The notes under the pieces: generated by a model
What the model saw: only the letters and a program-made list of their open reading frames with translations
Databases searched by the model: none
Told to the model about the DNA's origin: nothing
Source: Omphalotus guepiniiformis
Taxonomy: Eukaryota; Basidiomycota; Agaricomycetes; Agaricales; Omphalotaceae
Direction of reading: 5' to 3'
Length of the DNA stretch: 64,000 bases
Assembly (NCBI GenBank): GCA_028554645.1
Contig: JAQOOI010000052.1
Location: 62,001-126,000 of the forward strand
Translations under genes and position numbers: made by a program
In this document: positions 1 through 64,000 of the stretch, piece by piece
Layout: every line of letters begins with the position of its first letter
Position numbering within the stretch: the stretch's first letter is position 1

Positions 1-196
1 GGCTTGAATGGGAGACCCTTTACCCCATAGACTAAGCAATGCAAGCGGAAGATGTATGGAAAAAAGAGTTCTCCAATGGTCCGCCTTCAAGGTGCCAGCT
101 TTTGGTAGACCAACATTTGGCGGTGGCCTTCCGACCCAAGATGGGGTGATCAGCTCAGAGACTACTAATTGAAGACGTCGGAGGGCTGCCGATGAA

Positions 197-3100
197 TCAA
201 TATTTGCCCACTTCAAGGCTTCTGTAGGTTGATCTCGACGCTATACGCTGATTAGTCAGCGGACATTCTTCGCTGTGCAAAGGGCAAAGGTCTATTCTCA
301 CCCAGTCAATTAGCTCCTGTACCAGATGCTCCTTCTCGATCTTGGACAGCCCACAAGGTAGTCGATCTAGATCCACACATACGTAGGCAAGTGAATTCCA
401 AGTCTCCGAGCGCAGAGATTCCGCCAATGCGTCCAGCCCCCCCTCCATTGAGTCGCCGAGTACAGGCTGCTGTAGCTTCCGATGAATATCCCCAATCCCA
501 TAGGCAGAATGATGGTTCATTAAACTTGTAAGTAGACTGAGGAGGTCTTGACGATCTTCGCGTGACAAATCGTGTGACCGGGTTGTTCCTCGTTCACTGA
601 GTTTGGGGTTAGGACGTTCAGCCCAAGGTATGTTAGGCGCACTTCCAGTTTTGGGGGTAAAAAATGGCCACTGATACCTCTCTTGCTCTTGAATTCCGCT
701 GATACGCTGGTGGTACTCTCGTTAGAAGGCTACTCACATTTTCTGCAGAGCACGCACCCAATTCATCAAGCAGTCCACCATTTCTCTCCTCTGCACATCC
801 TTGAGCGAAATGACGGATTTTTGCCCAATGCTATCCCGAGGAAAAATCATAAGATCGTTACAGACGTAGAGAAGCGAAATCCACTTGTTGCTCATAAGTT
901 TTGCGTGGTATTTCTTCTTTTCACTTTTCGACAAAGGCGGGGGACCTGACAACGTCAAATGGATGCTCGATAGTTGTCGGAAAGCGGCCTTGTCGTTCAA
1001 AATATCTTTCTTCATCCACGCCATCCGCTCCAAACGAAGCTTCTGATCATCTTCGGATAATTGAGTCCATTCCACCAAAGAAAAGCGATGATCATCCACC
1101 TCTTCCTCCCCACCATGTCGGGTCAACAGCCATCTCAAGCGACCAGAGTCATTGTGAGATTTTGGTCCTGTGGAAGTAGTGTCCGAGATGCGGGGTGGTG
1201 GGGTGAAGTCGTAAAAAAAGGCTCGAAATGAATGAGGTGTTACTTTCCTATTGTCTGGATCATCTAAACCAAGGGCCTTACGGAAAAAATTTTGCAGAAC
1301 ACGCATAATAAACGTGTGCATGGGTTCTGGCACCAACTGCTCTGAAGGTTTCCAATACTTCAGAGTCCACATGGCTGAGTGGCGGGTACCATAGATATCT
1401 TCTACGCGATCGCGTTCGCTTTTTGTCCTCGCATTCATCCACAACCTCGCCCCCTCTTTCAGGAAATTATCGTCGATTTTACCCCAGTTTTCAAAATCCA
1501 CTCTCCCAAGATGGGCGGTATGCCAACAGTTGCAGTAGAAGCAGAAAATATGCGAAGATGCATCGAGAAACCCTGCGTAAGGTCTTGCAGCCTTCAAGTC
1601 CATTACAGCCTTGGCAGCAGCTGCACGATGCACTCGACCATAAGGTACGCCGTTCGCGCGCGATTCTTGTAAGACGAATACGGTGCAATTCCCCGGGTGT
1701 AAGCAAGATCCAGATCACGAATCAAAGGACCCAGATAGTAGCTGTGAGCAGCTTCTTTTGCGTCTGGTTCATTAGGCCCCTGAATGAGCCCGACAAGGTA
1801 GATGTACGCCGGATCGTTGGCCATATCGAGGGGTAGATTAAGGCACAGTAGCGCAAGCACGCCTGTAGAATTCTTGGGTCCCCGAATTCGATTCCCTTCA
1901 ACATTGAAGGAATCTCCATGAAATTTGAAGAACCATCGCCCTTCATCTCCACGATCTGCAACAAACAGGCCACCGTCGTGGGCTCGAAAACCCCGTACAA
2001 AAGTTCCATCTCGAGCATCGCACTTATCCATTGGATTCTCGGGATGTGAAGTAATATGCTCGCAGAATTTGTCACCGTACTCCTCAATCCCTGGGAGTGA
2101 CAGGAATTTTCCAAACCAATCAAAGAATGGGTAATAGTGAAACGTCTTCAGCGGAGTCTGATGGTCACTCATCAGGTCACTATTGCAGACACCATGGCAG
2201 GTCCTATTAGAGCACTGGCGATCGTACACAGGCTCAGAGGAACCAACCGCATATCTCGGCTCGTAGATATAGCTACAAGTCGGACATACCGCGTAGGGTA
2301 CGGTAGATATGCCAAAATTCAGCCTCCTTTCAAGAGTAGAGACAGTGGTAGGGATGTCGTTGATGGCGTTGCTCTGCTCAACAGTAGTCCCTCCAGGACT
2401 AAGCATAGTCAAAGAGAGCGCAAAGATTCGGAGCAATTTGAGCAAGAACGAGGTGCCGCGCTCAGAAGCGCCCTCAAACACTCTGCCTACCAATGCGATG
2501 CAGTAAGCAATAAGGGTTGGAGTTTGTCGGCGGCTGTTGGGGTTGACGAAGCATTTACCTGACATAGGCATTTGTGAGCATGAGTCGGATGAGTTTAGCA
2601 CTGAGAGCCATGCTTACGATTATCGAGGCGGATGGCCGTGGCGTCAGGGTGCTGCAAACGCCAGTTTCGCAAACAACTTTCCAGGGAAGTGACGCCGGCC
2701 TTTATCTCTTGTATGAGTGCTGCTGTGACATTCGAACTTCGTACTTGTTTGAGAGATTCGCGGACGGATTTTACCCCGCCCTCCACTGCCAGCAATGTTG
2801 ACTGGATGACAGTTTCTGGAGTGGTCCCCGCATCAAGGCTATCTAAGTCGTGCTTCAAAGACAGAAACACTTCTCTCTGACGAGACAACCCGTCAAAAGC
2901 ATGAGCGGTAGCCTTGTGATTGTCACGAGGAAGTCCAAACGGATGCAGAAATCCATCAGGTCCGGGCTTCAACGCAGATTCAAAGCTGTCGTTCTCAGAA
3001 GGGTTAGAGTGTAAGATATGTTCCAGCTAAGAACGTTTTATCAGTGTCCTGTCGAGTTCTCGAATGAGCACCTTACCGCCAATCTCGCTACGGTAGTGGA

Positions 3101-3508
3101 ATATTCTTCAAATTGTGAAGAGTCTAAGATGCGGGGGGCGGGAAGTTCTCCTCGATTTAGGATTGTTGCATGTGCCACGAGCATTGAACCTTCCGAGTCG
3201 CCACCGCTATTTGTATGGTTGGGTTGGCAGCGCTCGACAGTTACTCCTGATACTGCGGTCGAAGAGGAGGCAGGAGCCAAGGGAAGGGGATTAGCTAGCC
3301 CCGGTGATCGCTGAAGGTCTAACTTGTTTGCGCGACGTCGTTTCCGGTGCCTATCGTTGGAGGTTGAACCTGAACCTGAAGGCTGCGTGGTGTTTTGGGG
3401 TGCACAAGGGTCGCGATCGGGCGATGATGGGGGCGATGGTGTGTTTGAGCGAGTGCGTTTGGACATAAGTCTCTCAAAGAGTGCGAAGGTCGAGCTGGAA
3501 GCGTCCAT
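197..3508 (-). CDS. Tnp2/Plavaka-type (CACTA-like) transposase gene, one frame break
   Basis: Likely DNA transposase of the basidiomycete Tnp2/Plavaka group (CMC superfamily, Transposase_21-like). Exons read as 3508-3077, 3026-2618, 2558-about 1640, about 1639-738 and 698-197; all introns have GT..AG ends and keep frame. The N-terminus is low-complexity with a basic stretch (HRKRRRANK). Exon 3 has a Cys cluster (CPTC, then CSNRTC) followed by the family's HYYPFFDWFGKFLSLPGIEE, DG and IQGPNEP blocks. Exon 4 has the RHSAMWTLKYWKP segment. Exons 4 and 5 end in two related modules (LYVCNDL..NWVRAL and AYVCVDL..DWVRIDL), a tandem module. Near 1640 the frame changes with no plausible intron (28 nt at most), so this copy is probably inactive. 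Family assignment is from remembered motifs. No terminal inverted repeats were found, and the 3' side may run past the window start. Confidence 0.72.
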
Positions 3509-3884
3509 TTTTCTCTATTAGAAATATCGGACGGGGTAGTAAGTTAGCGCAGATTGTGCATTCGAAACCCGTTTCATTTGGCTGTCGCTGAGATTAGTCA
3601 GCTCTGCACTGCATATTTCAAGTCCTCCCTAAATAAGTAGCACCTGCTGCTACATAATGAATCGTCTTTTTTTTCAGATCTAACAAACATTAATTGCGTT
3701 TAAATCTTAAACAAAATAAGCTGGGCTCCGTGCCCAACTGCTGAGGGACGCGCGGAGGGGGGACGCGCGGGGAGTCTTTGTAAGCCGAAAATTCGAGTCG
3801 AACTTTCGGTGAACATTGCTTTCCAGATGCTTGACTGCTTTCCTCGTCGACTTCCTGATACGCCTACCCTTTGAATTCTTCAAA
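3509..3884. promoter_or_regulatory. Shared upstream region between divergent genes
   Basis: The 376 bp between the start codon of the leftward transposase gene (3508) and the rightward gene (3885) must hold both promoters. It contains a T-run and an AT-rich stretch around 3665-3715. At 3746-3775 the 10-mer GGACGCGCGG is repeated directly, separated by an AGGGG spacer. No TATA box is convincing. Confidence 0.4.
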
Positions 3885-6800
3885 ATGGCTTCTCAAAAAT
3901 CCTTGCTTTCTTCAGAAGAGGTGGATACGTTACAGGATGAGATTTCTGAATTCTACGCTCGCTTGTCCGCGGAAATAGATCGACTTCCTCGCCTTCGCAA
4001 TGAGACGGATTTGAAACACTCGATGCGGCTGACAGAGTTGGATGATCTGTCGAGGGCATGTGTGGATGCGTTGCGTTTGCAAGTCTTGTCTAGGCAGTCG
4101 ATTCAAATTCCGAATGCGCGTTCCTTCCTGCTGGAAAGGATCTTCGACTTGTCCTATACGCAATGGAAGGCAACCTGCTCCCTTTCGTCACCTATACCGC
4201 TCATACGACCCTTGGTGCTACTGACCTCGCCACAAGTGGGTGTCGAGGACCTAAGTCACTTTGCTGCAAATGCTGCCGATTGGAATTCCGTTGTACGGGT
4301 GGTGAGCGGGGAAGATGTTCCTGGTTACAGAGTAGTGACCCATGATCTATCTATGTTGAATCCGGGAAGGCAGTCGAGGTTCGATTGGAAGGGATTCGAA
4401 CTGTGCGTTACCCAAGATAGGGGCTGTGCAGGCGAGCAGCAGTGGGTTCAGATTTATAATTTATGGTTGGGGTTGTTTACATCGACTGGCTTAGCTTATA
4501 CCGAAACGGATTTAGACGTGCTAGCCGATTCAACAGAGGCCGCTGAAGGTTCGAAGGGCAAGGGGCGTACGCCCTCGCCTGTTCAGGAGCGAAACGAACG
4601 CTCTGTTACTATGACTCCCTCTAAACACCGCTGGGTGTTAGATTCTGTGGAGGTTCCCGTTCGTCGAAGGCGCCGGCCGCTTCATGTTGGTCAAAAACCG
4701 CCCATCACGATACGAGTCCCTCCCATGGCGAAGATCTGTCCTTCAGCATCCTCGCGTCCTCAAGCAGGGTTGGCCAAATCGGTGTATGTGCCTCCCAAAC
4801 TTACCACCCGCCACTTTCAGGGAAAGACCGAAGAGGGTCGTGTGGAGGCGTTGAAGGCGGTGTTTTCGCTTAAGGAGCCTCTCGAATCGAGCCTGGACTT
4901 TGTTGCCCGAGTGCTATCATACCTAGTTTGTCGATTTCATTCCTGCGTACCCATTTCGTGTATTGACTAGTTGAACATAGCCTCCTTGCATCTTATGCCG
5001 CGGTCACACAGGCTGCAAACTCGCATTCTCGCCGAAGACCGGATGTACGCATTGCCTGGACATCGGACGTCGCTGCTCGCATACGGATGTCTTTCGATTA
5101 CTCCGTGTGATGTATTTGACAGGGTGTTCCGCTGAAGAGTTGCGGAAAACGCTTGTGGTGAGTTTGTGGCAGCTGCTTCGCGCGCTGAGACGCTTTGATA
5201 TCTCATAATTCTCCTAGCGTCGGCATGCAGATATTACGCGTCTCCATATCGATCCATTCTTGCAGGTGAATGCTGAGCAAATGGATGCACTCTATGCAGC
5301 ATCCTTGACAAGTCACCCGTTAGCACGACGACTTTCTCAACCGACCTGTAGAGACGAATTGCAACGGTTGGTCGAGCTTGCTTCGGCAGCTGCTGGAACA
5401 GATAGCCGTTCCGTTGAAGTGATTGGCCAATCGAGTGGTTCAAGATCTGAGCTGTCAGAAAATCCTGCTGGACATCCCATGGAGGAGTTAAATAAATTGC
5501 CAACCCCCAGTTCATCGGTCGATTTCGACAATCTCCGCCCATTCGTTGTACCCCGCGTTCCAATGACGCCTTCTGTTTCTCCCAGTCCTATGCCAGACCC
5601 GATTCCGAGCCCCCATATAATCCAACCGATACCAACGTCTTCGTCAGGTCCTCAAGAGGGTGTGGCTGAGCCCGGAGTGATCCAACCGATACCAACGACT
5701 TCTTCGCCCGCCCCTCAAGGAGCTTTGGCTGAGCCCGGAGTTTTTGATCAACCCCCCGTTCCGGATGCCACAGCTCTTGGATATCCTGGTCTGTTATTGA
5801 CGCCTGCTAACGATTCGACTGCTGGCCATCTAAGCTCAAACGACTTACCGGGCGACGCTCGTCTGCTATCGACGCCCGCTTCCCCTGCTAAAGATTCGAC
5901 TGCTACCGAACCCTCCCGGGTCCTAGGCCCGAACAATTTTCCTGGGGACCCTGGTCTGTTATATACGCCTATTTCCCCTGCTCAAGATTCGATTGCTACT
6001 GACCCTCCCCGGGTCTTAGGCTCGAATGACAGGGAAGTTGGTCTGTTGTCGACGCCTGCTTCCCCTGCTAAAGATTCTACCGCTAGTGACCCTTCCCCGG
6101 TCCTAGGCCCAAACGACCTTCCTGGAGATGAATCAAACCCCATTGGTGCTCACATCGCGGAGCAGCGTGGAATAGCAGATCAGATGAATCGTCATATAAT
6201 TCGTGCAGAGTTCGGTGGTGGCAGAGTCACCCAAGCAGTGGTTTCTGGGATGGCTCGGTTTGAGAAGTTAGTTCCCTCTGGCCAATCTCACCAGGTAGGC
6301 GAACTGGTTCACTGTTTTTGACGGCCACTCATAAACGATAGGAATTCTCGATAGTTGCTGGTTCTTCCACAACAGCAGCTACCCCTATGAGCCCTGGATC
6401 TCCCAATATGTTCATCGACCCTACTGAGGGCATAGACGACCCTTGCGTTCGAGTATCAGCCCTACAGGATGCTTTGGCTAGTGCACAATCTCGTATTCGA
6501 GCCCTCGAGATTGCCAATGCACGACTTCAACCCACGGACGTCGATGCCCAGCTTAAAACCAGAAGGATTCGCACCATTCATCACATTCCTCCACTTAATT
6601 CTGGGCTCTCTGCTGGTGCATTGCATGAGCTGCTAATCGGCGAACGACAGTATAGCGCGGACCTCCATGTACGGGTTAGCGAGATGACTGACAATGCTCG
6701 GGAGCTGCATGCTCGATTTCGACACCTTAGAGATGTTGCCGTTCATATTCAGGGGGTTTTGGATCGAGCTATCGAGTTGCTCCAGGAAGCCGAGGATGGT

Positions 6801-7467
6801 CATCGCCACACTCTGGACTTGTTGGGGGCGTGAACGAATGGAGCGACTTCATTTGGTTGAGGAGCTTGATCAGCTGCAACGACACTCCGCGAATCTGACT
6901 ACTGAGTCACAGTACCTGGGTGACGAGGTGAATGCTGCCGCCGAATCGTTGCTGCTGCTTCGTTCAGCTAACCCTAGCATTTGTTATCGATTCATTCGAG
7001 CGACGGTTGAATCTGGGATTGCTCAACTCGCGCCGCTGATACCCACACCTCAGGACTTGTCTTCCTCCGTGAATGCCTACGTTCGGCAGGTTAACGCGAC
7101 GTTGAGGCATGTTCAAGAGGCAGTTTGCAGGGCTGAGACTGCTAACTCCTCCTTTTTTGACCGAGACGGTTTATTCTCGCTCATCGAAACCCAATTTCGT
7201 GATTTGAAGGCCCCTGCTCCTGCAGCACATGTGGCAGGTTTTATGCAAGTCCCCACTTTCCCTGCTTCAATGCTTTTTGATAGATTCGATGGAGGAATCG
7301 TTGACCGTTTCCTTCCGGTTTCCTCTGCACCCCTTGATCGTACCGACAACGATTCATCAGCTGGAAATTCACCTGGTCTTCGTGATCAACATGAAATGAG
7401 AAAACGTACAGCTTCCGAAGGTAGTAGCTGTACGTCTCCTGATGTCAAACGGTCTCGTATTAAATAG
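3885..7467 (+). CDS. Unrecognised four-exon protein: Cys cluster, Pro-rich repeats, C-terminal helical region; frameshifted
   Basis: I do not recognise this gene. Exons 3885-4925, 4981-5157, 5266-6294 and 6342-7467 join in phase 0. The start ATG at 3885 has a good context (caaaATGG); an upstream in-frame start codon at 3816 is less likely. Exon 1 gives about 347 residues, with a basic stretch (VRRRRRP). Exon 2 carries a tight cysteine cluster, C-x2-C-x4-C-x9-C-x2-C-x5-C, beginning CILCRGHTGC, as in Zn-binding clusters of agaric-specific families. Exon 3 is Ser/Pro/Thr-rich with repeats (LLSTPASPAKDST). Exon 4 is predicted helical and ends in a basic tail (KRSRIK). At the G-run 6824-6828 the frame shifts by one: upstream reading stops at 6833, while the downstream reading continues LLGRERMERLHLVEEL. 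It is therefore a mutated gene or carries a sequencing error. A nuclear role is only a guess from the Cys cluster and basic tail. Confidence 0.6.
5791..6130 (+). repeat. Degenerate in-frame tandem repeat in exon 3
   Basis: Four units start at 5791, 5863, 5956 and 6043 (spacing 72-93 bp). They encode variants of LLSTPASPAKDSTATEPSRV followed by LGPN and a PGD-like end. Unit length changes by multiples of three, so the frame is kept. A separate two-copy repeat encoding IQPIPTSS..AEPGV lies just upstream at about 5620-5745. Confidence 0.75.
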
Positions 7468-8229
7468 TGGCAATTTTCTTGTATCATATGCCTTTTGTCA
7501 GTTTTTCTTGTGTAGTTTTTGTGTCCTATATACAAGGGTGAACCAAGTTCAATTCATCAGAGAGTTCATCGGAGGGCTACCAGTGACTGAAGATGATGCG
7601 AGCTGTGTTGTGTGAAAGTCCGCACCGTGAATGGCTATGTGGACTGTCGGTCAACGTTATCGACCACTTGATGTAGTGTCGAAGTTGTCAAACTACCCGG
7701 TCAAGCTGCGGTCTTGGGTACGGAATGTTGGAAAATTCCAGGGGTGGCATCCGTCACGCAGATTTACACAGCTTGAAGGAAATGTGAGTCCTGTCTGGTT
7801 TGGCTCAAACAATCGTTATAACCATGGTCGGATTCAAAAGCTTGGCCAACGAAGTCCCAGGGCATCAAGGAGTTTCAGTGCCGGCGCTCATTTCTGCCAC
7901 ATGTATTCGAAAAAGCCGTTGAGTTTGCTGCCCTAGTACTATGTCGATTGAAGCGTTCTGATGAAACTAGTTCGCAATTAGAGCTCACAACGTAGTATCG
8001 AGTTGACAATGTAGTGTCGGATTGTGAATCGATGCGTCGAATTGAGTGGCAGATCCGCGCCCGAACGAAGCAGTTGAAGGCAAAGTTCGAACGTCGATTC
8101 ATAACAACCCTTCAAGTTCGTAACGACCTCTGATTCCTGGTTGGTAGTTTTAAATGAACTGCCTAGTTTATGCTGACAATCAATTGGATGTCGACGAGCT
8201 ATTCGTAAAGCTAGTCGACTCATTGGCAA
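7468..8229. other. No recognisable gene
   Basis: The only ORFs are short (about 100 codons or fewer), without recognisable motifs. The start probably holds the 3' UTR of the gene ending at 7467. I see no repeat or RNA gene here. Confidence 0.5.
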
Positions 8230-8375
8230 AAATCCATCCTCTAGGATCCTTATGTTAAGTTCAAGCAGGGCTGGTAAAATCGGTACAAGTTGTGCCCCCC
8301 AAATTTGCTACTCGCCATTACCATAATATGGCTGAAGAGGTCGTGTGGAGGCGGTGAAGGCGACGGTATATATTT
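8230..8375 (+). pseudogene. Decayed scrap of the 3885-7467 gene
   Basis: By eye this stretch aligns with about 4728-4865 in exon 1 of the upstream gene. It shares the words caagcaggg, ggtaaaatcggt, cccccaaa, actcgccatta, gctgaagagg, gtcgtgtggaggcg and gtgaaggcg, with indels that destroy the frame (source protein KSVYVPPKLTTRHF). It shows that the gene belongs to a repeated family and that a second copy has decayed here. Confidence 0.7.
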
Positions 8376-8547
8376 GCCAAATGAACGAGGTCAAGCGCGT
8401 TCTGCAGTCGATATTCAATAGCATCATCAAGTAATTAACATTAATGATATTATTATACACATTTTGTACTTGAACTCGTGGAGCCCGCATTTGAACTCGA
8501 CTCGACCTGTTCCACTTGAACTTGAACCGCTGACCGCTGTTTGGAAT

Positions 8548-9054
8548 TCAACTTGAGGACCAAACTTGCCTTGAGCTTGAGCCACAATTTTTGAACTTGC
8601 ACCATCGATCACCGCTGGGAACGGGGTTCGTGCCAACGTCGACATCTGCATCGGATTTTACATCGTTGATAATACCATTTCTTCGCCAGCTGGTAAGCCG
8701 TCTTCTATCTTCTGTTTCTCGATCTGTACGGTTGTCGAAGAACATCTCTGCTGCAGTCATCGAAGAGGAGGGAGCGGGTCCTAGGGAGGCTCTGAGGGTC
8801 AGAAGAACGGGATGAGGCTGGAAGGCTTCATCGGGTGAAGATGAGGATGAACAGGATGCAGATGAATATGGAGATAACGGCTTCGTTGGCCCCCAGACTG
8901 AATGCAATGGTCGCAAACCGTACACAGGGCGTCTAGCGAGACTTGCGAATGCCGGGGTCTTCAGTAAATAGAAGATTGCGTTCCTCGAGTGCCTCTGTGG
9001 ACTTGGCGTCTCGTCGGTGGATGAATGGGCGTCTGAGAGTACGAGCGTGGTCAA
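8548..9054 (-). CDS. Possible exon of an unknown protein (weak)
   Basis: An open frame of about 168 codons without an ATG start. It is Ser/Pro-rich (SSASCSSSSSPDEAF) and then charged (RTDRETEDRRRLTSWRR). A second open frame on the same strand (8933-9172) overlaps it in another frame. I recognise no family, and no splice junction linking the two could be chosen. It may be chance; it is recorded because it is the longest open stretch between 7.5 and 9.5 kb. Confidence 0.18.
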   Translation of the reverse strand: MTTLVLSDAHSSTDETPSPQRHSRNAIFYLLKTPAFASLARRPVYGLRPLHSVWGPTKPLSPYSSASCSSSSSPDEAFQPHPVLLTLRASLGPAPSSSMTAAEMFFDNRTDRETEDRRRLTSWRRNGIINDVKSDADVDVGTNPVPSGDRWCKFKNCGSSSRQVWSSS

Positions 9055-9543
9055 GGACGTGTGTACATGTGGAAGCTCCGCTCATCGGGAGCGGAATGGG
9101 CCCTAGCTGAAGGGAGATGGGCAAGGGAACTACAATTTTGTATGCGAGGGGATTAAAGAAGAGCCTACGCACACGGCTTGGACGTTCTCGTACTCACCAT
9201 GGCCGGGGACGTCTCATTTTCCAGGTCTTGATCTTTGTGGTGCCGCATTTGAACGGGACCATGGTGCCGAACGAGACCACGACACCGAGCGTGCGCGCGA
9301 TCCGTCGCTAACAAGACCTGCGAAGATCTCTGAGTTTAGTTCATATGTGCGTTCGGAAAAGAAAAGAGAGATCGAGCAAAAGAAGCCCCGTTTGAACCAC
9401 AAATCTAAACAAATAAGTTTCTTTTGCAAAATACTACAAATACAACCTTCAATCCTCGTCAGATTGAGCACAAATTTGCCAATAGACGAGCTACGCACCT
9501 TAGAAGTTCCTAATCAACAGTATGAGCGAGCGAATATAGGCTA

Positions 9544-10314
9544 CTACGTGATCCGGTCTTCCTTGAAAGTGGAAAATCTCTTGGTGCCGGACACCACCTC
9601 AATTAAAACACACACGTTAGAAGGACTTTGTGAGAGAATACACGACGTACATTGGGCGCATGAAATTCGAGGCCGCCGCTGGCAAACACGGCTCAAGAAG
9701 ATGTGAATGAGGCGTTCTGTTACCGGTCATCTCACCAGACAAACCGGAAATAGTGACTGCACGCACCTGTTCTCGTTGCATGTGAGACCGGTACAGGTGT
9801 GTACCAGACCTGATTCTGCCCGCGACATTGTCGTCTCCATTCCCGCTTGCGCCGCTGTATATTTCTAGTCCTGCCTACTTTGTATGCAGGGGTACCTCCA
9901 ATTTTGTAGATGTAGATCCATCCAGGCAGGTCATGGCGAGGAATCTCGAGCTGTATGGCATGGTTCCAATCCTTTGTGAAGGGGTGCATGACTAGTGAGA
10001 AGAAGCCGCAGGAGGAGCCCTTTGAGGAGCCCTGTGGAAGGTTGAGGCCAAGATTAAGAGAGACGGCGAGAAGAAGTAGAAAACCAACTTACATCTAACT
10101 TGACTTTCCAAACAACCAAAAACGTACCGTTTGAACGGAATTTTTGGAGACTTAATCGCACTGAGAACGTTGGGAGGTAAAGTTCTGAAGTAAAGCGCAG
10201 ACGCGCGCTAAGTTCCCGCCATAAGAAATGGCGGAGAATTGTCTCCTCATTCTCCGCTTCATAATCTGCAGCATCCGAGAAGGTCGACTCGGGAAACAAT
10301 GTCAATCGGCTTCA
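9544..10314 (-). CDS. T5orf172/MUG113-like (GIY-YIG superfamily) protein, three visible exons
   Basis: Exons 10314-10093 (5' end unresolved), 10031-9767 and 9716-9544 join in frame across GT..AG introns (61 and 50 bp). Exon 2 has the domain signature GWIYIYKIGGTPAYKVGRT, then NIQRRKREWRRQC. Exon 3 begins ERLIHIFLSRV, matching the family's conserved ERLxHxxL segment, followed by CAQC. This is the T5orf172 domain (Pfam DUF1766 family; fission yeast mug113), a relative of GIY-YIG nucleases, with many fungal paralogues of unknown function. The usual second-half C..C..H..E pattern is incomplete, so the domain may be degenerate. The first exon is open only back to a TGA at about 10315 and has no ATG, so an upstream exon is expected or the gene is truncated. 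Confidence 0.65.
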
Positions 10315-10811
10315 CAAAATAGCACGCAATATAGCTTCAATGAATATTGTCATTGGATACTAAGGAGGGTTGCCTCCTGGAATTACATGGCCGCATCAAG
10401 AGGATACACTAGAGATTCAAAATCTTCAAAACAGCGGCACGACTATGAAGTGAAGATGCGAACGTTAGTAAACGTTCGTATAAACTTCAAAGCCGACTTA
10501 CGCGTGTATTTGGCTGTCAAATCCTCGTCAAATACCAGGTACTCCCTTCGCCCACAAACATTCGTATAAACTTCGAAGACTCAATCCATCACTGTGCTTT
10601 AAAACCTTTGCCCCATCCAAGACGATACTCGGCTGCTGGTCCTAAACATCCTCAGTTTCGAAATCATGCTGGGCCGATCAACGTTGGAGAATGCGAACAT
10701 CTTACGATGTTCGTATACACCTAGAAAAAGATACTCAGCTACTTGATGATCTCACCCACGCATCAGGAAACTTGCCTGGCTCCCACGGCTCTGCAAGAAT
10801 TGGTCTCGACA
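10315..10811. other. No gene; clustered ACGTTCGTA-like motifs
   Basis: No ORF with recognisable content. The words aacgttcgtataaacttc (about 10470) and aacattcgtataaacttc (about 10557) repeat, and acgatgttcgtatac follows at about 10704. Related words occur at 11750 and 11925. Confidence 0.4.
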
Positions 10812-11075
10812 CTATCGTCGAGGCCCACTGTCAGGTCTCAACGCCGCTGGAGAGGACCCGCAAGCGTTGTCCGCGAACTCGCTTTGGGGAGTTTGTGACC
10901 TATGTATCAGTGAGAAATTGCGCAGGAAAGGGAGGGTGATGGATAGGGTGGGATTTGTGTGTATTCCTTGCCACGTCGAGCGTTGGATGGTGCATGTGCG
11001 AAGATTTGTACATTGCGCGAGAAGCTCACCGATGGTGCCCCTCTCAAGTGCAAGGCCTAGTGAGCTTGAGGGCAC
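10812..11075 (-). pseudogene. F-box/LRR-like protein fragment
   Basis: The reading frame contains LLAQCTNLRTCTIQ, then ITLPFLRNFSLIHRS. This resembles the leucine-rich region of the very large agaric F-box protein family (lists of NLRxC..LPFLRxLxL). No F-box segment and no convincing neighbouring exon on this strand were found, so I read it as a fragment or one exon of a decayed gene. Confidence 0.35.
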
Positions 11076-12623
11076 GAGATGTAAATCATGTAAATGACCC
11101 TAAGCGAAATTAGGCAATAGCATGCTGCTGCTATCCGTCACAACTACGGGACGAAGACCGGGAGCATCTTCAAGTGCTTGAAAAACACCGAACGGGAAGT
11201 TTGCCGGCCTGTACCAGCCAAACTTTGGAGACGACGCATCATTCTCCATGTTCCATGGTGACTTGCTGGTGGAGTCCGCGTGTGATAAACTTGCGTTGTC
11301 CGCCCGGCCTTTGTCAGAAGGCTATCAGGGTCTATCAAGAATCGAAGAACTGCGGGGCGTACCGTATATACCTCAAGCCTTTCCGAGGATTTTCAGCTTC
11401 CCTTCTACAGCAGGCGTCAGGACCGAAGAGAACGAAGGACAGACAACTGCTTGTACTCGACGAAAGAACATCGTGCGCCGTTCGCTCGAGATGTCGCTCT
11501 TGCAGCGTCTCGAAAAACAACGACTACGTGGACTGCCTTACAGCCACATCAACGATCTGGAGAAAACTTTAGTTGAGCTACATCGAGAGCCGCCAATACA
11601 AATGTTGAGCAATGTTCATGAATACCTGAAAGAGCAAACAAGATCGAAAATTTGTACTTTCAAGTTTCCCCTGGGTCTTTTCTTGTTGAGGGGGAGGACC
11701 TGGGATATGGTACGTCAGAATGACTGGATATCACCAATACGAACGTCGAGAAACGTTCGTAATCACAGGGAAGATTGAGAAACCGTACCGGTTACATTGT
11801 ATACCTCTATGCTGGACTTCACTTGCAACATGTGTCCTCGACTATCGTCGGAGGCTTCTTTTATTGAGGGGAAGGAACCATGTAGAATGATATTTCGGGC
11901 GGACCAACAATTGCAAACGCGAATACGTTCGTAAAAAGTGGAGGAATCGACGGTCACCAATGCGGACATTGTATCGCAGGATATGGGGGAATAATGAGTT
12001 GTATATACACCATCTCTTTCCCTCGTCCTCGGATTTCGAGCTCTCGTATACCTCGTCATCTTGCAGAGTTGGAGCGTCGTCAGGATAACTTCGAGACACT
12101 CCCAAATGCTTGAAGTACCTTGTCTTGACCAGTATTCAAGGCTGAGCTCATTCCTCGAGTGAGCTCTAGGGGCCTCTTGAAGAAAGTAGTCAGAGAAGGA
12201 AATACGATCTTGGATGATTCCAGGGCAAGACGCACGCGGAGAGTGTCGACTATCGGGATGAGACAGCTCGATAAGCGGACATTGGTTGCGCGACTATCGA
12301 GCACGTGGCGCGCGTTTTGTTTCCGGGGCGAAAAAGGAAATGAATCTTACACGAAAATAGTGAATCTTTCTCATTGTCTTTTTCATCAAAGAAATATATC
12401 CTTTATTTCGTCAAATTGCAAACCTTTTATATACAAAAAACACATTGGTTCTCTTTGACTTTATTACACAAGATTGTGTACTAATCTGGAACAACAAAGG
12501 TGCTTTTTTATTTGCAGAATAGTTAGACATTTATAGGCAAAATTTCTTTCAAATGTCAAACAAGAAAGAAAAACATTATATTTATGTTTTTTACCTGAGA
12601 AAGAAAGGGTCTGGGGCAGTGTG
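11076..12623. other. No recognisable gene
   Basis: Open frames on both strands (for example 11248-11778 +, 176 codons) lack recognisable motifs or a consistent splice model. From about 12340 the sequence becomes AT-rich up to the breakpoint of the truncated retrotransposon. Confidence 0.45.
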
Positions 12624-13209
12624 TCTCTATCTGCTTGCCACTCTCGATGTCTTCGATTGTAACAGACAACTTGAGATCTCTTCCTTTAGTACCTTTTACG
12701 AACTGCAAGTTTTTCTTAAGTGACTTTACGGCTGTGATGGCTTCGCTGATGTCCAATGACCGGATCTGGGCAACCGTTTCTTCTGATGCTTCCCTGGCCC
12801 GACAGGTTGGCATCCATGCTCTCAGAATTCCCACCGCTCGTTCTGACTCATCCTCCCTTACTCTCTGCGCTATCCATTCTGGTGAATTCGGCGGATAACG
12901 TTCTCTCACAGGTTTTGAATCGGACTTTGTAGATACTGACGCAAATTTATTCTCAGGATGATTAAATACAAAGTGAAAATTGCTGTCCTTGTGATCTACA
13001 CTAGACTGTTCCGATTCTAACTCAGAAGGACCTGTATTCACTTCTGAGCTCTGACAAAACCCGTATCCGATTTCAACCAGTTCAAGAACCAGCTCGGTGG
13101 CTGTTCTTCTTTCTTCTCTTCCTCCTGCACGTTCACCTGCCTCACTCTCTGACCCCGCTTTGCTGGACAATCCCGCGAGATGTGTCCCTTCTGTCCGCAA
13201 TTGAAGCAC
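12624..13209 (-). pseudogene. pol: 5' piece of pol of chromovirus copy 1
   Basis: This frame overlaps the 3' end of gag (zinc knuckle region) in another frame, as expected for gag-pol frameshift expression. It continues with SEVNTGPSELESEQ, RYPPNSPEWIAQRV and KSLKKNLQFVKGT, then diverges from the other copy after SGKQIET, just short of the protease DSGA motif. Here the frame is open across the place (RYPPNSPEW) where the 28.9 kb copy carries a 10-bp insertion. Confidence 0.8.
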
Positions 13210-13931
13210 TGCCCATTCCTTCGGGCCGCGTCAATGTCCATGGGTTTACCTATACCCCCAAAGGTTGTTCCTGTGGCGTCTCTCCGATCACCACTTCCTG
13301 CCGCCTGTTGCGGACTTTCTCTTCTTGGCGTAAACGCCGGTCGGTTCTGGTTCTGATTCTTGCGCCATTCCTGACGCCTTCTCCATAGTTGATCAATCTT
13401 GATCACTATGTCCTTCCATTCGTCGTACACTTTGGGCAACTCGTCCCTCGTGTAAATGGCATCAATTGTTTTCTCATTAATGCCCTTCTCGATGAGCCGC
13501 ACCACGTACGGGTCATCCTTCTTGTAATCCGCCTCCGTCAACAGTATCTCCAACTCCTGGAAATACTCCTCTGCCGTTCCCGCTCCCTGCTTCAACAACT
13601 CCACCTTCTCCTGCGCTGTCCTCTGCAGACCGGAATCTAGGAACGCCTTGTTCAAGGCTTGCTTGAATTGCGCCCAGTCCTTCTGCCACTTCTCGTTGTC
13701 TTGGTCAAAATGGGTGTTGTAGTAATTATTCACCCATCCGTCCACAAGCTTTCCATTCATGAAAGAGATTGCAACATCAATCCTTTCATCGTCGGTCGTG
13801 ATACCATTTTTCTTATCACGAATGTATGTAAAGAGCCTTCGACGCCAATTCTTGAACTCAGATTTGACGCCAGTGAAGTTGTCGGGTTTGTTGAGGAGTG
13901 ATTTTCCTCGCGAGGTGTCGATTTCAGACAT
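13038..13931 (-). CDS. gag: Gag protein of chromovirus copy 1
   Basis: 297 residues, intact. It is the capsid/nucleocapsid precursor that packages the element RNA in virus-like particles. A retrotransposon-gag (capsid-like) region covers the first 180 residues or so (FKNWRRRLFTYIRDKK; WVNNYYNTHFDQD; FKQALNKAFLDSGLQ). A single CCHC zinc knuckle (CFNCGQKGHISRDCP) lies near residue 245. It is nearly identical to the gag of the 28.9-35.2 kb copy (29873-30763). ATG at 13931 follows the leader at a distance similar to that in the other copy. Confidence 0.9.
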   Translation of the reverse strand: MSEIDTSRGKSLLNKPDNFTGVKSEFKNWRRRLFTYIRDKKNGITTDDERIDVAISFMNGKLVDGWVNNYYNTHFDQDNEKWQKDWAQFKQALNKAFLDSGLQRTAQEKVELLKQGAGTAEEYFQELEILLTEADYKKDDPYVVRLIEKGINEKTIDAIYTRDELPKVYDEWKDIVIKIDQLWRRRQEWRKNQNQNRPAFTPRRESPQQAAGSGDRRDATGTTFGGIGKPMDIDAARRNGQCFNCGQKGHISRDCPAKRGQRVRQVNVQEEEKKEEQPPSWFLNWLKSDTGFVRAQK

Positions 13932-14465
13932 TCTGATAGGGGTAGAAGGTCGGGTAGAATAGGGAGATGATGCAAGAGATTTGTAGGAAGGTGTGATAGG
14001 TGATGGGATAGTGGTTTCTTCGAAGAGACTGCTAAAGTTCCCCCAAGATTCCGTAATGGTAGAGTTTACTTCGGTCCGTCAGTAACCTCACGAAGAGATT
14101 TCGGGACCTTTTCTACCTCTAATAGACGAGTTCCTAATCTGTGCTTGCTTGCTGAGTAAACCTGGGCGTGCCTTTCTAGGAGTGCACCTCGTTCCCCAAG
14201 CGCAAAGTCCCCTCCCCGAAGGTTGGTTATCAGACGATGCTTTCTGCTGCCAGTACCGAGTCGGACTCAACGTTACTCGTTTGTACTATAGGCGCAATTA
14301 CTCTAATGGAGCACAGATTCCTAATTCGGACGGAAACCCGAATATGAAAGGGAGAAAATGAAGTAAGCGTGTGAAGGGTCAAGAGAAACTTACTTGCTAC
14401 TGAAATAGCAACAAGAAGGTGATTTGAATTGTGTTGGTCGGGTGAGTTGTGTAGCTTCGATCTTA

Positions 14466-14920
14466 TGTCAGCGACTCGAGTTGTCAAACTCAAATAACCA
14501 AACACAAGAATCTCAGTTTTCACACGAATAAGAGAAAAGCAGAAAATAGAATTGAGAAGAGGAATGATACAAAGATGTTATGCTAAGTACAAGTCTAAAC
14601 TCGAGGAGTTATTGACAAGATCGAAGCTAAAGAAATATCTACCTAAGCGGACTTGTTATATACGTAAATAAAACCCTAAACCCTGGGCTATAACCCTTGA
14701 CTAATCCACCGTGTGTCTACCATGAGTTCGATCGCCTCAAGTGTTTCATTAATGATCGTGATCGCCTTGAGGTCTACATGCTTGATCTCGATCATTATGC
14801 TACCTACGTGTGTATTTAATATAACCCTAGATCTATAACTTAAGATGCTATCTACTGATAATAAAAGTGTCCATATGTACAAACAATGAGATAAGATGAA
14901 AAAAGAAAACGTTCGTAACA
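14466..14920 (-). repeat. LTR of chromovirus copy 1
   Basis: 455 bp, starting TGTTACGAAC and ending CTGACA on the minus strand, and collinear with the LTRs at 28885-29337 and 34709-35160. It includes a TATATAAT box and the downstream word TAGCTTCGATCTTG, which is complementary to the sequence just after the LTR. Confidence 0.9.
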
Positions 14921-16521
14921 GGGTCCGGTGGGCGGAAACGATGGTTAGTTCGTAGGGGATTTTGAATAGGGAGAGGATTTGTGATGTTGGGAGGAGGATG
15001 GGGATGTCGGAGTCGGAACCCATTATTATTGAGGCTAGAGGGTGGGGGTGGGAGTGGGCTAGGGGTGTGGGGGTTAGGGAGGGAGTGAGGGAGGTGGAAG
15101 GGGAGGGGGTGGAGGGAGGGGAAGGTAGTAATTTGAGTACTTCCGAGACTTTAAATCTAACCTCCGCATCACTCTCCCCAACAATCGTAACATGACCCAT
15201 CTTCCTACCCTTCCTACATTCCCCCTTCCCATACATATGTACACTAACCCCCTCAACACCCAGTGCCTTGACACCAAATTCCTCGATCGCACGTGTATCC
15301 CCTGGGGTCGAGCCGGTACCGATGATGTTACTCATGGCGGCGGAGGCTACTTTCATTTTTGTTGAACCGAGAGGGAGAGAGAGGATTGAACGGAGGTGGT
15401 TTTCGTATTGGGATGCGTGACATGATTCGATTGTGTAGTGACCTGAGTTGTGGGGGCGGGGTGCGATTTCGTTTATGTAGATTGTGCCTGTGCGCGCCGT
15501 GCAGAAAATGAGGTAAGGTGAGGATAACCGAGTGAGGTGAGGACGGGACTAACCATCTTTCAATAAAAACATTTCAACACCAAATACACCCGCCCCACTA
15601 AGACCCCTAACAGCCTGAATAGCAATTTCCTCTGCCCTCCCGCACCAACACGCAAAGGCGCATAAACAACATGACATATACTATCCCTATGAACAGTCTC
15701 AACAGCCGGATACGCCTTCACCTCTCCCTCTTTGGACCTAACGACCATTACGGCGATTTCCATCACGTATGGGACCCATTTTTCTGCGTATAGCAAGGGA
15801 GAGCGGGAGGTGCTACCGCCGGTGAGAGAGGCAATGGCGGTGGATATGGAGTCTGGGGATGAGGAAGTGAGGATTTGGTTACCTCGACCGTCGTAAGCTA
15901 ATGTTCGGGATTTTAACATTAGAGGAAGCCCGAGTGTTTGGATTGCTTCTTGAAATGTCGACTTCGCCTTCCGCAGCTTCGGTAGCAGACTCCGCACCAC
16001 CAGGAACACGAACACCAACAAACTCCCCAACAGGACACCCCCGTCCCTTCAACCAACACTTCTGCCTAAAGTTATCCTGAATCGTCTCAGGGATCAGGAT
16101 GTACCTCAACTCCATATTCTTTCCTCGCTGTTTCTAGGGCATCGACGTTGACGTGTTCGATTTCGATTGTTAGGATGTTTACGCGGGATGCGAGGGTGGA
16201 GATTGAGGTGGGGGATATGAAGGAGCCTGTTAGGTGTTTTGGGAAGGCTTCGGATGCGGAAGCGGAGGAGGAGGTGGTGTTTTTTGGGGAGGAAGGGGAG
16301 GAGGATGGGGGGAGAGGATGGGGAGAAGGAAGAATCTGCTTCGCGGGTGCGAATTCGTTTTCGTCTAGGATAATTACTGGGATACTTAGTAGTGATGCTG
16401 CGTGCATCAACATACGACCTAGTTGGCCTCCGCCTACAACCCAAAGAGTATATCAACATTCAGCATTTTTCTTTCTTTTCTTTCTGTCGAAAAGCAGTAT
16501 ACCGACTACTTTATTCGTCAT
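14921..16521 (-). pseudogene. ADE2: ADE2 (phosphoribosylaminoimidazole carboxylase), broken copy A
   Basis: Fungal Ade2 converts AIR to CAIR in purine synthesis, using an N-terminal PurK-like ATP-grasp part and a C-terminal PurE part. Exon 1 (16521 to about 16494) reads MTNKVVGIL. Exon 2 (from 16433 to 15554) reads [67 protein letters not shown] and [20 protein letters not shown]. Exon 3 (from 15487) reads GTIYINEIAPRPHNSGHYT, KMGHVTIVGESDAEVR and then PurE IIMGSDSDIPILL and IPYELTIVSAHRT. There the LTR (14920) cuts in. Other lesions: the exon 1 donor is CTTTTC where copies B and D have GTGAGT; frame breaks lie after VHP near 16090, near 15960-16000 and near 15650. It cannot make active enzyme. 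The PurE remainder is absent downstream; a decayed version lies at 26.1-26.9 kb. Confidence 0.9.
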
Positions 16522-16805
16522 TGTTCGTTTTCGTGTTCGCAGTGGGTTATGGAGCGCAACGCAGCGCAGCGCAGAGAAAGCAACGCAACGTAAGAAGGAG
16601 GAAGAACGAAGAAAAGAAAACAACCCAGACGTCGATGGAGGTCCGTGCGGCGTGCGTAATCTGATTAGCGCTTAGATTCCGAAATTTTTTCCTCACCCAA
16701 TCTCGTCACGAGTATTACTCTTTGTATCTGTTTGTTGACTTTCCTTGCTCGCGCCTTTAGGCTTTCGTCCAACGCGAACGCGTACTTCATCTCAGCTTCA
16801 GCGCA
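16522..16805. promoter_or_regulatory. Shared promoter region, ADE2 (-) and RSA3 (+)
   Basis: 284 bp separate the ADE2 exon 1 ATG (16521, leftward) and the RSA3 ATG (16806, rightward), a head-to-head arrangement. It contains a short repetitive GCAACGCAACG/GCGCAGCGCAG stretch at about 16556-16590. No clear TATA box was seen. Confidence 0.45.
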
Positions 16806-17541
16806 ATGGTCGAACGAGTTACCAATACTGTGCCGCAAAGAAAAAGACAGAGAAAAAGAAAGAGAAGAGCAAGGGTATCTTCTTCTTCGGAAGATGATTC
16901 GTCGTCTTCGTCTTCGTCGGAGGGGGAGGAGCGTATTCAACCGAAACTAATGACAAACCCGACAACTACACGAACTCGAACCCAATCATCTGCATCATCA
17001 TCGTCCTCCTCCTCCTCTTCCTCGGATTCCTCCGACTCTGACACCGACTCTTCCTCATCCTCATCCCGCTCCCCCAAAAACAAAACTAACCCACCACCAA
17101 AACCCCAAACCCAAACCCACCCTCCTCCCCCACCCACACACTCACCCCAACCAAAACCCACGCCTCTCCCTCCATTCACCCCCTCCTCATCCGCCTCACC
17201 TTCAAAGGGAAGGAGCACCAACCCCGACCTCAACTCAAAATTCAAATCATTCTGGATGGAATCCGTCGTTGATGCGTTTAAAGATGATTTGGATGTTATT
17301 CGGAATGTACGTCCCCTTGCCTTACCTTACCTGCCTTTCCTTGCCTTTCCTTGCGGGGTTTTGTTTTATGAGAGGATAACTGATACTGACGCGCTGACGC
17401 TGGGCGATGTAGGAACAAAATCTAACCCGAACAAAACTTTCGTTGCTTATCGATTCGATTGCTTCGGGTGGGGAAGTTTTCACTTCTGGGGTAGGGGTAG
17501 GGGAGGAGGAGGTTGGAGTTCTTGTTGGGATGAGGGAGTAA
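16806..17541 (+). CDS. RSA3: Ribosome assembly protein 3 (Rsa3)
   Basis: A nucleolar factor for early 60S subunit assembly; in yeast Rsa3 works with the Dbp6/Npa1 complex. Exons 16806-17306 and 17413-17541 (GT..AG intron of 106 bp) give 209 residues. The N-terminal half is basic (RKRQRKRKRRARVS), then Ser/acidic-rich and Pro-rich low complexity, as in other Rsa3 proteins. The conserved domain is KFKSFWMESVVDAFKDDLDV, IRN, then after the splice EQNLTRTKLSLLIDSIASGG. The domain spans the intron and the frame closes on TAA at 17541. The unspliced reading would run to 17552 through intron sequence and loses the domain. The gene is intact and head-to-head with the broken ADE2. Confidence 0.9.
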
Positions 17542-17596
17542 AAGATTACTAGTGCTACACATTCACGTTCATATCTATGTACAGCTGAACTACGCT

Positions 17597-18837
17597 TTAA
17601 TTCGCAACGCCTTGACCAAAATACTCCGGAAGAACAAACGCCAATTTCTTTCTATCCTCTTCATTTATCTCCACACTTCTAGGCATAATCGACAACTTCA
17701 TTCCTCCGACTTCTTCTTCTAGAAGTCCTTTTCCCCCTTCGCCACCCTCTTGACCTGCGCCTTCACCTGCAGCGGCTGCGCCTGCACCCGAAAACACCTT
17801 ATGTATATCCTCCAATATCGCAGCAGCCACTTTCCTCGACGTATTCGCATTCTTCGTAAGAGTTTTGAATACTTCAGCGGCTGTTACTGTTTCTTCGTGA
17901 GGTCTCCATGCGTCGTAGTCTGTTGCTGTTGCGATGAGTGCGTAGCTGCCCAAAACAAAATATTAACCATGAGTATTGAGTACGAATAGACAACACAGAA
18001 GAAAGAAAGGTGTGATTGACGCACCTAATCTCAGCCTCCCTAGCAAGTTTCGCCTCAGGCAACGTACTCATATTAATCAAATCCCCACCCCACTGTCTAT
18101 ACATCAAACTCTCCGCTCTCGTACTAAACTGTGGTCCTTCCATCACAACCAAGCATTTATCCGTGAACAACTTTACCCCTTCCCCCTCTGCAGCATTCTC
18201 CGCCTCAAGCACCCCCCTAACCTTCCCCTCCAACCACCTAACAAACCCCAAACTAAACGGTTCCCCAAACCTCGCATGCGCAACAACACTCGTCCCATCA
18301 AAAAACGAACTTACCCTCACTCCCTTCGTCCGATCGATCACCTGCGTCGGTAACACGAAAGACCCAGGGGGGATTTCCTCCCTTAGGGAACCTACGGCGC
18401 TGAAAGCGAGGATGGCGCGTACGCCTAGGGATTTTAGGGCGGAGATGTTTGCTGGACCTGGGATGGCGGAAGGGGGGATTGAGTGGGTTGGGCCGTGCCG
18501 GGAGAGGAAGGCTATTAGGGTTCCGGAGGGGAGAGAGGATATTGTTATTGGGGAACTTGGGGGGCCCCAGGGCTGTGAGAGGGAGGGGGAGGTGTTAGTG
18601 GGTGGGAGGAGAGGGAAGGGAGGGGACGTACGGTTATTGGGTTTACTTGTTTACTGGGGAACGTAGTTCAGGAATGAATATGAGAAAGTTTGGGGAGGGA
18701 CGTACACGAAAGTAAGATTATCGAGATGATACAACCCGCTTCCACCAATTACACCGATTAAAACTGTCCCCGCCGTCGTTTCACGTCAACTCTTTGGCAC
18801 AACTGGTTTCAATGTGCGTACCTTTTTCTTCTGCCAT
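17597..18837 (-). CDS. MEU1: S-methyl-5'-thioadenosine phosphorylase (MTAP)
   Basis: Cleaves methylthioadenosine with phosphate to adenine and methylthioribose-1-phosphate (methionine salvage, polyamine by-product recycling). Five exons: 18837-18822, 18763-18706, 18653-18632 (22 nt), 18572-18025 and 17945-17597; the total of 993 nt gives 330 residues. Motifs in order: [11 protein letters not shown] (phosphate-binding loop), [123 protein letters not shown]. These cover the whole PNP/MTAP fold. One oddity is IPGPAN where the family commonly has a YRAN-like word. It ends 55 bp from the 3' end of RSA3 (convergent). It appears intact and functional. Confidence 0.92.
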
Positions 18838-19359
18838 TCTACCTTATAGCTACGATGTAAAGACGAGAGAGAGGAAGACGCGTTTTTTTTCAAGGCAAGA
18901 AAGAAAGCAAGAAAGCAAGAAAAGATCGATAGAGCCAATGCCAGTGGCGCGAACCTGGCGCGAATGCTCGTGATGTAAATTACAATCTAATCCGAATCGA
19001 TAAGCGATAAGCGGATGCCGATGTTACTAAAGGTCCATGGACCGACAGACCTACTCGGCCGCCTCGCACATTCAATCGGCTCGCTCGACGACTTGTAAAC
19101 AAACGTGCGTCCTTATCACTGTACGATAACAACTTGGACGCCTCTCGCATGCCCTGGCCACGAAGAATCGGGATCCTTGAAGGGATTTGGAATCTTGGTA
19201 CATGCCAGTGCCGGCTTGAAGCTGCCCTGCAGTCTGCTGAAGTTCTGTACGTTTCGATTCTGCAATATACTCACCGGTCACCAGTTCAAACAAGTCAAGG
19301 CTTCAGATCCAGGTACCCGCACTAGCTATAGCCAACTCCTGATATCCTAGGGCCTATGG
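18838..19359. other. MEU1 upstream region, no gene seen
   Basis: Includes a short purine-rich tract (aagaaagaaagcaagaaagcaagaaaag, about 18897-18924). ORFs of 60-80 codons have no recognisable content. Confidence 0.4.
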
Positions 19360-19760
19360 CTTCCTAACTCGGAGGCTGAGTCGGATTGCTCTCAAGACGA
19401 TATGACCCAACGACTCGGATGCAGTGGTTTACGAGGCTCCAGGGTTTCAAGTAGGGGCTCGAGTCGGAGGTATCAAGTCCTTCGTTCTTGCGTTTTGTTG
19501 CGCTTTTTGCGAATATGACGGATACTATGGCGCATAAAGTAGTTGGTTTACTCGGTGAGTTTCAATGAATGAAAGAAAGGAGGGACGAAAGGGTCCTGAT
19601 GTCGTGTTGTATAGATGTATAGACGGAGTACAGACCAGTCATCATTCTACACGAAAACGAATTCGTGGCACCGACGATTCGAGTTTGGTTCTTCCTTTTC
19701 CTCATCCTCTCTCTCGGAAAACCTCGCACGAGCCACAACCCCGTCCCCTAAAAAGGCGAA
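19360..19760 (+). repeat. Direct repeat, copy 1 (ADE2 5' region duplication)
   Basis: Aligns with 20990-21350 by eye: both contain gctgagtcggattgctctca, atgacccaacgactcggatg, gtcggaggtatcaagt and the ADE2 exon 1 plus GTGAGTTTCAATG intron start. The copies lie about 1.63 kb apart, so ADE2 5' sequences were duplicated together with about 150 bp of upstream DNA. Confidence 0.85.
19527..19760 (+). pseudogene. ADE2: ADE2 fragment B (exon 1 and start of exon 2)
   Basis: ATG at 19527 reads MAHKVVGLL up to a good GTGAGT donor. After the intron acceptor (ttgtatag) comes VIILHENEFVAPT, equivalent to PVIILDENEFAPAK of copy A, but the GGGQLGRM segment is missing and frames change afterwards. Non-functional. 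Confidence 0.8.
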
Positions 19761-19912
19761 CGCTGCCTAACACCCCTCAATCGTTCTGCGTAGGCAACCA
19801 CAAACGACCCAAGGGAACGGCGGAGTATGCTAGGCTAATGGCGCTGCATTTCGTCTTTCGTCGCTTCCACTGCCCATTGCACACTTCGAAAACGAATAAC
19901 GAATATGAACCA

Positions 19913-20740
19913 TGACGCGTCGACGGGTAAAGTAGTTGGTATACTTGGTGAGTTTCAACGAAAAAAGGAGGGAGCGAAAGAGTACTGACGACGTCTTGTA
20001 TAAACGTACGGCGTGTAGATACATCCGTCGCCGGAGACGATTGAGGTCTGCAGGATAAGTTTGACAGAAGAGGTGGTTGAAGGGGCTAGGGTGTCCTGTT
20101 GGGAAGTTTGTTGGTGTGCGCTTTGGTGGCATTGGTGGCGTTGGCCGTAAGGACGACGGAAGCGACCTCAGTGCGGGTGCGGGTGCGGGTGCGACAGGAG
20201 TGGAAGGGGTTGAAGGAGGGGTGGGAATTGAAGAACCGTACGACAAACTTGAATGCTCGAATCACAAACTCAACCCTACGACGGTCGAGGGAACTATGTT
20301 CTCCATACCTCCTCCCCCTTCGCAATCACCCACGCCATCTCCCAATGAGGCGGTGGTTCCCGACGGCTATACACAATAAACTGGGCTCGGTATGTTGTGG
20401 AGATCGCTGTTATGGTTATTAGATCCAAAAAGGGGAAGGTGAAGGCGTATCCGGCGGTTGAGACTGGTCGTAGGGATAGTATATGCCATGAGGAGATTGC
20501 GATTCAGGCTGTTAGGGCGTTAAGTGGGGCTGGTATATTTGGTGTAGAAATGTTTTTATCAAAAGATGGTTAGTTCCTCGCTCGCTCGCTCTCGTCCTCA
20601 CCTCACTCACCCTCTCTAAATCTTTCGACAGGCACAATCTACATAAACTAAATCACACCCCGACCGCACAACTCAGGACACTATACAATCGAAGCATGTC
20701 ATACATCCCAATGCGAAAACCACCTTGTCAGAAGTCAGAT
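19913..20740 (+). pseudogene. ADE2: ADE2 fragment C (exon 1 to exon 3 start)
   Basis: A decayed first exon (KVVGILGEF-like reading at about 19930) is followed by HPSPETI (about 20025), then GCPVGKFVGVRF (20080-20120), EIAVMVIRSKKGKVKAYPAV (from about 20400), [20 protein letters not shown] (from about 20490) and the word for exon 3 GTIYIN with a stop replacing the next residue (about 20634). Frames differ between pieces and internal parts are missing. It is the longest of the plus-strand ADE2 remnants. Confidence 0.85.
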
Positions 20741-20989
20741 GGTATCGATTATCGCCGATTACCACCTCAACTCAATCAAGGTTATCGAAGGGAATATTCG
20801 ATCAAAAGTACCCCATCTTCACTGCCCTTCCAAACTGGTTCGGGGTCACGAACGTTCTTGAATCTTGATCGCTATAGGTTCAATGCATTGCGGTGAGAGG
20901 TCCATTCTTGGCCCGCCGCCTCTAGGATCTAGAGACTAAATCTGCAAGCATTTCGCGTTTGGCGGAGCAGGCTGAGAGTGCTAGTGATG

Positions 20990-21350
20990 TGGTATGGCTT
21001 CCTGCCTCGGAAGCTGAGTCGGATTGCTCTCAAGACTATATGACCCAACGACTCGGATGCAGTGGTTTTGACGCTCCAGGGTGTCAAGTAGGGGCCCGAG
21101 TCGGAGGTATCAAGTTCTTGCGTTTCGTTGCGCATTCTGCGAATATGACGGTTATGGCGGATAAAGTACCTGGTATACTCGGTGAGTTTCAATGAAAGAA
21201 AGGAGGGACGAAAGAGTGCTAATGTCGTATTTGTATAGATGTATAGATGGAGTACAAGCCAGTGATCATTCTACTCGAAAACGAATTCGTGGCACCTACG
21301 AATCAGATTCTTCCTTTTATTCATCCTCTCTCCCCCACCTCCCCGGGCCT
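20990..21350 (+). repeat. Direct repeat, copy 2 (ADE2 5' region duplication)
   Basis: Second copy of the 19360-19760 repeat. Differences by eye are scattered substitutions and small indels, so the duplication is not recent. Confidence 0.85.
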
Positions 21351-21785
21351 TTCCTCCTCCCACGAACCCCAACCCACATTTCCGGCTCGTTCACCTACCT
21401 CCCCAGCATCAAACTCCACCCTCGTACCACCCGTATCACCCCTCACAATCGAAACTCGAACACGTAAACGTAGTATCGTATTACTCGGAGTCTCGAATCC
21501 GCCGCTAAGGACTACGTGGATAAGTTTGGGCAGAAGAGGTGGATGAAGGAGGGGGGGGGGCGTCCCGTTGGAGAGTTTGTTGGTGTCATGAGCGTCGGGC
21601 GACGACCTCTGTGCGGGTGCAGGTACGGGTGCGGAGGAAGAAGAGAAGAAGAAGAAGGAGAAGAGGGATGTCTAGGTCTCCTCTTGATGCTTAAATCTCA
21701 AGCCTAGTATCCTGGGACTATTCATAAGGAGAGTATATGTCATGCCTTGCCTTTGCGTGTGCCGATCTCAGGCTGTGTAAGTGTT
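21147..21785 (+). pseudogene. ADE2: ADE2 fragment D (exon 1, parts of exon 2)
   Basis: ATG at about 21150 reads MADKVPGIL then GTGAGT, the best-preserved exon 1/donor in the window. After the intron: PVIILLENEFVAPTNQILP, a Ser/Pro stretch, SPLTIE (about 21440), YVDKFGQKRWMKEGG (about 21510), [20 protein letters not shown] (about 21680) and a remnant of SICH (about 21735). Frame shifts and a G-run (21551-21560) break it. Confidence 0.82.
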
Positions 21786-22166
21786 CTGTCAGACGGTGTT
21801 TTAAATTTGGATGATTGGGTACGGGCGTCCCTTGTCAAGGATGCCGCTAGGTGGCGCCCACGATGTTATTGAATCTTCTGTGTTTGGGTGTACTGATTAG
21901 AGTCACATCAGTAGATCTATTCTTTCTCACATAGATGATAGAGCTAAATGAGCACCTGTCCAAGCCATCAATCACACATCAGATATACTGATTCACTGTC
22001 ATGCTTTCTCTGGGTCTAGAACTGAATTTGATCAGAGTATATAGCCTCATGCTGTTTATCGATCATCAATAACATCCAGGCAGACTCCGAAACTCCGAAA
22101 TATTGCAGCAGGGGTCAAACAGACTGATCTTGATCAAATCCCCCAACTCTTTCTCTTACCTCTACC
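21786..22166. other. Upstream region of the NACHT gene
   Basis: No ORF of note. From about 21890 base composition and word use change to the AT-richer, CpG-poor style of the NACHT gene. Confidence 0.4.
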
Positions 22167-25100
22167 ATGAGTCAATCCTCTGTAGGTCGTACTATGAATC
22201 CTTTTCAATCTCAATCAAGCAACAACAGGTGGGTTTAAATTGTGATTAAAGCGGACTACTCAATGTTTATTTTCCTTTTTATAAGCTTTCAGCAGCAAAC
22301 TTCAACTGGGCATTCTATATCACCAGACAATGGTCAATATATCAAGTAGGTGTGATCAATTGAAATTCATTCAGACACTGATAAGTATCCCAGTGTTGGT
22401 ATTCTCAATAATGCCTCTGGTATCAATATCACAGGTGGTACTTTCAATGCTATTGGAGGAAATGTCTACACTGTCGATGGTATGACAACCATATTACTTC
22501 TATATACAGAAAGTGTATCTAACTGTAATGGGTCTAGGATCAGACCTCAAGTCCACTATTATCAATTGGCTCAAAGCACCAAACTTCATTATGAACTTCA
22601 CTAATGTGAGAGACAACAAAGTGACAGGCACTGGGGCCTGGCTTCTGGATGATTCAAGATACATTCAATGGGAGAAGAAAGGTGGATTACTTTGGATACA
22701 AGGCAAAGGCAAGTCATCTTTGTTTATCACACTCTTTCTATCACATAATAAATATGTTGTGTAGCTGGTGCTGGCAAGACCTATTTGTGGTAAGACATTA
22801 CTAAAATATTGTTCAATTCAGAATCTAATATCCAAGATGGATTATTAGCACTACAGTCATTGACCATCTTCTCAATGACAGTCAACCTAGCAAAGTGCTA
22901 GCATTCTATCACTACTTTGATTCATGTGATACTGCAAAGCAGCATTACAGAGGTCTCCTTTTGTCTCTGTTAGCTCAGATCACTGGATGCTCTGAAGATG
23001 TTTCTTCTGAGATAGAAGACATGTATAAGACTTACAAAAACAAAAATCAGCTGCCAACTCTTGCTGTTCTTGAAGGCACTATCAGAGCTGCACTTGCTTC
23101 TTGCTCATCTATGAAATCTGTGTATATAATCATAGATGCAATGGATGAGGCAAGTGAGCCAGCCCAGCATGAGGTCTCCATCTTCATTCAGGATCTGCTT
23201 GCTCTAAGCAAGATGCACGTGCTGGTGACCAGCCGTCATTCTTTGAGAGTTGAACTCAAAGAGAGTATCACTATACAGCTAAATGCTGAGAATATCAGTG
23301 AAGATGTCAAGATGTATCTGGATGAATATATCCCAAGGCTGGAGCTTCAAGGCCATATGGAGAGGGAAGTGACACAAGTCTTAATGGATAAAACACATGG
23401 ACAGTAAGGCATTTTCTTCTTAGTTGACTTGTAACTGACATTATCAAGATTCAGATGGGTGGACTGTCAAATGGACACACTTACACAATGTGGAACTCCA
23501 AGAGCTGTGAAACAAGCCTTGAAGGAACTTCCACCTGATCTTGAAACTACATACTTTGAAAAGCTACACCAGATATCTATGAGGCACAAGAAAGATGCCA
23601 AACTCATCTTTCAGTGTATTATATCTGCTGTGAGGCCTCTATCTACAAAGGAGTTGGCTGCAATAATGGCCACTGATTTGGACAGCCAGACATTTGAGGC
23701 AGAGTATGCAGACCATGGTCTTGATGGAAGACTTCACAAAATTGTTGACACCACATTGGTGACTATACAGCAGGATCTTGTGCAGTTGGCTCATCATTCT
23801 GTGAAAGAATTTCTGATCACAGACTGTATGAAATTTGAGCAAACTGCATATTTCAAGATTGACAATAGACTGGCTCATGGTGTGATGGCACACACCTGCA
23901 TTATCTATTTGCTTTACTATGGCAGACAGACTCATCTCAATGGCATTGTGAATCTTGAAGAATTTCCATTGGCCGGATATGCAGCAGAACACTGGATGTA
24001 TCATGGAAGATCAATGGAAACTATGAATGAAACGACAATCAAGAGTGGAATGGAGCTACTTGATAACACCAAGGTGGAATTTCCTGAGTGGTTGAAGTTA
24101 TACATGCCAGATAATTTTTGGAACTCTATGAATATGCAGTTGACATTGATTGAAGTTCAAGAACCTCTTTATTATGCAGTCTATGGAGGCCTCTTGGGGA
24201 TTGTAGGAAGACTTAGACAGAAAGGTGCAAATGTGAATGCTAAGGGTGGTTTCTTTAGAAATGCTCTGCAAGCTTCTGCATCCTCTGGACATGAGGCTGT
24301 TGTCAAGCTTCTTCTCTCTGCAGGTGCAGATGTCAATGCTGAGGAGGGAGAGTATGGAAATGCTCTCCTATGTGCTGTTGAATCTGGAAATGAGGCCATT
24401 GTGAAGGTTCTTCTCTCTGCAGGTGCAGATGTCAATACTTGGGGTGGTCTTGAAGCTGCTGTTCGATCTGGGCATGAGGCCATTGTGAAGCTTCTTCTCT
24501 CTGCAGGTGCAGATGTCAATTGGAGTGGTCTTTATGGAAGTTCTCTCCAAGTTGCTGTTCAATCTGAAAATGAGGACATTGTGAAGATTCTTCTCTCTGC
24601 AGGTGCAGATGTCAATGCTGGTAGTGAGCAGTATGAAAATGCTCTCAAAGATGCTGTTTATTCTGGAAATGAGGCCATTGTGAAAATTCTTCTCTCTGCA
24701 GGTGCAGATGTCAATGCTGATGGTGGATGGTCTGGAAATGCTCTCCTATGTGCTGTTCACTCTGGACATGAGGCCATTGTGAAGCTTCTTCTCTCTGCAG
24801 GTGCAGATGTGAATGCTGAGGATGATTGGTCTGGAACTGCTCTCCTATGTGCTATTCAATCTGAAAATGAGGCCATTGTGAAGGTTCTACTCTCTGCAGG
24901 TGCAGATGTCAATGCTAAGTGTCTTTTCTATAGCAATGCTCTTGAAGCTGCTATTCCCTCTGGGAATGAGGCCATTGTGAAGCTTCTTCTCTCTGCAGGT
25001 GCAGATGTCAATGCTGAGAGTGGTCAGTGTGGAAATGCTTTCCTACGTGCTGTTCACTCTGGAAATAAGGCCATTGTGGAGGTTCTTCTCTCTGCAGGTG

Positions 25101-25540
25101 CAGATGTCAATGCTAATGGAAATGCTCTTGAAGCTGCTGTTCAATCTGGGCATAAGGCCATTGTGAAGCTTCTTCTATCTGCAGGTGCAGATGTCAATGC
25201 AAAGGGTAGTTCCTATGGGAATGCTCTTGTAGCTGCTGCTCAATCTAGAAATGAGGCCATTGTGAAGCTTCTTCTCTCTGCAGGTGCAGATGTCAATGCT
25301 GAGGGTGGATATTATGGAACTGCTCTGCAAGCTGCTGCTAATTCTGGAAATGAAGCCATTGTAAAGCTTCTTCTCTCTGCAGGTGCAGATGTCAATGCTG
25401 AGGATGGATCTTATGGATGTGCTTTGCAAGCTGCTGCAAATTCTGGAAATGAGGCTATTGTGAAGCTTCTTCTCTCTGCAGGTGCAGATGTCAATGCTCT
25501 TGATAAAAAAACCAGATTTTCTTTTCACATTGCTTCTTAG
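22167..25540 (+). CDS. NACHT (STAND NTPase) protein with C-terminal ankyrin repeats
   Basis: A fungal NOD-like receptor. NACHT proteins act as NTP-driven switches in cell death and non-self recognition, with the C-terminal repeats as sensor. Exons: 22167-22228, 22286-22345, 22394-22479, 22538-22708, 22765-22789, 22849-23403 and 23449-25540; total 3051 nt, 1016 residues. The N-terminus holds the agaric-type INITGGTFNAIGGNVYTV segment. The P-loop (GKAGAGKTYL, about residues 125-134) is split by an intron with a GC donor (GCAAGT at 22709). Walker B is VYIIIDAMDEAS near 225, followed by the arm LVTSRH and ELPPDLETTYFEKL. Ankyrin repeats run from about 575 to 1005, 13 of them with the identical end LLSAGADVN. 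CpG is scarce compared with neighbours. Frame is open throughout. Confidence 0.88.
24205..25499 (+). repeat. Tandem ankyrin-coding repeats, nearly identical
   Basis: About 14 units of roughly 90-102 bp. The words cttcttctctctgcaggtgc and agatgtcaat recur almost unchanged in 13 units, while the stretch coding the loop before the next helix (EEGEYG, EDDWSG, KCLFYS, ESGQCG and so on) varies. Two units (near 24440 and 25110) are shorter, lacking a few codons but staying in frame. Confidence 0.93.
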
Positions 25541-26099
25541 TCTGATGTTTCTCTCCTAGCTACTCTTAGGCACTATATATGTAGGCACAGATTTCTCTTC
25601 ATATAAGCTGAAATATCACTTGTGATTACCATCTGTTTAAATTCAAAAGCCAAGATAAAACTTTGAGAGATTGGTTCATAGTCAAATTTATCATGAAATA
25701 TGCATGTACTATTGCCTAACCAGAATGAGTTTAGAAGGTCAAAAGTTATGATAGTAATTGGTTTGACCTGTAAAGGTGAGAAATGAATATCTTGTAATGA
25801 GTTTGTCCCCTATCCACACTCAATGGTAGCCACAATCTACATCAAGAAATGGTGGGTTGAGCTTAACTGTGAATGAGTGAGAATCTGGAAATTGGTTGAA
25901 GGTACATAGGTCACTATCTTGATTGAATGGTTCTTTACAAACACATTACAAACCAACAAGTCACACATATCAACAAAAGACCCAAACAGATAACATGATA
26001 ACACTATGACACAAACACTACAACCAAACAAAACACTACAACCAAACAGCTATGGGAAGGAGAACAAGCAACAAACATTGCTGGAACTAGTCTTGCATC
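25541..26099. other. No gene; 3' flank of NACHT gene
   Basis: AT-rich, with a short direct repeat (caaacactacaaccaaac word, twice, at about 26010-26045). No coding signal. Confidence 0.45.
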
Positions 26100-26890
26100 T
26101 TGCATCAAGAAAGAGCAGAAATGACTGTTATTGGGAAGAGTGATGCAGAGGTTAGACTCAAAATTGAGGAATTACTTCATTTCTTACCTTCCCCTTCCCC
26201 TTTCACTCCTTTCCCTTTCCCTTTCCCTTTCCCTTTCACTCCTTTCCCTTTCCCTCCACCTCTCTCACCCTACTTCTACACCACTCCTACCCCCACTCTC
26301 TAGCCTCAATAAATAATGGGTTCAGAGTCCAACCTCACCATACTTCTTTCTGTATCCCACATCTTTTCTAAATTCAAAATCCCATACAAACTAACCATTG
26401 TTTCCACACTGGATTCTCAACTGTCTTTTTCAATATCCAAAGGGTCTTAAGAACAGAGGCATGAGAGTTGTAGTAGCTGGTGTGGGCAGAGCAGCTCATT
26501 TAACTAGGGTAGTAGCTTTGTTGACTTGTTCCCAGTTGTTGGTGTTCTTGTTAGGAGAGGAGGTGGGGTTGGGGAGTGTCAATCTGTTGTTGAGTATTGT
26601 TTAGATGCCTGTGGGTGTTTTGCCTCCTTACCCACCATGACTTTGTGTGCTGACTGGTCTTGTGGCACCTTTTACTGCAAGGTATCATAGTAGCCACTGT
26701 ATCAATAAACTACAATACCAACACTAGATTACTCACCATTAGAATTTTATTGACTGGGATTAAGAGGCTAGCAGATAAAATGGAGGTGTATATGGAGGAG
26801 ATAAGAAAGAGACTGAGAGGAAGGTTGAGCAGTTGGAGGAGGATGGTTGGTTGGGAAATTTGCAGGATGGTTCTAGTTCTGGTATGAGTT
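26100..26890 (+). pseudogene. ADE2: ADE2 fragment E (linker and PurE domain), decayed
   Basis: Reads MTVIGKSDAEVRLKIEELL (copy A: VTIVGESDAEVRFKVSEVL), then a pyrimidine-rich tract (CCCTTTC repeats, 26192-26300), IMGSESNLTILL, FKIPYKLTIVST, GMRVVVAGVGRAAHL, NLLLSIV followed by a stop then MPVGVL, IVATVSINYNTNTRLL and KMEVYMEEIRKRLRGR. These match the C-terminal PurE part missing from copy A (family: RVVIAGAGGAAHLPGM, VATVAIN). It has stops, frameshifts and a CpG-depleted composition unlike copies A-D, so it probably has a separate history. Confidence 0.8.
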
Positions 26891-26990
26891 AGGGCTGGGA
26901 GAGGGTGCAGGTGAGAGATAGGTGGGTAGAAGGGATAAACTAAATGTAACAGACTGATCCCATAGTCATGCTAACTGTTGTGCCAAAAGG

Positions 26991-27023
26991 CCAGCAATGC
27001 TAGATTTATTCTAGCATTGTTGG
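26991..27023. repeat. Inverted repeat (hairpin)
   Basis: CCAGCAATGCTAGA and TCTAGCATTGTTGG flank a TTTAT loop: 14-bp arms with a single mismatch. Function unknown; it may be a transcription end or a small element remnant. Confidence 0.6.
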
Positions 27024-28828
27024 ATATACTATATAGACAGTACTTGCTCATATTGCTGAGAGTTGGGCACATGCCATTTTATGACATGTTACTTTTTGTG
27101 ACACTAAAAAGACAAAGACAAAGACTGTAATCATTCTTACTTGTTACTTGTTTTATGTTTTTCTTGTTCCATAAAAATACAGTGAGTTCATTCTCAATGC
27201 AATGCAATGTAATACAATGCCCAGATCAGATCCCAGTGTTAACACATAACATATTGCATTCATACCAATAACCAATCAATCCACAGTGATATCTACCTCT
27301 CTTATTATGCCCAGTATGCCTATGCCTATGCCCACACCTGCAGTGAATGTTGAACACCAGAACCCAATGCGGTGATGTGCTTGGTATGGAATATGAATGA
27401 GAAGAAGTGCTAGCTAACTCGAAGGAATCTACCAAGCACTCAAAACACACACACAACACACAAAGACTTTTAAGTTTGTGGGGTTTGGAGGACTAACAAA
27501 CTCTGTGAAGTGAATAAGGTTCTTGTAAGAGGAGCTCGGAGAAATAGTCAAAACCAACACGGCACAGATGAATCTATGCTACACACCACGCAAACGAACT
27601 AACGTGCTGAAAACGCATACACACCTGAAACACCTGAAATTAAACGATTTCTACTGTGAATATGATGGGAATAAAGGGCTAGACTATGTCCCATAGTGCT
27701 AGCTAAAACATAGAACACGAATAGTTAAAGGCTCAAAGTAAAAGGACTACGATGTACGAGTATGCATCAAGACCTTATGGCTGATATGCCTCTAGACCTT
27801 CGGCAAAGTAACTACCTGCTGCGGGACTGTACAGTATGGTCAGACCCACCCTGCCTGGCAAAGAGCCCTCCGTCTGGAAGTCGCTATTCGAGTATCTGTG
27901 TAATCCACGGGACTTAGGAAGGAAGAAACTACACACACACAGATGTAATAGCCTCATGAGCCTACATAACGTCAAAAGGACAAAGCTAGAGGTATCGCCG
28001 AGCCATCAAAATGGTTTGTTTGAACTTAGCCGACCTCCTAGAACCTGCAGATTGATGATATACTGGAGATAACACTTTATGATCGGAAATATATGATCGA
28101 TGATTCCGTTCCGAGATACTAGATGGTCAAAGCTATGAAAATGATCGGTCTCGATGACTGTATAATAACTTATTAGTAAAGTAATGACAGAATTGGCCTT
28201 TGAGCGCTGGATATTGGTATATCTACGAGGTGCTATGGGGTCTAGATGTCGAAATAGGAGAAAATACGGAAGCCCGACGGGATAAATAACTAGAAACTGC
28301 CCTTGGCGCCCCTATAAGTACACTGTAAAACAGTTACGAAGATGAATAATAACGAAATGCATAGAAGTAGTTCGTTTAGAATGGCTTGAGCGCATGATAA
28401 GAAGGGTCTAGATGTACCAAAAACATCACTAAAACATAATACTTACACATATATGCCCAAGAACTGCATATAATTACCCTCTAGATGTGCCTACTTACCC
28501 AACTCAGTCATATTGTTTCTGTTTATATCCATTTTATACTCGATGTTATCCCTCTGTTCCTTTTAATTACTCCACTCAGTTTTCTATCTATTTATGAAAT
28601 ACTTACAAGCAGTAGAGTACATATACTGTCATGTATAGGGTCGAGCACCCCAGGTTACGACTGCCCGCCAAATTGGAGAACTTTACGTATCTTCTAGAGC
28701 GTTAAATCGCAGAAGGCCTCTTGATTGTGAACGTCAGGCCCCGGTTCTTCGAGCTGGTAGAGGCAGACTATTAGGAATTGCAGTGCTTTGATAGAGTGCT
28801 AAATATCTGAACATCTGTTGTGTTTGAA

Positions 28829-28866
28829 CTGTCTGTCTGTCTGTCTGTCTGTCTGTGTCTGTCTGT
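28829..28866. repeat. CTGT tetranucleotide microsatellite
   Basis: About nine CTGT units, interrupted once (CTGTGTCTGT), ending 18 bp left of the 5' LTR. Confidence 0.95.
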
Positions 28867-28884
28867 TTTGCTGTTTCTGGTACT

Positions 28885-29337
28885 TGTTACGAACATTTTC
28901 TTTTTCATCTTATCTCATTGTTTGTACATATAGACACTTTTATTACCAGTAGATAACATCGTAAGTTATAGATCTAGGGTTATATTAAATACACACGTAT
29001 GTAGCATGATGATCAAGATCAAGTATGTAGACCTCAAGGCGATCACGATCATTAATGAAGTACTTGAGGCGATCGAACTCATGGTAGACACACGGTGGAT
29101 TAGTCAAGGGTTATAGCCCAGGGTTTAGGGTTTTATTTACGTATATAATAAGTCCGCTTAGGTAGATATTTCTTTAGCTTCAATCTTGTCAATAACTCCT
29201 CGAGTTTAGACTTGTACTTAGCATAACTTCTTTGTATCATTCCTCTTCTCAATTCTATTTCCTGCTTTTCTCTAATTCGTGTGAAACTGAGATTCTTGTG
29301 TTTGGTTATTTGAGTTTGACAACTCGAGTCACTGACA
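28885..29337 (+). repeat. 5' LTR of chromovirus copy 2
   Basis: 453 bp, TGTTACGAACATTTTC to CTGACA. It contains a TATA box at 29142-29150 and an inferred transcription start near 29175. Confidence 0.93.
29142..29188 (+). promoter_or_regulatory. LTR promoter: TATA box and inferred RNA start
   Basis: TATATAATA at 29142-29150 lies about 33 bp before TAGCTTCAATCTTG (29175-29188). In the other two LTRs this word reads TAGCTTCGATCTTG. Its position fits an RNA 5' end, and it is complementary to the sequence directly after the LTR. Confidence 0.55.
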
Positions 29338-29351
29338 TAAGATCGAAGCTA
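29338..29351 (+). other. Primer-binding site, self-priming type
   Basis: TAAGATCGAAGCTA immediately follows the 5' LTR. It does not begin TGG as tRNA-primed sites do. It pairs over 13 bases with TAGCTTCGATCTT in the 3' LTR and the copy 1 LTR (one mismatch in this 5' LTR). In Tf1/sushi elements the mRNA 5' end itself primes in this way. Confidence 0.65.
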
Positions 29352-29872
29352 CACAACTCACCCGACCAACACAATTCAAATCGCCTTCTTGTTGCTATTT
29401 CAGTAGCAAGTAAGTTTCTCTTGACCTTTCACACGCTTACTTCATTTTCTCCCTTTGATATTCGGGTTTCCGTCCGAATTAGGAATCTGTGCTCCATTAG
29501 AGTAATTGCGCCTATAGTACAAACAAGTAACGTTGAGTCTGACTCGGTACTGGCAGCAGAAAGCATCGTCTGATAACCAACCTTCGGGGAGGGGACTTTG
29601 CGCTTGGGGAACGAGGTGCACTCCTAGAAAGGCACGCCCAGGTTTACTCAGCAAGTGAGCACAGATTTAGGAACTCGTTTATTAGAGGCAGAAAAGGTCC
29701 CGAAATCTCTTTGTGAGGTTACTGACGGACCGAAGTAAACTCTACCATTACGGAATCTTGGGGGAACTTTAGCAGTCTCTTCGAAGAAACCACTATCCCA
29801 TCACCTATCACACCTTCCTACAAATCTCTTGCATCATCTCCCTATTCTACCCGACCTTCTACCCCTATCAGA

Positions 29873-30763
29873 ATGTCTGAAACCGACACCTCGCGAGGAA
29901 AATCACTCCTCAACAAACCCGACAATTTCACCGGCGTCAAATCTGAATTTAAGAATTGGCGACGGAGATTGTTCACCTATATCCGTGATAAGAAGAATGG
30001 TATCACGACAGATGATGAAAGGATCGACGTTGCGATCTCTTTCATGAATGGAAAGCTTGTGGACGGATGGGTGAATAATTACTACAACACCCATTTTGAC
30101 CAAGACAACGAGAAGTGGCAGAAGGACTGGGCGCACTTCAAGCAAGCCTTGAACAAGGTGTTCCTAGATTCCGGTCTGCAGAGGACAGCGCAGGAGAAGG
30201 TGGAGTTGTTGAAGCAGGGAGCGGGAACGGCGGAGGAGTATTTCCAGAAGTTGGAAATACTGTTGACGGAGGCGGATTACAAGAAGGATGACCCGTACGT
30301 GGTGCGGCTCATCGAGAAGGGCATTAATGAAAAAACAATTGATGCCATTTACACGAGGGATGAGCTACCCAAAGTGTACGACGAATGGAAGGACATAGTG
30401 ATCAAGATTGATCAGCTATGGAGAAGGCGTCAGGAATGGCGCAAGAACCAGAACAGACCGGCGTTTACGCCAAGAAGGGAACAAAGTCCGCAGCAAGCGG
30501 CAGGAAGTGGTGATCGGAGAGACGCCACAGGAACGACCTTTGGGGGTACAGGTAAACCCATGGACATTGACGCAGCCCGAAGGAATGGGCAGTGTTTCAA
30601 TTGCGGACAGAGGGGGCATATCTCGCGGGATTGTCCAGCAAAGCGGGGTCAGAGAGTGAGGCAGGTGAACGTACAGGAGGAAGAGAAGAAAGAAGAACAG
30701 CCACCGAGCTGGTTCTTGAACTGGTTGAAATCGGATGCGGGTTTTGTCAGAGCTCAGAAGTGA
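29873..30763 (+). CDS. gag: Gag protein of chromovirus copy 2
   Basis: 296 residues, intact; forms the capsid shell and binds RNA. The capsid-like N-terminal region (FKNWRRRLFTYIRDKK) is followed by a CCHC knuckle (CFNCGQRGHISRDCP) near residue 244 and an acidic/basic tail (QEEEKKEEQPPSWFLNWL). It differs from copy 1 by only a few residues (SETDTS/SEIDTS, HFKQALNKVF/QFKQALNKAF). It ends 30763, with pol starting upstream in another frame. Confidence 0.92.
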   Translation: MSETDTSRGKSLLNKPDNFTGVKSEFKNWRRRLFTYIRDKKNGITTDDERIDVAISFMNGKLVDGWVNNYYNTHFDQDNEKWQKDWAHFKQALNKVFLDSGLQRTAQEKVELLKQGAGTAEEYFQKLEILLTEADYKKDDPYVVRLIEKGINEKTIDAIYTRDELPKVYDEWKDIVIKIDQLWRRRQEWRKNQNRPAFTPRREQSPQQAAGSGDRRDATGTTFGGTGKPMDIDAARRNGQCFNCGQRGHISRDCPAKRGQRVRQVNVQEEEKKEEQPPSWFLNWLKSDAGFVRAQK

Positions 30764-33700
30764 ATACAGGTCCTTCTGAGTTAGAATCGGAACAGTCTAG
30801 TGTAGATCACAAGGACAGCAATTTTCACTTTGTATTTAATCATCCTGAGAATAAATTTGCGTCAGTATCTACAAAGTCCGATTCAAAACCTGTGAGAGAA
30901 CGTTATCCGCCAAATTCGGCCAAGTTCACCAGAATGGATAGCGCAGAGAGTAAGGGAGGATGAGTCAGAACGAGCGGTGGGAATTTTGAGAGCATGGATG
31001 CCAACCTGTCGGGCCAGGGAAGCATCGGAAGAAACAGTTGCCCAGATCCGGTCATTGGACATTAGCGAAGCCGTCACAGCCGTAAAGTCACTCAAAAAAA
31101 ACTTGCGGTTCGTAAAAGGTACTAAGGGCAGAGATCTCAAGCTGTCTGTTACAATCGATGACATCGAAAGTGGCAAGCAGATAGAAACATCGGCATTACT
31201 TGACAGTGGAGCAACGGGTTCTTGCGTCAATAAAGAATTCGTAGAGCGACATGGTTTAACTGTTAAGAAATTACCAGTAAAGATGCCGGTATACAATGCT
31301 GATGGTACCTTAAACGAAGACGGTTCAATTGAAGGATTCATAGAAGTCAGATTGGTAATGGGAGATCATGCAGAACGCATTGAACTTGCTGTTACAAATT
31401 TAGGCAAAACGGACATTTTCTTAGGACTCGATTGGTTAAGACGTCATAACCCCAATATAGATTGGAATGACTCGACTTTAAAGTTTGACCGATGTCCTAA
31501 GAAGTGTGGTTACATACCGTATTACCTAAAACCTGAATCTGATGCTGAAGTCCGGGAACTGGAAGAAGGGGATCGGTTGTTTTACCTAAATTGGGATGGA
31601 TATCTTCGGAGTATGAACTTTGGAAAAGGCAAAAAGACTGAGTCAAAAGCAGACAAGTACGTCAATGAGTACAAGGATGTTTTTGATGAAGCCGATTTCC
31701 AAAATTTACCCGAACGAAGACCCTGGGACCATGCAATTGAACTGAAGCCAGACTTTACGCCAGTAGATTGCAAGGTCTATCCATTAAATCCTTCGGAACA
31801 GAAAGTTTTAGATGAGTTCATTAAGGAAAATCTGAAATCTGGACGAATTAGACCATCAAAGTCACCGATGGCCTCACCATTCTTCTTTGTGGCAAAGAAA
31901 GATGGGAAACTTCGACCCGTCCAGGATTATCGGAAATTGAATGAAGCAACGATAAAGAACAAATACCCATTGCCGCTCATTCAAGAACTCATTGATAAAC
32001 TGAAGGATTCGAAAGTATTTTCGAAAATGGATGTTCGATGGGGATACAATAATATCCGGATCAAAGAAGGTAATGAGTGGAAGGCGGCATTTAGGACTAA
32101 TCGGGGGCTCTTTGAACCAACGGTTATGTTCTTTGGTCTTACAAATTCTCCGGCGACCTTCCAAGTGTTCATGAATCATATCTTAAGGGATTTGATCAAC
32201 GAAGGTCACGTCATGGTGTACTTAGACGATATCTTGGTTTTCACAAATACAATCGAAGAGCACGAGTCAATTGTAAAACAGGTGTTAGATATATTACAAC
32301 AACACAAGTTGTATCTTAGACCTGAAAAGTGCGAATTTGAGACCAGTAATGTTGAGTACCTTGGAGTGTTTGTAGGAAATGGACAAGTGCGGATGGATCC
32401 AAAGAAAGTCAAAGCGGTAAAAGAATGGAAAATACCAGGAAACAAGAAGGAAGTACAGTCCTTCTTGGGTTTCTGCAACTTCTACCGACGATTTATCCGA
32501 GGATTTAGTCAAGTGGCAAAACCATTGTCATCACTGACCGGGAATTCAAAGTGGGAATGGACAGAGCAACAACAGCAGGCATTCGAAGAACTCAAAAAGT
32601 AGAATTGCCGAAGAAGTAGTTCTAACTATATCCCGTGATCATGGACAATTCAGAGTCGAGGCAGATTCATCAGATTATGCGAACGGAGCTGTCTTATCAC
32701 AAAAGATAGATGGAAAATGGTGGCCTATTGCGTTCAGATCTAGATCTCTAAATGAAACGGAACGTAATTATGAGATCTATGATAAGGAAATGATGGCCAT
32801 TATGGATTCCTTAGCAGATTGGAGACAGTATCTGATGGGTGCAGAAGAGTCATTTGAGATCTATACAGATCATCAAAATCTTCAGTATTTCAAAAAACCT
32901 CAGAAATTGAATCGCCGACAAGCCCGATGGATCACTGAATTATCCGAATACGACTTTACATTGATTCATAAACCCGGAAAGTCAATGGGAAAGCCAGATG
33001 CATTGTCCAGGATGGCCAATCATGAGACGGGGGAGAAAGACAATGAGGACGTGGTACTTTTAAAGCCGGAACTTTTTTTGATCAACAGACTAGAGATGCC
33101 CGAGGACGAGATCTTAGATCTTATAAAGAAGAAGTCGAAAGTACGGGATAATCTAGTAAATAAGGCTTTGGAAGGAAAAGAGAAGGATTGGATTGAGTCA
33201 GAGGAAGGAATTGTGACGTGGCAGGATAGAATTTACGTGCCTATTGATAATAGGTTACGAGGGAAGATCATTGGATTGCATCATGATACTGTTCTTACGG
33301 GACATCCAGGGCAGTTCAAAACCATGGAATTGGTGACGAGAAACTATTGGTGGCCGGGAATTACTCAGGACGTACGGAAATACGTTAAAGGGTGTGAAAA
33401 GTGTCAAGCCACTAAGATTCATCAAACCAAACCAACGGGAACACTAGTCACAAATAATGTTCCACAAGGTCCCTGGGAAGCCATAGGAACAGATCTGATC
33501 GGAGAACTACCGGAAGCCGGAGGTTTTAATGCCATAAGTGTGACTGTGGACCATTTCACAAAACGAACACGTCTGGTACCCACACACATGTCGTTAACGT
33601 CTGAGGGAATGGCCAGAATCTATAGGGATAAAATCTTTCCTATACATGGATTACCGAGAAAGATTATTCATGATCGGGGACCCCAATATCATTCCCGATT

Positions 33701-34697
33701 CATAAAGGAACTATACCGGTTATTAGGCATTCAAGGAAGCTTCACAACAGCATATCACCCACAGACGAATGGACAGACGGAACGGATGAACCAAGAGATT
33801 GAACATTATCTCCGGTTATTCATCAATCAACATCAGAACGACTGGCATGAATGGTTACCAACAGCAGAGTTTGTGTTGAATGATAGGATACACTCAGCCA
33901 CGGGTGTCACTCCGTTCTATGCGGATATGGGACGACATCCATATAAGGGAACAGCTCCAAAAACTCCGTCGGCAAACCCCACAGCACAGGAATTTGCCGA
34001 TAAGATGGTCAAGATCAGGGACGAAGTAGGAGCAGCGCTCAAAAAGGCAAAGGAAGACATGACTCGGTATTACGACAAGAAAAGGAAACCATCAGTCGAA
34101 TACAAGCCTAATGACAAAGTATGGCTTGAAGCGACAAATCTGACTTCTGATCGACCAATGAAGAAGTTGGATGATAAACGATTTGGTCCTTTCGAAGTTG
34201 TAAAGAAAATTGGAACGACGTCATACCAGCTAAAGATCCCAAAGACTTGGAAGAGAATACATCCAGTCTTTAACGAAGTTCTACTGTCACCCTATTATCC
34301 GCCTGAATTCCCCGAGCAGCCTAAGAATGATAATCCGTCACCAGTGATAGAAGGAGAAGAACCGGAGTTCAAAGTGGAAGAGATAGTAGATTCAGGGAAA
34401 TATAGGGGAGGGAGATTTGGATACAAAGTCCAATGGAAGGGATACTCGCGGCACGAACAGACATGGGAACCATTAGCAAACCTTGCAAACGCAAAAGAAG
34501 CAATCGAAGAGTTCCATAAAAAATTCCCCACTAAACCACGACCACCTCAGTTAAGAAAGATTGAGGTCCCAATTTCCTTATTCCCGACGTCATTGTTACG
34601 ACCTATCCCTGAAGCATGTACGGAAGTAGTAGAAACGAAGAAGATGCCGACAGAAGCATTAGCAGTGAAGTTAGGGCGATGGGGACATTGTCTCTAA
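30592..34697 (+). pseudogene. pol: Pol polyprotein of chromovirus copy 2, two frame breaks
   Basis: Domains in order: protease ALLDSGATGS (31195); reverse transcriptase SPFFFVAKKDGKLRPVQDYR (31876), SKMDVRWGYNNI, VYLDDILVF (32218, the YxDD site); RNase H (about 32640-33000); integrase zinc part LHHDTVLTGH..CEKCQ (33278-33410) and catalytic D,D,E at GTDLIGEL (33487), IHDRGPQYH (33665) and NGQTERMNQ (33769); chromodomain FKVEEIVDSGKYRGGRFGY to WKGYSRHEQTWEP (34369-34480), expected to guide insertion to marked chromatin. A 10-bp insertion (ggccaagttc at about 30911-30920), absent in copy 1, shifts the frame. One extra base near 32600, after the EELKK codons, causes a second break. The element therefore cannot move on its own product. 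Confidence 0.92.
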
Positions 34698-34708
34698 GGA
34701 GGGGGTCA

Positions 34709-35160
34709 TGTTACGAACGTTTTCTTTTTCATCTTATCTCATTGTTTGTGCATATAGACACTTTTATTATCAGTACATAACATCGTAAGTTATAGATCTA
34801 GGGCTATATTAAATACACATGTATGTAGCATGATGATCGAGATCAAGCATGTAGACCTCAAAGTGATCACGATCATTAATGAAGTACTTGAGGTGATCGA
34901 ACTCATGGTAGACACACGGTGGATTAGTCAAGGGTTATAGCCCAGGGTTTAGGGTTTTATTTACGTATATAATAAGTCCGTTTAGGTAGATATTTCTTTA
35001 GCTTCGATCTTGTCAATAACTCGTCGAGTTTAGACTTGTACTTAGCATACTTCTCTGTATTGTCTCTCTTCTCAATTCCACTTTCTGCTTTTCTCTTACT
35101 CGTGTGAAACTAAGATCATTGTGTTTGGTTATTTGAGTTTGATAACTCGAGTCGCTGACA
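34709..35160 (+). repeat. 3' LTR of chromovirus copy 2
   Basis: 452 bp, TGTTACGAACGTTTTC to CTGACA. It follows the pol stop (34697) by 11 bp, including a purine-rich tract (aaggagggggt, 34697-34706) suitable as plus-strand primer. It ends exactly where the inverted repeat begins. Confidence 0.93.
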
Positions 35161-37970
35161 GTTATAATATATCTACCATACTTCTACAGTAAGTTCCATA
35201 GGGTAGTATGGTATCTTGAGAGTGTGACAAATTGTCACAATGTAAGTCTTCCATTAGTCCACCAAGAATTATGGAAGTCTTATTTAAAAAAAATATTATT
35301 ATAAATTTCTTTGGCTATATACTGGATTTACACTATACATATGGGAGTATATATCTCTTGCACTGCATATGCCTTACAGTCAAGATATCTCCAGGAACAA
35401 TCTAATAGAATAATAAAAAACACATGTAATTCTATACTGATCTAAACAATAAATATCATTTCAGTTTCTAGGGAAGTATTGAAAATTCATTTGCATAGTT
35501 TCAGGAATCTATATATAAGTAATATACATAGTATCATCATATTCTCATGAAATTCTCATGAAAGTATTGATATTAGATTATAATACTTTCAGAGAAATAT
35601 TGAATGTTAGTTTGCATAATTCCACAGATACATTGAAAAGTGGTTTACATGGTATCAACATAAATCTGAAGAAGTATTGATTTGTAATTCACATACTGTT
35701 ATCATACCTCTAGAGAGAAGTATTTAATGATGGTTTACATAGTTCCAGAAATATATTCAAATTTAATCCATAGAATTACTATGAATTTAGAAAAGTATTA
35801 ATGATAATTGGCATTATGATTGTTTTAGAGAAATATTGAAAGTTGATTTGTACAGTTTCAGTGATCCATTCAAAGGTTGTATTATACATAGTATTAGTAT
35901 TTCCAGAAAGATCTTGATACTGGATTATGATAGTTTTAGAGAAGAATTGAATGTTAGTATGATAACTCTAGAGATACATATAAAAGTAGCATAGAATAAA
36001 AATAAATCTAGAGAAGTACTGAAGTATATTCCATATACTGCCACTATACTTCCAGAGAAGTAGTATTATTGAATTATCATATTTTCAGAGAGGTATTAGA
36101 TGATAGTTTACATAGTCCTAGTGGTTTCCATAGATTTACAATAATTTTAGGGAAGTATTCAAATAAAATCAGCATTGTTTCAGAGAAATATTGAAGGTTG
36201 ATTTGTATAGTTTCAGTTACTCAAAGGTTGTATTATACATAGTATTAGTATTTTCAGAAAAATCTTGATACTGGATTATGATAATTTTAGAAAAGAATTG
36301 AATGTTAATTTGATAACTCCAGAGATACATATAGAAGTGGTTTACACAGTATCAACATAAATCTGGAGAAGTGTTAGTATGTGATTCTTCCATTTTCACA
36401 CTTTCAGAGAAGTATTAATTATTAGTTTGCATAATTCCACAGAAGTATTAATATGTGGTCTACATAATGTCATCATGTCTTAATATCACAGTTCAGAGAA
36501 GTATATTAGTTTGCCTAGTTCCAGAGATATACTCACAAGTAAAACCATAGTATTATCATAATTTCAGAGAAATATTGATAATAAATTGTAATGGTTTCAA
36601 GAAAGAATAATAGTTTGCATAGTTTCAGATATATATTCAAAAGTGATTTCTGTAAAATCACCATAATTTTAGGGAAGTATTAATATTGGATTTTCACAAG
36701 TCCAGAATAATATTCAATATCAGTTTGCATAACATCACAGAAGTATTAATATGCAGTCTACATAGTACCAGCATAAGTCAATAAAGATATTGATATTGAA
36801 TTACCATAGTTCCAGTGAAGTATTGAATATTAGATTGCATAATTTTAAGATACTATTTGAAAGTTGTTTCCATAGTATTACTATACTTTCAGAAAAGTAT
36901 TAACATTGAATGATAATAGTGTCAGAGAAGTAGTGAAATGTGATCTACATAGTGTTACCATAGTTCAAGAAAATTATGGATATGTTATTTACATAGTGTT
37001 ATTGTAGTGTCAGAGAAGTATTGATATTGAATTATCACAATTCCAGGGAGGTAGCATCATCTAGCAATATCTAGCATCAGCTGGCATCAGCTAGCACCAC
37101 CTATCAGTAGCTGGCATTAGCTAGCAGCAGCTATCAGCATCTGTCAGGAGCTGACATCAGCTGACACCAGCTGGCAGGACCTGGGAGCAGCTAGCATTAG
37201 CTGATACCAGCTGGCACCAACTAGCACCAGCAGCTGACATCAGTGGACATCAGCTAGCATTAGCTGGCATCAGGTGAGAGCAGCTAGCAGCAGCTCAAAT
37301 CATCTAGCAGCAGCTGACATTGGCTGAGACTGGCTAGGAGCAACAAGCAGCAGCTGGCATGAGCTAGCAGCAGCTAACAGTATCTATTAGCAGCTCATAT
37401 CATATAGCAGCAGCTAACAGTATCTATCAGCAGCTCATATCATATAGCACCAGCTGACATTAGATGACATCAGCTGACATCAGCTCAAATTGTCTGGCAG
37501 CAGCTGGCCTCAGCTGACATCAGGTAGCAGAAGCTAGGAGCAGTGCACATCAGCTAATGTCATGTGGCAGCAGGTGGCATTAGCTAGCAGCAGCTAACAT
37601 CAGCTCAAATCATCTAGCAGCAGCTGACATTAGCTGACACCTGCAAGCAGAAGCTACAAGCTGTGCATATCAGCTGGCATCAACTGATACCTGCTAGCAG
37701 GAGCTAGGAGCAGTGCACATTAGCTAGCACCAGCTGACACTAGCTAGCAAGAGCTAGGAGCAGTGCACCTCAGCTGATGTGGTCTGGCAGCAGCTGGCAT
37801 CAGCTAGTAGCAGCTAACATCAGCTCAAATCATCTGGCAGCAGCTTAAATCACCTGGCAGCAGCTGGCATCAGCTGGCATCAGCTGGCAGTAGCTGTCAT
37901 CAGCTAGCTGTAGTTGACAGTAGTTCTCATCAGCTAGCAGTAGTTGGCAGTAGCTCTCACCAGCTAGGAG
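35161..37970 (+). repeat. Left arm of the giant inverted repeat
   Basis: About 2.8 kb. The outer 1.9 kb consists of diverged repeats of the type agagaagtattgatattg, agtttgcatagttccagag, gtttacatagtatcaacat, spaced about 50-60 bp. The inner 0.9 kb is the 10-bp AGCT repeat. Confidence 0.92.
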
Positions 37971-40503
37971 TTCATATAGCTGAGATTAGCTGCTAACAGC
38001 TTCTAGCATCAGCTAGTATCATCTAGCACTCTAGCATCATCCAGTGGCAGCTTGCATCATCTACCAGCGGATTGCATTATCTAACATATACACTATAACT
38101 GGGCCAATCCTAGTGTCACAACTACTCCCAGCTGGTGTCAGCTGATGTTAGCTGCTGCCAGATGATTTGAGCTGATGCTAGCTGATACCAGCTGATGCCA
38201 GCTGCTCCCAGCTGCTCCTAGCTGATCCTAGCTAATGCTAGCTTCTCCCAGCTGATGCAAGCTGGTGTCAGCTGATGTTAGCTGCTACCAGATGATTTGA
38301 GCTGGTGCTAGCTGATTTCAGCTGCTCCCAGCTAGTGTCACCACTACTCCCAGCTGCTCCCAGCTGATGCTAGCTAATGCTAGCTGCTCCCAGCAAGCTG
38401 GTGTCAGCTGATGTTAGCTGCTGCCACATGATTTGAGCTGATGCTAGCTGATACCAGTTGATGCCAGCTAGTGTCACAACTACTCCCAGCTGATATTAGC
38501 TGCTGCAAGCTGATGCCAGCTGCTTCCAGCTGGTGCTAGCTAATGCTAGCTGCTGATGCAAGCTGATACCAGCTGCTCCCAGCTGATGCCAGCTAATGCT
38601 AGCTGCTCCCAGCTGATGTTAGCTGCTGCCACATGATTTGAGCTGATGCTAGCTTCTCCCAGCTGATGCAAGCTGGTGTCAGCTGATGTTAGCTGCTACC
38701 AGATGATTTGAGCTGGTGCTAGCTGATTTCAGCTGCTCCCAGCTAGTGTCACCACTACTCCCAGCTGCTCCCAGCTGATGCTAGCTAATGCTAGCTGCTC
38801 CCAGCAAGCTGGTGTCAGCTGATGTTAGCTGCTGCCACATGATTTGAGCTGATGCTAGCTGATACCAGTTGATGCCAGCTAGTGTCACAACTACTCCCAG
38901 CTGATATTAGCTGCTGCAAGCTGATGCCAGCTGCTTCCAGCTGGTGCTAGCTAATGCTAGCTGCTGATGCAAGCTGATACCAGCTGCTCCCAGCTGATGC
39001 CAGCTAATGCTAGCTGCTCCCAGCTGATGCAAGTTGGCTTCCAGCTGGTGCTAGCTAATGCTAGCTGCTGATGCAAGCTGATACCAGCTGCTCCCAGCTG
39101 ATGCCAGCTAATGCTAGCTGCTCCCAGCTGATGCAAGTTGGTGTCAGCTGATATTAGCTGCTGCCAGATGATTTGAGCTGGTCCTAGCTGATACCAGCTG
39201 CTCCCAGCTAGTGTCACAACTACTCCCAGCTGATATTAGCTGCTGCAAGCTGATGCTAGCTGCTCCCAGCTGATGCTAGCTAATGGTAGCTGCTCTCAGC
39301 TGATGCAAGCTGGTGTCAGCTGATGCTAGCTAATGCTAGCTGCTGATGCAAGCTGATGCCATCCCAGCTAGTGTCAGCTGCTCCCAGCTAGTGTTACAAC
39401 TACTCCCAGCTGATATTAGCTGATGCCAGCTGCTCCCAGCTGATGCTAGCTGCTCCCAGCTGCTCCTAGCTATTGTCAGCTGCTGCCAGATGGTTTGAGC
39501 TGTGGCTAGCTGATGCCAGCTGCTCTCTGATGCCATAGCTACTCTCAGCTGCTCCCAGCTAATACAAGATGATTTGAGCTGCTGCTAGGTGGTGTCAGCT
39601 GATGAGCCAGCTACTCCTAGCTGGTGAGAGCTACTGCCAACTACTGCTAGCTGATGAGAACTACTGTCAACTACAGCTAGCTGATGACAGCTACTGCCAG
39701 CTGATGACAGCTACTGCCAGCTGATGCCAGCTGATGCCAGCTGCTGCCAGGTGATTTAAGCTGCTGCCAGATGATTTGAGCTGATGTTAGCTGCTACTAG
39801 CTGATGCCAGCTGCTGCCAGACCACATCAGCTGAGGTGCACTGCTCCTAGCTCCTGCTAGCAGGTATCAGTTGATGCCAGCTGATATGCACAGCTTGTAG
39901 CTTCTGCTTGCAGGTGTCAGCTAATGTCAGCTGCTGCTAGATGATTTGAGCTGATGTTAGCTGCTGCTAGCTAATGCCACCTGCTGCCACATGACATTAG
40001 CTGATGTGCACTGCTCCTAGCTTCTGCTACCTGATGTCAGCTGAGGCCAGCTGCTGCCAGACAATTTGAGCTGATGTCAGCTGATGTCATCTAATGTCAG
40101 CTGGTGCTATATGATATGAGCTGCTGATAGATACTGTTAGCTGCTGCTATATGATATGAGCTGCTAATAGATACTGTTAGCTGCTGCTAGCTCATGCCAG
40201 CTGCTGCTTGTTGCTCCTAGCCAGTCTCAGCCAATGTCAGCTGCTGCTAGATGATTTGAGCTGCTGCTAGCTGCTCTCACCTGATGCCAGCTAATGCTAG
40301 CTGATGTCCACTGATGTCAGCTGCTGGTGCTAGTTGGTGCCAGCTGGTATCAGCTAATGCTAGCTGCTCCCAGGTCCTGCCAGCTGGTGTCAGCTGATGT
40401 CAGCTCCTGACAGATGCTGATAGCTGCTGCTAGCTAATGCCAGCTACTGATAGGTGGTGCTAGCTGATGCCAGCTGATGCTAGATATTGCTAGATGATGC
40501 TAC
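37051..40503. repeat. 10-bp AGCT satellite array with inverted halves
   Basis: Units follow AGCTGGCATC-like words up to about 38050 and the reverse complement GATGCCAGCT-like words from about 38110 on. AGCT recurs at a spacing of 10 bp over long runs (for example 38171-38340). Variants: agctgctccc, agctaatgct, agctgatacc, agctggtgtc. Every tenth base step carries the same palindromic tetramer. Confidence 0.9.
38241..39028 (+). repeat. 411-bp tandem duplication in the loop
   Basis: gcttctcccagctgatgcaa starts at 38241 and again at 38652, and the next 370 bp or so repeat nearly word for word. A further duplication of about 104 bp (word cttccagctggtgctagc at about 38934 and 39040) follows. These make the loop longer on the right of the orientation switch. 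Confidence 0.85.
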
Positions 40504-42393
40504 CTCCCTGGAATTGTGATAATTCAATATCAATACTTCTCTGACACTACAATAACACTATGTAAATAACATATCCATAATTTTCTTGAACTATGGTAAC
40601 ACTATGTAGATCACATTTCACTACTTCTCTGACACTATTATCATTCAATGTTAATACTTTTCTGAAAGTATAGTAATACTATGGAAACAACTTTCAAATA
40701 GTATCTTAAAATTATGCAATCTAATATTCAATACTTCACTGGAACTATGGTAATTCAATATCAATATCTTTATTGACTTATGCTGGTACTATGTAGACTG
40801 CATATTAATACTTCTGTGATGTTATGCAAACTGATATTGAATATTATTCTGGACTTGTGAAAATCCAATATTAATACTTCCCTAAAATTATGGTGATTTT
40901 ACAGAAATCACTTTTGAATATATATCTGAAACTATGCAAACTATTATTCTTTCTTGAAACCATTACAATTTATTATCAATATTTCTCTGAAATTATGATA
41001 ATACTATGGTTTTACTTGTGAGTATATCTCTGGAACTAGGCAAACTAATATACTTCTCTGAACTGTGATATTAAGACATGATGACATTATGTAGACCACA
41101 TATTAATACTTCTGTGGAATTATGCAAACTAATAATTAATACTTCTCTGAAAGTGTGAAAATGGAAGAATCACATACTAACACTTCTCCAGATTTATGTT
41201 GATACTGTGTAAACCACTTCTATATGTATCTCTGGAGTTATCAAATTAACATTCAATTCTTTTCTAAAATTATCATAATCCAGTATCAAGATTTTTCTGA
41301 AAATACTAATACTATGTATAATACAACCTTTGAGTAACTGAAACTATACAAATCAACCTTCAATATTTCTCTGAAACAATGCTGATTTTATTTGAATACT
41401 TCCCTAAAATTATTGTAAATCTATGGAAACCACTAGGACTATGTAAACTATCATCTAATACCTCTCTGAAAATATGATAATTCAATAATACTACTTCTCT
41501 GGAAGTATAGTGGCAGTATATGGAATATACTTCAGTACTTCTCTAGATTTATTTTTATTCTATGCTACTTTTATATGTATCTCTAGAGTTATCATACTAA
41601 CATTCAATTCTTCTCTAAAACTATCATAATCCAGTATCAAGATCTTTCTGGAAATACTAATACTATGTATAATACAACCTTTGAATGGATCACTGAAACT
41701 GTACAAATCAACTTTCAATATTTCTCTAAAACAATCATAATGCCAATTATCATTAATACTTTTCTAAATTCATAGTAATTCTATGGATTAAATTTGAATA
41801 TATTTCTGGAACTATGTAAACCATCATTAAATACTTCTCTCTAGAGGTATGATAACAGTATGTGAATTACAAATCAATACTTCTTCAGATTTATGTTGAT
41901 ACCATGTAAACCACTTTTCAATGTATCTGTGGAATTATGCAAACTAACATTCAATATTTCTCTGAAAGTATTATAATCTAATATCAATACTTTCATGAGA
42001 ATTTCATGAGAATATGATGATACTATGTATATTACTTATATATAGATTCCTGAAACTATGCAAATGAATTTTCAATACTTCCCTAGAAACTGAAATGATA
42101 TTTATTGTTTAGATCAGTATAGAATTACATGTGTTTTTTATTATTCTATTAGATTGTTCCTGGAGATATCTTGACTGTAAGGCATATGCAGTGCAAGAGA
42201 TATATACTCCCATATGTATAGTGTAAATCCAGTATATAGCCAAAGAAATTTATAATAATATTTTTTTTAAATAAGACTTCCATAATTCTTGGTGGACTAA
42301 TGGAAGACTTACATTGTGACAATTTGTCACACTCTCAAGATACCATACTACCCTCTGGAACTTACTGTAGAAGTATGGTAGATATATTATAAC
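39614..42393 (-). repeat. Right arm of the giant inverted repeat
   Basis: Reverse complement of the left arm, well over 95 percent identical by eye. High identity without coding constraint implies recent formation or continuing gene conversion between the arms. Confidence 0.92.
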
Positions 42394-42517
42394 TCTAAGA
42401 AATTTTTTTTAAAATAAGTTTTTGATAAATCTCAAGACTTACATTAATAATTCTCAAAATATTATCAGCATATTTCTCACATAATGCCATGGGAACTATG
42501 CTTTACCGGGCCCAGTG

Positions 42518-45500
42518 TGACTACAAACGATACAACAACAAGACGATTGTTGGGAGATGCCAGACGACTTCTCACTTAGTGGAGTTGGTTATAGGAGGAG
42601 ACGACAAGTTCAATGAGTGACCAGACGATCCACTCTTATTCACACTACACCCACAGGCTCCGTGGTACCAGATGATTCCGCTTGTAAACACTTAGGCACA
42701 CTGACTTATAAACTAACGCGACGGTTAACACTTTAAAACTTCTAATCACTCAGAGGGACTTAAGCTTTTCCACACACAAATGCTATTAGCTCTATGGGGG
42801 GCTCGGGAACCTGTCCTTCCTTGCCTAGGTTCTATTTCTTATATACAGTATTTCTATTTACATAGTACAAACAAATGTCGCGATACTTGACAGTTATGAG
42901 TGATGTGATGCATATGGTGCACCACGTAAGGTAGGAATGAAGTATAGTATGCGGGAACAGGGTATCCTATATTGGGTTATAATCTTGCCTTGTTTATAAA
43001 GTATTGCGGTAGTTTGCTAACACTGTATCTTCTTACGTGTTCTACTTCCGCGTTGTCAGAAGTACTTCATGGTACATCGTACATCTAGACCCTCCTGGGC
43101 TCAACAGTGGTCATTAGATATGACTAGCACACAGAGCTACCGCTACCTGGTTTCTAAGTCTGGCCCTCTGAGTCGGACCTTAGAACAAGTGCCGTGACGC
43201 TTTACTGGAGTGCATACTTAGGTAATACCTACACTGAGAAGACCTATTTAGTGCCGATCTACAGTCTTGTACACCTTTGTACACATATACTGGTGGTTGA
43301 ATGTGCGTTGATGAGAATGAAACGGGGAATAAAATGCTAAAGGGCTAATGAACAAAAACCCAAAAACAACCAAAACAACCAAGTCACTCCAAAGGTGCAA
43401 GTCTGAGGGGGCGTTGTCGAAGGTTCCACACGGCCAAACTTATGGCTTCTTTATTAGAACTTTATATCTTTATCACAAGAACTTTATAAGCTTTTTAAAT
43501 TGCACTAAGACAAAAAGTAGCACGAGACGGTTTTGAACAAGACAGGTGTTCACTGCACAATCACAACCAATTGACCACAAGATCAAATAACCAATTCCAA
43601 TAACACAACCAGTTCAATTTAACCAACAATGATCTTTATACAATATCACAATAAACACCGGACTATTAACAGACCAGGGCAACTTTATGTTTTTGGTAGG
43701 ATTTCCCTTCACAGGCACGATTCACGTTATAAAGACGATCCCCAGTGACCCTGTGACTCTATGGTACTCTCCTGGCTTTTCTCTCTCCAAATTACTGCCC
43801 TTTTATACATGCTGCCAGACCAAAAATAATAGAAACGGAAAATATAGCTAAACTGTCCTGTTTTATATATATACCTATATCCGTGTATGTAGGTTGTAAG
43901 TATCTGTGTCAAGTATGTCCATTATTACTTGTTATAGATCTATTTTATGAGGCAAACCTCAAAAATGCGTTTTAATTCCATTATTTTTATTGTGAGCAAT
44001 ATTCAGCCCCTTTATTTCATGTTTTACGGATTTCCTTGACATTTTCTCGGACATCCGGGTTCCATAGGATTAATCACCTGATGGAGATTATACCCCTCAA
44101 AGTATCACATTGTTCCGTCAAAGGAACTCCTTCAATTCAGTAGTATTCCGAGAAATTTTACTGATCGAGTTTTTACACCTCCTAACCGGTTTCTTGTCAA
44201 GCAATTTTCACTGGACAATTAATCGAAGCAAATTTCCTCGATCAACTTTTGTTCCTGGTGATTAATTAAGGAGTAAATACCCCAGAACTATTCTAGATCC
44301 ATTATTTCGACTCTATTTCACGTTCCATCCATTTTTAGTTCCCGCCGGGTTTTTAATCTTTATTGACTGGAGGAAGATGTTCCCCTAATAATTATATGAT
44401 GCAATTGACATTGTGATGTCAGAGTTCTTGTTACGAGATTGGGTGAGTCTGATTCAACAGTGAATGGCTATTGAACAATTCTCTACATCACAACTATACT
44501 GACCAGCCTAGAACCTTGATACACATTTTGTACTGTAGGTAATAGAACATGCTTTATTACTCAATTCACAACACATTTTGATTGACAAGGCGGGCATCTT
44601 TCAACCCTCTATATTCCTCACTGCAAATGCCTAAAGTGATTAATCACCTGGCTTTTAATGCAGGTGCCGAAAATTGGCGCATCAGCGTAATACACCACGG
44701 AACTTAGGACTATACAGTGTACTTAGTAGGTTTGTACTGGAGTGATCAATCCTGTGAGGCCGAAAATGGTAGTGGTATTCCTGCGGTCGTATCAGCGGCA
44801 AAATGGAAACAGAAACCTCAAGGAGATGAAGAAGACACAAAGAACATTATTGATGAATATGGGATGAATGTTAAGATCTCGACAAATTGTCCAAGCCTTG
44901 TAAATAACCAGTGAAAGATGTTATGAGACACGTAGCTAGCTAATGAGTTTAATGTTGAGACAATGTCGCTAAGCAGAACTTTGATGACAACAGCTTGATC
45001 TAATCAAGTCTTGATATAGTGCTACGAGTAGTGATGAGTAGTGCAATGTTGCACCTTAAAACAGTCTAGGCTTGAAATCATGCAGATTGAGAAACATTTT
45101 GGTTGTTCAAACATTGGAAACTGAACAATGAGGACTAGAGTCCACCCAGACTGCTAGTTGAAATATGGTAACACACTTAGATACTCAAGCCTGAGTGTAG
45201 AGTTAGCTACAGTACATGATATGGTACTTAGCAACTGTGACCAATGGGATTATGAAGAGAGATACTAGTTTTGCCTCTCAATTTGTATTGGAGTACCAAT
45301 GTTCCATGCTAATTTAAGGTGGTCAGACCCACCCTCTAAAGACTGGAGACTCTCATGAGTGTTGTTTGATTGTAATCCAAGGGAATTATGGAAGTTACAA
45401 TTCAATCTGAGAAACATCTAAGTCCACTAGACTATCTAACTCCAGCTGGTCTTGCTAACTCAGGTTGGCTGTAAGACTGAATGCTGAGAGTGCAGACAAT

Positions 45501-47935
45501 CTTGTATTGTTCTGAACAGAGAAATATGTTGTACATTTGGTACCATGATCATGTTACAACTTGTGAACCACCTTAGTCTGTTGGCTGAAGAGGAAAAATC
45601 CTCTAAGTCATTTCTGAAGAATGGAGTTAGACACTCAAGCTGTCCTACCATAGAGCTAAATGTTATTTCTAGAGTATCCCTCTGAAATGTAACATCTAAT
45701 TGAGTGATACCCTGAGCCCAGACATCCAAATAGGGAAGATAAAATGGATATTGGGACATAACATTGCCCATAGCTTGGTGCTAGAACCAGCTAAAAGGAG
45801 AAGTACCTCCTGGAGACAAAATCAGATGCAAGATCTGGCCAGATAGACATATGTGCTACTGTATAGCTTGTGGATGATAGTAATGATGGAGTAGGGTCTA
45901 GATGACCTCTGAGACTAAGAGATAACCACTGGGTATGCTAGGAATCTCACCAGCAGCCCCCCAGTTAGGGAAATGAAATTTGCAAAATCACTTAGATGTT
46001 GTCATATGGCACCATTCTGGACTGATATTGTATGCTGTACACTCTGATTAGATACCCTGAACTTGATTGCCAAGCCACTATACAGACAAAGTGATTTTTA
46101 TAAGAATTTTTATATGCAAGATACCTATACATAACAGTATCTAACTGAAAATATCTACAACAATACCTAAAAAGACACCAATCCCTGCTCAATTAGTCTT
46201 TCTGTGATCTATTTCATTTACTCTGCTCAGATTCCCTTACAATTTCGAGATTTACTATATTTTTTGCTGGCCTGTATATAAGAGCTACCTACTTGTAGAT
46301 ATTTTTCCTTAAGTTAGGACTGCCTAGGCGCACTACCAAAGCAGAACTTCTTCTAGACAAAATTTGCCTGGCTCTTAGGAGTTTAGTTATAGAGAAATAT
46401 ATCAGTTGTGCAAACTTCTGTAAAGTCCCTTGTGGCAAACTTTGAGAGAGATACTAAAACTGCTGTCCCTGCTGTTCTGTCTGTGCTGTTCTGCCTGCTG
46501 AAACTGTTGCTGCTGCTGTTCTGATTGATACTGTCACTGTTTGGACCATTGGATTGAGTTGCCCACTCCTGCTAATTGCCCTGAACCAGCCCCTGAACTC
46601 CTGAAAAACTAGTTGCCCTCTGTCTTGAACCTGTGTTTTGAGTTGCCCTGTCACTTATACCCTGTTCTGAGCAGACTGCAGACACTTGCTAGCTCAGTAT
46701 TGAGTTCTTGAGTTCAATTGTCAAGTTTAACTGCACGGAACCTTTGACAACACCAGCCACACCTCCACAAACCCTGTTTCTGGAGACTCTCTCTTAGTCT
46801 TTTCTTGCACATTAGTGATGTGATACAAACAAAAGTGGAGTCAACAAGAGATAAGAAATAGTGAGAAAAGAGACTGAGAGACAAGAGACAAGACTTAAGA
46901 CAACGAAATAGAGAGATAAGAACAATTTATTTAGCCAATGCCCTGGTGCTATTCTGATACATAGATTATGTAACTATTGAGAAGTGTCAAATGAAGATAC
47001 TTGATTAGCTAGTTGGTCTACACGGTCCATGACAGCGCAAAGAAGGTAAGGTGATTGGTTGACCAAGTCATATGGTTAGCGCTAGCAACAAGTTTGAATA
47101 GGGGGTCAATTTGGGTTGCGCAGTAGAGTGTCGGTACAGCAGTTGTGATCTGCCTTCATGTAATGCTCAGGTGCTATACCAGTGATGTGTTATGAAATGA
47201 TGGAAGAACAAGAAAGGTGTATTAGTAACAATGAAGGTCTAGTCACAGTACCTCTATAATTGGTCCAGCTCCATGTAGATAACTGAGTGGACATTGTACT
47301 TCAACCTTCTGAACAACGGTTAGAATATATCACAAATGTAAACAAAACTCCACTGTTCTCCCGCATAAAAGGATAGATATGATGATTCTTTGCTTCCATA
47401 TTGATATTTTCTGATGAGGACAGCATAACACTGCCAAAACTGTACACAACTTCATGTCTCAGTATAGCACTACACAGACTTTAGTTACTCATATGTTTCA
47501 TACTACCCAAGCCCTCAGCCTCACCAGACCCACTGGCAGAAATCCTCACATCAATATCAGTATGAATCACTTCATGGAGATTATTATGGGAACAATTTAG
47601 TTATCTTTAGCAGGCCATTCTGTTAACTCCAAGGTGCACAAGGTCTACAATATCATAAATCAATGCTGTGGCAACAGTTACAGCAATTTGTGATGATCAT
47701 GATCATTTGAACTTCTTTAGCCTCATGCAATCTTATCCATCTGATATCTGGCTATGTGAGCTCGAGTAAGGTGGCAAACTATCAGACCTTGAACTTATAA
47801 GGAGACTCAGCAGAAGTGCACCAGATCTTTTGATTCCCCCTCACACATCATACTTCTAGGCACAACAAGCTCTGAGTGTACCTTACCTGCAACCCCTCAT
47901 CTCATTGTTAGCCATAACATTCACGGACTCAGAAA
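42518..47935. other. 5.4 kb without a recognisable gene
   Basis: Only short ORFs (up to 103 codons) with no known motifs. 42520-43340 and 43340-44400 look like old repeat or LTR-like sequence without coding content; 46450-46680 is CTG/CTT-rich and gives a Gln-rich antisense ORF. No tRNA or satellite array was recognised. Confidence 0.4.
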
Positions 47936-49350
47936 ATGACTGGTACTTATCCAAGGGTGGTTGTCATAGATGACACAGATCTTTCTAGGATTCAATAATC
48001 CCCTGCAAATGCTTTTATCCTTGATATAAGCGGGCAATGGGATGTGTCAAGAGGTGGACCAGTTTATAATCAAACAGTTCATCACATTGTTGGGACAAAC
48101 GGGACAGCAAGTTTCACCTTCAATGGTAGGGAAATGATAATAAGCTCTATACAACTTTTTTCTTGCTGAATTTCTTCTAACAAGGTACTTATGCCTTTCT
48201 TACAATGGGATGGAGTGGCAGTGGTCAAACTTGGAATTGCCAAATTGACGGTATTGAGATACCATCTCAAGCTGGCAACAACACAGATCCCAGTAGTGCT
48301 ACCAACATTCTTGGGTGTTATCCAGAGGATGATCTCACTGCAACTTTAGAGACACACACACTCACTGTTCAATTTGGATTTGCACCAGATGCACAGGAAA
48401 ATGCTACAATTTGGCTGGATAGTTTTGAATATGCTCCACTTCCTTCAGATCCACTTGACCAGGTTGTGCTTAGAATTGATAGTAGAGATCCAGGGATAAT
48501 ATTGTCAGCTGGTGGTGAAGGTTGGACTCAAGGTGAGGGCCTTAATATGACAAGATCTGCCAATGCAAATTTGCAATTTGATTTTTATGGTGAGTGCCCT
48601 CAGTTCTAAGCTCCTTGAAACAACATATACTATTGCACCTTCATATAAGGAACATCCATTTCACTCTATTCTTACATTGGTGGAGGCCCTGGAGATTTCC
48701 TTCAGCAGAGCTCTGCCTACTATGCTGTTGACAATGATCTCACCAGCTTTGTGCTTCCCCAAACCCGCATCGATAAGAACGGCAACTACACAGCCATCTA
48801 CAATGAACCAATGTTCAACGCCTCAGGACTGAGTGTTGAGGAGCATCACATCGAGATTGGTCTTAATTCATCCACTTCTCAGTGGCTAGGTGTCGACTAT
48901 TTCCTGGTTACTACCAATCCCGTCACACACTCTGCCGGGAATAGTACAAGTCCTGACAACTCACCTGGGAACACTGCTCATGATAGCCATAGGAGCGCCA
49001 TCGCAATAGGATGTGCAGTCAGCATCCCTGTCACTTTCATTGCCCTTGTCGTTGGTATAACCTACTACTACCTTCGCCGCAAAGCCAAGAAGAATCGAAG
49101 TTTCATACACAGGATAGAGCCGTTGGATGTCACAGGCATCAATGACAGTGGCTCGACACCAATCTTTAATCATGCTGGGCGTATCAGAAGGGCTATGAAG
49201 AATGCACAGAGAACACCACTAATGGGTTCAGAACAGCGGCGTCAGGGCCAGATGGTTCAGAACAACGATAACGGCGTTCGAGAGTTGTCGTTATCCAATA
49301 GGGAGGCAAGCGAAAATGTTGGTCTACCTCCTAGTTATACCGAAATTTGA
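47936..49350 (+). CDS. Agaric single-pass membrane protein with N-terminal ectodomain; one premature stop
   Basis: Exons 47936-48125, 48185-48589 and 48650-49350 (introns of 59 and 60 bp, GT..AG) total 1296 nt. The N-terminal half has the beta-sandwich-like motifs common in agaric membrane proteins: VVVIDDTDLSRIQ, GQWDV, GTNGTASFTFNGTYAFLTM, ATIWLDSFEYAP, FDFYGTSISLYSYIG, YTAIYNEPMFNASGL, WLGVDYFLVTT. A transmembrane helix, AIAIGCAVSIPVTFIALVVG, lies near residues 313-338, then a basic stop-transfer (LRRKAKKNR) and a cytoplasmic tail ending LPPSYTEI, a PPxY-like end. Function unknown; members look like cell-surface sensors. Codon 21 (TAA at 47996) sits where the family usually has Tyr after RIQ and is the only lesion, so this allele may be null. 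No signal peptide precedes the ectodomain. Confidence 0.75.
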
Positions 49351-50442
49351 CACATTTGTGCTTTGTTATTTGGTGTATTACTGGGTGTTGGCTTCACGAA
49401 ATATGAACGATATATTTAGTGTTGCACTTGCGCATCCTTACATATCACGTCCGTCATCTTGTAAATACGAAACTAGGTTGTATATTGAAACGCACCAATT
49501 TCTACTCCTACGAATCAACAATATGAATATCGAGCTGTTCAGGAATGCAATGGCAGATTCATAAGTGACATCGGCCTATTAAAGAATGAGTAGTAACGCA
49601 TGCAATCGCAGACCGGCAACCAAGATCTCTCTACAGCCTGCAGCGCCGTTCTAGTGTTCAACGTTCAACTAACGCTCCTCCGTTAAGGTCTAGGGTCAGA
49701 TTCATACATCTGGCTCTCGGTGACGCCTTCTATGACACGCGGTCCAGGGATCCGGTTCATTAAGATGAGATCCTCGATGCATTTTTAGGTTGGAGCTTAG
49801 CCAACAAGCGGGAAGCGCGAAAGGAAGCGCGAAAGCAAGCACGAACAAGGAGAGGAAGTCAATGGGGAGCGACGAAGATGGTACGTGCGAAAGCTGTAAA
49901 CATGTATAAGCTTGAATGACGTGATCCCGTTTATTCCCCTCCGACCTCAATATTCAATACTCAGATTCACCGACTTCTATGATGCTGGTTTCATTGAAAT
50001 CTTATTACACAGTACAAAGTTCCTCGCAACTTTCCCTGAAGAACAAGGCCCAATCCACCCCCCACGTCGCTATACGGAGTCGATTATGCTTAAGCGAGTT
50101 GAAGACACCAACGCCACTGTGGAAGAAGGAAGGGAAGTACTTAGTGCATGCGGAGGTGCTGTGCAGACTCGGAGGTGGCTAACATGAGATGTTCTAGAGC
50201 CCGTATACCCCGTCATGTGCTAGTACAAGGAAGCCTCGTTGTGTGTACGCCAAGCATGTACTCGTTCTCGGATTCCACAGTGGGTACCGGTACCTTACTA
50301 TCAAGTCTCGACCGTTCCGAGATAGCTTTCAAGACCCTTTTCCCAAGCTCAAAGCACGAGCTATATTTAAGAAACCTCATTATTCGAGTTCTTTCGTTAA
50401 CATTTCTCATTGAAAACATACTAGCCTTCTGTCCAGTGCACA
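49351..50442. other. No gene recognised; upstream region of the hydrolase gene
   Basis: Short overlapping ORFs of under 112 codons without motifs. AT content falls from about 49560 onward, matching the gene-rich right part of the window. Confidence 0.4.
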
Positions 50443-51779
50443 ATGTCGACAGCAGTTGCGCTCGACAAATCGAAACCCGGTAAACTCTCCGTGACAGGGT
50501 ACCTGAAGATGATATTCAGCGTATTACAGATGCGTGAGTCCTTCTCCTTACAGGCAGGCGCTCACCATTCAAACATTCCCTTTCAATGCAGCTCTATACC
50601 TCACTTACGAGCTTTTGATATCTCCTTTCGTCCGGCGTAGCAATAAGAAACCACTGAAGCGCATCCTGAGCGATGCACTTGTCAGACACTCCTACACGTG
50701 CATGGACGTTGCTAGCCTTCGGCGCGTCCAGAGTACTTCGGTTGATGTCTATAAAGCTTGGGCAAAGAAGCGTGACCTAGATACGTTGATAGAAGAACTT
50801 CCGTTCGGCGGCAAGTTGTTGTGGATCGGTCCGAAGCGATTGGATAATGTGGTTCTGTTCATTCACGGTGAGTCTGTAAATCGACCTCTTTTACCTAGTC
50901 TGGGTCGTCTGATGTCTTGAGCAACACATTAATAGGTGGAGGGTTCATTTTTTCTCTGCATGATGCATCAGTCTCGTTCTGGCGATGGGTTCAAGTAGAA
51001 TTGGAGAAGAAAGACTTACCTGTTGGTATCGCGATAATGTCATACTGTATGTTAACCCATCAAAATCTTACCCCGTAAACCCTCCTGACATCAAGTTCAA
51101 TACCATAGCTCTCATACCGGCTGTCGCATTCCCAACCCAATTACAACAAGCAACAGCAGCAATCTCATACCTTCTCGAGCGTGGTGTGCAACCATCAAAC
51201 CTCCAACTCGCAGGGGACTCAGCAGGAGCGAACATAGTCTCTCAAATCTTGTCACATCTTCTCCACCCAGTGCCCTCCATCCCACCTCTCATTCTTCCCC
51301 CAAACACACGCCTAAGGGGCGCATATATGATGTCTCCGTGGATCTCTCATTTCTGCCCACAGGAAAACCACTCCAACTCCGACTGCAACTCCTCTTTCAT
51401 GCTCAACAACCACTTAGACATCGCTCCAGGAGACGTCTTCCACCAATGCGGGACCTTCGTTCTTCAAGCCATCCCCGACTCGCAATTCATGAAGTACGTT
51501 GAGCCGATCACAGCGCCAGATGGGTGGTACGATGGTCTTGAGAACCTCGTTGACCGTGTGCTTGTTACAACAGGCGAATGGGAGGGTCTACGAGATTCAA
51601 GTGTGGTTTTCTTTGAGAAATTCATCAAGCCTTTTCATAGGAATGCCGAGTTGGTTGTGCAGGATAGAGGTGTACATGATGATCCGTTTTATGAGTTGGT
51701 GTTGGCAGAAAAACCTTTCTGTAGTAATACTTTGGGTCCGAGGATACTTGAATGGGCCAGGGAAGGATTTGAAGCGTAA
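50443..51779 (+). CDS. Alpha/beta hydrolase, HSL/steryl-acetyl-hydrolase-like
   Basis: Four exons, 50443-50533, 50592-50867, 50936-51046 and 51109-51779, total 1149 nt and 382 residues; introns of 58-68 bp with GT..AG ends. HGGGF (residues 122-126, oxyanion hole) is built across the second intron. GDSAG (about 195-199) holds the nucleophile Ser; GEWEGLRDS supplies the likely acid and DRGVHDDPF the likely catalytic His. IAIMSYSLIPAVAFPTQLQQ and LSHLLHP are typical of the basidiomycete branch related to Say1/DUF2424 (steryl acetyl hydrolase) and of lipase-like alpha/beta-hydrolase_3 proteins. Expected reaction: ester hydrolysis of a small lipophilic substrate; the actual substrate cannot be told. 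An N-terminal hydrophobic stretch (about 20-45) may anchor it to a membrane. The gene is intact. Confidence 0.87.
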
Positions 51780-52463
51780 TAAGATCTTTGTTGGGTTGCA
51801 TATAAAATGAACTGGGTGAAAGTACGGATGGAATGAACCTGGAATGAACCCCGTAAACGTTTGACTGTGCTGTTTAGGGCCGGTCTTCGCACCGGTCCGC
51901 CATGCCCGCGTGTTAGCGGCATCTTCTTCGTGGCACTTCAGTTCGACCAGTTCAAGAGTACTCTCGAATTACTTCTTCTAAAAAGCAGAGTCTTTTCCCC
52001 TACAAAGTCGAACCGTGAATCACACAACCAGGACAAACCTCAGGAAGGAGCTAGTCAGTGGTCTCGAAGATGCCGTGAACATGTACCTATCTATCGAAGC
52101 AGCCAAGGTGAGTCAGTTCATGTCATGCTTTCGAAAACCTACAGTATTTCAATACTGATGCCATTCAGCCGCTCTATCATAAGTACAAGCATCCCACCAA
52201 TGTTATACAGTATACATGGAATAAGCTCAAAGTTCAAACCCACGAGTACTTAATTATAACGTACTTATGTACAAGCTCCGGCACAGCACCTTTGCGATAT
52301 CGCTGCTTGCCCTGAACCTTCCTCTTCCCTGCATACTCTCCTTCACGCCTGGACGACATCGGATCCTGGCCATACCACGAGTCGCGCAGTACACTACTAC
52401 CTTCAGAAAGTGTCCGAGTCTCACTACGCTGTCTTCTCACGCCCCTTTATCGAAAGTGCAAGC
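51780..52463. other. Intergenic; no gene supported
   Basis: ORFs up to 130 codons overlap in several frames without recognisable motifs. An upstream exon of the next gene cannot be excluded. Confidence 0.35.
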
Positions 52464-54696
52464 ATGGCCGAATCCAAGAGCGTTGACGACTTGACGATGC
52501 TGACGATGAACATAACACTCCCAAGTGCAGTAATCCAAGACCTTCTTCGAATCCAGGCTGAGGAGCTCATGCGCGCGCAAGATAATCTAAGGGAAGCATT
52601 GGTACGCCACATTTTCATTTGTGTGGAATTCAGTGATCAGGCCGGGCTCAAAGGGCTAGTGCGAGTCACGATTCACTAGAGCATCATCATTCCTACTGAA
52701 ATCAGTGAAGGACTCGGATCCGATGATTGACTGATCAAAGGAAACTTGTGTTTGCTTCACAGGCGTCTATAGAGCGATTGAAGGAAGTACGAAAAGAGAT
52801 GCACAAAAAAATCTTCGAAAACGCCAAAGCGGATATATGCAAGAGGGAAGAATTGTCTATTCGTATCGTTGAGCTTACGTATGAGTTGAGGGAGGTTCGG
52901 GAAGATGTCGAGTCGTCAATTTCATAGCTTTATCCATCTCCGTCCAATGTCCGATGTCTGTCTCCCTCGAGTTACACGTCTAATCACCGGGGGGCTACAT
53001 ATATCGTCCACTGTCAGACGTATTGGGGACACGGGGCTTTGTTGCAGCAGAGCACGAGCTAATAACGTATCTGTTTTACTTCCCTACATAGGTCGAGCGT
53101 ATGCATGCATCCGAAAAACGAATGAAGGATGAGCTTGAACTACGGAAGAAAGAGAATGAGGAGCTACGAACTATGAACTCCCAGCTTGAGAAGAACTTGA
53201 AAGATGTTCAGAAGGACCTGAAAGATGCTCAGAAGGACTTGAAAGATGCTCAAACGTTGTCAGAGTCAGAGGTACGTATACATGTACATCTTCTTCACCT
53301 TGGAGTCATATCCCACAGGTCCTGAACTCGCTGACCTCTCCGCTGGGCAGGATATTCCTATTCATCCCCCCAAATTCTCAAAACAAACCGATTCAACGCC
53401 ACAAACCCAACCCTCCACGAAACTCGAACTAGAACTTCGCAGTCTAAGATCACAAAACGTATCCCTTTATCATCGTATCGCCACGCTGCGTAAAGCTCTT
53501 GAGATGGTCAACTTTTGCGAGTTCACGCCGACACCGCCAGGACGAGATGAATTCAATGTGAATGTGGCGGGTACAACGGGTGAAGGGTGCGAGTCGATAG
53601 CGGTATGTGCTGGTAATAGCAATACATCTGGATTTCAAGAGAAAGATCATATCGATATTGTTGAATTCGAAATCTCGGAAGTTTCGGATGTGGATGATGC
53701 GAAGGTTGCCGTTGAGTACGATGTTTCGGGTATGACAGAAGATGCTGAGTCTGAGGTGCCGGTGAGCCACTGACTATAATCTATCTTGTAGTTGATTGTA
53801 TACTGATGTATGTGTGTCTGCGGAACTTAGGACGATATCCCAAGCGAAGATGATAGCGCCGTTGATTCAAGTCTGAGTCCGGATCCTGAAAATCCCACGG
53901 CCCTGGACTTCCAGCATCCAGACGACTTCGCTCGCATGACTTTATGGCCGTTCTGTACAGGCAACTCGTCCTCGCCGAAGAAATGCTGTAAGATTCTAAG
54001 GAAGAGTTATCTACGGGTAAGTGAATCAGTCCCTGCTGCTGTTTCTCTCAGCCTCGGGCCTCAAGCCACGGGAAGGCTCTTTTATCATCATCATTATCTT
54101 GAAAATAGGGAAAGCTGACAACCAATCTCTGATTCCAACAGCCCTTAAACCTCTCTCCGATAATGACCGACAATTTTGTACTTGACATGAGCGACCGACG
54201 ACAAGGGTTTCTTGTTTGTCCTATCCATGAGATGTACATCAATGTCAAGAAGAAGAGTGTGGTCAACAGCGATACAAAACCACACAGGTTGTTCAGCCAG
54301 TTCGGTGTTCAACCGTGGCAAGGGGAGTTGATTCTTAAACGAGGTGTGGATACGTTCTATTTAGGGACGTATCAGACGTCGGGCTCCTCGCTCCTATCAG
54401 CGTGGGAGGTCAGTTCGTTACCTACAAGGGTATGTTAGATCTGTGAATGTTCGTGCAAATTGAATTGACACGAGTTCTGCATTTTCTAGGTGAAGGACTC
54501 TCTATACGCGTTAGTGCAAACAAAAAAATGCGCTCGAAGGCCACATGGTCTTAGTCAAAATGCGCGTACTGAACGAATGATACTGGAAAGATGTCATTTT
54601 GCGAGGATCACGTTTACTTTGGTTGGATACAATTTCATCGCGTATGATGGACTTGTGAACGCTGCTCGGTCAAAAGGCTGGGCTGCCAAATTGTGA
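52464..54696 (+). CDS. Coiled-coil protein with agaric-type C-terminal domain, unknown function
   Basis: Exons: 52464-52601, 52763-about 52909 (donor uncertain), 53092-53271, 53351-53761, 53831-54016, 54142-54429 and 54490-54696; all phase 0, about 520 residues. Exons 1-3 form a long coiled coil (SIERLKEVRKEMHKK; KENEELRTMNSQLEKNL; a LKDAQKD repeat three times). Exons 4-5 are acidic and Ser-rich. Exons 6-7 form a compact C-terminal domain: HRLFSQFGVQPWQGEL, DTFYLGTYQTSGSSLLSAWE, ARITFTLVGYNFIAYDGL. This pattern (HRLF, YxGTY, LVGYN) resembles an uncharacterised domain of agaric hypothetical proteins, possibly DUF6697. I do not assign a function. ATG 52464 is chosen because the upstream extension has no ATG. 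No transmembrane segment was seen. Confidence 0.7.
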
Positions 54697-54841
54697 ATAG
54701 CTTTGTACTGATATATGGTGATTGGTTTGTACAGTATCATGATCGATGAAGACGTATGTAGAGAATGTAATGTACACGGACAATTGAATCAAGGTCTATT
54801 CATTGCGGTTATCAATCTGGATTCCCAAGGCTACTCATCTG

Positions 54842-56801
54842 TCAATCACTTTCGTACGTTGGAGGGGGATCACGCGCGCTGTCCAGAGAATCAGAATCGC
54901 CACCAGCGGCGGTAGGGAAGTTATAGGGTGAAGAGGAGAATGACTTGGAGCCTGGTTGGTTGCTGTTACTGTTGCTGTCGCTATTGCTCCGAGTCCTCCG
55001 AGTAACACCAGTATCCACAACGAGATCATTCTTCGAGGTTAATATGTGATCGTTGTTCGATTGGAACTGCCCTAGGGCTTGAGCATGATTATCTTTAGAG
55101 TTCGACACAGTCAATCCGAAATTGTTCCTTCATGTACAATTGTAACTCACCTTCAAGATCATCATGATTCTTCTCGTGTATGGCAGTAGAGGTAGAGTTT
55201 CTCGGGTTACCACAGATGACGATGACCGAATCCAGTGCTGAGTCTTCCGGTGAGGCATTACCATCTGACCTCTTTTGCGTATCGGTACCCGGAGCCGACG
55301 TCTGAAGCCCAGGGCTGGCGTAGATTGACCCTCGACGAGACAGACTCTTTAGATCATGCGAGTCGTCAGCGTTTCCTGGGCCTGGGAGCACTGACTCAAC
55401 TCCAACAGGATAGTCATCGTGAGCCTCGTATTGCCCTCTAGAGCCTGCACCGTGAGATACTCTAGAAAATGGAAAAGGAACAACTCTGGATCGTCGAAGA
55501 CGCTTGTAGCACCGGTGACGAAGGAGATATATACCCAAGAGAGCTGCGATGAAGAGAACTACTGCCCCGCTTATGATTCCTGCCAAGAGACGAGTGTGTC
55601 GAGACTTGTTGCTGCTACTTCCTTCGTTGTTGGTAGGAGTAGAAGATGCTTGTGCAGTCATCAGTGCAGTGCCAGTACCGGACCACGAGGATTTAATTTC
55701 CATGGGAGGATCTAAACTTGAGGAGGACGTGGCGAAGGCGTCGGAGGCACTGGAACTTAGAACATAAATCAAGGTCATACATGGAGGATGCAAGGTATTG
55801 AAAGAGTACCTCGGGATAGGGAGACTGATAGTGATACTGATAGTCAAAAAAGGTCATACATGGAGGAAGGATGCAAGGTATTGAAAGAGTACCTCGGGAT
55901 AGGGAGACTGATAGTGATACTGATAGTCAAAAAAGGTCATACATGGAGGATGTATTGAAAGAGTACCTCGGGATAGGGGGGCTGATAGTGATACTGATAG
56001 TCAAAAAACTGGTACTAAACCGCGAAGTCCCGAGAGAGGTGCTAGAAGAAGACACTGAGACGTAGTATGTTTTCCTGATCAGTTATGACTCGTTATTGGA
56101 GGTGAGGTAGTGGTTTGAGCTTACTTGAATGAGCGAAGACAGAAGATATGAGTCGAGATCAAAGACAGGGAACCCTCAGTCTTCAAAGATCAGTACACCG
56201 AGATACCAGGTACGTACCTAGTTGTAGACTGGGATTCCGACCTAGTACTTGACAAAGATTCTGAACTAGCCGAACCTGAAACGGTGAACGTATTTCTGTA
56301 TAAAGCCGCTGGAGAGCTACATCGTAACAAGCATCAATCGAAACTACCCTTTCACACACTGATTGGGTACCCACTTCGAGGTTCCAGCCTCAAGCAAATA
56401 CGTTCTAGAAATACAAAGGCGTCAGCCTCGTCTCATTCCAACGACGAATATGACTCAAAACAACCCTCATAATACAACACGCACCCAGGAGAATCCACGG
56501 TTTCCTTGAATATACCCGATATATCTTCGTCGCGTGATATTGACTCTGAAGCGAGCACTTTCTGATTTCCAGAGACAGTGATGTCTACGAGCTGAAGTAG
56601 AATATTTGGAGGATCTGAATCATCTGCGTTATATATCGCTTTGATGGTGACCGGTGGAGGGCCCTCTGGACTATCAAGGTGGACTTGGAAGGGTGATGCA
56701 GAGAGCGCTATGCAGATCGTGAATGCCGCGCTGTTCGATAGTGCAGAAGACAGACAGTGACGGTAGTTTCGATGTAAGCATCTAACCTCGAACAACTTCA
56801 T
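54842..56801 (-). CDS. Single-pass membrane protein: ectodomain, Ser/Thr stalk, helix, PPPTYES tail
   Basis: Six exons: 56801-56485, 56404-56360, 56295-56218, 56041-55967, 55755-55151 and 55092-54842; total 1371 nt, 456 residues, all GT..AG. The N-terminus contains a likely signal stretch (SAAFTICIALSAS). The ectodomain ASPFQVHLDSPEGPPPVTIK, ILLQLVDITVSGNQKVLASE, DSPGTYLLEAGTSKW resembles the small beta domain of agaric surface proteins. A Ser/Thr-rich stalk follows, then a helix (LLAGIISGAVVLFIAALLGI, about residues 227-250), a basic stop-transfer RHRCYKRLRRSR and a cytoplasmic tail ending DPPPTYESD, a PPxY motif that may bind WW-domain ubiquitin ligases. Intron 4 (55966-55756) holds a minisatellite that copies the exon 4 end. 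Likely a wall or surface sensor; role unknown. Confidence 0.75.
55773..56008 (-). repeat. 79/83-bp minisatellite covering a 5' splice site
   Basis: Three units start (plus strand) at 55773, 55852 and 55935 with ggtcatacatggagga. Each unit includes, on the minus strand, the last codons of exon 4 (SITISPPIPR-like) and the donor GTACTC. The third unit is shorter by several bases (gatgtattg for gatgcaaggtattg). Confidence 0.92.
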
Positions 56802-57673
56802 ATAGGTGCTCACATGAAACGAAGATTGTGCAACATGACCCGCACTTGCTGCCAGTAGGCTAAAAAAGAACGGGGAGTCGGAAAATTTTGGCAGCGGCCC
56901 TGGCCGATGGCATTGCACTACGTTGAAGAAGGGCCAGTCTTAATATGTCACAATGTATTTGAAGGCTGTTCTGTGCAATGTATGTATGTATCAGAAATCT
57001 TCATCATCTTCTCAGCCCCACACCTAAAATCATAACACCGTTCCCTAGCACCCGGCGATGGAGACGAATGTCGCAAACTGGTCAGTTGGGGCTTCGGAAT
57101 GGTAATACGTGTCCATCGAGAGCCAGAGCTTTGGTGAGACTAAATCGCAATTGAGATTGAAAAAGACCCTCCCAGATTCTCTACTAGGACGGCGACCAAG
57201 AATACTGAAGTTGGCCAGTTGCCAGCTGCACTTTTGTTGAGCTTGACGCATTGAATGCATATGATGTGCAATGGAGGTGCAATAAAGGGTCATCGACATC
57301 GATCATCGTCGGCCCAGTGTCGGCGTAATATAAGGATTTCGAAGATTTCGGAAATAAACGTGACGAGGATGTATTTTACGTAACAATATCTAGGCTTTTT
57401 CAGTTTAACTTACAGAACGCAAAAACAAACTGGATCTCATACCACAGACTGAGAAGAAACATACACGAATCACCGTGACTCAGACAAAGCAGACGGAAAA
57501 CGTACAAAAAGAAATACACGATACAAAATATCAAGAACGGAAGCATTGCGACAGAAGAAACTAGTACGAAAGGCCATAACAACCCTCTACCTCTCCTCCT
57601 ATATCTCCCGCTCCCCTCTCAACATCCCCAAGCCCCTCCATCAAGTCCCCGCTCGTGTCGTGCTCCGCGAACC
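56802..57673. other. Intergenic, no gene supported
   Basis: A leftward ORF at 57045-57299 has no recognisable motif. The remainder is presumably the 5' flank of the membrane-protein gene and the 3' flank of the IFI6-like gene. Confidence 0.35.
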
Positions 57674-59065
57674 TCAAAGACGCTTGCGAGATCGTAACGA
57701 GTGACATTCGTCTTCCGAATCACGACGCGCGTCCAAGTCTGTACCAGATCCAGAACCCGCCGATCCTGAAATATCAGGATCTTCCGAGTCAGACTCTGAA
57801 CTCGGAGGAACACTCTCCCCCACTGATCCTGCTCGTAAAGTCTTCCGTTTATTCGATAGAGTCACGAGAGATCTAGAAGAACGAAGCAGATTTTCTGCTA
57901 GTGCTCGTAAAATCCTCGGGTCGTTCCGTAGGGAAGAAACAAGGTAACCACCAGCAGCTGTTGATGATCCTGCTAGGATTATCCCGATTACAGATGGGGA
58001 GATGTATGTCATTGTGAATGATTGTAGGATGGAGAATATACCCGTTGTCCAGGCTCCGTATACGGCGGATTGGATTGATGCCGCGAGGCTACCTGCCAGG
58101 GATGACCATGAGATTTCGAATCGAGACACTGACGAAGGGTATTTTGTTATGTGGAATTGAAGTACGTACCAGCTACAGGTCCCGTGGCACTCCAACCAGC
58201 AATATTCAACAACGCAGCTGACACGGCAGGTAAAATCACACTAGCTCCAGCCACAAGTAACGCGGCACCAATCGCAGCTGTTATATACGGATGTTCCTCT
58301 CGGAAGAGGTTAACGCTTTCATGTAGATTGTCAATGAGTTTCTGGGTGTCTTTTAGGAAGGGGTCTATGTTCCTGACGAGGTACATCCTGTCGACGATTG
58401 TCTTGCTGAGCGAGTAGATGAGGTCGTTATTGTTCATGGCGAACTCCTGTGCAGCGACATTGATCTTCACGTCGCTTATAGTATCGTGATTCGCCAAAGC
58501 CTCGGACTCGGTGTACTCGTTGGAATCGCGCTTAAGGTTGGAATCGGGGGAAGCTAGTATGGAGGGAACGTTTTTCGATTCGGTGTACTCGTCGGAATCG
58601 CCTTTAGAGGTGGAGTTTAGGCTGGAAGAAGCTGGTACGACATTTTCGGAAGGAACCTTCAAGTTCTTTGACATGTTGTTCGTGATGAAATTCTCAAAAC
58701 CCTGCGCGGTATTCTCTGCTGTGGGGACTACACTATGATTCCAGAAATCTCCTAGAACGTTGGTTGTATGCCCAATTGCAGGTTTGATAGTATTCGTGCC
58801 GAGGTTGATTGCGGATTCTCCAACACCTTTAGCGGCTTCAATGACGACGTTTAGTAACGGACAACTTCAAGACGCGCGAATGAACAAGAACAAACCTATT
58901 GGAATTTGAACCCATGCGTGGGCTAGGGATAATTGACCTTTTTGTTAGCTCGTACTTTCAGAAAGGGTGGTAGTATCGCATCTCACCAGTGATATTCTGT
59001 GCACCCTGGACGAATCCATTCCACTTCTCACCCAGTCTCGAGGGACGCTCTTGTGTATCGTTCAT
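57674..59065 (-). CDS. IFI6/IFI27-like hydrophobic membrane protein
   Basis: Exons 59065-58987, 58922-58896 (27 nt), 58835-58170 and 58092-57674; total 1191 nt, 396 residues. ATG 59065 starts MNDTQERPSRLGEKWNGFVQ. Residues 30-200 are soluble, helical, with an internal repeat (DSDEYTESKN, DSNEYTESEA). The hydrophobic module AAIGAALLVAGASVILPAVS, NIAGWSATGPVAG (before intron 3), SLAASIQSAVYGAW, GIFSILQSF and IIGIILAGSSTAAGGYL-like text matches the interferon-induced 6-16/ISG12 family, also found in many basidiomycetes. Animal members sit in mitochondrial or ER membranes and affect cell death; the fungal role is unknown. The tail is Ser/acidic-rich, ending in basic LRSRKRL. The inferred branch site TTACTAAAC lies near the end of intron 2. 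Confidence 0.78.
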
Positions 59066-59697
59066 CACCGGTTTGAAGCCTCGTGTCTGATAAGGCGAGA
59101 TTTTCGGAATTCGTAAAGGTTGGGACGAGTAGGCGAAAGAAAAAGAATGACTTCGGTGGGCACCACTGATTGAGCGTTGCTGTGAGTGACTAGGTTATCT
59201 CACTTGAAAGATATTCGAGGTAGCTGAGACTCGGAAGTGTATGAAGAAATCGAAGGAAGTGGGGAAGGTTGCCACGAGCCTGATGCTTGCATGGTTTATA
59301 TATGCAACTTGGCGCCTACAAGAGTCACGTAAAAGCTGTCGAAGTGCATTAATAGCTTCAAGCGCCGGGCAGCGGTCGCAGGCATTACCAAAGTAGCCAT
59401 TGAATTGTGCGTTTATACGTATCGAGCTTGAGAGTGACTCGGAATCGAATCTGCCTTTCCCACACGTAGCTTCCAGGACGCGCAGACCACAGTTCTTCAT
59501 CTGAACGCTCAGTACAGGCCTTAAAGCTTAAAGCTTTAAGCTATAAGCTCAAACTCCAGGTTAGACCCAGTGCTGACAAGATGCGGTGCTGAAATTAAGG
59601 TTCAGAACTATCCAAATTACCGCCATTCGTTTCTGGCAGGTTGTATTGCGATGGTGCTCCTGTGGCTGCATCTCCACCTTCACTGTACATTCGTTAC
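59066..59697. promoter_or_regulatory. Upstream region of the IFI6-like gene
   Basis: An antisense-free leftward ORF of 101 codons (59195-59500) has no recognisable motif and lies in the presumed promoter. A TTAAAGCTTAAAGCTTTAAGC near-palindrome (cut here at 21 bases; 59521-59541) stands out. Confidence 0.35.
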
Positions 59698-60290
59698 CTC
59701 AACTGTGTGTTCCCAAAGCTTCTTCCTCTCCTCCTCCGTCCCAAGGTACCTCAAACTATCCTCATCGGAACCAACCCCATTCTTCTCTATCCTCCACACA
59801 CCAGGAGTCTTCGCCGTGGTCAACATCCCGATTCCCGTACATCATGTACTCACCCGAGTCGCGCGAGGTAATACCAAATGGTGAAGCGAGTGGAAGTAGT
59901 GCTTTGAGGAAGAATTTAGTCAGGGAGGATATCTGGCCTGAGGAAACGAAGTTGGTTTTGACGTAACCTGGAAAGGCGATGATGTTTGTTAGGAAAGGAT
60001 AACGCCTGGAGAATTCCTTTTCGAGGGGTGAGGGGTGTAAAACGTAACATGTAAGTACCCCATGTTCGTGTGCAGTTGTAATGAAACCAAAATCATACCT
60101 CAACCATAACAACAGTATAATTCTGCGCCTCATGATACAACTTCCTCAACGTAAACCCTTTCTTCAACCCCAAATCATTCAAATCAATCAGCCCTCCTTT
60201 CTCAAAAGCAGATAAAACTGGTAAAACCTCCGCATCCTCCCCATCATCCTTAGCCTTCCTCAACCTCCCAATGTGATGGGACAAGTACAA
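59698..60290 (-). pseudogene. Short-chain dehydrogenase remnant, N-terminus missing
   Basis: Exons about 60290-60099 and 60016-59698. They read VLPVLSAFEKGGLIDLNDLG, FTLRKLYHEAQNYTVVMVE, then EFSRRYPFLTNIIAFPGYVK, TNF, LLPLASPF and SGEYMMYG. In a shifted frame follow MLTTAKTPGVWRIEKNGVG and LGTEEERKKLWEHTVE, typical of the agaric SDR family. The nucleotide-binding Rossmann half (GxxxGxG) is absent upstream and the frame breaks near 59830, so this is a 5'-truncated pseudogene. Such SDRs are NAD(P)-dependent oxidoreductases. Confidence 0.75.
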
Positions 60291-60478
60291 ACTAGAGCCT
60301 CAGCACTCTGACCACGGAATGTCACGAATCTTCTACATACTTCTTTCTCTTTCTATTAATCTCTGGAATGTACTAATGACTCTTATGACTCCTTTATTTC
60401 CTTCGTCTTCTACCCTCTTTACGAATTCGGAGTGTAACGAAGGATTCGTTCTTATGGCGGCACCGTCCAGCCAAAAAT

Positions 60479-60740
60479 TTGACGGTTAAGCGGGCCTCCG
60501 CTTTGATCGGAGCGACCTTAAATTGTATATGTAATAATTGTATATTAGTCAGCATTTTCGGCCCTCGTTTTTGCGCACTTATGGTCAGTTAAGCGGGCCT
60601 CCGGTTAAGTCGGTTGTCATTGCCGGAGGCCTGATTAGTCAGCGTTTCTCTTGCGCTCCGTGGTCAGTTAAGGCTGGCCTCCGGTTCAATCGGTCCGTCC
60701 TTGCCCGAGGCTCGTTCTGCCCCTCATCTGCCCCCTCATT
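60479..60740. repeat. Three-copy degenerate repeat GTTAAGCGGGCCTCCG
   Basis: Related words at 60482 (ggttaagcgggcctccg), 60581 (ggtcagttaagcgggcctcc) and 60661 (ggtcagttaaggctggcctc), spaced 80-100 bp. Each is followed by a TCGG or AATCGG word and later gtcagcattt/gtcagcgtt. GGCCTCCGG and CCGGAGGCC form a 9-bp inverted pair at about 60595-60631. Confidence 0.7.
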
Positions 60741-60911
60741 TTTGTGCTCCATGCCACTGGCAGGACTGGGTTAGATATTATGTTGAGGTTGTTATAAACA
60801 TAAAATATTCTAGGAGGTCCAAGTTATAAATGTATTAAAACAAGATGTTAAATACAAGTAAAAAAAAACACATTTTTTGTAAGAAACATGTAATTTTTTA
60901 TACACTGGATG

Positions 60912-61122
60912 AAATTTAACATAAAATCTGTGAGAAAATGCTAAACATATGTTGAATTAATACGGAAATTTTTCATCATTTTTTTGCTACTAATACTAAA
61001 ATTATGTTGAAATTATAGTAAATTGTATCAACACAATACCTTCATTTCTCCAACATCAAACACAGTGATTTACAGTGAACAGATGTTGAACAAATATCAA
61101 AAATCATTTATCATAAAACTTT
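60912..61122 (+). repeat. Left inverted arm of the second element
   Basis: Pairs with 63802-64000 in reverse complement. Differences are few (for example gtgatttacag against ctgtaaataac; one A fewer in the A-run). Confidence 0.85.
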
Positions 61123-61130
61123 AATTATAC

Positions 61131-61490
61131 ACTCTGTACACCTGTATACACCATGTATACACCCTGTCACATGTGTATACACCTGTATACACCCATATAC
61201 ACCCTGTACACCTGTATACACACTGTCTGTATACAGGGTGACAGATGTACAGGGTGTATACAGGTATACAGGATGACATGTATACAGGATGTATACAGAG
61301 TGTATACAGGGTGGATACAGGGTGGATACAGGGTGTATACAGGGTGCATACAGAGTGTATACAGAGTGCATACAGGGTGTATACAGAGTGCATACAGAGT
61401 GTATACAGAGTGTATACAGAGTGTATACAGGTGGGAGTGTATACAGTGTGTATACAGAGTGTATATGGGTGTATACCTTGTCTGTATATA
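61131..61490. repeat. GTATACAGGGT satellite array A, with orientation switch
   Basis: 11-bp units. To about 61220 they read as the reverse complement (tgtatacaccc); after about 61230 they read gtatacagggt, giving a hairpin-like centre at cacactgtctgtatacaggg. Variants: gcatacagagt, ggatacagggt. Confidence 0.9.
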
Positions 61491-62300
61491 CCTCACCTTG
61501 GAAACATCTTCTGTACGCAAGTTTGTATATATTAACCCCTATGTTCTGTATACAGAGATATCAGTGTCCATCTACTAGGTCCATGCAGATGCATCCTGGA
61601 TGTATACACATGAGATATGCAAGATGAATTCACCTAATGTACAACTGTATCCATATACACAGACTATATACATAAATGATCCTGTTTACCATAGTTTTGT
61701 TATTTGTTTAACATATAGCCAGTATATATGAACAACCAAAACATAAATTTTACCATCAGATATTTAACATTACTTTCACATATGTTTAGCATAAGTTCAC
61801 AGTAATTTTCTGTCTGTTATTCTGGATCAATTTTAAATTGGTTTAGCATATTTTTCACACATCTACACCGCCAAGAATTCAACATAAATCCCACGGAAAA
61901 ATATTACAAATATGGTGAAATAACATGAAAAATTAAACTTTTGATGTAATTTCACCATATTTTTAACATTTTCACATGGAATTTATGTTGAATTGTTTGC
62001 AGTGCTATTCTATTTCTCTCTGTATTTAACTCTGAATATATCTTATTTGTTTAGCATATCTTCAGTATATTTGCACAAGCAAAACATGAATGTTATTTTA
62101 GAAACATTTAACATTAGTTTCACATTTGTTTAGCATAAGTTCACAGTAATATCCTGTCTGTTATTCTGAATTGATTTTGAATTGCTTTAGCATAGTTTCC
62201 ACACACCTTTTCCATTTGTCTCTGTATTTTATGATGAAACAATCATGATCTTGATTAACATAATTGCATCCAAAATTCAATATTTATTTTAAACAATTTT
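61484..62300 (+). repeat. AT-rich direct repeat block, copy 1 (with MITE)
   Basis: Matches 63102-63780 at an offset of about 1.62 kb up to 61865, then again from 62008. Shared words: cctcaccttggaaaca, tcagtgtccatctactaggt, gatgtatacacatgagatat, cacaagcaaaacatgaatgt. Confidence 0.9.
61866..62004. mobile_element. 139-bp MITE, CACYG ends, 3-bp target duplication
   Basis: The ends CACCGCCAAGAATTCAACAT and (bottom strand) CACTGCAAACAATTCAACAT form inverted repeats continuing imperfectly for about 58 bp. Flanking CTA at 61863-61865 and 62005-62007 is present once at the matching empty site near 63480. CACTR-like ends with a 3-bp duplication fit the CACTA (CMC) superfamily. Confidence 0.82.
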
Positions 62301-62309
62301 CTCAAAAAT

Positions 62310-63065
62310 AATGTATAGAGTGTATATAGGGTGTATACAGGTCTACAGGGTGTACTACAGGGTGTATACAGGGTGAGATGTATACAGGGTGCATACAGAG
62401 TGCATACAGAGTGCATACAGAGTGCATACAGGGTGTATACAGGGTGTATACAGGGTGCATACAGGGTGTATACAGGATGCATACAGGGTGTATACAGGGT
62501 GCATACAGGGTGCATACAGGGTGCATACAGGGTGTATACAGGGTGTATACAGGGTGTATACAGGGTGTATAATCCTGTATACAGGGTGGATACAGGGTGT
62601 ATACAGGGTCAGGCTGGATACAGAGTGTATACAGAGTGTATACAGGATGTATACAGGGTGCATACAGAGTGAATACAGGGTGCATACAGAGTGTATACAA
62701 AGTGCATACAGGGTGGATACAGGGTGGATACAGGGTGGATACAGAGTGCATACAGGGTGGATACAGAGTGCATACAGGGTGGATACAGGGTGTATACAGA
62801 GTGTATACAGGGTGGATACAGGGTGTATACAGGGTGTATACAAGGTGGATACAGGGTGTATACAGGGTGGATACAGAGTGCATACAGGGTGGATACAGGG
62901 TGTATACAGAGTGTATACAGGGTGGATACAGGGTGTATACAGGGTGGATACAGGGTGGATACAGGGTGTATACAGGGTGTATACAGGGTGTACACAGGTG
63001 TATACAGGGTGGATACAGGGTGTATACAGAGTGTATACAGGTATACAGGGTGACATGTATACAGG
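62310..63065 (+). repeat. GTATACAGGGT satellite array B
   Basis: About 750 bp of 11-bp units (roughly 65-70 by length), all in one orientation. Variants at position 2 (gTatac, gCatac, gGatac) and 9-10 (ggg, gag, gga). No stop codon arises in most frames, so long false ORFs occur on both strands. Confidence 0.95.
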
Positions 63066-63101
63066 GTGTATACAGAGTTTATATGGGTGTATACCTTGTC
63101 T

Positions 63102-63780
63102 GTATATACCTCACCTTGGAAACACCTTCTGTACACAAGTTTGTATATATTAACCCCTCTGTTCTGTATACAGAGATATCAGTGTCCATCTACTAGGTCC
63201 ATGCAGATGCATCCTGGATGTATACACATGAGATATGCAAGATGAATTCACCTAATGTACAACTGTATCCATATACACAGACTATATACATAAATGATCC
63301 TGTTTATCATAGTTTTCTTATTTGTTCAACATATAGCTAGTATATATGAATAACCAAAACATAAATTTTACCATCAGAAATTTAACATTACTTTCACATA
63401 TGTTTAGCATAAGTTCACAGTAATTTTCTGTCTGTTATTCTGAATCAATTTTAAATTGGTTTAGCATATTTTTCACACATCTATTCTATTTCTCTCTGTA
63501 TTTAACTCTGAATATATCTTATTTGTTCAGCATATCTTCAGTATATTTGCACAAGCAAAACATGAATGTTACTTTACAAACATTTAACATTAGTTTCACA
63601 TTTGTTGGGCATAAGTTCACAGTAATATCCTGTCTATTATTCTGAATTGATTTTGAATTGCTTTAGCATAGTTTCCACACACCTTTTCCATTTGTCTCTG
63701 TATTTTATGGTGAAACAATCATGATCTTGATTAACATCCAAAATTCAATATTTATTTTAAACACTTTTCCCAAAAATAAT
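63102..63780 (+). repeat. AT-rich direct repeat block, copy 2 (without MITE)
   Basis: Second copy of the block at 61484-62300. At about 63480 the sequence cacacatctattctatttc runs through without the 139-bp insertion, i.e. the empty site. Confidence 0.9.
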
Positions 63781-63801
63781 GATAAGATTTTATGGAATTT
63801 A

Positions 63802-64000
63802 TGATAAATGATTTTTGATATTTGTTCAAGATCTGTTCACTGTAAATAACTGTGTTTGATGTTGGAGAAATGAAGGTATTGTGTTGATACAATTTACTAT
63901 AATTTCAACATAATTTTAGTATTAGTAGCAAAAAAAATGATGAAAAATTTTGGTATTGATTCAATATATCTTTAGCATTTTCTCAGATTTTATGTTAAAT
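63802..64000 (-). repeat. Right inverted arm of the second element (truncated by window end)
   Basis: Reverse complement of 60912-61122. The homology is still running at base 64000. Confidence 0.85.

Follow-up and report, generated by a model that had tools for sequence, protein, structure and literature searches.

The 7357-bp palindrome at positions 35161-42517 of the window (the whole stretch of 64,000 nucleotides analysed here) is probably a gene-free, non-autonomous DNA transposon of the CACTA/EnSpm type from an agaricomycete fungus, served by a transposase in trans. Most likely, it consists of overgrown CACTA-type transposon ends that are mobilised by the enzyme of another element. Its tips, target duplications, an empty site and many copies establish it, at the level of the assembled sequence, as a real mobile element. 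It is unusual in its phased convergent AGCT arrays, its 11-bp-periodic arms, the near-absence of CpG and the homogenisation of the arms in each element. An earlier note on this DNA had taken the palindrome for a mobile, foldback-like inverted-repeat element, which the many copies and target duplications bear out. The note had also considered it the best candidate for an undescribed element type; in place of this, we propose an extreme non-autonomous variant of the CACTA/EnSpm superfamily. A cut-and-paste transposon would thus be reducible to its tips and kilobases of putative binding sites alone.

Architecture of the palindrome in the window

Self-comparison aligned the arms (35160-37971 versus 42394-39613) over 2812 positions with 97.97% identity, 27 mismatches and 23 gap openings, in agreement with the 2.8-kb arms with rare mismatches noted before. 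The pairing of p with 77554-p, claimed for the outer 1.9 kb, holds at 1899 of 1900 positions, the single mismatch being located at 35199. The absence of genes was likewise corroborated: the longest open reading frame (ORF) over 35161-42517, and the only one of at least 80 amino acids overlapping the palindrome, comprises 86 amino acids and has a GTG start. The ORF survey revealed neither a TNP2 nor a KDZ transposase in the window copy, and an Rfam search of the palindrome yielded no match at E <= 0.1, i.e. no RNA gene.

The outer arms, previously described as more or less unique, are AT-rich with an 11-bp periodicity. Short tandem repeats with a 10-bp AGCT core had correctly been recognised in the inner part, where AGCT occurs 243 times (37050-40510) and 150 of the 242 spacings equal 10 bp and a further 56 equal 20 bp; 200 mononucleotide shuffles gave a mean of 13 spacings of 10 bp. 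These 10-bp-phased arrays converge head to head. The orientation of their units turns once, near 38.06-38.11 kb, and everything downstream of this flip is the right-hand array (Table 1). The supposed 1.6-kb loop is therefore part of that array, and there is no separate loop.

Regarding the span of the palindrome, the right end at 42517 proved exact, while the left end lacks its tip and other copies extend about 125 bp farther outward. The element tip (CACTGGGCCC...) lies 124 bp outside the arm given in the earlier note and is present on the right. Judging from the sequence of copy C42, the left tip of the window copy has been replaced by a Ty3-type retrotransposon. A chance origin of the palindrome is excluded because the same structure recurs elsewhere in the genome.

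Only two CpG dinucleotides are present in the 7357 bp, and the observed/expected ratio is 0.007 compared with 0.79 for the rest of the window. CpG loss is not specific to the family, as CpG-poor tracts also occur elsewhere in the window (at about 22-27, 45-49 and 61-64 kb).

Table 1. Features of the palindrome and its surroundings (window coordinates)
Feature	Position	Strand	Remarks
Left flank common to C42	26473-28879	+	31 substitutions in 2407
Ty3-type chromodomain LTR retrotransposon	28885-35160	+	Adjoins left arm; replaces ~360 bp (including left tip) present in C42
LTRs of Ty3-type retrotransposon	28885-29337 and 34709-35160	+	93.4% identity
Left outer arm	35161-37050	+	AT-rich, ~27% GC, 11-bp periodicity, no CpG; partner: right outer arm
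Left AGCT array	37051-38060	+	One unit direction (CATCAGCT type), 10-bp spacing
Turning point of the two arrays	38061-38110		Boundaries by eye
Right AGCT array	38111-40510	+	Opposite unit direction (AGCTGATG type), 10-bp spacing; contains the former "loop"
Right outer arm	40511-42393	-	AT-rich; partner: left outer arm
Terminal 124 bp of right end	42394-42517	-	No left counterpart; tip CACTGGGCCC at 42508-42517 (reverse strand)
Right 3-bp target duplication TGA	42518-42520	+	C42 (same right flank) has TGA on either side
Right flank common to C42	42518-43535	+	13 substitutions in 1018

Copies, target duplications and an empty site

The search for copies in the fungus' own 42.5-Mb genome, suggested earlier, uncovered relatives at many places, and the family is multicopy. 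The 21-bp tip had 31 matches with up to three mismatches (control: 0), which start with CACTG in 29 cases and with CAATG in two. Target duplications at the insertion sites, also suggested for inspection, were exactly 3 bp long in 10 of 10 end pairs; the same held for 4 of 90 cross pairs. Since C78, C49/C31 and C20c had been paired with their flanks in view, the unselected count is 7 of 7. For the insertion C12, an empty site with one TGA was found at C76:474054, consistent with one precise insertion. No empty site was found for C79: the left flank gave matches to its own place, one match of 48 bp and otherwise matches to a dispersed repeat alone (about 453 bp).

Convergent arrays with a single flip, apart from stray units, characterise C54, C42, C12, C79, C55 and C20b; C39 has lost one array orientation. 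C20c, the ends of which share TAT and are 15% apart, is a composite and carries little weight as evidence. As the earlier note had surmised, the two arms are kept alike, and the sequences indicate that this applies within each element. C54 and C42 represent one shared insertion, and arm homogenisation can therefore be measured there against flanking DNA. As a separate observation, an ORF in C18 (C18:338568-339083) may be TET/JBP-like, as read by eye; the ORF next to it (L018:8402-9190) matched nothing in Pfam.

Superfamily assignment and rival explanations

The element was assigned to CACTA/EnSpm on three grounds: the tips begin with CACTG, the target duplications measure 3 bp and the subterminal repeats are arranged as mirror images. 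These correspond to hallmarks of the superfamily, namely CACT(A/G) tips, a 3-bp target duplication and short subterminal repeats in direct and inverted order. Passages on CNIRT6 of Cryptococcus neoformans describe a mobile CACTA element that shares with our family the CACTG tips, 3-bp duplications of variable sequence, a size of about 7.5 kb and a basidiomycete host (PMC12810828). CNIRT6 was shown to move, whereas mobility is read from sequence here, and it is described with a transposase gene and 24-bp terminal repeats, in contrast to gene-free copies with inverted repeats of at least 2.8 kb made up of short repeats (PMC12810828). The subterminal repeats of plant CACTA elements are described as bound cis-determinants that are unequal between the sides, and non-autonomous copies are mobilised in trans (PMC2613891). 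Like Tgmt* of soybean and En/Spm, as characterised there, our element has CACT tips, a 3-bp duplication and subterminal motifs in direct and inverted order with unequal sides. However, the plant repeats span 159 and 732 bp in an element of 20.5 kb and here they fill nearly the entire element; the 10- and 11-bp phasing and the near-absence of CpG also set it apart from the plant elements described in that source (PMC2613891). TET-bearing EnSpm families of rust fungi, also Basidiomycota, have similar CAC..GTG tips and 3-bp duplications but carry genes, and section 3.1.5 of that account does not mention palindromic repeat arms (Kojima 2025, PMC12730594). No fungal palindromic CACTA element was among the matches listed in one open-licence literature library.

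It is unlikely that this gene-free element belongs to a different superfamily that generates 3-bp duplications, e.g. PIF/Harbinger or a lineage related to it. Harbinger elements usually insert at TWA, a preference that the family does not share, as only two of its ten duplications (TTA or TAA) fit. Although 3-bp duplications occur in PIF/Harbinger too (Kojima 2025, PMC12730594), the CACTG tips agree with CACTA elements and argue against it.

Kinship with Drosophila FB, as proposed earlier, or with other Foldback/Galileo-like elements of the P superfamily is very improbable. FB duplications are 9 bp long. The architecture does match that reported for Drosophila Galileo, i.e. very long, kilobase inverted repeats with inner tandem repeats, gene-free copies and arms of variable length (PMC4168063). 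However, Galileo is a P superfamily member with duplications of 7-8 bp in the same account (PMC4168063), as opposed to exactly 3 bp in all ten pairs here, in a comparison that covers architecture and duplication length. Duplications of 7-9 bp were thus not found, and the 3-bp duplications together with the CACTG tips point to CACTA/EnSpm instead.

Equally improbable is a locus retained for hairpin RNA and small RNA instead of as a transposon. Transcripts of long near-perfect inverted repeats can form double-stranded RNA and the palindrome, if transcribed, could yield it, but dispersed copies, target duplications, the empty site and the lack of an Rfam match speak against this.

There is hardly more to be said for derivation from a KDZ transposon by deletion. 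A KDZ transposase (PF18758) was found inside copies C42 and C18. However, the KDZ unit of C42 is nested, with its own inverted ends of about 70 bp and a 7-bp duplication (GATGAGA) within the array, as seen by eye, and a copy of it resides on C16 without palindrome arms. KDZ duplications are moreover described as mostly 7-8 bp (4-8 bp for KDZ2/KDZ3) versus 3 bp here. The KDZ genes were dropped as the element's own transposase in view of the nested insertion in C42.

Near-identical arms are typical of assembly fold-back artefacts, but the arms and the flanks differ, several independent copies are flanked by duplications and an empty site is present, so that an artefact or a one-off palindrome is scarcely conceivable: both objections fail because the element is multicopy with target duplications, and for the family the artefact is refuted as judged from the assembled sequence.

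Proposed mechanism and a candidate transposase partner

For the CACTA/EnSpm-type element, we envisage that a TNP2 (EnSpm) transposase acting in trans would cut at the tips and insert the element at a new site. The 10-bp AGCT units and the 11-bp AT-rich units, each roughly matching one turn of the helix, are putative binding sites, either for the transposase or for a TNPA-like accessory protein, and may have expanded by tandem duplication until nothing else remained. Arm-to-arm conversion or copying would maintain the likeness of the arms of each element. CpG may already have been lost in the ancestor, and mobile copies would therefore be nearly without targets for CpG methylation. A more far-reaching scheme, which we put forward tentatively and regard as rather doubtful, is a CACTA-type family in which cis ends occupy the element in its entirety. 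Super-ends of several kilobases, phased with the helix and devoid of CpG, would capture the transposase or accessory protein so effectively that a giant autonomous partner (C78, 114.6 kb) would lose out to the gene-free copies, the absence of CpG would allow escape from methylation-based silencing, against which other fungal transposons use TET enzymes, and arm-to-arm conversion would match the end pairs. Two testable questions arise, namely whether CpG shedding is an escape from silencing by cytosine methylation and how long palindromes persist and are homogenised in a fungal genome.

TNP2 (PF02992) had 11 matches in the genome. The best of these, C78:84875-85270, which no other match equalled in score, is bracketed by two family ends at a distance of 114.6 kb from each other; both have the duplication CAA, and over 600 bp they differ by 0.5%. 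C78, of which all but about 77 kb was read, is a candidate for the partner that supplies the transposase; if real, such a partner would be a CACTA element of very large size. Two observations speak against this role: sequence at the interior edge of C78 recurs elsewhere in the genome, and the left array of C78 contains more than one flip. A scan of C78:76001-94000 for pairs of CACT(A/G) ends that agree in tip and duplication detected four weak candidates, about the number expected by chance according to a rough hand estimate, and this lends no support to a separate nested EnSpm element around the TNP2 gene. A DNA search with C78:80001-90000 listed neither a second copy of the TNP2 gene nor the query's own place, and is therefore no evidence that the gene is single-copy. 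At 79.1/93.1 kb, C78 contains an inverted repeat of 331 bp that looks, by eye, like a duplicated gene fragment.

Structure and dispersal of the palindrome family

The near-perfect palindrome described in the earlier note was recovered in a self-comparison of the window, and the proposed pairing of position p with 77554-p was found at 1899 of the 1900 outer positions. The claim that it is free of genes was likewise borne out, as a single open reading frame of at least 80 amino acids (86 amino acids) overlaps it. No Rfam family matching the palindrome was found. In the AT-rich outer arms, autocorrelation peaks at 33, 77, 44, 121 and 110, all multiples of 11. The inner region holds 243 AGCT motifs in 3.46 kb, spaced mainly by 10 bp or multiples thereof, the repeat unit being AGCT(G/A)(A/C)TG(C/T)(C/T). 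These units run in one direction on the left and in the opposite direction on the right, with a single flip apart from stray units, in the window copy (contig C54) and in the copies on contigs C42, C12, C79, C55 and C20 (copy b). In C39 a single orientation is retained, and the left array of C78 has two flips, which is at odds with a simple convergent picture.

Searching the genome with the outer arm showed that the sequence is multicopy: it matched many places in the 42.5-Mb, 80-contig assembly, and many of these matches form inverted pairs. The window itself starts at position 62001 of contig C54. Other copies extend approximately 125 bp beyond the arm as first delimited and end in CACTGGGCCC. 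As lower bounds, a search with the rightmost 188 bp of the window copy gave at least 30 matches, and one with the 21-bp tip, allowing at most 3 mismatches, at least 31 (control, 0). The right tip of the window copy and its TGA are intact, and a Ty3-type retrotransposon (by domains) occupies the place of approximately 360 bp, including the left tip, present in C42. We distinguished a young group (C54, C42, C12, C79 and C49/C31), copies at approximately 94-98% (C20a, C71 and C57), an older group that includes C55, C39, C20b, C18 and C46, and a third group (C65a, C78 and C71b) whose resemblance lies mainly in the tip and is patchy over the first 330 bp.

Coordinates of the palindrome and of related or neighboring features
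Feature	Location	Strand	Details
Window copy	window 35161-42517		
Inverted-repeat arms	window 35160-37971 and 42394-39613		97.97% identity over 2812 aligned positions
Inverted additional copy of the retrotransposon at 28885 (its first 2.3 kb)	window 12622-14920		95.4% (window self-comparison)
Ankyrin-repeat open frame	window 23435-25540	+	701 aa; coding sequence nearly without CpG
Long tandem minisatellite	window 61126-64000		self-similar on both strands; CpG nearly absent
Two ORFs	window 734-2613	-	ORF 1603-2613 28% identical to the C78 TNP2 transposase, E 2e-28
Empty site of the C12 insertion	C76 near 474054		one TGA
Eleventh end pair	C18:292412 and 363743		TTT at both ends; arm continues at 331557
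Nested KDZ transposon	C42:162121-177255		identified by its domains; own inverted ends of approximately 70 bp; 7-bp duplication within the array
T5orf172 (GIY-YIG-like) domain protein	L009 (contig stretch):7581-8024	-	E 4.7e-7; inside the KDZ element nested in C42
Family ends on C78	C78:29968 and 144541		114.6 kb apart; CAA at both
Top PF02992 (TNP2) match	C78:84875-85270		666-aa open frame

Insertion and classification

The suggested mobility gained support from target duplications, which were exact and 3 bp long in all ten end pairs (TGA, TGA, TTA, TAA, GAA, TCA, CTA, TAT, CAA and CAA); cross pairs of ends agreed in 4 of 90 cases. Because C78, C49/C31 and C20c were paired with their flanks in view, the unselected count is 7/7. 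The eleventh pair, on C18, was also found with flanks in view and stands outside these ten. The best proof of insertion is the empty site on C76, where both C12 flanks meet and the element is absent: the left flank aligns over 382 of 400 bp at 98.2%, with a 6-bp difference in its final 18 bp, and the right flank over 900 bp at 98.9%. Since the left and right flanks of the window copy both match those of C42, we infer that these two copies descend from a single insertion.

We file the palindrome as a gene-free variant of the CACTA type. CNIRT6 is described as a mobile CACTA element with CACTG tips and 3-bp duplications (PMC12810828), and the palindrome family has both. For plant CACTA elements, subterminal repeats are described as bound cis-determinants, and methylation may hinder the binding (PMC2613891). 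The kinship with Foldback elements put forward earlier was not upheld: the foldback-like Galileo is similar in shape, but its duplications are given as 7-8 bp (PMC4168063) as against 3 bp here. Searches of one open-licence library gave no match for repeats as abundant, as phased and as poor in CpG as these.

Arm similarity and CpG depletion

The view that the arms are kept alike agrees with comparisons of arms within and between elements. Over 1885 bp, partner arms differ at no position in C42, C12 and C49/C31 and at one in C54 and C79, and young elements differ from each other by 1-9 arm positions. Over the first 600 bp, the nearest relative of each arm was its partner in all six diverged elements (C55, C39, C20b, C18, C65a and C78); C12, C42 and C79 are too similar for this assay, and the ends of C20c are 15% apart. 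In the insertion shared by C54 and C42, the flanks differ at 31/2407 and 13/1018 positions and the outer arms at 3/1915 and 3/1883 (Fisher p = 3.5e-9). The whole elements differ by 8% in a loose alignment, so this difference must sit mainly in the arrays. Homogenisation thus seems to act on the outer arms, with turnover in the arrays. In C12, C42 and C79, base 12 counted from the tip is a stable left/right mark: left ends carry A and right ends carry G, in arms that are otherwise nearly identical.

The window copy contains 2 CpG in 7357 bp (observed/expected 0.007), compared with 0.79 in the remainder of the window and 0.89 both in the abutting LTR element and in the KDZ transposon nested in C42. 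Other family copies or parts of copies gave 0.009-0.037, and C65a 0.114. As independent young copies are nearly identical, the CpG loss would predate their spread. It is not unique to the family, since further window tracts (approximately 22-27, 45-49 and 61-64 kb) are CpG-poor; the tract with the ankyrin frame has 0.02-0.07 per kb row.

Nested elements and a candidate transposase partner

The family ends on C42 lie 22.5 kb apart, and the KDZ gene between them was rejected as the element's own because it belongs to a nested transposon, a copy of which lies on C16 without family arms. C49 and C31 each hold one half of a single element, both halves with CAA; the element is split by an LTR sequence that has duplicated the 5 bp CAGCT, and the C71 array is interrupted by an LTR resembling that of the window (both by eye). 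On C18, approximately 39 kb seems to be nested within the left tip, because the tip breaks after approximately 47 bp and the arm continues after repeated ATATGCTGA.

PF02992 had 11 matches in the genome, 10 of them above the cut-off. The top match sits between two family ends on C78 that differ by 0.5% over 600 bp, versus 13.8% to the next end. The named relatives of this gene examined among the 120 listed of 160 were from agaricomycetes. The host is itself an agaricomycete; for one gene of the window, identity to its relatives reached at most 79% among the 120 listed. Approximately 37 of the 114.6 kb were read; the interior starts at 41512 with sequence having a 95% copy on C18, no clean duplication was seen at the interior junctions, and a KDZ match at 104.6-105.3 kb also lies within the interval (contig stretches L038, L039, L042-L045 and L047). 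The interval is possibly a giant CACTA element, and C78 is a candidate transposase partner, not proof of one. Near the left edge of the window, a Pfam search of the two ORFs gave no match; by its similarity to the C78 protein, the ORF at 1603-2613 is a putative diverged EnSpm- or Plavaka-like gene.
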